NCBI RefSeq assembly: GCF_004027225.2
Contig: NC_044301.2
Location: 18,648,733 to 18,712,732 of the forward strand
Reading direction: 5' to 3'
Source: Strigops habroptila
Taxonomy: Eukaryota; Chordata; Aves; Psittaciformes; Psittacidae
Length of the DNA: 64,000 bases
A program made the translations under genes and the position numbers. This document shows positions 1 through 64,000 of this stretch, in pieces; within the stretch, counting starts at the first letter, position 1, and each line of letters starts with the position of its first letter. The notes beneath the pieces are model-generated. The model worked only from the letters and a program-made list of their open reading frames with translations. It did no database searches and had not been told where the DNA came from.

Positions 1-293
1 GGTATCGGTCGGCAGGTGGTGAGCAATTGTATTGCGCATCATTTGTGTTTACTGTTTTCTTTTCCTTTTCCCCTCTTAGTTTTATATTTTCTCTACTTAT
101 TATTATTATCGGTGGTGGTAGTAATAGTTTTGTTTTGTACCTTAGTTACTGGACTGCTCTTATCTCAACCCGTGGGAGTTACATTCTTTCGATTCTCCTC
201 CCCATCCCTCCGGGAGCGGGGGGAGGAAGAAAGGGGGGGAGCGAGCGAGCAGCTGCGTGGTTCTGAGTTACTGGCTGGGCTTAAGCTACGACA
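1..293 (+). repeat. LTR, 3' portion (element A, plus strand)
   Basis: Closely matches the second half of the other LTRs here (compare 36780-37033 and 41390-41637): the GAGCAATTGTAT stretch, a T/ATT-rich segment, CTGGACTGCTCTTATCTC, a G-rich tract and an end in ACGACA. The U3 part lies before the window. It ends 8 bp before the primer binding site, as expected of a 5' LTR. Confidence 0.85.
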
Positions 294-301
294 GTTCTTT
301 G

Positions 302-319
302 TGGTGCCCAACGTGGGGC
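302..319 (+). other. Primer binding site, tRNA-Lys1,2 type (element A)
   Basis: 18 bases reading TGGTGCCCAACGTGGGGC, one mismatch from the known tRNA-Lys1,2 site TGGCGCCCAACGTGGGGC used by foamy viruses, visna and Mason-Pfizer virus. It lies 8 bp after the LTR end. Confidence 0.8.
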
Positions 320-2467
320 TTGAAGATTTCAGACAACGACAGATCTGAGCAGAGTGCGTCTAATAGTATTTGTGATAAGCATTCATTGTTTCGGATTAAT
401 AGCCACTATTTGCTCTTGGATTTGTTACGCTTGGTCTCGGAGTTTCAGCATGTCACACCTTACTTCGAGCCAGTATTTGCTGGTTTAGTGTGTATCGGCT
501 GGGGGGCCTGGGCTAAGGTTCTTGTTTCACTGTACTTCATGGTAATGACTTGTAATACAATAGACTCATTGATCATGAAACTGGTCTGGCTTGCGTTCCC
601 AGTGTGCTCATCACCTCTATGCTTTGGGAGGTATATAATGGGAATGTTTAGCCATTACACATCTTTTTTTTTCCTCCTCAGGTTAATGTATGAAGGAGAC
701 ATTCCCTCACACCCCCCGCTCCCCCACCGGGCTATTTACAGCAGCATTTGAGAATTTTAAAGGTTTTGGATGGCCTTTGAATACCCTTGAGACCTGCCTG
801 CTGCTTGTGCTGGGGATCAGCATGTTGCCACATACACTGCATGCGCTTTCCCATGGCCATCCCACCCTGGGAACACCCGATCTCATATCATCTCGAAATT
901 TAAGCAGGGTTGGGCTCAGGTCTCGACTAAGGTTAAATGACCATCTAAAAAGACCAGAAAGAGATTTTCCCGGAGGCTGGACAGTCGGAATAGCAGGGTG
1001 TGTGGGACCATATGGGCAAACACCTGGGCCAGTGGGCCCCTCCAGTGCTTTGGAATTTCACCCCTGAACAAGCGCAAAATCCAGAAAAACTGGCAGAAGA
1101 ATGAGACAAGGTGTGCTGTCATCCTGGCAATACCAGAGAGGGAGAACTTGCTGCAGCGTGCTGGGGCTTGGCCTACGCCTACAGAGCCCTGTTCTGTAAG
1201 AAGCACGAAAAAGATGTCTGTGGATCCTATAAAAAATAGCAACAGACAATGCACCTACTCAACCTCCAAAAAAGGAGCCACTCCAAACACAGTGAAAGAC
1301 ACTGCAGCTAAACCAAAGGACCAATCCATGCCAATATCAGTTGCCCCTGTAAGCAAGGGGAAAAGCAAATGAGAGGCACAAAGAGTAACTTGTGCAGTAA
1401 AGAAAGATGAAGACCCAAAGCGCACACTAAAGGGTACAGCATCTGAACAAGAGTTGTTACTACAGGAATAAAAGTAAGAGGAAAAAGAAGAGGTGACTTC
1501 TCAACCCCGAACCTTGACTGAGCTGCAAAATATGCAAAAAGATTTCACCCGTCTTCCAGGGGAGCACATTGTCACCTGGTTGCTCCAATGCTGGGACAAT
1601 GGGGTCGATGGTCACTAACTAGAAGGGTCATGAACTAGAAAGTAGGGAAGCCAAGCAGCTGGGATCACTTGCAAGGGAAGGAGGAATTGACAAAGCGATT
1701 GCAAGAGAGAAGCGAGCCCTCAGTCTTTGGAGGTGACTCCTGGCAGCTGTGAAGGAAAGGTTTCCCTACAAGGACGATATTACGAATCGCTCAGCCAACT
1801 GGACCACGATAGAGAAAGGCATCCAGTCCCTGAGGGAATCAGCCATTCTAGAGATGATCTATCGTAGGCTGGATGCCGGGAATGCATCTGTAAATCCAGA
1901 TGAAGTTGAATGTACATGACCCATGTGATGGAAGTTTACATGGAGTGTGCCATCATCATATGCCCACTCATTGGCAAAAATGACCTGGAATGAGGCAGCA
2001 CCACCAACAGTGGATGAAGTGACTCGTCAAGTCCGAGAGTTCAAAGACAATCTCAGCCCTTCCATCATTTCAGCTGTGGAAAAACTCCTGATGCAGGAGT
2101 TCAAACAACTCAAAGACAAAATATCCGATCTATCCAGCTCCCCATGTGCACCAACCCGCATCTCAGATATTAACAGCCCAAGAGAGAAGATAAAGGAGGT
2201 ACGCACCACGGGCCACCCTATGGTTTTACCTGTGGGATCATGGAGAAGACATGAGAAAGTGGGATGGAAAACCTACCTCCGTTCTGGAGCAACGGGTGCG
2301 TGAACTGAAGAGGAGAACAATGGTCAAGGATGATCCTCCCAGGAAAGCTGCTGCTCCAGTCTCTGTTTCCCAGATGGAGTGGAAGAGCTGATTTTACTCC
2401 AGCTCCTGTGATAAGGAATACTAATCCCTTTCTACAAGACATAAGTGGAGAATTTTATGATCCCTAT
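320..2467 (+). pseudogene. Gag-like region, broken (element A)
   Basis: Homologous throughout to the gag-like region of element B (37060-39333), but cut into several frames by frameshifts and stops. Recognisable pieces are a hydrophobic N-terminal part (about 430-650), a basic middle (about 900-1370), and a C-terminal coiled-coil-like and basic part (1947-2303). No CCHC zinc knuckle is visible. It ends at TAG 2468-2470 directly before the protease region. Confidence 0.75.
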
Positions 2468-2470
2468 TAG

Positions 2471-2928
2471 AGGGGCCCTGCCTCCAGCCAGGTGGAGGAG
2501 AGGGACAATTGGGTTTACTGGACTGTGTGGATCAGATGGCCTGGCACATCAGTCCCACAGAAGTATAAGGCTCTAGTAGATACCGGTGCACAGTGTACCC
2601 TGATGCCATCAACGTATCAAGGGGTGAAACACATTAGTATTTCTGGAGTGACAGGAGGATCCCAAAAGTTGACTGTACTGGAGGCTGAAATCAGCCTGAC
2701 TGGGAAGGAGTGGCAAAAGCACCCCATTGTGGCTGGTCCAGGGGCTCCATGCATCCTTGGCATAGACTGTCTCAGGAGAGGGTACTTCAAAGACCCAAAA
2801 GGGTATCGATGGGCTTTTGGTATTGCTGCCTTGGAAAGAGAGGAAATTAAGCAGCTGTCCACCTTGCCTGGTCTCTCAGAGGATCCTTCTGTTGTAGGGT
2901 TGCTGAAGGAAGCATTAGAGACAGAAGG
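2471..2928 (+). pseudogene. Retroviral aspartic protease remnant (element A)
   Basis: Open from just after the TAG at 2468-2470. It has the catalytic motif LVDTGAQ (Asp codon near 2579) and the later ILGID motif typical of retroviral proteases, and matches element B's protease closely. At about 2929 the frame runs into an RNase H segment, so the whole reverse transcriptase has been deleted. Not functional as a polyprotein. Confidence 0.8.
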
Positions 2929-3222
2929 CAGATGGAAGTTGCAGAAACTGTTGAAGGAGTGGGCATATCGAGTCAGTATGCAGAGGTGAAAGCCATCCAG
3001 CTGGCCTTGGACATTGCTGAACGAGAAAAATGGCCAGTACTTTATCTCTCTACTGACTCATGGATGGTGCCCTGTGGGGGTGGTTGCAGCAATGGAAGCA
3101 GAGCAACTGGCAATGCAGAGGTAAACCCATCTGGGCTGCTGCATTGTGGCAAGATATCGCTGCCCGGGTGCAGAACCTGGTGGTGAAGGTACGCCACGTA
3201 GATGCTCATGTACCCAAGAGTC
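2929..3222 (+). pseudogene. RNase H fragment fused after protease (element A)
   Basis: Matches the RNase H part of element C (about 51480-51720 on the minus strand): the AEVKAIQLALDIAE helix with the catalytic Glu, then YLSTDSW with a catalytic Asp. A frameshift follows at about 3065, and the piece stops at the junction with the inverted LTR. The join to protease is a deletion scar. Confidence 0.75.
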
Positions 3223-3230
3223 ATGTACCC

Positions 3231-3771
3231 AGCCAGTAACTCAGAACCATGCCGCCACTTGCTCACTCCCCCCCTTCTTCCGCCCCTCCCAGAGGGATGG
3301 GGAGGAGAATCAAAGAATGTAACTCCCACAGTTTGAGCTAAGAACAGTCCAGTAACTAAGGTACCATCCAAAACCACTACTGCTGCCACCAATAATAATG
3401 ATAAGGGAAATAACAAGGGGAGAGGATACAATTGCTCACCACCCGCCGACCGATACCCAGCCCGACCCGAGCAGTGATCTGGGCCTTCCGGGTAACTCCC
3501 CCCGGTTTATATACTGGGCATGACATGCTGCAGTATGGAATACCCCTTTGGCTAGTTTGGGTCAGGTGTCCTGTCTCTGCTTCCTCCCGGCTTCCCCTCC
3601 TCCCTGGCAAAGCATGAGACTGAGAAAGTCCTTGGTCGGAGTAAACATTACTTAGCAACAACTAAAAACATCGGTGTTATCGGCGTTGTTCCCAGGCTGA
3701 AAGTCAAAAACACAGCACTGCACCAGCTACTAAGAAGGAGAAAACTGACTGCTACTGCTGAACCCAGGACA
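3231..3771 (-). repeat. LTR in minus orientation at the end of element A
   Basis: Reverse complement of the family LTR. Its 5' end (TGTCCTGGGTTCAG on the minus strand) is at 3771. A TATATAAA-type box lies near 3511-3518. About 14 terminal bases, including the CA end, are missing at the junction with the RNase H fragment near 3225. It is inverted relative to the plus-strand LTR at 1-293. Confidence 0.85.
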
Positions 3772-6498
3772 CAGCCCACAATCAAGACTAAACCAGGCTT
3801 ACAATCCTAGACCAGTTAGACCATTTGAGGTTTGGAGCAAACCACTACTATGATCTGCCATCTAGACAGATTGAAGATTAACTTCTTTATCATGTCCAAA
3901 GACACACTGAACCAAGATGCAAACATCACAGTAGTTTTCAATAGTACAAAACTGCAGTTTTCACAAAAAAAACCCACCAAAAGCCTGCATGTGAGGCAAA
4001 TTATACCAAGTAGTACATAGGTGTGCATGATTTGGTATCTGGATCTTAAAGAAAACGTTCATATTTTTAAGTTTTATGTAGAAATATATTCAGGCATCCA
4101 ACAGTGCCATTCCCAGAAGAAAACTATAGGAAAACTGCAAAAGAACTTTGAAACATGAGTAAGGAGGAGAACCAGCAAACACAGTCAGCCAACTCTAGAG
4201 GAACAAAACTGTCAGCTTAAGGGAAGCTCCAGCTTGCTGGAATAACAAGTTCGCATCTCTTCCCCCCCCCCCCCCCTTTTTTTTTTAATGAAGCCATTTT
4301 TACAAAGCAAGGAAAGGCCTTCTCGCTCCCCTGGGCACAGGTAGCCAGAAGCCTCTTCTCTTCTTGAGGCAGGGACAGAGAAGGAATGACTGTTCCTCAC
4401 GCTGACACACTAGGGCTGTGCTGGACATGACAGCATGGAAGAAGCACTGCTGCCCTCTGAACTCACTGTAGCTCCTTCAGAGGAAGACTTTTCATAAGCA
4501 GTTTGTGACCAAGTCACAAGCTTGGTCAGCCTGTGGTGCCCACAAGCACCCCAACTTCACTACAAAAGCACTCTAATAGAAGGAACACATTGCTTTTTGA
4601 AGCCTCTCTGCTACACGATGCCACAACTTCAGTGCTCCCCAGTGATAAACAAGTGGCACCAAAAATAAAGAGTCTCAGAACATGCAGGGTCCTGGTGGCT
4701 AAAAGCAGCATCTCCCTGGACACAAACCAGGATAAGAAATAACTACAGCCTAATTAAAGAGTGGGCTCCTAAATCCACAGATTTAGGAGATGGCAGACTT
4801 CAGCTGGTAAAGTGGAACTACCTTCCCAGACGTATTTAATGTTTACTGCGATCTTAATCTTCTAGTCTTCACAATGCTTGCTTCCATTTGTGACTGAAAC
4901 CTGAGCTAATCGAAGCAACTGCTTCATGAAAGAAATACAAGCATTTTCTTTTTAAAGCTCAAAGAGAATAACTAATGGAAAATGTCTGTGAGTAGGTCAC
5001 ATTCTTGCATAAAAGGGAATACAAGTAGCTATAAAAAGAAACCAAAAGCTGAGAGAATTATGCCAGTGGAGAACTAGTGAGCTCTTGGAATTAAATGAAT
5101 AAATAAAACTTGATAACACATTAAGATTCAGAACACAGTGACATTAGATGCAAGCCAAGTCTACAGTTAACTATTAAACCTCTAAAATCTGGATGTGATA
5201 GCATGCAAAATAAAAGTTAATTTGTGAGCTGTAGTCTTAGAAGATGCACTTTGAGTTGAAAAGTAACAGCCATCTTCTCAGTTCAAGAGGCATGCTAGAC
5301 CACTAGATTTCAGAAGCAATATTCAAACAGCATTTTGAAGTTTAACTGCACAGGTCCCACTAGAAATCAGGAGAATCCTTTATCTTAAAATCTTAGAGCT
5401 ACCCCAAATTCCCTTCTAGATCAAATACCCATCATGACAAATCTATGTCGATACTCATTTCCTGGCATCTACATCAGAGGCATGAATCATCCTGGATACC
5501 TTTAAAAGTGTTTCTTAAATTTTCAAGACAACACTGGCTAAACCAGGGGACACAACAGAAGCCTTAGATCAGGTAACACACAGAGACATAGCAGCCTCTT
5601 TTAGTGTCAAAATTTAACACCAAAACTAGCATTATCTCTAGCTTTCAGTCCCCTCTAGCTCACATGTCACACTATGCTACACCTAGTTACCTCAAATATT
5701 GCTGTGGTTAAATACCAGCTTGATCCAACAGCAGCAAGAAGTGACACCACAAATATTTTACAACAATCAGCCATTTTTACAAAATGCGAACACAGTATTT
5801 AAAAACTGGTTTGCCCAATTCCAGTTTCCATCAGCCTTTCTGTAGTCCACCCCTCCCTCTAGCAGATAAAACTGCTCTCCATGACCCACACTTTTTATTC
5901 TGGACTTTAGCTGAACAATCTGGTTTGAAAAAGATCTTAGATATTTTCCACCCTTTGACTACTTCCAGACTACCTCAAATGAAGACAACAGAAGTTACAC
6001 GTCTAGTTTCAGTCTCAATTACATTACAATCACCACTTACCACTTTGCTCCAACACATAATGATTGCATTAGCCCTTTCTGCTAGGGTAGCAACCACACA
6101 CAGAGGCATTTGCTTAACACAACCACAAAATCCTTTCCATAGTCACTGTTTTCCAACATGCTGTCCCATTCTGTAATTATGGCCTGTATCCCTTTCTGTC
6201 CAAATTACAGCCCTGTATCTAGTCATTAACAACCCAGGATCTGACTAACCAGCCATCCCTCAGTCAAAGATCAGCTCACTTGTTTGATTATAAAGACAGG
6301 AACACTCAAGCTCTTGTGACCTACCCTACAACAGAAGTTTCAGTGCAAAATTAAACATACATCTGGATCTATGCCTGCAAGCTTATTTACTCTCATGAAC
6401 CCCATTCTCTGTGTGAAATTCCAAACCAGCTGTGACCATGTGCCAGCAAATAAGCTGCAAAGAGATTACACATTCCACATAAGCAATATAATCCTTAC
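3772..6498. other. CNOT1 intron 16 (part), no gene seen
   Basis: AT-rich intronic sequence following the last CNOT1 exon in the window. I see no exon, no recognisable repeat and only a poly-C/poly-T tract near 4261-4287. The next CNOT1 exon must lie left of the window, beyond element A. Confidence 0.6.
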
Positions 6499-9400
6499 CC
6501 AGCACAAGCTTGAAGACATGCCAACATAGTTGCCAAGGTTTCTGGAGGAAGTTGAGCACTTTTGGGCTGGTCTTTTTCTGGAGCAAGGCCACCCAGGATA
6601 GACGGACATCTTCTCTTTAAAAAAGTCATACAGGCCTGGATGAAAGGCTCCTGGGGGGGGGGGGGGGAAATGAACGTTCCTTAATCTCCCAGACAGCATC
6701 CAAGCCACTATTTCAAACTTGGCAATTGCACCATGGAAAGAATTGCACTAAACTATTATAGTTCAGTGAAAACATTGAACTATCAGACCATGGACACTTT
6801 CCATAACTTTAAAGCTACTTATAAAATTGTTAAAATAACTTGAGTTAATCACTGATAGAGTGCAGAAATAAGAAAAAACCTGTTTTACCCCATGCTCCCG
6901 AATTTTATCTGTGAGCCATTTGTCAAGTTTGAGGTATTCCCGTCGAGAGGCAAGTGCAGCAAGGTCAATAACAAAAGCGAATGGAGTACCGTTTAGCAGC
7001 ATTGACAAGGCCTAAAGGGGAGGGGGGAAAAAAAATATATCAGAAGACTACTAGTGAAGACACAAGGATACCCCTTCTCCTTTCTTTCCTTTCTAATCCC
7101 CATATACTTTTTAGTAAAGAAATCTTGCTATCACACAGAATCACATAATGGTTTGGGTTGGAAGGGACCTTAAAGCTCATCCAGTTCCAACCCCCTGCCA
7201 TAGGCAGGGACACCTTCCACTAGAGCAGGTTGCTCCAAGCCCCTGTGTCCAACCTGGCCTTGAACACTGCCAGGGATGGGGCAGCCACAGCTTCTCTGGG
7301 CACCCTGTGCCAGCGCCTCAGCACCCTCATTGTGAAGAATTTTCTTCATGCTGCTATGCTTTCTTTGTCAACAAAAAGATTGGTACTACAAGATTTGCTT
7401 ATAGCTCACTCAGGAGAAAAATAAGCAAGAGCTCTCATTTCAAATCATGACCCTACCCCTTCTTTGAAGCCACCTTGTGTTGACAGTTAAATTCCTCTTT
7501 ATGAATATCCACCAGCAAGCAGAACTACCAAGTTAATACTGCAACAAAATTAATCAGAAGAGCCTGTCATCTCCCTGCAAACAGAGCTCAAGCCCTTCAG
7601 AGCTCCTTTGAATATGGTATCTCCTCAAAGTGTTCAACTTTTAACACAGAAACTGCTACAATAAAACAGTCTTCAAGTGCTTTTGCACTGAGACACACAA
7701 TTATTTTGCATCTAACTTTAGGAAGCAGTAAAGGCCTCAAAGAAGTCAGTCACAACTTCCAGTCTCTTTTGTGAACATGTAAACAACTGAGAAGTAGTAG
7801 TATTGTTAAGAAATCCCCGTTCCATGAAGCTTAGCAGTGCCCCCTTCACACAAATACCTGATGGATATTTACTATGTTCTAATTTTAATAGCATTCAAGG
7901 TTAAAACAGTCAAAGCTCTTCCTGGATTTACAGTATATTGATATAGCAGGCAGGTCTATTATACTGCTTCCCAAGTAACTTGTCAACTAAGCCACGTAAC
8001 CAACTCTACTGCAAACACCAAGTGAAATGTCTTGGGCTCATAAGTGGATAGGCTAGAAAGCATCTGTAGTCAGATACCACAGCTCAGCTGAAGAGCACTT
8101 AAAATCACATGAGCATAGGTTTTTTTTTTGCCCTCCCCCCCCCTTTTTTTTTTAAACAACAGTAACAACTGAATTCAGACATGCTTAAACAAAGTAATCC
8201 TTACTAAATTAGTCACAACCAAGTTAAACTTAGCTTTTGTTAAAAGATGAGCAATTCTGCATAAGACACTGGACAGAAAATAACAGCAGTGCTCTGGAAA
8301 ACTCACCTTCAAGTCTTGTGCCACATCGAGAATGCGTGAGAGTTTTGCCTGGTCATACTGCTCCCCTCTCATGTACCACTCTGCCATTGCATGCATGATC
8401 AGCTGACGAATCGAAGGAGACTGACCCTAAAGGAGAATTACATTAGGATTGTACTTCATGCCTCTAGGAAAAGGATCAACTACGTGAACATTAAGTAGGA
8501 TATTTTACTTCTAAAGCTTAACATGCAAACATTATTTGCTCTTTAGCTTCAGAACTTCTCTTCTGAGTTGGGCTCTTTTTGTGCAATAACTAACTATCCT
8601 GGAGCTACTAAAGGATGCAGAATGACTAAGAATGGTAAGTATGTACAACCCCATCTCCGAGTGTACAGCTCTAATTCTTCTCAATTGTAGAGAAACTGCT
8701 TTTGAAATATGCAAATCATTTACGACGTTATGCTTGACATGATGTCCTGAAGTGAGAATTGCAATGTCACATCTTAACATGGAAAACAGTATCTAGCTCT
8801 TTACAGGGGCATTTTTAAACTACAGCACAACTAAGATTTTGATGACAGCAAGGGTTTTGCTTAAATGGTTTCCTCATCTGGGGAAGCGAAACATCCTCAA
8901 GTTGTGGAATGGCACTGTGTAACATGGCAGCCATCATTGTGTACTTAATTCTGAAGCCTACCCTGTGGGAAAATTGCATATTCTGCCATTTCAAGACCTT
9001 ATGCAAAAAGCACACCACTTGTATCCTACCCCCTCATTCTACAATTTAAAGAGTTATCAGGAAAAATATAAAATGTTCATAGCACTTCAGCTAGCAAATA
9101 GCCATCATTGTGCAGTGAATGTAGACTAAGCTTCTTATTAATGCTACTCAAATGGGGCAAGATGTTTGCTACTGCAGATTCCCTCCAACCCCAGAGGCTT
9201 CCTCTGCTTTAAGTTTCTTCTTATGACTCCTATTTGCTTAATTACCAGTGGATGCAATGATGAAGGCCATACCAAAAGGCCTCCTTGTTTCCCCATTAAA
9301 AGTATAGATTTGCATATATAGTTATCCTGTCTCTACATGGAAGCTCTCCTTGAAAAAGCTCAGCAGCAAATCCTAAGTTTTCAGAAAACATCCTAGACTC

Positions 9401-12400
9401 TTAAGAGTATAAATAGTTTCTTTATACCTAGAATAGCCTCCATCTTTTCACAAGTACAATGGAGATAATTTTGGTTTAAAACTCCTCACCTCTTACTGCT
9501 TCAGGTTTCTACACTTCAAATGTGTAAGGTTGAGTTTGGGAGTGGGGGGGGAGTGTTGCTGTTGTGAGATTTATGGTGTTTGTTTAAAAACAAACAAACT
9601 GTGGTCAACTTTGGTTAAAACTGAATGGTTAAAACAGTCAAACTTGATCTCTACTTTTACAGGAATATTTTCTCAGTGAACATTATTTCTTTGTTCTGAA
9701 TATATTTCCCCAAAGAAAAATCAAATCACAACAGTTTGCTTCAACTCGTATTACTTTGCATTAACCACTGAATTTACTTCTTGGGTTTTAAATTACCCAG
9801 TTTATAAACTAATACAAACATCATTGTTTTAACTGCCCAAACCATTTAAAACAAGCTTTCAGTTACCTGAGCAAGCTACACTCCAGTGAAAATACTTACT
9901 TGCCCATGCCATGCATAGTGCAAAATGATGGCAGAGTTGGGATGGTTGCCAAGGAAAATTGGCATGAGTGTGGAGATGAGTTCGTGGCGCAAGGTATGCC
10001 AGGATGTGTTGATCTGCAGTAAGGCCAACACCAACATATCTGGGCAATGCTTGATCGGAAAACTGAAGAGCTGCTTAACCTGCTCATACTGTCCCACTTC
10101 TGCCAATCGTAACAGAGACTCAATCAAATCCAAGCTCTTCCTAACAAAAGACAAAAATAGACAGAAACACACCACACACACATAAAAAAAAAAGTTAAAG
10201 AGGTCAGCTTACAGGATCCAGGATTCCAGCATTTTGTAGAACTGAGATAATATAAAGCCATGTCCACTGCGAACCTAATTTAGATTAGACATTAGGAAGT
10301 TGTTCCCTGTGAGGGTGCTGAGGTGCTGGCACAGGGTGCCCAAAGAAGCTGTGGCTGCCCCATCCCTGGCAGTGTTCAAGGCCAGGTTGGACACAGGGGC
10401 TTGGAGCAACCTGCTCTAGTGGAAGGTGTCCCTGCCCGTGGCAGGGGGTTGGAACTGGATGAACTTTCAGGTCCCTTCCAATCCAAACCAGTCTGGGATT
10501 GTATGATTCTATGAAACCTGATGTTGCAGCTCTTGTCACATAGAATTAAGCTTACAAGACCATTCTTAACCATGAAAATTAACACTTTGTTTGTTTGGTT
10601 TTTTTGTTTGCAAACCAATTTAAGAGCTTAAGAGCTTCCAATTCTGTTAGGGAAGGGGGAAAAGTGAAAGCCAATGTTTGAAAAAGAATTCAGCTTGAGG
10701 TAGATAATTTAGCTTGAAACATACTTCCAGAGATGGAATACACCTTTTTAGAACACCTCCAAGTCCCCACCTGTGAAACTTAGTGAAGATATTCTACTTG
10801 TTTCATCTGCTTTACAGACAAACAATCATTGCCACCTTCCCCAATTTACCCATATTCCCCACCTTCCACTTTCCTCTTCTTGGCCATACAATGGAAATAG
10901 AAGTAAATATATTCACTGAAATGAGCTACACAGCTGTATCAAAAGAAGGGGTGTAAGGGTCAGCTCATCAGCTTTATGCAATAACTCAGCAATAGCTATA
11001 TAAATTTACTATTTAAATCCCAGGACTTTTCATACAAGTACAGCAGGTTTCCCTAATGTCATTCTGGGAAAGACATTTAAATTCATACCTCCTCTAAACC
11101 TTTCTATCAGCTCACAGTATGTCTCAAAATACATCAGCAGAAATTCTCCAGAGAACTGGAAACTCCAATAAAAGCAAGAATTGGCAGTACACTTTCAAAT
11201 ATTATGGAAGCACATGAGAAGTTTGGATAACATGAGAACTTTCATCAATCAAACATAGAACAAATACTAATGGCTGATGTCTTGGGATATACACGGCTAC
11301 AAATAAATCTGGTTGCATGACTACAAAGCCACATTTGACCAGACAAGTAATCTAACTCTAAGTATGAAAAGCAGTTGGGAGCAGGTTTACCATGTAGCGA
11401 TTTCCCGGTTGTCATCCTCTGGTGGTGCTTTCAGGATGTCTGTGGCAACAGTATGACAAGGGTAGTCAGCAAAACAGAAGATGTCAGGGTTTATGAGGGA
11501 ATGTTGAATGAAGGAGAGCTGGAATAAAAGACAGCAGAAATAGTTTAGATATTTAGAGTTTCGGGTTCCTTCCACTTTATCAACTGCCACATTTCTGAAA
11601 ATGATGCAAATCAATGAATCAGTAGAGATAAGCCAAGATATATTATCAGTGTTTTACATAAGACCGAACCTCACACTTCCCCCAGGATTTCTGAAAACAA
11701 CAGATACAGATGTGCTGAAGGGACTTGCCTGAACAAAGATGTAGCCCTTTTGTGTAGCCAGGTAAAAAACCTCAGAGCACAACTGTGCAGCAACAGTTCA
11801 ACACCCAGCTGCATCATGCACCAGAATCCTGCTAAAACCAAAGGTGCTGTCACACATGCACAGCAAGTGACCATCTCCTCTCAAACAATGCAGACACTGT
11901 TCAATTAACAGACTGTACTTCAGTAACATACCTGAGGCCTATGCCTTAACAGGCCAAGTTCTCCAGTGTGGCTTGTCTCAAAATTCACATTACCAATCCA
12001 CATTTGCCTTTCAATAAATCCAGGAACTTGGCAGGTGTTGTACAGATACAGCAGAAACATTGGTACACTTACCTGGCCCTCTGCATGCTTCCAAGGTCTG
12101 TATATGGCATTAACTGGAAAAACTTCCATGCCCAGCCCTCTCTGGATGCCAAACACCACAATATGCAGGCCCTTGCTGTCACGAATCTGAAATCCCAGAT
12201 GGTCCAGTTCATAGGTTACTACTTTGAAGTCCAGGCTAGGATTCTGCAACCAGAAAAACAAGTAGTCAGTCTTGAACATTACAATCTTCAATACTGTCTT
12301 GTAAGAACCCCTCTCCATCAGTAATTTACCCAGCTTAACATCCACCTGACTTCTAGTTGAAAGCAAGGGTTTTGGTTTTAAAAAGAAAAGGATTTAGATA

Positions 12401-15400
12401 GTTGCGAGAACTTGATGCAAGTTAATGGTTGAAACTAGCCTGTGAGATTGCACTTCCCCAGCACCACAGTCAGTAATGTCTATCCTTCCAAACATTTCAT
12501 TAACAAGTCCTCAAAAAAAACCCCAAAACCCCCAAACACACAACCCCTTTCTTAGCATGCTAGCTCATTCCTTTTGTAGGCTTCCATATGCCCTCCAATA
12601 AAAGGCAGAAGGGTCTGACCTGCTGGCAAGCAGAACTTGCTTTTCCTGTTGGAGAATGTACACTGCAAGTAATTGCAAAGCACCTATTTGATTTTCAGCA
12701 ATAGCGTGAAACTGCAAGGATGAGGGAGCTTGGAGGGAACCATGGCCACTGTGGATCACAAGCCACTCATTTCAGAGATAGGTGAGCACCAAAGAAAGAT
12801 AGTTGTATGTTCCAAGATTTAGGAAAATAAAGCAGGGACTCCTGCATAGATTAGAGATGACATACAAAAAAAAAATAATCACCCAATATAAGGTAGGCAA
12901 AGGAAATGGTACTCACATTTCACCGAGTTAATTACAAAAATTGCTGCTTGTAAGTGGTGGAAAAAGGTTCCTATTTCTGAAGCCTCATCACACACAAGAA
13001 GCATTTAGTGTTTTGGAATGAGTAGCTACAAAAATATTTTGTTTCCTTTTCATCATCAAGCACACAAACAAACCCTCAGAGGACACATGCTGGAGTACAT
13101 GGGAGCAGTGTGGAATAAAATCTGAAGCTGCACCCAAGTTTGCCATTCAGACAGCTTTTTCCCCACAACTCCTCAAAATATTCTTGTTCATGAGGAAAAA
13201 ACACCACCAGTCATTTAAGTACAGCAACACAATTATATTAATGAGATTCAAAACCACTCAGGCTGCTAGGAGCTTAAAATGCTTTATATTCACACCAAGA
13301 CATGCCCTTCTTGCAGATATTCTGCATAAAGACCAAGATGCTCACAAAACTTACCAGCTCTTTAAGAACATCAATTAAGACCTCCACATTCCAGGTATGG
13401 GCTTGTGCTCCATCACTTTTATCTTTCCCATCACTCCAAATCCCACTGCCAGGAGCCGAAATAGACTGCAAGTTAAATACACTCCATCAGATACTAGTTA
13501 AGAATAAAGCAGTCTCAAAAGCCCCTAGCTACAGAACTCCCTGCACTATGAAGGCAAGAAGTTCAGACCAGTAATGACACCAGTTGCACACACCTGAGAA
13601 TCTTTCATTCAAGAATGTGTTATAGACATTTTCAGCAGAACAGTTAGACTTGTAAGTGTTGAATAATAAAAGTAAGTCTTGAACTACTAGAGAACAGCAT
13701 TTTAACTCCTTATCATCTGCTGATAAAAATATATCTAAGCCCAGCAGGTCACTCACTTGTAATGGAATACCATCCGTCAACCCCGAATGAGTTCGAGCCA
13801 TCATCCCCAAAACCCTGGCAACCTGGGCAGCCGTGACTTCCCGAACACCAAACTGCATGATTATGTTGCGACATTCTTCCACACTAAGATATAAAAACAA
13901 AAGAAAACAAAAAAACCACAAAACAAATACACACACAAACCCAGGGAGATCTTAATTCAAAAGCAGGTTTCACTGTGGCACAATGTAAGACAGACGGACC
14001 AAAACAAGACCTGTAAGTACGGTTGGGAGAAACTAATCACAAACTAAAGTATAACCATTCACTCAGCCTCAGTTATATTAGTCAAATGATCCAATATAAT
14101 AAAATTCCAGGAGGAGCAAGAAGAGAAATTCAGTAGAAGCTCCATGCAATTATTTCCATGAAACATGCTGTGCCATGTATTCAGTTCAAAGCTAGGTCTA
14201 CTTAAGTGACAGCAAGAGATGTTTCACAGGCTATGCTCTGTCAAAGCAAAAGCACAGGGTAGGTTTAGCAGTTTGCTGTTAGAAGCACTTCCATGTATTG
14301 ACCTGTTATACAGAGCTTCAAAGAGTGAAGTTTTTGCTAGCTAAAAGTAAAACAAAGGCTTTGAGAATGCATGTTCAAACCAATGACGTGCACTGTTCAA
14401 AAGGTAAGCTGTGAAAGTATGGATGCCTTCTGGCCTGGTGCAAGCCCAGGTGTCTCTGAGCAGAGGTTGCTAACAAAAACCTTTGAGGAGCCCAAAAAGC
14501 AAATAATGAGCAGATGCTGAAGTTTCAATTTTAGAACTGAAAGTCTTTTTTTGCAATGTGTTTCACTTTGTGAACACTTCTTTAGGCCAACAAGATTTAT
14601 ACAGCATCAGTACAGATAACATATGCCTCCTAAAACAGTGTTTAACAAAAGAAATTTTTCAACATCTTCCAACACATTTATATTGTTTCCTCACTTCCCT
14701 ATTTGAACAGAAACTTATGTGAATAATAGATCTGATCACCTCCCCAAAAGTAGTCACTAGTCTTTCTTTTAAAATACAAAATCATTTACTTCTCTTAGCT
14801 TATGCTTCTTAAATGAATCTTCCTTAAAAATACAAAAAAACCCAACCAAAAAAAAAAAAAAAAACCACACACCAAAACAACACATTAGGTTCATACTGAG
14901 AGCTAAGACTAAGGCCCCCATCAAAACCAGCCACAGGCTTGCAGGCTCCTGTTATCACTACCAGTATTAGAGCACTATCCTAAATCCTTAAAAACAGCAT
15001 TCAGAAGTTGAGCTGGATTTATGCAGATAGTAGGTATACAACAGGAAATATATTTAATATATAATTAATAATGTAATATAGCCAAATTAACTCTTCAATA
15101 GACAGATTCTAAGTAGTCTAGCTTCTCCTGCTTTTCTAGTAACTATTCCAACTCACACATGTATATAAACAAATAGCCCATATAACACAATACTTATGCC
15201 ATATGCAAAGCTCTTCAGTCCTACTGAGGCCACACCTGCAAACCCACATGGTTCTGTGCATGACAGCCCATTTCTCATGGCTCCAGCAAGTCCAAGTGAC
15301 AGCTTCCCATCTAACATTTCAGACTAGGGGCACAGAGCAAGAATATGGAACACTATTGAAGATGTGGGTCATGTATGACTACGAATATATGTGCAAATCC

Positions 15401-18400
15401 AGGGTGAGTTTAAGAGCTGTATTTTTACCAAAATAAGCCTAAGCAGGCAAAGACTGACACAGCTGTGAAGATACTCTAGCATTTCACTATCATAATTAGA
15501 TTCTACAGCTACAAATGATCTCAGTCATACTGTGTACCACACTGATCAAACCCCAGTACAAACAGAAAGCTGCTGCTGGTCAACTCTTGAAGCGAGACTC
15601 TTACATTCAGTTCTTCTGTAACCTGTTTCATACGGACAGGGAGCTAAGAGCAGTCTGGCACAAAAGCAAAGTTCTTCCAAAGATCTAGTAAGATTTAGTT
15701 GGGATTTATTCTGCCTAGCCACTTTAGTTTTACTTAAAACAAGAAAGGGCAATGGTCAAATTCTCATAAAACCTTCATGAGGAATTTGAATACCTTTACC
15801 TAGCCCTTCTCACCATGACAAAATGCTACACAATCTCAACAGACATGCTACACACATTAGAAGAAAGCAAAATATAAAACAGGAATTAAAACAAGAGACC
15901 TCACAATACTCAATGAGGTTCTAGTTATTTTAGTACTGTAAGTATTCTTTACCCTTTGCCTCAAGAAACAAGAAGGAAAACCACCACCACCCAAGATGCC
16001 TACAAACCTTGTACAAAAGCCATAGCCAACTTCTTGCATGAAATCTGCCAGAGAACTCTCCATCATGGTTTTGGCTATCCCTCCAGAATCAGGCAGGATC
16101 CTGTCCATTAGAATGTCCCGTTTTTCAGGGTATAGAAGTGGTGAAAGTACCACAGGACAACACTCCTGGGGAAAATCTAAAGGCAAGAAAAAAAAAAAAA
16201 AGTGTCAAAAAACCCCAGAACACTAGTTGCATGCAAGTGACTATTTGAAATAATTCGACTGCTGTGCTAGTTTCCCTGCTGCTGCAGAAATCAAGGCAGC
16301 ACTCGCTCATGCAACATCCCTCCATCCCACCTCCCCATTCTCTATGGGCACTTAGATATTCATAGAATGGTTTGGGTTGGAAGGGACCTGAAAGTTCATC
16401 CAGTTCCAGCCCCCTGCCATGGGCAGGGACACCTTCCACTAGAGCAGGTTGCTCCAAGCCCCTGTGTCCAACCTGGCCTTGAACACTGCCAGGGATGGGG
16501 CAGCCACAGCTTCTCTGGGCACCCTGTGCCAGCGCCTCACCACCCTCACAGGGAACAACTTCTGCCTAATATCTGATCTAAATCTTCCCTCTGTTAGCCT
16601 AAAGCCATTCCCCCTGTCCTGTCTCTACAGGCCCTTGTATTCCTAGAGAATAAGAATGTAGAATAGACTGGGTTCCCACAGGGTCAACTGCAGCTGCCCA
16701 AAAGGGCTAGCAGCAAGTTTAGAACTGGATTGTCAGTAACAGCAGTCATCAAAAAAAAAAAAAAAAAACACAGAGCAGGAAACACCACAAGTAGGACAGC
16801 AAAAGCCTCTCCTCCAACTCAGGAAGTATTAGGAAACAAAGGACCTGCTATTGAGTCTAAGAAGTCTAGGCAACCTAAACCAGGCACTTGGCATGTAAAG
16901 AGAGAATGCTCACTTCTTCCTCCCTGGGAAGCAAAGTCTAAGGGAGACACAGTAATGAGAGGATCAGATGTGTGGGTGGAAGTTCAGTCCGCAGTGGAAA
17001 GCAGCAAAGACACCTCATGGGTGGGCTTTCCTGAGACAGCATTATCCTTAGTTAAGGTGATGCATAATGTCTCCATACTCTTTGGAGCCATTCAGAGAAG
17101 AGTTCCCAATTTCCCAAAACAAAGTGAGGGGAATTACAGAAGCTAATACACTAATCTTCACTGAAGTATGAACTAAGAAGTTATACTTAAACAAACAGAA
17201 TATTTTGCTCTTGTATAATGGGTGCCCTCCTCTAGGTCTAGAGAGAGCCAGGGAGTGAGCTCAGTTAAATTCAGTTAGCTTCTCAAGTCCAAATCCTTAT
17301 TCTGATGGGTTTACAGCAAACACTGTTTCAGAAAGGAAGACACTACTATATCAGTAACATCCCCTGCCATCACAAGGACCATGGTAGCTTCCAGGAAATG
17401 AACCAGTTTTATTCAAAAGCACTCCCCTCCCTGTGCTAGTGTTTCCTCATAGATCTGCACCCAATATACACAACCCAGCACTTAAAATATACCTGTTTGA
17501 AATGTTTGTTCCTTACACTGTAAGGAGCTCAAGTTTTTTCAACTACCCTGCACTGAGTTGCTTTAAGTTAAATCTACAAATACCATCCCCCACAAGCACA
17601 GATTCGAATATCCCCTACTTAATACTGATTTATCACTCCTCAAAAAACCCAAACATGATACCACATTACTGCTCATTGAAATAAAACCCAGTACATTATG
17701 CCAGAACAGTGGTATTTTTCTGTCAGTTGATAGAGCTCTGAAAATGTACAAGCTCCCCACCATCTGTAACATACTGCACTGGCAGTACGTTACAAAAATC
17801 CATTTCAAAGTTTGCATTTAGTTGGGCTTCCTGACAACCACCACACTTACCTCTACGTAATGTTTTGAGGAAAGCGTCAATCTGTTCCTGTCCTACCCCA
17901 AAGGCTCCCTTCTGCCCAAAAAGGAGATGGGAGAGGAGAAGGTGCAGGACCTCTATTGCAATATCTTGGAAGCCACCTTCTTGATTTCCACTGACGTCCG
18001 CGTCAATGTAAGAGCGCAAAAGATCTGGGAGTTTCTGTTTGATAAACTGGGCAGCTTTTGAAGACAAAAGAGGCAAGAATCAAAAACTGAATTTCTTTTT
18101 AATATGAAGACTCTTTTTAGCTAGGTACTATTCTCTTAATCTGAGTTTGTTTACCACAAGCCACAACAGTTAAGAGTTAAATAGAAGTCTCAACCCATAC
18201 CTCAGAACTCAAATATTACTGAACAGCTAAAAGAAAAATATCACAGTACCTCAATTTGATTCATTATCTAGCAAGTCATTCATGGAAGGGACCTTCAACT
18301 TCATATAAGACAAGGTGACTGTGCTAATCTGCTGCCCCTCTCAAAATGGTGTTAGACTCGAATGGCACCACTAATTGCAAGGTTTTGCGTTACTCAGGTC

Positions 18401-21400
18401 ACGCATGCACACATCTATCCATCTAGAAAGCTCACTGCTTACAAAGAAAATGTGTCCCTGCTGCAGTACTTCAGAAACTTCACTTACCAAAACCTCGCAG
18501 ATCTGAGCTGAAAGAGTTCAGTAAAGCAAGACCAAAAATCACCTACAAACAAGAATGAGTATCACAGTAAGGGGACATCTAACAAGCTTAGTCAAAAAAC
18601 ATTAAAGTATTTTCAAAATAATTGTTCACCTACCTCTTGAACTTTACTTAATTTGATGACTTTAGTCAATTGGGCAAATAAGTGGGGTGAAGGCTTTAGA
18701 CTCTGAAATAGATAAAGAGTTAAATGGAAGGTGTCATGGAATTAGTGTCATTTGAAATGCAGCAGTCTATCCAGAGTTCATTTGTATATCTGGAATATTA
18801 GGAACTATTCTGCTGTAGGTTAACACAAAGCTTATGTGGCTAAACAGACATCTTTGGAACTACTTTTGGATACATCTAAACTAAAAGTTTCTTCTGCATA
18901 TCCCACTCTTTCACTATCAAACCACTATCGTGGCTTTGATACTGAAAGAGGAGCACTGATGAATTATTTTGGTTCTGGCTACCACAAACAAGCCATAAAC
19001 TACTAACCTTAGATTAAGCTTTAAAATTAGTTTGCAGTCAGTCTGAGTGATTAACTTGCTCTGTTTAACAAACCCAACTTCTGGACAAGCTAAATTTTTG
19101 AAGACTTCAGTGCAACCAATCTTAGCAATAAAAAAAACAACCCAGGAAAAACCCAAGGGAAAACCAGCTGGTTTCCTACAGACCAATTCACTGCAGTTTC
19201 TGACACCGGGATCCCCTTCGAGAAGCATACAAACCTTCTGATAGTGCAACGGATTGTCAATGGCGTAGGACAGTGTTGAGATAAAGTTTGGTTTTGTAAT
19301 CAGCAATACACACTCCTGGATCAGAAATTGAGTCTGAAAAGAACAAGATAACTTGAAAACTGTCACATTGTTTCATAACAGGACAATAAAACATAGCTTC
19401 TACTGTCCACAGTGTGCAGTAAAAATAAGCAAAGATAAGGTCTTTTTAATTGTCCACATTCTCATTAATGGTAAATAGTTTCTTTTCATTCCAGTTTTCT
19501 TCAGGTTTGGTTAGTTTTCTCTTTTAAGACTAAGAAAGTGATCAAACATTCTCCATCATATGTGCAATATTTCATTTTCTGCAAGCATCTTCCCACATTG
19601 CAATAGACAATCTAAGAATATTTGATTCCCATTTATGAGCTAAAAAGTCTGTGGCAAAATGGCTTAAGGATGAAAACACTCCTGAGAGAACAGACACCAG
19701 AAGTGTCAGTTAGTGGATTTGGACAAAGTCTTAAAAAACAAAGGCAGGCTTTCAAAACAGAGCACTGCACGTGCTGGAAAAAGCAATTGTACTGAAGCTA
19801 TCTGGTTTTCCAGATCAAGCAATTGTAAGAGGCAGATATCAACAATTTGCTGTCTTCTGACTTGAGGACCAGCAAAATGTGCTCGCAATTGAAAGGCCAT
19901 ACACCAGAAAAGAAGTTGGCTTAAAGCTACTACCTCTAACCTGCCTTCATGCTTAAATCTTATTGCAGGTTTTTAACAACCAAACCTAATAAGCAGATTC
20001 CTCAGTGCAAACTGTACCTGATGAAAATCTTTGCCACTGCTTTTACCATCGCCACTGAAATCCACATGCGAGAATAGGCAGCGTAGCAAATGCCTGTCTG
20101 CCTCGGGACCGTGCCTATTCACAATCTGGAAAAGAAAAATCCAAACCATAACTTGGTAGTGAATAGTCATTACAAAGCAAGATCTGGGTCTAGTACCATG
20201 AACACAGCAGTACTTCTAGTGGTTGTCATCTACAGTTTTAACAAAACTGCTAAGAATGTTCCTTTTTAGTCAGTAACCTTAGAAACAAAGTCATTAACCC
20301 TATTTGCAAATGAAAAGTATAAACCAAGAGATAAAAAAAGGATCTAGACACAAGTCATTGACACAGAAGCCATGCATTTCATGGGTAGTATTCTTAAAAA
20401 GCTAAGTAAAAGGGGTTTTCAAGAAACCTAGAGGAGGATTTCAAGCTTCTCTGCTACCAAAGCAGCCCAGAACCCACACAGTGCCATGGCCTCACTTTTC
20501 CCCACAGCTACAGTGCCTAACTGCAGGAGTACAGCCATGGAACAGCCTGCACCTCTGTGCTATGCCTGTGTATCAGGAATTTATCCCAGAGCCAAGCCAC
20601 CACACAGCATCTCCACAGATCTTTGAGGCAGCTTCTACATTGTCTCCTGATCATGACTGACTTGACTGCCATTACTCCAGGGTCTTTTAAAACATAAGGA
20701 AATACTACACAGGAGGTGTTTCCTGCTATCTAAAGAAAAAAAGCTCATCTCAAACTTGCTTATTAGCAAGCTTTAAAAAAATCAAATGCCACAGGCTGAA
20801 CACCTGCAGCTGAGACCTTTTATCAAGTCTTTTCCCTGTCATTAGAGCTCATTCAACTGAATTCTACACCTCAGTCAGAAAGAGGTGATCTGCATTTGAT
20901 AACTGCAACACCTCTCACTCATCACTACCTCTTAACAGCATTACATTTTTGCTAGCATCCCCTGTCATATGCCTCAAGTTTAACTCTTGACTACAGACCA
21001 GCTCATCAGCTTTGTCTGAAGTATCTTCAGGTTGTTTCAGTGCTTATTCACTTTAAATCTCATCTAACACAACAGCATTACTTGTTTTTAATAAAACCCA
21101 TACTGGCAGAAATTTGAAGTCACAATCACCAGCAGCTTGCCTCTTTTGTCCAAATAGTACAGCTAACATCAAATCCAACCTTTATTGGCAAGTTTTTTGC
21201 CATTGTTCCCCCATTTCTAGCTACAGGACAGACACAATGTGCCAGCACAAACCAGCAGCTCTGCATGTGCTCTGACTGCCTCCACCAAGTCCACTGCTTC
21301 ACCCCATCATAAATATCCTTGCTTGCCAGTAGCTTCTTTGTGCAAAAAGATTCTGTGTGCTCCAGCTCTGCTCTTTCTGATTGTTCCCGTCACAATTCCT

Positions 21401-24062
21401 CTACAGTTACCTGACACTATGCTTCCCTTTCCCCCTCAGCCTGCTTATTCCAGTGCCTGCCAACTTTTGTTCTGCTGGAAAGAAACATCCGAGTTGGATA
21501 TAGCTCTGCTTCTTGACCAGAGTCTTGTGATAAATCAGTCTAGAGTAAAGAGCCCACTCCAGTTATGCCAACAGCGCTGTCTTTGAAAGCAGCCATCCCC
21601 CATGATTAGGCAGGAAGATGCTCAGATTGGTGCAAAAGCCAGTAAAACTGAATGGACAGCAAGGTCTACTGGTTAGCTCAGGCTTCAGAAAATAGGCAAT
21701 TTGTTGAGGCAATCCCAGTTAAATATGTAGATTTAGATGTGGTAATAAGAGTGGCATGAAGCTGGAGTAATCTAGGGAGCTACTTGGTGCTATGACCAAG
21801 ATGAATTCATCAAAGCAGATGGATAGAGGAGAAAGCTGTACATACTAAAGCCATCTTTTCTGCATCAGAATTATATTGCTTCCTTGCACAGAAGTAACTT
21901 CAAAAGGATAATTCAAAAATTTAACATATGGGGAGGAGGGAAAGAGAAGGCTTGAAGTGTAGCATCTTTCAACTCTAGCTACATTCACATAAAAGCTTTT
22001 CCAGGGGACAGGAATGAGAATTGCTAGCTTTCCTGTAGAGAGAGATGAAACAATCATAGAATCACATAATGGTTTGGGTTGGAAGGGACCTTAAAGCTCA
22101 TCCAGTTCCAACCCCCTGCTCACAGGTGGTGAGACAGAACTTCTTCCTAAGATCTCATCTCAATCTCCCCTCTGGCAGGTTAAAGCCATTCCCCCTTGTC
22201 CTGTCCCTACAGGCCCTTGTCAAAAGCCCCTCTCCAGATTTCTCATTGTCCCCTTTAGGCACTGGAAGCTGCTCTAAGGTCTCCCCGGAGCCTTCTCATC
22301 TCCAGGCTGAGCAAGCCCAGCTCTCTCAGCCTGTCTCCAGAGCAGAGGTGGTCTTAAAGCATCACCTATGTTAAATGACTAATGAGAGCATGTTTAAGCA
22401 GAAATTAGTACCTCAAGCTTTGTCACTGTTACGCTTGAGAGTGATATATTTAAATGCAAGTGTCACTTTGGTGAGTTGTGACAAGAACAACTCCAAGCAG
22501 TTTTCCACATACACTGTGTGCTTAGATATAAGCTTTGTAAAACAATTATGTCAAAAATTTACACCAGTGTACTGTGAGAAAGAGTTAAAGCATGCATATA
22601 TAATCTCTTCATCTAAGGAAAAATTGTACTAGTAACCACATAAGGAAAGTAGTACCAGGAAGTTTAAAAACAATAAAAAGGACAAGGTATCGTGGAGATT
22701 TTAAGAGTTTAGTCTTGAAATCCTAGATCCGTCTTATAAACATACACAAGAGCCATTTCCACAGACCAGTCTCCAGTCTCTCACCACAGTGAGCCTGAGG
22801 CCTGGCATGAAGGATAATGAACAATTGGTCCCTGTTTTAGAGATCTATATTCCAACTGAATGGCAGATCAACCCTATCTTCTCCAAAATCAATGTTTATT
22901 ATCCTTTACATAAGTGTTTGTAACAGATCTGCAAGTCATGCCTCAGTCACACCTTGCTGCACGAATGGGCTGTTGAAACTAATAGTGATCTCAGGTGAGC
23001 TCCCAGCAAGCACTGAACTTGCAAAAGCATGGAAACCTTACGGAGGTTACAAGAGACATATTCCATCTCCATGGCTTACCAGATCATTTTAAGCAGTGAA
23101 TACTGCTGAAATTACCCCCTTGCCTCAAGATAAGTAATGAATGCACTTTTAAAGTCAGCTGTTACCAGAAATTCACTCTGTATAACCCCCCTGGCCTCCT
23201 AATCTGATGCAAATCACTGCAGGACTGCACTAGTGGGGGGGGGGGAATTTTAACTGGCCCAGCTGTCTGCTGGGAACTGAACTAAACCAGTTAGAAACAG
23301 GCTCAGTAGCATTCATTTCCTCCTAAGCACTTCTCTGTGGATAATGCTTTTCAGTCCATCCTGCTACTCAGAGCTATATTTTTAAAAAGGTCAGTTATAA
23401 ACCAGAATTCTTGCCCAGATCTTAAGATATTTGGGTTTCAGTCTGCAGTTACCCTGCCTGCCTCCTGAAAACCCAGGGCCCAGACAGTCAGCTTGGCTTC
23501 ACCACCAAGCCATGCTTCATCCAGTGAGATGAGGAACAAAAACCTTCCATCTGACAAAGTGAAAGCATTCATTCAGACATAGGTATCCATGTACTCATGC
23601 TTTCAGTGCAACAACTGAACAGTAAATGCATGTTTTCCTCCCTCTCCCAATCAGTGTTCTATGGAACGTCCAAAAGTTGAAAGATTTAACCTGAAGGAGT
23701 TGGGAAAGCTTTGGATATCACCCTCCAAGAGCAGCAGTTAACCCTAATATTCAACTACAAAGTTAATACTAGCCTCAGCTGAGCTGACCTGAGAAATGAA
23801 ACCAACTGGAATATCAGAGACACAAGCTGTGATTCTCAACACCACAAAAAACAGTGCACAGCAATTCACATGAGATCACCACAGAGCACAGTCCAAATGA
23901 GAAGAGAAACTCCGTTTGACACTTCCAGAGTTTCTTTCATAGCACCATTAGTCTACTTACATGCTGTATTTCCTGCTGGCTGGCTCGGTAGTTTTTCTTG
24001 GTTAAATTGTCCACCAGGTAGCTGATTTGAGACAAGGCCAGCGAGAGCGAGTCAAGATTCAT
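6499..24062 (-). CDS. CNOT1: CNOT1, CCR4-NOT complex scaffold (5' part, 15 coding exons)
   Basis: Scaffold of the CCR4-NOT deadenylase complex, which shortens mRNA poly(A) tails. Coding exons on the minus strand in transcript order: 23961-24062 (ATG at 24060-24062), 20018-20125, 19235-19333, 18634-18702, 18488-18542, 17851-18054, 16008-16176, 13757-13883, 13355-13465, 12073-12243, 11391-11518, 9900-10140, 8307-8426, 6889-7011, 6499-6650. All have GT/AG borders and fitting phases with no stop. Together they give 1,979 coding bases, about 659 of roughly 2,370 residues; the rest lies left of the window. The start [19 protein letters not shown] and segments such as [19 protein letters not shown] and [18 protein letters not shown] match the vertebrate protein. 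This part is the N-terminal HEAT-repeat arm, ahead of the CNOT3-, CAF1- and CNOT9-binding regions. Exact exon ends were read by eye. Confidence 0.96.
7137..7345 (-). repeat. CR1 LINE 3' fragment
   Basis: Contains the CR1 3'-end core (ATGGTTTGGGTTGGAAGGGA in plus-strand reading, i.e. reversed) and the following conserved segment through CTGTGCCAGCGCCTCA. In a CNOT1 intron; non-coding 5'-truncated copy. Confidence 0.88.
10268..10516 (+). repeat. CR1 LINE 3' fragment
   Basis: Sense-orientation CR1 tail, from GATTAGACATTAGGAAGTTG to the terminal GATTGTATGATTCTATGA, which is the usual CR1 3' microsatellite end. In CNOT1 intron 12. Confidence 0.88.
16360..16645 (-). repeat. CR1 LINE 3' fragment
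   Basis: Antisense copy of the CR1 tail with its 3' end at 16360, running to the CTGTCTCTACAGGCCCTTG segment. In a CNOT1 intron just upstream of exon 8. Confidence 0.88.
22053..22350 (-). repeat. CR1 LINE 3' fragment with internal deletion
   Basis: CR1 3' end at 22053. Directly after the CCAACCCCCTG core the sequence jumps to CACAGGTGGTGAGACAGAAC, skipping about 150 bases found in the other copies, then continues to a CTCTCTCAGCCTGTCTCCAG segment. Confidence 0.85.
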
Positions 24063-24240
24063 TGCTGGTTGGGACGGAAGCAGGCGACCGAGCCTGGCGC
24101 AAAATCACCATTATTCCCCTTTAGTCACCTCAGAGACAGGTTAACTTCCCCCACACACACAATTAGCATCTATCTGGTTCTGTGTTACTGTCTTCAGCTC
24201 TTCTTTCTCAGTTGTCTTCCTCTGTTCTGAAACATGGCAC
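24063..24240 (-). other. CNOT1: CNOT1 exon 2, 5' UTR part
   Basis: Upstream part of the exon carrying the CNOT1 start codon. A good acceptor (TGTCTTTCAG on the minus strand) ends at 24241, so the exon likely runs from 24240 to 23961. The leader includes an upstream ATG near 24232-24234. Exon extent is inferred from the splice site only. Confidence 0.6.
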
Positions 24241-26082
24241 CTGAAAGACAGTATTACATTAAAGTTCTGTAGCAACATCACAGCCTTTTATTTGTTTCCA
24301 AGCTAACTTGGTAAAACAAGTAAAATAAAGTTTAACAAAGGAACTGGTAATACAGACATGATCGATAGCTTCACTTACAGAAGCTGTTTGACATAACTAT
24401 ATCTACAAGGAAGTACTATCAAGTTTTCACAACACAAGCTTAGTTGTTTTCACAATACCTGACCACATTTACTGGTTTCTGCATTTTGCCAGGCTACAAG
24501 AGCTAGTAAACAGCTCTCTAAGAATGACTACCCTTCCAGCACTGGGAGAAAGAAGAAAATCAGATGCAGAATGAATTAGATACCACACAGCAACAGAGGT
24601 CAGAATCATTTAAAGAATCATCAATCACAAGTTTATTAAAAAAAAAGTGCTTTTTAAGCATCTCTGCAATATTTTGCCTTGCCACCATCAAAATAGCATT
24701 GCACTCAGCTGTACACACCAAAACAAGCAATTGTGAATGAGTAACACACACAGGGAACTGCAATAAACTAACCCTCACTTGGGGCTTATACCAAAACAGC
24801 TTTTTCCAGCTACAACAGCAGAGCTTGCCAGCTTAATAAATTTCTATGACAACAAAAAACTTGGCACTTGACATCTCACCTGTAAAATTACAGATTGCCA
24901 ATGCAATAAAATTGCATCCCAGAGCAAGTCCTGCATAACCAACGGTCTGAGGAGTCTCAAAGGAAGCTGTAAGCTGCTCTGAGAAGCAGCACTGTAATTT
25001 ATCAGAGGTGGAATCAAGCTGGAGAGTCACTGTTTTGAAGCTCTACTTGATCACTAGGCTTTGTGCCAAGAGTCCAAAGATCCTTTTTTAGGATTAAAAT
25101 TATTGCTTTACTGTCTTGGCTATACAGCCAAAACCATAAGTCCATGATTTCTGCCTCATCATTGAGATGGATCACACAGGTGATGTGTTGACTTAGCACA
25201 TGTGATGCTTAGGTCACACGAGTTCAAAACAGCCCCTGCAGCAGTGTGGCTTCTCCAAGAACAGAACAGGAGCAGCACCAAGGTGAGCTGAAGAGGCTGT
25301 GCTGGATAGAACTAGAACTCTTCCCCCCCTCTTCCCCTTCACACAAAGGTTTTCACTCCCTCACACTTAGAACTAAAGCTTATTTAACATCTGCCTACAC
25401 TTTAAAACATCAGGAGCAGCAAATCCTATCACAGGCAGTGAAGACTATTCTGCTCTTTGGAAAAGTTTATTAGCTTAAAATAAAAACATGGGTAAAGTAG
25501 TTATAAGGGAAGTCAAATCATCAACAGACTCGCAGGCTTTCATCATGCCACAGAAAACCCTGTGTACTCCTAGAAGCTATGCAAGATCCTGCTTGCGCAG
25601 GAAAACCTGCATCCCATGAAAAAGGCATTTTCAATTTCTCAATAGCACAGTACCTGAATTTTTTATTTTTAATAACTCTATTCCTCTCTGGAATAATCCA
25701 GAAAGTGTCACTGGTCTTGGCAAGTACATACTTTCCAAGATGTTCTTACTGGCAAGGTTTAACATACCAGACCAACCTAAAGCTTCTGAAAAACAGTTAA
25801 AAATGAAGCAGACAGACTACCATGCCACAGTACTTGCACCTACCAAAGCCACCACAAGCAGCTAGCGAGGGGAATTCAGTCCCTGTGGGAGCACCAGATT
25901 TCAGCAGCCAGCATGAAGAACTCAGGACAAAACCAAAACTCCAGCTTGGTCATTTCGTTTATAAGGCAGTAACAGAAGTTTCAGAGTTTGCCTTTCAGGC
26001 CCTTAGGAAGAAACCCCACATTTCTCCAGATATTGTTCCTCAGACTGATACAAACAGCACAGCAATCACGCCCACCCCACCC

Positions 26083-26113
<31 letters not shown>

Positions 26114-27532
26114 CAAGTTTTTAGATGTTGGAACCCTTGAGTTAGGCTCAGTCATGAGATCCTCCCTGCTGCCACACAACACCCTACAGAGCATGGACAC
26201 TGACCACCCCACCCCCCATCATCATCATCGCTGTTTTCTCTCAAGAAAAGCAGGACTACCATCTCAACATGCTTTAACTGGATGGAAGCACAACAAGCTT
26301 CACCACTTTAACTGCAAAATCTGGCAGTGCCACTGGAGAACCCAAGCCAGAGTCAAAATGGGATTTTCCCTTTCAAGGAAGCAGAACAAGAGCCTGAGCA
26401 GACACCAAGACTCCAGGACACAACACAATAGGTAAAGGAAGCAGCTTCCTATTTATGTTCTCAATATATGGTTTGCACTGTATGTATCCTGATACACATC
26501 AAAACCTGACAGCTCTCAAGCACCTAACAGCATTTCCAAGGTTCAAACAGTGCAACCTAACTTACAACCGTATATGAAATCAGAGGAATTCAGGGAGCCC
26601 TGCCTGGAAAGCAGAAGTGCACAGGTACCTCTCAGGTCATTCAATGCGAGGCTAAAATTCAATTACTACAGCACTGATTAAACAAGCTATGAATGCTATG
26701 CAAAGCAGACTTTATTTTTAGATGCATATATTCTTAGTGGGAACGAATCTCCCTCCTCTGGCCTCAATAATTCAAGCAGCTTCCAGTCCACGGGGAAACC
26801 CACCATCTTCCCAGGTTCAGAAAAGGCAGCCCTCAGCCAGAGAGTTCACCACAAAAATGCAGATTTACTGACAAAATTAGCTACTTTCAACTACAGATCC
26901 TATGATACAGCCATGGATTAAGCTAGCAGACATGGGACTCAGAAGCTCTTACAATATTACCATTTTATATTGTGCAATACAGATGATTTTTGAGACATAG
27001 AAAATATTTACCAAAATCTACATTATTACACAGCCTGAAAGCTTTCTAAGGAAATCAACAGGCCATCAGCAAAACATTTGGCATCTATTTCAGTAGATTC
27101 TTTTCAACAGCAAAGTTCTGTTGGGTTATTAGAACATAAATATGATACATTTTTTTAGGCAAGAATCAAAAAATCACAAAATAGAATGGGCCAATCAGCA
27201 CTCAGGTCTGACAAAAACACTCTACTAACCTGAAGCAGAGCACTAGGAGTAACTAAGCCTTGCTACCGAAGATGACAAACCTGAAGTCTTCTACAAATTC
27301 AGAAACAGCCTTACAAAGAAAGTCATTTCAAAATTACTTCAAGCTGAGCTTTGGATGTTTTGAGTATTTTGTAGAGGTAACTAACTACTCCCAGTGAGTT
27401 TCAAAAGGCATGAATATTTTAGGCCACGTGTACTGCATGTAGAGGATAAACACCTCGAGTGACAGACATGGCGACATGTTTGCCAATTAGATTCTATATT
27501 CCTGCCAAAATATCATGTAACATGCTAAAAGT

Positions 27533-29275
27533 GCACATAGAATAGTTAGGGTTGGAAAGGACCTTAAGATCATCTAGTTCCAACCCCCCTGCCATGGGCA
27601 GGGACACCTCACACTAGACCATGTCCTCCAAGGCTCTGTCCAACCTGGCCTTGAACACTGCCAGGGAACGGAGCATTTACCACTGCTCTGGGCAACCTGT
27701 TCCAGTGCCTCGCCACCCTCACAGTAAAGAACTTCTTCCTTATATCTGACCTGAACTTCCCCTGTTTAAGTTTAAACCCATTCTCCCTTGTCCTATCACT
27801 ACAGTCCCTGATGAAGAGTCCTGTCCTGGGTTCAGCTGGAGCAGTCATTTTTCTTCCTAGTAGCTGGTGCAGAGCTGTGGTTTTGACTTTAGCCTGAGAA
27901 CAGTGCTGATAATGCACTGATGGTTTTAGTTGTTGCTAAGTAATGCTTACCCCAATCAAGGACTTTTTCAGTGTTGTGCTCTGCCAGGGAGGAGGGGCAC
28001 AAGAAGCTGGGAGGAAACAGAGACAGGACACCTGACCCAAACTAGCCAAAGGGGTATTCCATACCACAGCATGTCACGCCCAGTATAGAAACTGGGGGGA
28101 GTTACCCGGAAGGCCCAGATCACTGCTTGAGTTGGGCCGGGTATCAGTTGGCGGGTGGTGAGCCGAGTAATCTCTCCCCTCATTATTTCCCTTATCATTA
28201 TTATTATTATTGGTGGTAGCAGTAGTGGTTTCGTATTATACCTTAGTTACTGGACTGCTCTTATCTCAACCCGTGGGAGTTACATTCTTTCGATTCTCCT
28301 CCCCATCCCTCTGGGAGCGGGGGGAGGAAGAAGGGGGGGAGTAAGAGAGTGGCTGCGTGGTTCCGAGTTACCGGCTGGGCTTAAACCATGACGAGTCCCT
28401 CCCCAGCATCCTTATAGGCCCCCTTCAGACACTGGAAGGCTGCTATGAGGTCTCCACGCAGCCTTCTCTTCTCCAGGCTGAACAGCCCCAACTTCCTCAG
28501 CCTGTCTTCATATGGGAGGTGCTCCAGCCCCCTTATCATCCTCATGGCCCTCCTCTGGACTTGCTCCAACAGCTCCATGTCCTTCTTATGTTGAGGACAC
28601 CAGAACTGTACGCAGTACTCCAAATGGGGTCTCATGAGAGTAGAGTAGAGGGGCAGGATCCCCTCCTTCGACCTGCTGGTCACACTTCTTTTGATGCAGC
28701 CCAGGATACGGTTGGCTTTCTGGGCTGCAAGCGCACACTGCCAGCTCATGTTAAGCTTCTCATCAACCAACACCCCCAAGTCCTTCTCTGCAGGGCTGCC
28801 CTGAATCTCTTCTCTGCCCAACCTGTAGCTGTGCCTGGGATTGCCCCCACCCAGGTGTAGGACCTTGCACTTCACATTGTTGAACTTCATGAGGTTGGCA
28901 TCGGCCCACCTCACAAGCGTGTCAAGGTCCCTCCGGATGGCATCCCTTCCCTCCAGCGTATCAACTGAACCACACAGCTTGGTGTCGTCGGCAAACTTGC
29001 TGAGGGCGCACTCCATCCCACTGTCCATGTTGACAACAAAGGTGTTGAACAGGATCGGTCCCAACACCAACCCCTGAGGGACACCACTTGTTACCCGTCT
29101 CCAATTGGACAATGAGACCTTGACCGCAACTCTCTGTGTGCAGCCATCCAGCCAATTCCTTATCCACCAGGTGTCCATCAATCACATTTATGTCTCTCCA
29201 GTTTAGAGACAAGGATGTTGTGCGGGACAATGTCAAATGCTTTGCACAAGTCCAGGTAGATGATGTAATTCCAGT
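27533..29275 (-). mobile_element. CR1 LINE, RT C-terminus to 3' end, split by an LTR
   Basis: An antisense CR1 copy. Its 3' end is at about 27535 and its upstream part runs to about 29275. The segment 29181-28400 (minus) keeps an open frame with reverse transcriptase motifs: [21 protein letters not shown] with the catalytic FADD, and the [10 protein letters not shown] segment. An ERV solo LTR (27822-28392) sits inside it with a short target duplication. In CNOT1 intron 1. Confidence 0.9.
27822..28392 (+). repeat. Solo LTR nested in CR1, with target duplication
   Basis: A complete LTR of the same family as elements A-C, from TGTCCTGGGTTCAG to a decayed end. GAGTCC occurs directly before (27816-27821) and directly after (28393-28398) it. 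That is a 6-bp duplication, or 5 bp if the LTR end is counted as CG instead of CA. No internal sequence is present, so this is a recombined solo LTR. Confidence 0.9.
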
Positions 29276-30014
29276 CAACTGGAAGCCACAATGATGATTA
29301 TACACAGTAACTTTAGTTTACAGAAAGCAGCTGAACTGAGCACATTATGTTTGCTCCCATACGCTAAGGCCACTTAAGTTCCAGGTTTGGAACATACCTC
29401 AAATATATCAGGCATGCACCAATCATGACATGGCCGCTTCAGGCATGTTCACATCTTAGCTAGGATTGTTTACACTAAAAAACCCAAAAAAAAATCCCAA
29501 GAAACTCTCACTTCCCACTTTCCCTTCAGTCAAACACCGCGGAATAGCTTCTGTTGGAGGCAAGTGAAGAAAATTTAGGGACCTGTTCTCTAAGGCTTTG
29601 TGCTGTTCTCCCATCCAAAATGGGTTTTAGAAGAGTTAAATATTATGTCAAAAGGTAAAAGAGAACTGCAGTATTCATATAGTAGGGGTGGTTATAAAAA
29701 AAATAAAAATAATAAAAGTCTGGCTAAAATAGTGCTGTCCTCAACCATGGTACAACGATAAGAATCCCCAGGACAATTCACAGCAATGACCCATCACGGG
29801 GTCCCAAAATCTAACTGTCCACTTTTCCTAAGTTACCTTTGCCCACTTTCTCTTCCACTTACTCAACCAAGCACCACCAGCAGCCATTTCAGCATCAATT
29901 AAAATGAATTAAACATCTAGGAGCACTATGCTAGAAGAACAAACAGGATTAGGTATGTCAAGGACAGATGGAAGGAAGGAAGGACGGATGAAAAGAAAGA
30001 AGGACAGAAGGAAA

Positions 30015-30092
30015 GATCACAGACTGGTTTAGGTTGGAAGGGACCTTAAAGATCATCTAGTTCCAACCCCCTTGCAGCTTGCTCCAAGTTTG
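30015..30092 (-). repeat. CR1 LINE 3'-end scrap
   Basis: Only the 3' core is present (TTTAGGTTGGAAGGGACCTT in plus reading), ending near TTGCAGCTTGCTCCAAG. Preceded by an AAGG/AAAG-rich simple repeat. Confidence 0.75.
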
Positions 30093-31204
30093 GTTTGGGG
30101 ACACCAGGCCAATAGGATCAACAGTTAATAGCAAACTTAAAAAGCATAAGGGCAGAAATACCCAAGACATTAAGCCTAGAAAGAACAAAGAAGTCTACTA
30201 CCAACTAGTTTATGAAACAGTCACCTCACCTGGACTCCTCCAGCCTGTAATTTTAGTTGATGCCAATACAGTTACTTTGGAAACAGGAAATACTTAAGTT
30301 GTGTGCACTCAGAATGACTTGTCAAGTGTCATACCTGTTTTGTTACCTGCTTAAAAAAATAGTTCTGCTAAGAACAGATGCCACTCTTCTTTCCAACAAA
30401 TGGGATTCAGAAACAGTTTAAGCTCATAACGAACCCACAGACTAGGTGTTGTATTTCTTAGTTTTATCTCACTTCTGTTGTAGAAACAGTCCAAATTGTT
30501 TGTTGAAATTAAACTACAACTGCTCAGTAGCCTTACTGTATAAAGAGAACATGGTACTATCCCAAATTAGCAAACTATTGCAAAGGAACTATTTCTAACA
30601 ATACAGCATCCATTGCTATTTCTAGTTTCCAAACAAGCAAGTCCATTTTACTGGGCAGCATGTCCTTAACTGGAGGACAGCATTAAGAAGCATTCCTTCC
30701 ATGGGGTCTGCAGGAAAGTTCAGTCACCCATTATTTACTACAGGCCACTTTTTACAAGCTCCTGGTTTTCACTGGGTAAGTGACAACAATGCTGATCTCC
30801 TCAAGAGGCTGCCAAGCCAGGCTCGGGGGGGGGGGGGGGGGGGACAGGACGACACCAGCATCAACCACTTCCCAAGTCTCCCAGAGCTCTACTTGTCACG
30901 ATCAACACTAAAAAAGTGGGCAGGGAAGAGAAATGAAAACAGCTCAAAAACTGAAGAGCTCCGTGCTACCCAGAAATTATCACCTTCCAGCCTGCACCCA
31001 CAGACCCACAACACCAGCAGCTCCCACCCTGAGCAGAGGCACAGCCCGTCAAAGTTCACTCGGCTTCTCCTCCCACCAACTGGACATGGGCGGAGGAAGC
31101 AGGTGGTGGCAAAGAGCCAGGAGTGGCATAGGCCAGGCTGCAGGCACCTCGCAGACTGCCCCGCTTGCACCCTGGAGACAGCAGGGCTGAGTGCACTCCT
31201 TCTA

Positions 31205-32634
31205 CCAGCCCCACTGGATTGGCAGCTGGCCAACACAAAGTCTCTCTACAAAAAGGGCAGGAAGGAAGACCCTGGGAACTACAGGCCTGTCAGCCTGACC
31301 TCAGTGCCAGGGAAGGTCATGAAGCAGATGATCCTAAGTGAGATCATAAAGCACATGCAGGAAAACAGAGGGATCAGGCCCAGACAGCATGGGTTCATGA
31401 AGGGCAGGTCCTGCTTGACCAACCTGATCTCCTCCTATGACAAGGTAACCTGCCTGGTTAATGAGGGAAAGGCTGTGGACATTGTATATTTGGACTTTAG
31501 TAAAGCATTTGACACTGTCTCCCACAGCATTCTCCTGGAGAAAATGGCTGCTCATGGCCTGGATAGGAGGATTCATCGCTGGGTTGGAAACTGGCTGGAT
31601 GGCAGAGCCCAAAGAGTAGTGGTGAAAGGTGTCACATCAAGTTGGCGACCGGTCGCTAGTGGTGTCCCTCATGGCTCAGTGTTAGGGCCAGTGTTATTTA
31701 ATATCTTCATTGATGATCTGGATGAGGGGATTGAGTGCAGCCTCAGTAAATTTGCAGATGACACTAAGTTGGGTGGGAGTGTTGATCTGCTGGAGGGTAG
31801 GGAGGCTCTGCAGAGGGATCTGGACAGGCTGGATTGGCCACTGGCTGTGGCCAATGCTATGAAGTTCAACAAGGCAAAGTGCTGGGTCCAGCAACTGGGC
31901 CACAAGAACCCCATGCAATGCTCCAGGCTTGGAGAAGAGCAGCTGGAAAGCTACTCATGGAAAAGGACCTGGGGGTGCTGATTGATGGCTGCTGAACATA
32001 AACCAGCTTATGCTCAGGCAGCCAAGGACAATGGCATCCTGGCCTGTATCCAGAAACAGTGTGGCCAGCAGGGCCAAGGCAGTGATCATCCCCCTGCACT
32101 GGGCACTGGTGAGGCTGCACCTCAAATCCTGTGTTCACTTCTGGGCCCCTCACTGTAAGAGAGACATTGAGGTGCTGGAGCTGGGCCAGAAAAGGGCAAC
32201 GGAGCTGGCAAATGGTCTGGAGAATAAGTCTGATGAGGAACACCTGAGGGACCTGGGGGGTTTAGTCTGGAGAAGAGAAGGCTCAGGGGGAATCTTATCG
32301 CTCTCTACAACTACCTGAAAGAAGTACGGAGCCAGGAGGGGGCTGGTCTCTTCTCCCAAAGAACAAGTGATAGGACAAGAGGAAATGGCCTCAAACTGTG
32401 CCAAGGGAGGTTTAGATCAGATATTAGGAACAATTTCTTCACTGAGAAGGTGGTCAGGCATTGGAACAGGCTGCCCAGGGCAGTGGTGGAATCGCCGTCC
32501 CTGGAAGTGTTCACAAGCTGTATAGATGAGGCCCTTAGTGACATGGTTTAGTGGTGGCCTTGGCAGTGCTGGGGAAACGGTTGAACTTGATGACCTTAAA
32601 GGTCTTTTCCAACCTGACTGATTCTATGATTCTA
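31205..32634 (+). mobile_element. CR1 LINE fragment with RT remnant
   Basis: Sense-orientation CR1 carrying reverse transcriptase motifs in one open stretch (about 31250-31979): [33 protein letters not shown] and FADDTKLGG. The frame breaks after that. The copy ends with GATTCTATGATTCTAC at 32620-32634, about 140 bp from CNOT1 exon 1. The open stretch extends upstream to 30701 into unrelated sequence by chance. Confidence 0.9.
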
Positions 32635-32639
32635 CACCA

Positions 32640-33300
32640 CCCGCCACCCCTACGGTAACACCGAGATCTCAGCCCCCGCTGCTCCGCGACACCCGCCCCC
32701 GTACGCGCGCGCAGCCTATCCGCGAGACGCCTATACGCGAGCCGGGACTGTGCTGTGCGCGACAACCACCACTTACCTCAAGGGTCGGGAGCAAGAGGTA
32801 GGCTGTGGCCGATCGCGCTTTTACCCTCTCGCCTCCGCCGTTTCGCTACAAAATGGCGGACGGGGTCGCGCGCTCACGTCGCGGCCTTTCCCCTCCCCCG
32901 TCCCCTCGCGGCACGCCAGCGCGGGAGGGGAGGGAACGGGACGGGCGGGGGAACAGCGGAGGGAGTGCGGGTGGGCGGGGCTTCCTGCCGAGCTTCCCTC
33001 CCCACCTGGCGTGGCGCTCTACCAATCAGAGCGCAGCGCCGAGAGCGACCTGGCCAATCAACGCGGAGCGACCTCTAGGGGGACGTTCTGCTTCCCTCCC
33101 CGCCTTAGCCCCGCCCTCACGCGGAGCTAGCGCTGCACTCCCATTGGCCAGAGAGCGGCTCGAGTCCTTCCTACTCTTAGCCAATCAGCTGGGATTGGCA
33201 AGGCGCTGGGACGGGGCGGAAAGGGGAAATGGCGGGGAGTGCCAAAGTGTGCGCGGAGTCATGGTGGGGGCGCGGGTGTCTCTCCTCGAATAGTGCTATC
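32640..33300 (-). promoter_or_regulatory. CNOT1: CNOT1 CpG-island promoter with CCAAT cluster
   Basis: CpG-dense sequence around the non-coding exon. Upstream of the inferred start are GC boxes (GGGCGGGG near 32943 and 32973) and five CCAAT motifs within about 180 bp: 33023-33027, 33055-33059, 33143-33147 (inverted), 33181-33185 and 33194-33198 (inverted). Repeated CCAAT boxes suggest NF-Y control of a housekeeping promoter. A second AAATGGCGGG motif on the plus strand at about 33227 could start a divergent transcript; I see no coding gene there. Confidence 0.7.
32777..32880 (-). other. CNOT1: CNOT1 non-coding exon 1
   Basis: A consensus donor (GAG then GTAAGT on the minus strand) marks the exon end at 32777. 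The exon reads GCCATTTTGTAGCGAAACGG near its start, a YY1-like GCCATTTT element typical of TSS-proximal sites in housekeeping genes. The upstream limit (about 32860-32880) is a guess from that motif. It lies in a CpG island. Confidence 0.6.
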
Positions 33301-33733
33301 CTCCCCGTATTCCCCTACCCTTGCCTCGCTGTCTCGTGTGTCCCCGTCGTCCGTCCCCCCCCCTGGCGGTGGTACGGCCCCAGGCACAGCGCCCCCCACC
33401 CACCGGCGCTGCCTTGGTACGCTCCCAGGCGCTGCAGCCCCAGCACATCCCGGGGCCTGGGTATCACACATTGTGTCTCCCGGCGCTGAGTTTCCTCCCC
33501 GGGCCGTTCTGCCTCTCCGTTTGCACACTTCCGGCTCCCGGTCCCGCAGAGGAAGTTCCTGGAGCCCGTCAGTCACACCCCCCCCCAGGGTTGAGGTCGC
33601 CACCCTGACACCCCAGAGCAGCCCCTTCCTGCCCGCCTCAGCCACCCCACAAGCTGCCTTCCAGACCTGGGGGACAACACGGGGACCCCCAGGACCTCCC
33701 CCGGGTACGGAAGTACCCCGGGGTATTACGAGG

Positions 33734-34235
33734 TGTGATAAATTAATCGAGTCCCAAATAGGATTTTTAGAATTTATTAAACGAATAAAGGCAAGCAAAC
33801 AGCGCTGAGTGCGCCGGGAGTCTCTGCCCACCAAGACACACACCCCACAGTTCCCGCCCCTGGTTTATATATCTTTCAGGGATAGGCGTGTCTCAAACTT
33901 TCCCGCTTCGGACTTTTCCCGCCTCGGCTAGCAGCGACCTTCCAGGGGTAGGCGTGTCTCCAACTTTTCCCGTGTCGGCTAGCAGCGACCTTCCAGGGAT
34001 AGGCGTGTCCTGAACTTCTCCTGCTTCGGCTAGCAACAAAACCAGCCCAACCGGTTTTAGGCTGGTATGCTGCAATGCCTGCCAAACGACCTTGCAAAAA
34101 ACCTTGCAAACATAGGAACTATATACATTACAGATATCCATCACGAGTCTTATCACCATCTTAGCCCTCACACATTACCGCCATTTCTTATATGGTTATT
34201 TGCTCACTGTATAGGTTTCACAACATTCTATAACA
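33734..34235 (-). repeat. Probable LTR of a different ERV family
   Basis: Read on the minus strand it has LTR architecture: a TATATAAACC box (about 33861-33870), then AATAAA signals (about 33772-33790) and an end in ATTTATCACA near 33734. A TGTTATAGAATG start near 34235 is a guess. It contains a 50-bp tandem repeat. No clear target duplication was found. Confidence 0.5.
33876..34037. repeat. Tandem repeat, about 50-bp unit, three copies
   Basis: Three successive units starting near 33876, 33940 and 33990, each with the core AGGCGTGTC and ending in TCGGCTAGCA. The first has about 14 extra bases. Probably U3 enhancer-like repeats of the surrounding LTR. Confidence 0.75.
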
Positions 34236-34604
34236 GAATACATTTCCAGGTTTCCTAACCCCTTAAAAGCATCTAAGCAACCAAACAAGGAACAAAACAT
34301 TTCTTTTAGCAATTGTGTGATTAACCAAGGGAATTATTCCCTTGTCTCTTCTTCCCTCTTACTGTGATGTCGACAGGGACATTTATCATATTCTTTTACA
34401 CATAATGATCACTAAGATTTCCGAATTATTGACACGAATCACTCCTATGTTCTTCACACGAGGCACTGAGGAAATGCCTCAGCTCTGGCAGAGACCTCCT
34501 CCTCAGCTGCCATGGGGTCAGCACTGACAGACACACACCCCCGGCCTGACACCATCCAACCCAAAGCTCATGGAGGTTTGGGACACGGCTTCATCCCACC
34601 TAGG

Positions 34605-34997
34605 ACAGGCTGAGAACATTGGGGCTGTTCAGCCTGGAGAAGAGAAGCTGTGTGGAGACCTCAAAGCAGCCTTCCAGTATCTGAAGGGGGCCTATAAGGA
34701 TGCTGGGGAGGGACTCTTCATCACGGACTGTAGCGATAGGACAAGGGGCAATGGGTTCAAACTTAAACAGGGGAGATTTAGGTTAGATATAAATAAGTTG
34801 TTCCCTGCGAGGGTGGTGAGGCCCTAGCACAGGTTGCCCAGAGAAACTGTGGCTGCCCCATCCCTGGCAGTGTTCAAGGTCAGGTTGGATGGGGCTTGGA
34901 GCAACCTGCTCTAGTGGAAGGTGTCCCTGCCTGTGGCAGGGGGTTGGAACTGGATGAGCTTAAGGTCCTTTCCAACCCAAACCATTCTAGGATTCTC
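34605..34997 (+). repeat. CR1 LINE 3' fragment
   Basis: Sense CR1 tail from GGCTGAGAACATTGGGGCTG to the terminal CCATTCTAGGATTCTCT. Between the CNOT1 promoter and element B. Confidence 0.88.
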
Positions 34998-35240
34998 TCT
35001 CTCTTCCCCAGCCCCACAGAAATCACCTCATGCCTGCCTGGTGCATGTTTATTGAGTCGAGGTCCCTCTGCTTTCTGCACGTATAAAATACATTTTAAAA
35101 GGCTGATGTTTGTAAACAGTCAGAGGAGCAGTAAGGCAAACAGAGAAACAGCCACAGCACCTCCATACCCCCCCTGCCCTTAGCCACATGGACCCCTCGG
35201 GAGGGATCGAGGGAGTCCAGCAGCTCCCGGGGTGTTCTGC

Positions 35241-35959
35241 TGACAGACAGGGTACACCACAAAGTGACCACACACTAGCTGTATAATATGCAGAGTTTAT
35301 TAAACAAGCACACTAAAGCCAATAAGCACACTAAAGCAAGCACACTAATGTGACTTAGGCAAATATCTCTCTGTATATAGTGAATAAGTACAATAAAGCA
35401 AATCAGAGATATAGGTATATAAGTACCAAAAAAAGTCATCAATGCATTAAATCATTGCCATATAGAAAGAACAGAGATTAAGAAGAAATACATCACTAAT
35501 TACCACTGAATCATCATCCAGGCCCACACTTCCAGCTGGGAAGCCCCATTGCAGCCGATGCCAGGAGTTTCAGGTAATTGGGAAAATTCTTACATGGTGC
35601 GTCCACCCATAGGTGAGGCTTCTCTCATGGCCACAAGAGGGTCCCGCTTTTATACCCTTATCAAAACAACCGGCTTTATGCCAGATCTCTAATTGTTTAC
35701 TCGTGGGGCTGTGCAGTTTCTCATGATCTCACTGTTGTCCACTCTGAGAGTGTTGGCCAGGAACCCCAGTGCGGCCAAGTATGAAGGTCATAGAACAGCT
35801 GCACACCTATGCTTTCCTGCCTCTTTCTGACAGTCACGATGAACATAAACATATGTACTCTACCGAATACACTGTAGCAAACAACATCCTTTGTTATGTC
35901 TCTCGGTCATGAGAGGGAATCAACTCTCAGCTAGGTTCCCATCCATTACACAGGGTGAC
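35241..35959 (-). repeat. Probable LTR, third ERV family
   Basis: On the minus strand: TGTCACCCTGTG start (about 35959), GGGTATAAAAGCGGG TATA region (about 35645-35660), AATAAACTCTGC poly(A) region (about 35295-35305) and a CTGTCTGTCA end. No convincing target duplication. Boundaries are approximate. Confidence 0.5.
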
Positions 35960-36204
35960 AACCAAAGTCATGGAACACCGTGTCTGCCTCCACTTTGGCC
36001 GTGGGACCTCCCTGTGCCCAGCACACCTTTGGGAAAGCCAGAGCCACAAAACCCACTGGGTAACAAATCCCTCTCCAACTTGATGGGGGACAGGCACTGA
36101 AAGGCATCTCTGTGCTGGCATCTGCTGCGGGGCTCCATGGAAGGTGGCTCTCTGCTCCCCATGACCAGGAGGAGCGGGCTGCAGGTGGGGTGGGCACCCT
36201 CTTA

Positions 36205-36385
36205 TTTCACTATCCAGAGGGACCTGGACAGGCTGGAGAGGTGGGCAAACCTCATGGAGTTCAAAAAGGCCAAGTACAAGGTCATTCATCTGAGTCGGGG
36301 CAATCCCAAGCACATGCTGAGGGAGGCTGGACTGAAAGCATCCCTGAGAAGGAATTGGGGGTGTTGATTGATGAGAAGCTCACAG
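36205..36385 (+). repeat. CR1 LINE RT scrap
   Basis: A short sense CR1 coding scrap (QRDLDRLERWANLMEFKKAK frame, then a GVLIDEKL segment) left of element B; both ends truncated. Confidence 0.8.
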
Positions 36386-36471
36386 CCTTCACACAGTCCC
36401 CCAAACATTCATGCTGTGCTTGGGGCTTTTCTTCCTCCTTCTCCAAAGAGGGGCCAAGCCAGATTTTGCAC

Positions 36472-37033
36472 TGTCCTGGGTTCAGCTATAGCAGTCATTT
36501 TTTCTCCTTAGTAGCTGGTGCAGTGCTGTGTTTTTTAACTTTCAGCCTGGGAACAACGCCGATAACACCGATGTTTTTAGTTGTTGCTCAGTAATGTTTA
36601 CTCCGACCAAGGACTTTCTCAGTCTCATGCTTTGCCAGGGAGGAGGGGAAGCCAGGAGGAAGCAGAGACAGGACACCTGACCCAAACTAGCCAAAGGGGT
36701 ATTCCATACCACAGCACATCATGCCCAGTATAGAAACCGGTGGGAGTTACCTGGAAGGCCAGATCACTGCTCGGGTCGGGCTGGGTATCGGCGGGTGGTG
36801 AGCAATTGTATCCTCTCCCCTTGTTATTTCCCTTATCATTATTATCATTGGTGGTAGCAGTAGTGGTTTTGAATTATACCTTAGTTAGTGGACTGCTCTT
36901 ATCTCAACCCGTGGGAGTTAAATTTCTTCTGATTCTGCTCCCCATCCCTCCGGGAGCAGGGGGAGGAAGAAGAGGGGGGAGTGAGGGAGCGGCTGCATGG
37001 CTCCGAGTTACCAGCTGGGCTCAAACCACGACA
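36472..37033 (+). repeat. 5' LTR of element B
   Basis: 562 bp from TGTCCTGGGTTCAG to CCACGACA. Contains a TATA-like AGTATAGAAACC near 36727-36738. Differs from the 3' LTR at scattered positions, showing an old insertion. Confidence 0.9.
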
Positions 37034-37041
37034 GTTCTTTG

Positions 37042-37059
37042 TGGCTCCCAACGTGGGGC
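37042..37059 (+). other. Primer binding site, tRNA-Lys1,2 type (element B)
   Basis: TGGCTCCCAACGTGGGGC, one mismatch from the tRNA-Lys1,2 consensus site, 8 bp after the LTR. Its mismatch differs from that of element A, so the ancestral site was probably perfect. Confidence 0.82.
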
Positions 37060-37095
37060 ACGAAGGGTTGAGATAATGACAGATCTGATCAGAGT

Positions 37096-39333
37096 GTGTC
37101 TAATCATATTTGTGATAAGCATTCATTGTTACTACTCGTCACAATGTTGATTTATTTGGTCTCAGAGTTGTCGCGCTTGATCTCAGAGTTTCAGCATGTT
37201 GTACCTTACTTACAGCCAGTATTTGCTGTTTTAGTGTTTATCGGCTGGGGGGCCTGGGCTAAGGTTCTTGTTTCACTGTACTTCATGGTAATGACTTGTA
37301 ATACAATAGACTCATTGATCATGAAACTGGTCTGGTTTGTGCTTCCAGCGTGGCCATCACCTCTATACTTTGGGAGGTATATAATGAAATATTTTAGCAA
37401 TTACATATCTTTTTTTTTCTCCTTGGGGGGTCAATCTACGAAGGAGGCATTCCCTTACAGCCCCCGTTTCCCCATCAGCCTATTTGCAACAGCATTTGAG
37501 AGTTCTGAAGGTTTTGGATATCCTTTGAATACCCCTGAGACCTGCCTGCTGATTGTGCTGGGGATCAGCATGTCGGCAAACATACGGAGTGTGTTTTACC
37601 CACGGCCATCCCACCCTGGGAACACCCTATTTCATCTGATCTCGAAAGTTAAGCAGTATCGGGTTCAAATCTGGTCTAGGGTTAGACGACGATATAGGAG
37701 GACCACCAAGAGATTTTCCCTGAGGCTGGACAGTCATGAGTGGCAGGGTGTGTGGGATAGTATGGGCAAGTATCTAGGCCAGTGGGCCCCTCCAGTGCTT
37801 TGGAACTTCACCCCTGAACAAGTGCAACATCCGGAAAAACTAGTAAAACACTTAAACGAGGTGTGCTGTCATCCTGGTTATACCAGAGAGGGACAAATCA
37901 TGGCAATGTGCTGGGGCTTGGCCTACGCCTACAGAGCCCTGCTCAACACTAACCTTCAAAGGGAAAAAGATGTCTCTGGATCTGATGGCAAAGCAACAGA
38001 CAACACAGCTACTCCAAGTACAGCAGCTACATCAACCCCAGTGACAAGCACAGTAGCTACTCAAACCCCGACAGCAACAGACACTGCAGCCGTTGGTGTT
38101 ACTCAACCCCCAAGCACAACAGCTGCACCAACCCCGGCAACAGACACTGCAGCTACTCCAACCACAGTGACAGACACTGCAGCTGACCAATCCGTGCCAA
38201 TATCGGTTGCCCTTGTAAGCAAAAGCAAACGAGAGGCACAAAGAACAACCCCTGCAGTGAAGAAAGATGAAGACCCAATGCCATTACTACACAGAACAGG
38301 ATCTGAACAAGAGTTATTACTACGTGGATCAGAGGAAGAGGAAAAAGAAGAAGAGGTGACTTCTCGACCCCGGACCTCAACCAAGCTGCGGAATATGCGA
38401 AAGGATTTCACCCGTCTTCCAGGGGAGCACATTGTCACCTGGTTGCTCTGATGCTGGGACAATGGGGCCGATGGTCACGAACTAGAAGGTAGGGAAGCCA
38501 AGCAGCTGGGATCACTTGCTAGGAAAGGTGGAATTGACAAAGCGATTGCAAGAGAGAAGCGAGCCCTCAGTCTTTGGAGGCGGCTCCTGGCAGCTGTGAA
38601 GGAAAGGTTTCCCTACAAAGATGATATTACGAGTCGCTGAGCCGACTGGACCACGATAGAGAAAGGCATCCAGTCCCTGAGGGAATCAGCCATTCTAGAG
38701 ATGATCTATCGTAGGCCAGATGCCGGGAACACATCCGTAGATCCAGATGAAGTCGAATGTACACGACCCATGTGGCGGAAACTTACACGGAGTGCACCAA
38801 CATCATATGCCCACTCATTGGCATCAATGACTTGGAATGATGGAGTATCACCAACAGTGGATTACCTGATTCGTCAACTCCGAGAGTTCGAAGACAATCT
38901 CACCCCTTCCATCATTTCAGCTGTGGAAAAACTGTCCCAGGAGTTCAAACAATTGAGAGACGATTTATCCGATCTATCCAGCTCCCCACGTGTACCAACC
39001 CATGTCTCAACTATTAACAGAAGGCGCCCTACTGCTCGAGAAAGAAAATATAGGAGGTACATGCCACGGGCCACCCTATGGTTTTACCTGTGGGATCATG
39101 GAGAAGACATGAGAAAGTGGGATGGAAAACCTACCTCAGTTCTGGAGGAATGGGTGCGTGAACTGAAGAGGAGAACAATGGTCAAGGATGATCCTCCCAG
39201 GAAAGCTGCTGCTCCAGTCTCTGGTGAACAGTTTCCCAGATGGAGTGGAAGAGCTGATTTTACTCCAGCTCCTGTGACAAGGAATACTAATCCCTTTCTA
39301 CAAGACATAAGAGGACAATCTCATGATCACTAT
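37096..39333 (+). pseudogene. Gag-like region of element B, interrupted
   Basis: Two open parts in the same frame: 37096-38451 (451 codons, ending at a TGA) and 38701-39336, with stops between them. The first has hydrophobic stretches (about residues 25-60 and 75-120), an Arg-rich patch (RVRRRYRR), a Thr/Ala/Pro-rich low-complexity part (about residues 300-370) and an acidic run. The second has a coiled-coil-like segment and a basic tail ending in HDHY. No CCHC zinc knuckle is seen. Gag identity rests on position between primer binding site and protease; the sequence matches no gag I can name. The TGA where element A has CAA is a decay mutation. Confidence 0.7.
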
Positions 39334-39336
39334 TAG
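39334..39336 (+). promoter_or_regulatory. UAG between gag-like and protease frames
   Basis: A single amber codon separates gag-like and protease, which are in the same frame, followed by AGGGGCCCTGCC. The same TAT-TAG-AGG-GGC context is at 2465-2473 in element A. This looks like a stop-codon readthrough site as in gammaretroviruses. Readthrough is inferred, not shown. Confidence 0.55.
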
Positions 39337-39825
39337 AGGGGCCCTGCCTCCAGCCAGGTGGAGGAGAAGGATAATCGGGTTTCCTGGACTCTGTGGATCA
39401 GATGGCCTGGCACATCAGTCCCACAGGAGTATAAGGCTCTAGTAGATACCGGTGCACAGTGCACCCTGATGCCATCAAGGTATCAAGGGGTGGAACCCAT
39501 TTGTATTTCTGGAGTGACAGGAAGATCCCAAGAGTTAACTGTACTGGAGGCTGAAATCAGCCTGACTGGGAAGAAGTGGCAAAAGCACCCCATTGTGACT
39601 GGTCCAGGGGCTTCATGCATCCTTGGCATTGACTATCTCAGGAGAGGGTACTTCAAAGACCCAAAAGGGTATAGATGGGCTTTTGGTATCGCTGCCTTGG
39701 AAAGAGAGGAAATTAAGCAGCTGTCCACCTTGCCCGGTCTCTCAAAGGATCTTTCTGTTGTGGGGTTGCTGAAGGTCGAAGAACAACAAGTGCCAGTTGC
39801 AACCACAAAAGTGCACCAGCGGTAA
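39337..39825 (+). pseudogene. Retroviral aspartic protease (element B)
   Basis: Open from the UAG to TAA at 39823-39825. It has ALVDTGAQ with the catalytic Asp (codon 39445-39447) and ILGIDYL further on, about 65 residues later. The domain itself looks unbroken, but its frame ends where RT should begin, because of the deletion. Confidence 0.82.
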
Positions 39826-39851
39826 TATATAGATGGGCTCATGATTGAGGG

Positions 39852-40640
39852 GTGGACTTAACGATGGACACTATTGCCCAGGTTATTCACGAATGTGAAA
39901 CATGTGCTGCAATTAAGCAAGCCAAACGGTTAAAGCCTCTCTGGTATGGAGGACAATGGATGAAGTACAAGTATGGGGAGGCCTGGCAGATTGACTATAT
40001 CACACTCCCACCAACCCGCCGAGGCAAGCGCTATGTGCTTACCATGGTGGAAGCAACCACCAGATGGCTGGAAACATACGCCGTGCCCCACGCCACTGCC
40101 CGGAACATTATCCTGGGCCTTGAGAAACAAGTCTTTTGGCAACACGGCACCCCAGAGAGAATTGAGTCAGACAATGGGTCTCATTTCCAGAACAACCTTA
40201 TAGACACTTGGGCCAAAGAGCATGGCATTGAGTGGGTATATCACATCCCCTACCATGCACCAGCCTCTGGGAAAATCGAACGGTACAGTGGGCTGTTAAA
40301 AGCTACACTGAGAGCAATGGGTGGTGGGACTTTCAAACACTGGGATACACATTTGCCAAAAGCCACCTGGTTGGTCAACACTAGGGGATCTGCCAACAGG
40401 GCTGGCCCAGCCCAATCAGAACTTTTACGTCCTGTAGAGGGGGATAATGTTCCTGTGGTGCACATAAAGAATCTGCTGGGGAAGACAGCCTGGGTTATTC
40501 CTGCTTCAGGTAAAGGCAAACCCACTCGTGGGGTTGCTTTTGCTCAGGGACCTGGATATACTTGGTGGGTAATGCGGGAAGATGGGGAAGTCCGATGTGT
40601 ACCTCAAGGGGATTTGATTTTGGGGGAAATCAGCCAATGA
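39852..40640 (+). pseudogene. Retroviral integrase, nearly complete (element B)
   Basis: A 262-codon open frame with part of the zinc-binding domain (CETC) and a full catalytic core: first Asp in WQIDYI, second in ESDNGSHF, and Glu in KIERYSG exactly 35 residues after the second, the D,D35E signature. The C-terminal part (RGVAFAQGPGYTWWV) is SH3-like by position. The N-terminal histidines and the upstream pol are deleted, so it is listed as a remnant. Confidence 0.88.
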
Positions 40641-41069
40641 ACTCAATTGTATGCTGTTGCCTGCTCTATAACACTTTTATAGCCCACCAGCTAGATATCT
40701 TCAGGTCGCCAGCAACTGACCCTGACTTCCCTCTGATCATCACCTCAACAAAGAATGAATTTTGAGGAAACCAGACGAGCTTAGCAGTGACCAGACGAGT
40801 TTGGGGGTGTCATCAGCAGGCAACAACCCAACACTACACACCGTCCCTCCTGCCCTGAAAGACTATTACAAGAGATGGAGCCTGACATCATGGACTGGAT
40901 GAATTCAGAAATTTTATGGGGATTGATCCATGGACTAGGGAATGATATCTTTCTCTTTTTGTGTGGGTGTGGGTGTATATATATGTGTATATATGGGACG
41001 GGGCGATGGTGTGTTGAGAGATATGGGATCTGAGCATGACATGAATGGTATGGAATAAGGGGTGGATAT
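40641..41069 (+). other. Element B tail between integrase and 3' LTR
   Basis: 429 bp with no env-like frame, repeated in inverted form in element C (50058-50485). It includes a GTGTGGGTGT/TATATATG simple stretch (about 40960-40997) and a purine-rich GGAATAAGGGGTGGA tract near 41052-41066 that could be the polypurine tract. Confidence 0.7.
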
Positions 41070-41637
41070 TGCTCTGGTTTCAGCTATAGCAGTCATTTTT
41101 TCTCCTTCTTAGTAGCTGGTGCAGTGCTGTGTTTTTGACTTTCAGCCTGGGAACAACGCTGATAACACTGATGTTTTTAGTTGTTGCTAAGTAATGATGT
41201 TTACTCCGATCAAGGACTTTCTCAGTCTCATGCTCTGCCAGGCAGGAGGGGAAGCTGGGAGGAAGCAGGGACAGGATACCTGACCCAAAGTAGCCAAAGG
41301 GGTATTCCATACCACAGCACGTCATGCCCAGTATAGAAAATGGGGGGAGTTACCCGGAAGGCCCAGATCGCTGCTCGGGTCGGGCTGGGTATCAGTCGGC
41401 GGATGGTGAGCAATTGTATCCTCTCCCCTTGTTATTTCCCTTATCATTATTACTAGTGGTAGTAGTAGTGGTTTTGTATTATACCTTAGTTACTGGACTG
41501 CTCTTATCTCAACCCGTGGGAGTTACATTCTTTTGATTCTCCTCCCCATCTCTCCGGGAGCGGGGGGAGGAAGAAGGGGGGGGAGTGAGTGAGTGGCTGT
41601 GTGGTTCCGAGTTACCAGCTGGGCTTAAACCACGACA
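41070..41637 (+). repeat. 3' LTR of element B
   Basis: 568 bp, starting at a decayed TGCTCTGGTTTCAG and ending in CACGACA. It carries a private TTACTAGTGGTAGTAGTAG variant that the 5' LTR lacks. Confidence 0.9.
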
Positions 41638-41741
41638 AGAGTATTTTGCAATGTTCACTAAATTGGAGTTGGAGCAGACACTGTGGTCTGGTCTCTCTGC
41701 TGTCTGGGAACCTCTGCACGTCCTGGTTGCTGCAGCTTCTG

Positions 41742-41948
41742 GTTTGGTTTCCCTTATCATTATTACTAGTGGTAGTAGTAGTGGTTTTGTATTATACCTT
41801 AGTTACTGGACTGCTCTTATCTCAACCCGTGGGAGTTACATTTCTTCTGATTCTGCTCCCCATCCCTCCGGGATGGGGGGAGGAAGAAGGGGGGGAGTGA
41901 GCGAGCGGCTGCGTGGTTCCAAGTTACCAGCTGGGCTCAAACCACGAC
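41742..41948 (+). repeat. Extra half-LTR downstream of element B
   Basis: The second half of an LTR, ending in CCACGACA, 104 bp after the 3' LTR. It shares TTACTAGTGG variants with the 3' LTR but TTCTTCTGATTCTGCTCCCC with the 5' LTR. Confidence 0.85.
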
Positions 41949-43045
41949 AAAGCTGGGCTGGACCCTCATCGCAGATGCAGCAATAGATACACATGAATTC
42001 CTCCCTCTCCCAGGGTTTTAGAAGCCTAACAAGGAGCAAGGAAACTTAAAGACTGAACAAGAGTGGTTTGCTGTTGAGGTTTAACTCCTCAAACTGAAGA
42101 TTCAGCTGGAGGAACTGCTCAACCCAGCAAAAGTAGAAGTGAAACTATCATCCAGACAGGCAACAGAGGGACAGCCCAGAGCAACACCAGCCACAGAGAG
42201 TGTAAACCAGCAAGGGAACAATATAAAATGGATTAATACTGACTGCTTTATCCCCAAAGCATCCCTTAAAACCTACACCTGGCCTAGTCCCATTCCCTGG
42301 AAGAACAGGATTGGAAATCTGGAGAAGAGCTTTTGCTCTAGTGTAGTGTCTCTAGTAGGTCAGTGCAGCCACAGCACCTTCTCCAGTGAGTGAGCAACCC
42401 CTGGCAAGGAGAACATTGCACCAGCATGTCTGGGATTGTCCTGATCCTCCCAAGAAAAATTCAGGCTGAAGGCAACATCCTGCTTTGTAACAGAAAGTGC
42501 AGCCCAGGCAGAGGGAGATGTAAGAGTAAGGACAGGAGATGGGCAAGATGGGCCACAGGAAAGCAGAGTTCAAACCAAACCAAGCACTGACACACAAGAG
42601 GACTACGGGGGTGACAACCTGTCTGATAAACATGGTTACTAGTTCCCTTTACACAAGAGACACAGTTTCCCTCCAGTGTTGGGAGGAGTTGAAGCTGTGG
42701 AGAGGAGCTCCACCAGCATGGGGGTACACGGAGGAGAGCAGCATGCCTTGGCAAAACCCAACTGTGACCCCTTAGTGATGTCTAAGGTAGTGATGTCTAC
42801 CCCAGAAGGGCAGAAAGGGCTTGACCTAGACTACAGGTTTCCTTGTAGTGATGCTCTGGCTTCGCCAGGGAGTCAGGGCTGAAAGGAGAAGCCTGACTGC
42901 CTGGTGTGTTAAGATGACAAGATACAAACCACCACAAGGCTCTCTCAGTCAAGCCCCAGATTACAATGCTCCTCTTAGATCTTCCCAACACACCAAAGTG
43001 TTTTCTTCCCATTTCCCTTTGGTCCTAGGGGAAATATGCATCCCC
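41949..43045. other. Downstream flank of SLC38A7, no gene seen
   Basis: About 1.1 kb of mixed-composition sequence. It may hold the former SLC38A7 3' UTR, but I see no clear poly(A) signal in minus orientation, no exon and no recognised repeat. Confidence 0.45.
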
Positions 43046-43745
43046 TCAGCAGCAGCAGTGTGGTTCAGCCTGGAGGAGTCGGGCTGTGAGATCCACAAAG
43101 ATGGCGTTGGCAGTGGTATGTCCAAATATGAAGGCTCCGAGGGTGACCACGAACACCCTGTAGCTGACCTGGGCCCACCAGCTGTGGACACAGGAGGACA
43201 GGCCTTGTTTAGAGGGGACCTTCACCCCAGTATCCACGGGGGAAGAGGGGAGAGAGGAAGCACATTTTGGTTACCTGATTGCCCTGGTTTCTTGGATCTC
43301 AGAGAGCTTGGCTTGAATCAGGCAGAGCCCTGAAATGCAGGGGAGGCAAATCAGACCCAGCTGAGGCCTGAGTGGACACCCCACAAGCCGGAGAGCCACA
43401 CTGCCTGTTACAGAGCAGAGACTCCAGTCAAAATAGTTGGGCCGCTGACCGACCTCATGCCACACTTTTGTCCTCTAAAGACCTCCTGGTTCCTGTGTCT
43501 CCATCCTGCTCCCTCCCTCCTCAGGACACAAGGCCAAGAGACCTATGCTGGCCCCATAGCATCCCAGGATGCTCTACCTGGGAAGACGAAGATGAAGCAG
43601 GCAGCCAAGCCCCCAATGACAGAGATGACTTTGCCAATGTCAGGGATGAAGAGAGCCAGGAGGAGTGTCAGGAGGAACCAGCTGATGGTCTGAAGCAGGC
43701 GCCTCCTCTGCTCCCGAACCATGTCCTCCTCCACTGTCACCCTGG

Positions 43746-44299
43746 TGTCACCAAAAGTCAGGAGAATAAAACTCCTTAATACCAATATAGCATTAAGAAG
43801 CAGGCATTATTTATTGCGGTGCTGGATGCATGGGGGATAGCTCCTCCTAACATGCATGCCGATTCTTACAGGTTTCTTGCTTATAAGCATTCATCTCATA
43901 CATATACATTTTAATTCCCAGACATACATATTATCATTTTTCCCAGAACTAATTAACATAGGTTACCACCCTCTAGAGCATGTGCAGTTTATTTTGAGTG
44001 AGGGTCCCAAGGGTCTTTGGGACCCCTGGTGGTCGTATCTTTGTTGACCTTTGGCTGAACTTCTCATTGTCTTCCTTTTATGGTCTTAGGTTGGCTTCTC
44101 TTCTGACTTCGTGAGGAATGCTTCCAGTTCAGTGAGCTGGAGAGGCACTTTGTAAAGAATGGTTCCTAGTTCAGTGAGCTGGATAGGTAAAGAATGTTCT
44201 TTACCTTTTGTCTTGTTCCTTCTTGGCAAACATATGGTTTTGTTTAGCTAAAGTTTAACTTGGTTTGTCTCAGTTAGTAAAATGAGTCCTCTCCTATCA
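43746..44299 (-). mobile_element. Solo LTR inserted inside an SLC38A7 coding exon
   Basis: A 554-bp LTR-like element, different from the family of elements A-C, in the same (minus) orientation as the gene: TGATAGGAG start, a CATAAAAG TATA-like box (about 44071-44080), AATAAATAATGCC poly(A) region (about 43808-43815), and GGTGACA end. The coding sequence on one side stops at LWLHYTG and resumes on the other with VTVEEDMV. A 4-bp duplication flanks it, CCGG (44300-44303) and CTGG (43742-43745) in plus reading. Removing LTR and one duplicate leaves exactly 200 exon bases, the expected phase. Confidence 0.85.
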
Positions 44300-44398
44300 C
44301 CGGTGTAGTGGAGCCAGAGACCCTCCAAGACAGCCCTATGGGCACAGACCCAGGGCAGGAGAGTTCCCTGTGCTGCCCCTCCTTCTCCCAGCTCTCAT

Positions 44399-44546
44399 CA
44401 GCCACAGAAGTGCAAGATGGGGTAGGACATCAGCACACAGAGGATAATGAAGGCCCGGGCAAGGGCAACGGGGATGTCATTGGAGGGGTAGGACATCAAA
44501 ACATCCTGTTCCACACCAGCTCCAAAGGTCAGGAAGCCACAGACAC
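44399..44546 (-). pseudogene. SLC38A7: SLC38A7 seventh coding exon with lost donor
   Basis: Open and well conserved ([13 protein letters not shown] to SYPILHFCG). At its end the minus strand reads GGCTG/ATGAGAG where a GT donor is needed, so the donor at 44397-44398 is AT. Confidence 0.82.
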
Positions 44547-44702
44547 CTGCCGGGAAGGGAGCAGTCAGCAGGGGATGGGGACAAGCCTCCTGCACATGTG
44601 TTTGAGGGACCAGACTTGGATGGATATGGAACAGGGCATATTGCAGGGGGAAGTAGATAGACTCCACTCCCTCCCTGCTCTGTCCCTCTGCTGACCAAAG
44701 AG

Positions 44703-44945
44703 TCATAGAATCATAGAATGGTTTGGGTTGGAAAGGACCTTAAAGCTCATCCAGTTCCAACCCCTGCCATGGGCAGGGATACCTTCCACTAGACCAGACT
44801 GCTCCAAGCCCCATCCGACCTGGCCTTGAACACTGCCAGGGATAGGGCAGCCACAGCTTCTCTGGGCAACCTGTGCCAGGGCCTCACCACCCTCACAGGG
44901 AAGAACTTCTTCCTAATGTCCAATCTAAATCTCCCTGCCCTCCAG
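44703..44945 (-). repeat. CR1 LINE 3' fragment
   Basis: Antisense CR1 tail; its 3' end has the doubled CATAGAATCATAGAATGG. In an SLC38A7 intron. Confidence 0.88.
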
Positions 44946-44994
44946 AAGCTCACAGCCCCTCCAAGGACCATGCCACACTCACACAGCACCCCCT

Positions 44995-45363
44995 TGTAGG
45001 AGAGGATGGAAACTATTTCATTATTGCCAAACAGAGGTAGCTGCTTGGCTGGAGAAGAAAGGGTTAAAGAAGAAGCAAAGTACACTGTGTGATTAAGCAG
45101 AGCAACCCAGCTGGATAGGAGCAGGAGAACAGAAAGATAAGGAACTGGTTATTCTGGGACTGTTTGTGAAACAACGAAGAATGTTGAAAAAACCAAAACT
45201 GTAAACCAGGAACTAAACATGATGTGATAAAATAGTTTGGCATAAGAGTTAGAGCAATAGGCTAAAGATAGCTTTGCTGGAACGGTATAAAAGCTAGAGC
45301 AATAGGCAATAAAGTGATTCACTGCATGAAGATGCTCTGAGTCCGTGCCTTACATATGCCACA
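44995..45363 (+). repeat. Solo LTR with 6-bp target duplication
   Basis: A 369-bp LTR, TGTAGGAG to ATATGCCACA, with a TATAAAAGC box (about 45284-45293) and AATAAAGTGATTC (about 45308-45320). CCCCCT flanks it at 44989-44994 and 45364-45369. It ends only a few bases from the lost donor of SLC38A7 coding exon 6. Same family as 56801-57067. Confidence 0.85.
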
Positions 45364-45376
45364 CCCCCTCACTTAA

Positions 45377-45504
45377 CAGTGCCCGTGTAGACGAAGAGGG
45401 TGATCACCATGGCCACCATCACCACGGCCACCATCACCACCACCACCCAGGTCTTCACCTCTGGCTGCTTCATGCTGTTAGACAGGCATGCTGCTCATGT
45501 GGCA
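45377..45504 (-). pseudogene. SLC38A7: SLC38A7 sixth coding exon, frameshifted and duplicated
   Basis: Starts CHMSSMPV, then two bases are missing and TAA follows at 45478-45480. The normal frame resumes as SMKQPEVKTW. A 15-bp unit (plus strand GGCCACCATCACCAC) is tandemly duplicated at 45411-45425 and 45426-45440, adding five residues to a membrane helix. The donor reads ACTG/TTAAGT instead of G/GTAAGT. Correcting the 2-bp loss and 15-bp gain gives 115 bases, exactly the 38 codons plus one base expected. Confidence 0.88.
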
Positions 45505-45980
45505 CTGCCAGGGACATGGAGAGAGAGGGGGGACATGGGCTGAGCTGGAGTCACAGGGAGCCACACAAGATCCCACTTGTGATCCCCCCAGGTTTGTCAT
45601 ATCGTGATACCCCAGGTTTGTCACTGGAGAAGAAAAGGGGGGCAACAGGCTGCCCTGTACTTCCCAGCTGGGGTAAAATTGATACATCTCCATCCAGGGG
45701 TGGTGAGATGTCAAACTGGCTTCAGCCCCCTCACGAAGCCATGTGGTGAGCACACAGGGAGGGTTTTGGCTGATCACCCAAGGGAGCATCCCTGGACCAT
45801 GCCAGTCCCCCACCCAGGTGGCCACAGGGTGGGAAGGGGAGCACCAGGCTTGTGGCCTTACCTGAAACCCAAAGCAGATGGTGGTCATGGCATTGAAGAC
45901 AGCGGTCCAGGTGGAGGGGCTGGTGGAAGAGAAACACCCACTGGTCAGACCAGGGCCCCCCACCCAGTGCCCCAGGACAG

Positions 45981-46345
45981 GATCATAGAATCATAGAATC
46001 AACCAGGTTGGAAAACACCTTCAAGATCATCAAGTCCAACTGTTCCCCAGCACTGCCAAGGCCACCACTAAACCATGTCACTGAGGGCCTCATCTACAGT
46101 TTGTGAACACTTCCAGGGATGGCGATTCCACCACTGCCCTGGGCAGCCTGTTCCAATGCCTGACCACCTTCTCAGTGAAGAAATTGTTCCTAATAGCCAA
46201 TCTAAAACCTCCCTTGGCACAGTTTGAGGCCATTTCCTCTTGTCCTATCACTTGTTCTTTGGGAGAAGAGACCAGCCACCTCCTGGCTCCATCCTCCTTT
46301 CAGGTAGTTGTAGAGATCAATAAAGTCCCCCGAGCCTTCTCTTCA
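45981..46345 (-). repeat. CR1 LINE 3' fragment, second subfamily
   Basis: Antisense CR1 tail with the variant AACCAGGTTGGAAAACACCT and CCACTACCAAACCATGTC-like segment, the same subfamily as the 3' part of the copy ending at 32634. In an SLC38A7 intron. Confidence 0.87.
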
Positions 46346-48440
46346 CGGAGCTGGGGGTGCTCAGTGATGAGCTCACTCCTCTGCTGTTACTGCATTCCCC
46401 CCCCCCCCCGGATGATGCCTTTGCATGGAGCGAGGCTTTCCTGGGACCTGGCACAACAATAAAAGCATCAGTAAATAAATAAGGATCTACTTGGGCAGTG
46501 CTGAGAACTGGTCTCAACTTTGCCTGCCCTAAAATTCCCACTGCCCACACTGGGTCCATAAACATCCCCACACCATGAAGGAGGGGACAAGCCACAGGGG
46601 CTGTGGTGGCCAAGGGAATAACCAAAATCGTCCTAAAATAGGCACAGCCCTTGTTGCTAGGCAAGCACAAGCACTGCACAGGGAACTCTGGGCCCGGCTG
46701 TATTGGAGTTAAAAGTCAATCTGTGCTCCTCAAAACCTGCAATGGAGCCATGGGGATCTCCAAGACACCTCTTCCTTCTCTATCACCACTTGCTCCTCTG
46801 AAACACACAGCAATGCAGCCACTTGGGAGCTTCTGGCAGCAACATGCAGCATCCCCAGGTGTAGGGATGGGACTCGTGAAGGATTTGGCCCCAGGCTCTG
46901 CAGCCCTCACCCCCACACCCCTGCCTGGCTCTGCAGTGCTGTGATGGCCACCATCACCATCGTGTCTCTTGTGCTTACCTGGTGGGGATCTCCACAGGCA
47001 CCAGCTCCTTGTTGGGCCAGATGTACTTGATGATAATGACTGCTGTGACATACCAGGTGCCAATCACGCTTAGGGAGCTGCAAGAGGGGACAGGAGGCCA
47101 TCAGCATGCTCCCTCCCCGCTCCATGGAGGATCTCCTCCCAGCATCTCCAGCCCCAGGCCACCCTAGCCCTCCCATCAAGACCAGCCCTGCTCTCCCTTC
47201 CCACGGGAATATGCCAGGCACAGTCACCCACTGTCCCTAGAGCAGATGCTGATGTAACCCTGCTGCGTTCGAGCAGCAGACCTGCCAGCAAGGGGATGGG
47301 CTGGGTTTTGGGAAGGAAAAAGAGGCAAGTGTTAAAGCAGTGACACTCCTTGGTAGTCCTGATCCAGCTCCAGCAGCCAGGTTACACTGAGATGCTTGGT
47401 GGGGCAGGCCTGGCCTGCAGACCCCCAGCCTGGGGACCCTTACTGGCTCTGCTTTCTGCTGGATGGCCATCTCCAAAGACAGGGCATGACACAACTGAAA
47501 GCAGCTCTCTCCGCTTCCTCCAGTGAGCAGAAGGGAGGGACACAAGCCCCAGAGTATGACAGTGTGGCCACATGGTGCTCAGCAGCTTCAGTGCTTCCCA
47601 GATGGGGAAACTGAGGCACAGGAAGGCGGAGGAGGAGATGACCAACCCTTCAGGGGTGAGCAGGCAGATATGGTGATAGAACCATAGCATTTCCACTCCC
47701 CATCCCCTGGGATGGTGCTTAGGTGGGTGCTGGCTGGCCCACCCTGGCCCCCAGCCCCAGAGGACTCTCCCCACCCACCTGGTGTATTTTTGGAAGCCGA
47801 TTTCCTTGGGGATGGAGAGAGGCAGGATGAGGAGGAAGGCCGTGATGCTGATAGCGAACTTGCAGTGCGTGTACCAGCAGCTGCTCCCAGCTTTCTTGGG
47901 CTCTGTCACCAGAGCAGCAATGACTGTGGGGACAACCAGAGTGGTCAGGTTGTCCCCTTCCAGCTGAAGGGACAGCAACGGGTTGGGTTTTGTTCCCCCA
48001 TGGGACACAGTTACTCTTGTCTTCCTGGTCTCTGATGATGAGGAAAGTGATGCAGGTGCCGAAGGTGTAGATGGCAATGGCCACCTCACACAGCACGCCA
48101 GGCACCTTCCCGCAGACGGCCCACACCACCTCCTGGTAGTTGCACTCATTGCTGGCCTGTGAGCAGTATGCCAGGATGACCAAGCCTCCAATGATGAAAA
48201 TCAACATGCACTGGGGTGGGGAAGAGACAGGGAGGGGACACTGAGGCAACAGCATGAAGAGGTCCCCAAAGCCACCCCAGGCAGCCACCCCCGAACACAC
48301 TGAGCATCTCTGGTGCACATCACCCAACAGCTCTTCTTCCCAGGAGCCGGGTCCTCCCCAAGCCCCTTCTGGGGATCCACATGTCACCCCATGCCCCCTC
48401 CCTGGGTGGGACAGGGGACTGTTCCTTCCCTACCTCTCAC

Positions 48441-48854
48441 CATCTGCAGTGCGATGCCCACAGCCACACTGCCGGCCATGCTGAAGGCAGTAGGAAAGTT
48501 GAGCAGCCCAGCCCCAAGGGCACAATGAAGACAGCTCCCAAAGCCGACGTGGCCCCCAGACCATTCCCTTGGCTCTCTCCGTTCTTTGTCACCGTCTCCA
48601 TGCTGGGGCTCTGCAGGAGCCTGGCCCATTCCCTGGCATCGGTGCTCTACTCCCAATCCTTGTAGTCGCTGTTGATGCTCCCAGTGCCCTGAGCCACTGT
48701 CCCTCCCAGGGTGGCACATGCCACCATCCACATCCCACTAGCGCTCCTGCATGAGGCTCCACCGGCTGCCTCGAGGAGGGTCCTGTGCCAGCGCTGGCTC
48801 CATCAGGCAGGGAGGGCAGTGAACGGGCAGGCAGTGTGAGGTGCTTCACTACTC
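48441..48854 (-). pseudogene. SLC38A7: SLC38A7 first coding exon with three lesions
   Basis: An acceptor (CTTCTAG on the minus strand) suggests the exon starts at 48854. The codon aligned with the initiator is GTG (48695-48697), reading VAQG where MAQV is expected; in-frame ATGs exist 10 and 12 codons upstream. TAG at 48647-48649 replaces codon 17. Around 48510-48525 ten bases are missing between FIV and LGAGLLNFP: the exon has 257 coding bases where 267 fit the phase. The donor after QM is intact. Confidence 0.88.
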
Positions 48855-49489
48855 CTAGAAGCAATGAAGAAGGACATGGTGTTAATTAAGGTCCATTAAC
48901 AAAGAACAACCTGAGCATCAGATGGGGGCATGGTGGAAATGAGTTCCCTGGGTCTCAGCTCAGTATCACAGCATGCACGTGTCCTCACACCAGCAGATAC
49001 AGCAGAACTCGCCTCTCGTCCCCCAAATGCAGGATGAGGACACTGCTGCCATCAGATGGAGGACTGAGTAGTGGCTGTGGGGCTGGGGAGCTGCAGCCTC
49101 ATGGCAGGACTTGCCTTCCTGCAGGCACAAGACCCAGCGTCATGGCTCTCACTTCCTGATTTCCATCCCCAATTCCTGCAAGCTCTGCAAAAGCCGCAGT
49201 GCACATGCTCTTGGATAAAGGTCAAGGCTGGGCTCAACTGGACAACCCAGGCCTGCAGCAGAAACACCGCGTCACCAGTAAAAGGGCTGGCACCTTCAAG
49301 CACACCCCATGGTGCCACCAGCATGAGGCATCTTGGAAGTTTTTGGACCTGAAGACCTGGTGTTTCCAGCACTGCAGCCCTTGGGGATTGGACAGCCCAG
49401 ATCTCATCCCAGTGTCTCTGAGCTGGAGATCAACCCTCACAGCCTGGCAGGAATGATCTATGCAGCTAAGGGAAATCTCTTTTCCAGGG
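48855..49489. other. Upstream part of SLC38A7, no gene seen
   Basis: Intron or 5' flank of SLC38A7 up to the 3' LTR of element C. No exon, promoter or repeat could be supported. Confidence 0.45.
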
Positions 49490-50057
49490 TGTCGTGGTTT
49501 GAGGCCAGCTGGTAACTCGGAACCATGCAGCTGCTCGCTCACTCCCCCCGCTTCTTCCTCCCCCTGCTCCCGGAGGGATGGGGAGGAGAATCAGAAGAAT
49601 GTAACTCCCACGGGTTGAGATAAGAGCAGTCCAGTAACTAAGGTATAATACAAAACCACTACTGCTACCACCAATGATAATAATGATTAGTGAAATAACA
49701 AGGGGAGAGGATACAATTGCTCACCACCCGCCGACCGATACCCAGCCCGACCCGAGCAGTGATCTGGGCCTTCCGGGTAACTCCCCCCGGTTTATATACT
49801 GGGCATGACATGCTGTGGTATGGAATACCCCTTTGGCTAGTTTGGGTCAGGTGTCCTGTCTCTGCTTCCTCCCGGCTTCCCCTCCTCCCTGGCAAAGCAT
49901 GAGACTGAGAAAGTCCTTGGTTGGAATAAACATTACTTAGCAATAACTAAAAACATTGGTGTTATCAGCGTTGTTCCCAGGCTGAAAGTTAAAAAACACA
50001 GCACTGCACCAGCTACTAAGAAGGAGAAAAATGACTGCTATAGCTGAACCCAGGACA
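49490..50057 (-). repeat. 3' LTR of element C
   Basis: 568 bp in minus orientation, TGTCCTGGGTTCAG start at 50057 and CACGACA end at 49490, with a TATATAAA box (about 49791-49798). Same length as the 3' LTR of element B. Confidence 0.9.
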
Positions 50058-50485
50058 GTATCCACCCCTTATTCCATACCATTCATGTCATGCTCAGATC
50101 CCACATCTCTCAACACACCATCGCCCCTGTCCCATATATACACATATATATACACCCACACCCACACACAGAGAAAGATATCATTCCCTAGTCCATGGAC
50201 CAATCCCTATAAAATTGCTGAATTCATCCAGTCCATGATGTCAGGCTCCATCTCTTGTAATAGTCTTTCAGGGCAGGAGGGACGGTGTGTAGTGTTGGGT
50301 TGTTACCTGCTGATGATACCGCCAAACTCGTCTGGTCACTGCTGAGCTCGTCTGGTTTCCTCAAAATTCATTCTTTGTTGAGGTGATGATTGGAGGGAAG
50401 TCAGGGTCAGTTGCTGGCGACCTGAAGATATCTAGCTGGTGGGCTATAAAAGTGTTATAGAGCAGGCAACAGCATACAATTGAGT

Positions 50486-51250
50486 TCATTGGCTGATTTC
50501 CCCCAAAATCAAATCCCCTTGAGGTACACATCGGACTTCCCCATCTTCCTGCATTACCCACCAAGTATATCCAGGTCCCTGAGCAAAAGCAACCCCACGA
50601 GTGGGTTTGCCTTTACCTGAAGCAGGTATAACCCAGACTGTCTTCCCTAACAAATTCTTCATGTGAACCACAGGAACTTTATCCCCCTCTACAGGACGTA
50701 AAAGTTCTGATTGGGCTGGGCCAGCCCTGTTGGCAGATCCCCTAGTGTTGACCAACCAGGTGGCTTTTGGTAAATGTGTATCCCAGTGTTTGAAAGTCCC
50801 ACCACCCATTGCTGTCAGGGTAGTTTTTAACAGCCCATTGTACCGTTCAATTTTCCCAGAGGCTGGTGCATGGTAGGGGATGTGATATACCCACTCAATG
50901 CCATGCTCTTTGGCCCAAGTGTCTATAAGGTTGTTCTGGAAATGAGTCCCATTGTCTGACTCAATTCTCTCTGGGGTGCCGTGTCACCACAAAACTTGTT
51001 TCTCAAGGCCCAGGATAGTGTTCCAAGCAGCAATGTGGGGCACAGCGTATGTTTCCAGCCATCCGGTGGTTGCTTCCACCATGGTAAGCACATAGCGCTT
51101 GCCTTGGCGGGTTGGTGGGAGTGTAATATGGTCAATCTGCCAGGCCTCCCCATACTTGTACTTCATCCATTGTCCTCCATACCAGAGAGGCTTTAACCCC
51201 TTGGCTTGCTTAATTGCAGCATGTTTCACATTTGTGAATAACCTGGGCAA
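50486..51250 (-). pseudogene. Retroviral integrase with one nonsense codon (element C)
   Basis: Same protein as the element B integrase, including the zinc-domain and D,D35E region. It reads in one frame apart from a TGA at 50984-50986 where element B has CAA (Gln). It is out of frame with the RT-RNase H reading frame upstream. Confidence 0.85.
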
Positions 51251-51293
51251 TAGTGTCCATTGTTAAGGCCACCTCTCGATCACAAGCCCATCT

Positions 51294-53297
51294 CTATGTT
51301 GCATCTCTGCCTTGATGGCCTGAGGTGTCATGGGCCCACTGGGCTAAAAATAATTCACCCTTATGTTGCCAATCTAAGTCCATCTGAGCCACTTCAATCT
51401 TAGCAGCTTTATCCACTTGCTGGTTGTTCTGGTGTTCCTCAGTGGCCTGACTCTTGGGTACATGAGCATCTACGTGGCGCACCTTCACCACTAGGTTCTG
51501 CACCCGGGCAGTGACATCTTGCCACAATGCAGCAGCCCAGATGGGTTTCCGTGTTGCCAGTTGCTCTGCTTCCATTCCTGCAACCACCCCCACATTTGCC
51601 ACCATCCATGAGTCAGTACAGAGATAAAGTACTGGCCATTTTTCTCGTTCAGCAATGTCCAAGGCCAGCTGGATGGCTTTCATCTCTGCAAACTGACTCC
51701 ATTCACCCTCTCCTTCAGCAGTTTCTGCATCTTGTTGCAGGGGACTCCACACAGCTGCCTTCCATCTCTGATGCTTTCCCACAATACAGCAGGACCCATC
51801 AGTAAACAAGGCATATTGCTTTTCACTCTCTGACAGTTCATTATATGGTGGGGCCTCTTCAGCATGCGTCACCTCCTCTTCTGGTGACATCCCAAAATCT
51901 TTGCCCTCTGGCCAGTCCATGATGACTTCTAGAATTCCTGGACGACGGGGATTTCCTATTTGAGCTCGTTGTGTAATTAGTGCGGCCCACTTACTCCATG
52001 TAGCATCAGTTGCATGATGGGTAGAGGAGACCCTGCCTTTGAACATCCAGCCCAGCACAGGCAACCAGGGTGCCAGGAGGAGCTGCGCTTCAGTTCCAAT
52101 CACTTCTGAGGCAGCTCGAACCCCTTCATAGGCTGCCAGTATCTCTTTTTCAGTGGGAGTATAGCTGGCCTCGGATCCTTTATATCCCCGACTCCAAAAG
52201 CCAAGGGGTCGACCTCGAGTCTCCCCTGGAGCTTTCTGCCAGAGGCCCCAGGTAGGACCATTCTCCCCAGCTGCGGTATAGAGCACATTTTTCACATCTG
52301 GCCCTGCCCAGTCTGGTCCAAGGGCTACTGCATGAACTATTTCTCGTTTAATTTGTTCAAAGGCTTGTTGTTGCTCAGGGCCCCATTTGAAATCATTCTT
52401 CTTCCGGGTCACGTGGTAGAGAGGGCTTACAATCAGACTGTAATTTGGGATGTGCATTCTCCAGAACCCCACAACACCTAAGAAAGCTTGTGTTTCTTTC
52501 TTGTTAGTTGGTGGAGACATTGCTGTTATCTTCTTGATCACGTCTGTGGAGATCTGGCAACGTCCATCTTGCCATTTTATTCCCAAAAATTGAATCTCCT
52601 GTGCAGGTCCCTTGACCTTACTCCGTTTTATGGCAAAACCAGCATTCAGCAGGATTTGGATTATCTTCCTCCCTTTCTCAAAATCTTCTTCCACTGTATC
52701 ACCCCACACGATGATGTCATCAATGTATTGCAGGTGTTCTGGAGCTTGCCCCTGTTCCAGTGCAGTCTGGATCAATCCAGGGCAGATGGTAGGGCTGTGT
52801 TTCCACCCCTGGGGCAGTTGGTTCCAAGTGTACTGGACGCCCCTCCAAGTGAAAGCAAACTGTGGCCTGCATTCTGCTGCCAAAGGGATTGAGAAAAACG
52901 CATTGGCAATATCAATTGTGACATACCACTTGGCTGCCTTTGACTCCAGTTCATATTGAAGTTCTAGCATGTCCGGTGCAGCAGCACTCAATGGTGGTGT
53001 GACTTTGTTCAGGCCATGATAGTGTACGGTTAGTCTCCACTCTCCATTAGACTTTTGCACTGGCCATATGGGGCTATTAAAAGGTGAGCGGGTCCTGCTG
53101 ATCACTCCTTGGCTCTCCAGTCTACGGATTAGCTTATGGATGGGAATAGAGGTGTCTCGGTTGGTGCGATATTGCTGCCAGTGCACTGTTGTGGTCGCAA
53201 TTGGCACAGGACACAGGGAAATCTCTTTATTTTTCCCTAGACAGTGTCTCCAAAGACCCTTCCGGACCAGCCCGCTCTTTGCCTGCAGGCTGCTCAA
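51294..53297 (-). CDS. ERV reverse transcriptase-RNase H open frame (element C)
   Basis: A 667-codon frame with no stop. The first 27 or so residues come from flanking DNA, so there is no natural start. RT motifs follow in order: IHKLIRRLESQGVI, FNSPIWPVQKSNGEWR, YVTIDIANAFFSIPL (catalytic Asp), FTWRGVQYTW, LPQGWKHSPTIC and YIDDIIVWG (catalytic Asp pair). RNase H follows: ALFTDGSC, FAEMKAIQLAL, YLCTDSWMV and VRHVDAHV, giving the Asp-Glu-Asp-Asp set. The WxGxQYTW-LPQG pattern and YIDD resemble class III (ERVL/spuma-like) elements; this is a judgement by eye. It lacks gag, protease and a 5' LTR, so it cannot act alone. Confidence 0.85.
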   Translation of the reverse strand: MSSLQAKSGLVRKGLWRHCLGKNKEISLCPVPIATTTVHWQQYRTNRDTSIPIHKLIRRLESQGVISRTRSPFNSPIWPVQKSNGEWRLTVHYHGLNKVTPPLSAAAPDMLELQYELESKAAKWYVTIDIANAFFSIPLAAECRPQFAFTWRGVQYTWNQLPQGWKHSPTICPGLIQTALEQGQAPEHLQYIDDIIVWGDTVEEDFEKGRKIIQILLNAGFAIKRSKVKGPAQEIQFLGIKWQDGRCQISTDVIKKITAMSPPTNKKETQAFLGVVGFWRMHIPNYSLIVSPLYHVTRKKNDFKWGPEQQQAFEQIKREIVHAVALGPDWAGPDVKNVLYTAAGENGPTWGLWQKAPGETRGRPLGFWSRGYKGSEASYTPTEKEILAAYEGVRAASEVIGTEAQLLLAPWLPVLGWMFKGRVSSTHHATDATWSKWAALITQRAQIGNPRRPGILEVIMDWPEGKDFGMSPEEEVTHAEEAPPYNELSESEKQYALFTDGSCCIVGKHQRWKAAVWSPLQQDAETAEGEGEWSQFAEMKAIQLALDIAEREKWPVLYLCTDSWMVANVGVVAGMEAEQLATRKPIWAAALWQDVTARVQNLVVKVRHVDAHVPKSQATEEHQNNQQVDKAAKIEVAQMDLDWQHKGELFLAQWAHDTSGHQGRDAT

Positions 53298-53299
53298 AC

Positions 53300-53870
53300 C
53301 CCATGCTTGTGCCGGAAATCCTCTTCAAAGCCTTCGGGGCGTGGGGGGGAACCCCGCAGGCCTGCGCTAGGGGTCCCCGGGCCGGTGGGTCCGCGACGGC
53401 CCCGTTACACCCCGACCCTGCGAGCCGGCGGGTCCACGGCGGCCCCAGTACACCCCGACCCTGCGAGCCGGCGCCGCTCCGAGGGTGACTCCACAGCTCC
53501 ACGCCCGCCCCGCTCCGGGAGGGGCAGGTTCCGGGGCCGGTGTGGAGCACCCCGCGATCCCCGGGGATGCCACAGCAGGTCGCTGGGCTCCCCGCACCCC
53601 CCGCTCTGGTTACCCCCGTGTCCCGGCCCGCTCACCACCCACTCCATTCCGCTCCAGCCCCGCTCACCGCCCGCTCCGCTCCGGCCCCGCCCCACCCGCG
53701 GCACACCGGGGGTTGGACCGCGACCCCGCCCGCACCGGGGTGCGGCGGCGGGGCTGGGGGGAGGCAGCGCTGCTCCGGGTATGGAACGAGGCCCCAGGCG
53801 AGGTGCGAGGGCTCGATGCAACCTGGGGAGGTCGCAGCACCGGGGACAACATCAACAGCATCAGCCACAG
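53300..53870. promoter_or_regulatory. GC-rich island, probable former SLC38A7 5' end
   Basis: CpG-dense sequence between element C and the GOT2 3' end. As GOT2 is transcribed towards it and SLC38A7 away from it, it is most likely the SLC38A7 promoter or first exon, now separated from the gene by element C. No exon could be delimited. Contains a 43-bp tandem repeat. Open frames across it are compositional. Confidence 0.4.
53381..53466. repeat. 43-bp tandem duplication in GC island
   Basis: Units 53381-53423 and 53424-53466, each beginning GCCGG and ending ACCCCGACCCTGCGA, with a few differences; a partial third copy follows. Confidence 0.8.
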
Positions 53871-53888
53871 CAGTGGCACGGAAATCGG

Positions 53889-53894
53889 TTTATT
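53889..53894 (-). terminator. GOT2: Candidate GOT2 poly(A) signal
   Basis: AATAAA on the minus strand about 1.55 kb after the GOT2 stop codon. I found no canonical hexamer closer; AATAAG variants occur near 54787 and 53963. The assignment is tentative. Confidence 0.3.
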
Positions 53895-54088
53895 GCAGGA
53901 ATCAGAGCAAGCAGAGGGCATCAGGCCATGTAAACAATCATTGCCATACAAGCGCAAACCGTCTTATTGGGGAGCAGCAGGAGCCTCCAGCCCTCCTCGG
54001 GATGTGTGAGCGGCTCCTCTCAGCCTGGCTCTGAGGAGAACACAGCGGCTCTGGGTGGGAATGAGGAAGGAAGACTGCTCTGCTGAAT

Positions 54089-54250
54089 GACAGAATCATT
54101 CTAGGGAATGGTTTGGGTTGGAAGGGACCTTAAAGCTCATCCGGTTCCAACCCCCTGCCATGGGCAGAGACACCTTCCACTAGAGCAGGTTGCTCCAAGC
54201 CCCATCCAACTTGGCCTTGAACACTGCCAGGGATGGGGCAGCCGCAAGGC
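54089..54250 (-). repeat. CR1 LINE 3' fragment
   Basis: Short antisense CR1 tail downstream of GOT2, possibly within its 3' UTR. Ends after CAGGGATGGGGCAGCC. Confidence 0.85.
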
Positions 54251-55439
54251 CCTGGTGCAAAGGGGAAAGGTGCCAGTGTGTGGAGAAAGCTCAGGCAGAC
54301 TCAGAGTTTATCCCCCCCGCGGTGAATGAGAAACTCCATCGTGCTCCAGTGGTTGAGTACAGGGCTGACGGCCTCCAGGAACTCACACAACACCTACACC
54401 TTCAACACTGTAGACTTCAACTTCAGCTCCATGACACCAACTCCCACCTGGGGGACTCGCAGCCCACCCACTCCATGCTCTTGAGGCACACATGGGAATT
54501 GCCCTCCCGCTGCATGGGATCCTCAGGAGATGAGTGTGTCATTGGCCAGACCAGATCCTCTGTGCTGGCACATCTCTGAGAGGGAACATCTGATGCGTGT
54601 CAGGAACAGGATCCTGCTGTGCAATGACAGGATGAAGTCCCCAGCTCAACACAGCCATGGGGGTGGACCTCTTGATTCACGGCTTTGGGACCCATACAAG
54701 GACTCTGCTCTGCAGGGGGGGCTGCTGGGGTTGGGATGGGGATGGAAGAGGCAGAGACCAACAGAGTGGTTTTCAGACGAGGTTCTTATTGGGAGGAGAG
54801 GGTGAGCAAGTGTTTCACCTCAAGGTACAGGATTGAAGTGAGAAGTGGGCAGGTTTAGAGGAGGGACGCTGCTCTGCCCCACACACCAATGCCCCTGTGA
54901 ATTATACCTGAAAGGAGATTCCCAGATGGAAAGAGCAAAGCAGCAATTGAGCTGATTTTAGTAGTGAGCAGTCCTCAGAGCTTTGGTGCTGCCCAGCCCC
55001 AGGTAAGGAGGATGGAGCCTGGTAGAAGCAGGGACTGTGAGGTCAGAGGAGCATGCCTGAGCAGCCCTAACACTCAGCCCCCAGGTCCCCTCCCGCTGCA
55101 TCACAAAGCCTTCTCCTGGAGAACTGAGCATGGGGGAGACTCTGGTACCTCCACTGGTAGGATGGCAGCATGAAGCTGGTGCTTCTTCCAGCTCGTGAGG
55201 GTGCTGGGGCTGATGGACAGCAGGGGAGAATGGCTGTGACAAGCGGGAGCCAGCAACACTGTCCCTGCTCCACACTGCAGGGTGGTTTTGACTAGGCTTC
55301 TACAACAACTTATCTACAAGATACGTTCAGCAGCAGTGTCGAGTGCTGTGCTTGGATGTATTCTGCTTCTTTCCTTTCCCTCCCCATCTTCGACTGGTGG
55401 GGAAGGGAAAGCTGCCAGCTCCAGGGCACACACCTGTCT

Positions 55440-61589
<6,150 letters not shown>

Positions 61590-62911
61590 CTGAAGGGAAA
61601 GAAAAAGAGCAGCTAAGAATTAGGCTTTGAGAACTGGCCAGGGACATGCATCAACATGGCTAGAGGGAAAACTTCAAGGGAAATCTTGGCTTTAAACCCC
61701 TGGAAGAGGTACGAGCAGTGCTAAGAGAATTATCCAGGGAGAAAAGAACCAACTCCTTTATGCTACATGATCTGGCACTGCATTTTACGTTGCAGAATGA
61801 GAAAAGAGATTCAGTTCACTGTGGCTGAAGATTAACTGACTCCCTGCAAGTCATTAACATGTAGACATGGCCCCGCTTGCCTTATGTGCTGACACCAGGA
61901 AGGCCCCAGGAAACAGAAGCCTTACCATGAATACGGGGCCTCTTCCAAACTCCTGGAAGAACTCTTGTGCATGAAGACTAATCTGCTCTTCCCACAACAT
62001 CGGCTGAGCTAATGGAGACGTTTCCCTTCCCTGTCCTCCAAACTCTGCCCCACTTGGAGAGGGATGTTGCAGCCAAATGCTGTTTTCCTGGAAATCACAG
62101 AGGACACTTTCTTCCTGGTGTGACAAGCGACAAGCTCCAATGTGAAGGCCCCTTCCCTTGCTGCCAAGGAGAAGCTTTGTGCTCCACTCTCCAGCAGCTG
62201 CTCTATAAACCACCTGCCTCTGCCCTGTTGGCAGAACATCTTGAAGATGAAGAGGCTTTCTTAATGTCAAGGGCAGACCAGACCATGCTGTAAAAAGAAA
62301 ACTGTTATTCTCTCTTTGGTCACAGCCTCTGCCCAGTCCCACGTCTGGGCTTTGCAGGCCTGTAGACAGTGCAAGAGAAGTGGTGTGGTGGTTTGTAACC
62401 TGCCTGGCAGAGAGCTACAGCTGTAACAGCCCTCTCCTGAAGGCAGGATTACTAAAGACAACCCCACATCCTGTGAGCATCCCGACTCACAGGCACCTAC
62501 CCAGATGCCTGAGCTCAGTAGGGGACAAAGCACCCAGCACAAGGTAGATTGGGTTTATCTCCTCTGGGGCAGGATTCAGTCTTGATTGCTGAAGGAGAAA
62601 CACGCAGCCAGATGGCTCCACACATCAGCTTCACAAAGCTTTGAGGCCTGGTGGAGGCCACCTCACCTGAAGATAACCACCTTTCCAACTTGGGAAGGCT
62701 GTCCTGGAGCTGGATCCTGCCCCAGGCAAGGCAGGCAGCCTGGAGCCACCCTGGGCCAGCCAGACCTCCTGCTGAGCACTGGGTGTGCTGACATACAGCA
62801 CAGCTGAAAGCGGCAGGGCCAAGGAAGACTAACGTGATCAGCAGAACTCACAAAATCATCTTCTCCCTCCACTCTATTGTTGCTTTGTGTCCATTTAGAC
62901 CTGGTTTATTC
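61590..62911 (-). other. GOT2: GOT2 intron 1 (part), no gene seen
   Basis: Intron upstream of GOT2 exon 2. No exon-1-like CpG island or mitochondrial presequence is visible here, so exon 1 lies right of the window. Confidence 0.55.
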
Positions 62912-63360
62912 ACAGAACCCAAGAATGGGTTGGAAGGGACCTTAAAGCTCATCCAGTTCCAACCCCCTGCCATGGGCAGGGACACCTTCCACTAGAGCAG
63001 GTTGCTCCAAGCCCCTGTGTCCAACCTGGCCTTGAACACTGCCAGGGATGGGGCAGCCACAGCTTCTCTGGGCAACCTGTGCCAGGGCCTCACCACCCTC
63101 ACAGGGAAGAACTTCTGCCTCAGATCTCATCTCAACCTCCCCTCTGGCAGGTTAAAGCCATTCCCCCATCCTGTCCCCACAGGCCCTTGTCAAAAGCTTT
63201 CTTGTCAGCCCCTTTAGGCACTGGAAGCTGCTCTAAGGTCTCCCCGGAGCCCTTCTCAGCTCTTCTCCAGGCTGAACAAGCCCAGCGCTCTCAGCCTGTC
63301 TCCAGAGCAGAGCTGCTCCAGCCCTAGGAGCATCTCCATGGTCTCCTCTGGACTTGCTGG
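62912..63360 (-). repeat. CR1 LINE 3' fragment
   Basis: Antisense CR1 tail of about 450 bp, the longest simple tail here, running to GGTCTCCTCTGGACTTGCTG. Confidence 0.88.
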
Positions 63361-63437
63361 AGCTAACTATTCACTACATAAACATACTTTGCACTGTCAT
63401 GTGTATGTAGATTGCATCATTTGCCCTCTTCAGACTG

Positions 63438-63935
63438 TAAGAAACACCATTGTGTTGCTTTTACAGCCTTGTAAGTATAGCTAGCGTGATAACAAAAGAT
63501 AAAGAGGGAGATGGCAAATAGGTGGGAGGTTTCATTGTAGTCAGAGCGATAAAAGGGCTAGAACAAGGCTTGATACTTGAAACCAAGCTCCCCGAGGGGG
63601 GGGGGGAAATGAGTTAGGCGACTATACCATAAAAGGGAATGTGTAAATAAGGGGAAGGGGCACTTAAAGTAGAGTAGTGGGAGATGTAACCAGGGGCAGA
63701 CTTCGTGTGGGCAACTTAGGCACTTCGGATAGGCTGTAAACCTTGGAGTACCTAGCCAACAGGGAAACAAGGGAGGGACTTTGCGGTTGGGAATAGGGGA
63801 TAAAAAGGAGAAGCCTTGTAACCAGGGTGTGCCTACTTACTGGGACACCCGGTTTTGCAAAAACGTTAATAAATTGCTGCTTCACTGTTGTGTCTACCCT
63901 GAGCTTTTAAAATAAAAGTTTTTAAGTTTCTAAGA
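63438..63935 (+). repeat. Probable LTR of another ERV family
   Basis: LTR-like layout on the plus strand: TATA-like GGATAAAAAG (63798-63807), then TTAATAAATTGCTGCTTCAC with AATAAA at 63868-63873, then a CTACCCTGAGC U5-like end. Start and end are approximate and no target duplication was found. Confidence 0.5.
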
Positions 63936-64000
63936 AGATGTAGCTGCTCTTCCATCAGTACAGTATTTCCAAATAAAAAGCCTCCATTTCTCCTCTTGAC

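What the first reader, a model, noticed from the sequence alone, without database searches (positions are those of the whole stretch)
43046..48697. SLC38A7 (SNAT7) is a unitary pseudogene between intact CNOT1 and GOT2
The gene keeps ten coding exons with correct order and phase, but at least seven independent disabling changes are visible (early stop, two frameshifts, two lost donors, an LTR in an exon, a lost stop). Neighbouring genes read cleanly with the same exon-by-exon method. SNAT7 is a conserved lysosomal glutamine/asparagine exporter, so a lineage-specific loss in a bird would be notable and, to my knowledge, undescribed.
Basis: partly seen in the sequence, partly recalled or inferred. 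Interest (0 to 1): 0.88.

Follow-up and report, generated by a model that had tools for sequence, protein, structure and literature searches.

The report
Dead W-chromosome copy of parrot SLC38A7
The broken amino-acid transporter gene is real, but it is only the decayed female-specific (W chromosome) copy in the kakapo; an intact copy sits on the Z chromosome, so the bird has not lost the gene.

Summary
In detail: window 43046-48697 (minus) is an SLC38A7 (SNAT7) gene with ten coding exons in order and eight disabling lesions, near readable CNOT1 and GOT2. The reading as a unitary, species-level loss does not hold. The window is kakapo (Strigops habroptila): a database SNAT7 record of that species is built on this locus. 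The same genome carries a complete SLC38A7 on contig C26 (462 codons, start, stop and splice sites intact). C26 (101.9 Mb) is the Z and C25, the window's contig (37.4 Mb), the W: CHD1-type matches lie on both, a cluster of DM domains on C26 and none on C25, and the published Z and W are 101.2 and 35.7 Mb. Chromosome 11 fused to the parrot sex chromosomes; that stratum (S4, ~31.8 My) is known to lose W genes and gain LTR elements. The window fits: Z and W align at 79-88% identity, and the LTR in exon 8 is absent on Z. SLC38A7-W departs from other birds at 36 residues, Z at 9; GOT2 shows no such asymmetry. This is ordinary neo-W decay, a new case of a described process. By-product: Z and W differ here by a 0.86-Mb inversion.

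The parts
43046..48697 (-). SLC38A7-W: dead W-linked gametolog of SLC38A7 (SNAT7), ten coding exons in order
   Evidence: PF01490 E 2.1e-43 for the spliced reading with X at lesions
48441..48697 (-). exon 1: start GTG (48695-48697), stop TAG (48647-48649), 10-bp deletion between 48521 and 48520
   Evidence: the Z copy has ATG, TGG and the ten bases
48015..48210 (-). exon 2, open; 3-bp in-frame deletion near 48033
47779..47923 (-). exon 3, open, splice sites intact
46979..47077 (-). exon 4, open, splice sites intact
45862..45919 (-). exon 5, open, splice sites intact
45377..45504 (-). exon 6: 2-bp deletion at 45480, 15-bp expansion about 45403-45440, donor TT at 45376-45375
   Evidence: Z exon 6 for comparison
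44401..44546 (-). exon 7: donor GT to AT at 44398-44397; read-through stop TGA at 44398-44400
   Evidence: Z exon 7 donor GTGAGT
43578..44335 (-). exon 8, split into 44300-44335 and 43578-43740 by the LTR
   Evidence: on Z the exon is uninterrupted
43746..44299 (-). LTR (554 bp, TG...CA) inside exon 8; flanks CCGG / CCAG, a 4-bp target duplication with one mismatch
   Evidence: several genomic copies match it over 1-554; absent on Z
43275..43329 (-). exon 9, open
43082..43181 (-). exon 10; stop TGA to CGA at 43079-43081, extension of 11 codons to TGA ending at 43046
44997..45363 (.). stretch in intron 6 present on W and absent on Z, LTR-like end, close to the dead exon 6 donor
   Evidence: gap in the Z alignment; the LTR-like end was read by eye
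49484..53214 (.). stretch upstream of SLC38A7-W present on W and absent on Z; holds most of a retroviral-type RT/RNase H open frame (51294-53324 minus)
   Evidence: described only
36472..41946 (.). stretch 3' of SLC38A7-W present on W and absent on Z; two similar end pieces (36472-37032, 41074-41636) and an integrase open frame (plus)
   Evidence: described only
34996..36033 (.). W position that corresponds to the breakpoint of the Z-W inversion
   Evidence: 16821-34995 aligns to C26:21908001-21923833 in plus, 36033 onward to C26:21067909 downward in minus
55443..61591 (-). GOT2-W exons 2-10, intact; exon 1 lies outside the window
17852..24062 (-). CNOT1-W, exons coding residues 1-212, matched stretches without stop

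Best explanation
The window is a piece of the kakapo W chromosome, in the part derived from ancestral chromosome 11 that was added to the parrot sex chromosomes (stratum S4). When Z-W recombination stopped there, SLC38A7 was present on both. The W copy is female-limited, does not recombine and is covered by an intact Z partner. It kept its reading frame for a good part of that time and then decayed by point mutation, small indels and an LTR insertion into exon 8. Its neighbours GOT2 and at least the start of CNOT1 stayed intact on the W. Females therefore should have one working SLC38A7 (on Z) and males two. Shown here: the lesions, the intact Z copy, marker genes for Z and W, collinearity and the asymmetry of change. 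Taken from the literature: the fusion, its age, and gene loss and LTR gain on the neo-W. Inferred: that the W gene makes no working protein, and the timing of its loss.
Against: No RNA was examined, so silence of the W copy is inferred. Contig names are not given by the tool; Z and W rest on size and marker genes, and the held sizes differ somewhat from the published ones (37.4 against 35.7 Mb). The two CHD1-type matches on C25 and C26 each run into one stop inside the matched stretch, which may only be intron. The parrot-wide history of S4 comes from one paper; no other parrot genome could be searched here. SLC38A7-W still looks well conserved in several exons (pairwise dN/dS 0.199), so it was functional for much of its life on the W.
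Confidence: 0.96

Rival explanations
1. Unitary pseudogene: the species has lost SNAT7 altogether.
For: Eight disabling lesions at the syntenic place between CNOT1 and GOT2. In the PF01490 scan of the genome the second copy showed only one exon, at E 2.5e-4, and was easy to miss.
Against: An intact 462-codon SLC38A7 on the Z, itself next to GOT2.
Confidence: 0.01
2. The window copy is an autosomal segmental duplicate or an assembly artefact (haplotig, chimera), not a W gametolog.
For: Two copies with long collinear flanks are also what a duplication would give.
Against: C25 carries a CHD1-type match and has about the published size of the W; C26 carries the DM cluster and has the size of the Z. 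Non-exon Z-W divergence is K2P 0.11-0.13, far too much for haplotypes and close to the published S4 value. GOT2 and CNOT1 are also present on both.
Confidence: 0.02
3. SLC38A7-W died at once when recombination stopped, before parrots diversified, so the same dead copy should be in all parrots.
For: Model-based estimates of the fraction of W time without constraint reach 1 at the upper end when non-exon divergence is the neutral yardstick (median 0.72, 5-95% 0.42-1.09).
Against: With synonymous divergence as yardstick the fraction is 0.35 (0.21-0.52). Pairwise dN is one fifth of dS. Open frames survive in exons 2-5, 7, 9 and 10.
Confidence: 0.25
4. A shortened SNAT7 is still made from the W locus, as the 376-residue database record suggests.
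For: The record exists (P0064) and several exons are open.
Against: The record starts inside intron 1, lacks everything coded by exon 1, skips exon 6, uses intron 6 sequence as coding, drops residues at the exon 7/8 junction and splices out the LTR. This is what an automatic model does to a pseudogene.
Confidence: 0.02

Closest known systems
Neo-W gene loss in stratum S4 of parrots (PMC8854603)
   Same: chr11-derived genes on the W, Z-W similarity about 86%, LTR accumulation, loss of most W copies while Z keeps them (sections 8, 11 and 12 read, passages of others)
   Different: That paper does not name SLC38A7 in its main text (0 occurrences of slc38); its gene tables are in supplements that could not be opened. 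The kakapo locus and its lesions are described here.
CNR2 loss in parrots (PMC9727682)
   Same: A parrot gene called lost from genome sequence (passages)
   Different: CNR2 is reported pseudogenized in all parrots; SLC38A7 is intact on the kakapo Z.
SLC38A7 / SNAT7, lysosomal glutamine exporter
   Same: Gene identity, exon order, PF01490 domain. [quoted passage not shown] one of them not held).
   Different: The window copy cannot encode it; the Z copy can.

Membership tests
Degenerate W gametolog of parrot stratum S4 | Lies on the W chromosome | tested here: met
   C25 37.4 Mb with a CHD1-type match; three clustered DM domains on C26, none on C25; published sizes and sex-specific depth
Degenerate W gametolog of parrot stratum S4 | Intact partner on the Z | tested here: met
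Degenerate W gametolog of parrot stratum S4 | Alignable with Z at about 86% similarity | tested here: met
   Seven blocks over 700 bp, 78.6-88.2% identical, six of the seven 83.7-88.2%; CNOT1 side mostly 85-88%; non-exon K2P 0.11-0.13
Degenerate W gametolog of parrot stratum S4 | Loss of function with relaxed constraint on W only | tested here: met
   Eight lesions on W, none of them on Z; 36 against 9 departures from the bird majority, 32 against 6 by the stricter count
Degenerate W gametolog of parrot stratum S4 | Fusion shared by all parrots | not testable with these tools
   From PMC8854603 section 11; no other parrot genome is held
Degenerate W gametolog of parrot stratum S4 | Chromosome 11 ancestry of the block | not tested
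   That CNOT1, SLC38A7 and GOT2 lie on chicken chromosome 11 is recalled
Unitary pseudogene | No functional copy left in the genome | tested here: not met
SLC38A7 orthologue | Best relatives are SLC38A7; Aa_trans domain; GOT2 and CNOT1 on either side | tested here: met
Solo LTR | TG...CA ends, target duplication, other copies in the genome with the same ends, no internal region | tested here: met
   Ends and 4-bp flanks CCGG/CCAG with one mismatch, exon 8 sequence on both sides; 46 matching pieces listed, 40 of 211 candidates scored

The most novel reading that the evidence does not exclude
Probability: 0.15. Interest if true: 0.45.

Novelty: new member of a known kind. Interest (0 to 1): 0.18.

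Why it matters
It removes a false claim of gene loss: the kakapo keeps SNAT7 on the Z. It shows a trap: in a female ZW genome a decayed W copy can look exactly like a unitary pseudogene, synteny included. The only kakapo-labelled SNAT7 record among the 120 cluster representatives listed in each of two searches is a model built on this dead copy; a record of the Z copy may exist inside the 566-member cluster P0001, whose members are not shown. Surveys that rely on the W-based record would be misled. The block (dead SLC38A7 between intact GOT2 and CNOT1) is a small, clean case of selective gene survival on a young W.

Tried and rejected
Literature: SLC38A7 with birds (5 papers listed), with pseudogene (16 papers), with parrot (1 paper), with W chromosome (none), kakapo with pseudogen (18 papers), with gene loss, with W chromosome and Strigops, with neo-sex, and SNAT7 with lysosom and glutamine (50 papers, 20 listed). 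No title or abstract start shown named SLC38A7 as lost in a bird; only abstract starts were seen, most subscription papers are not held, and supplements could not be opened.

Other parrots: a second protein search with the kakapo record showed no other parrot among the 120 listed of 644 matches. Parrots with an intact gene would be hidden in the 566-member cluster P0001, so this says nothing either way. [quoted passage not shown]

Dating before the Z copy was known assumed a whole-gene loss and was dropped; the Z-W estimate replaces it. That estimate is a hand-made model: the W share of neutral change is set from a male mutation bias of 1.2-3, and S4 age 31.8 My is taken from the paper. In the GOT2 count two of the eight Z changes (K205Q, Y255S) sit at exon edges and are probably alignment artefacts; three sites where Z, W and chicken all differ were not assigned. 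LTR divergence does not date the insertion: the nearest full-length relatives are 86-87% identical. Script 65 ended with an error at its CNOT1 step, because CNOT1 is not in the Z stretch held then; its SLC38A7 and GOT2 results had been printed. So there is no CNOT1 dN/dS.

I had also called all 36 W changes private; one search shows that four of them (S39N, R171C, P249T, A282V) and three of nine on Z (A86T, T174M, G305S) occur in some bird row.

Dropped rows: columns with fewer than six birds or under 70% agreement were left out (438 kept). In one search no agreement threshold was used; eight columns lost to W deletions or the LTR were left out (454 of 462 compared: 406 same, 36 W, 9 Z, 2 shared, 1 other). 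Some bird rows hold mis-annotated stretches. Rfam search of the window gave nothing; a sequence search of solved structures with the spliced reading gave nothing.

Full report
What is in the window. The stretch 43046-48697 on the minus strand is SLC38A7. Intact bird SLC38A7 matches it exon by exon in order, the spliced reading with X at lesions carries the Aa_trans domain, and its best relatives are bird SLC38A7 proteins at up to 88% identity (some are labelled S38A6 by their source). Ten coding exons are in place with all nine acceptors intact. Eight changes each should disable it: start codon GTG, stop TAG at codon 17, a 10-bp deletion in exon 1, a 2-bp deletion in exon 6, dead donors of exons 6 and 7, a 554-bp LTR inside exon 8, and the lost stop codon, the mildest of them. 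A 3-bp deletion and a 15-bp expansion stay in frame.

Which organism. UniRef holds a 376-residue SNAT7 record for Strigops habroptila, the kakapo (P0064). It matches this window residue for residue apart from exon-junction residues, the 11-residue extension included. The record begins inside intron 1, skips exon 6, takes part of intron 6 as coding and splices around the LTR. It is an automatic gene model laid over a dead gene.

The test that decides. An intact bird SLC38A7 protein was searched against the window's own genome (24 matches at E <= 0.001). Besides the window copy on contig C25 it found a second set of exons on C26. The DNA was fetched and read: ten exons, 1386 nt, 462 codons, ATG, tryptophan at codon 17, every donor and acceptor in place, TGA stop, and an uninterrupted exon 8 where the W carries the LTR. 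So the genome has an intact SLC38A7 and the unitary reading falls. Further SLC38-like pieces (36-48% identity on C26, 39% on C25) are paralogues or their remains, not SLC38A7.

Why there are two. C25 is 37.4 Mb and C26 101.9 Mb. The kakapo reference came from a female; its published Z and W are 101.23 and 35.7 Mb, and males have about 0X depth on the W (PMC9903828, passages; the published assembly is an earlier or other version, 1.17 Gb against 1.149 Gb held here). In the genome held here three of five DM-domain matches cluster on C26 (DMRT genes, Z-linked in birds; recalled), two are on C8 and none is on C25. Of four CHD1-type domain matches one is on C25, one on C26 and two on other contigs; the C25 and C26 matches each hold one stop, which may be intron. 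PMC8854603 (sections 8, 11 and 12 read) reports that chromosome 11 fused to the Z and W in the ancestor of parrots; that this stratum, S4, formed about 31.8 My ago with Z-W similarity about 86%; that the neo-W keeps 16.9% of its genes; and that transposable elements there, mostly LTRs, rose from 12.8 to 50.1% (figures from monk parakeet). That CNOT1, SLC38A7 and GOT2 lie on chicken chromosome 11 is recalled, not tested.

Neighbours. GOT2-W is intact over its 401 mature residues, and its first exon, outside the window, keeps ATG and donor with a 3-bp in-frame deletion. CNOT1-W was checked for residues 1-212 only; the matched stretches hold no stop.

An inversion. W 16821-34995, with the start of CNOT1, aligns in plus orientation to C26:21908001-21923833, while W from 36033 upward, with SLC38A7 and GOT2, aligns in minus orientation to C26 from 21067909 downward. 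So between about 35.0 and 36.0 kb of the window the Z order breaks, and the two Z ends lie about 0.86 Mb apart. On Z, SLC38A7 is followed after about 2 kb by an MMP14/15-type gene, CFAP20 and CSNK2A2, and CNOT1 lies at the far end in the opposite strand. W keeps CNOT1, SLC38A7 and GOT2 in one strand. The human order, recalled, matches W, so the inversion probably happened on the Z line. A CR1-type repeat lies at the break (the 34606-35234 piece matches several places). Its age is unknown.

Verdict. A sound observation with an overturned interpretation. This is a decayed neo-W gametolog, one more case of a published process, with a useful warning about ZW genomes and one wrong database record.

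Noticed in passing
[not shown]
   Followed up: partly
database record P0064 (UniRef, Strigops habroptila, 376 aa): The kakapo SNAT7 record is an artificial gene model laid over the W pseudogene.
   Followed up: yes
[not shown]
   Followed up: partly
window 30626-31981: A 451-residue open reverse-transcriptase frame (plus) in the stretch between CNOT1 and SLC38A7.
   Followed up: no
window 43746-44299; C25: The LTR family in exon 8 is strongly concentrated on the W: 28 of 46 listed pieces, the query included, on a contig that is about 3% of the genome (lower bounds).
   Followed up: partly
C25:25077780-25078208: An SLC38-like piece with stops on the W (39% to SLC38A7), with related pieces on Z at C26:19731734-19733801; possibly another decayed gametolog.
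   Followed up: no
C25, window coordinate about 73901 (outside the window): GOT2-W exon 1 (the targeting peptide) differs from Z at many residues, with a 3-bp in-frame deletion, but is open.
   Followed up: partly
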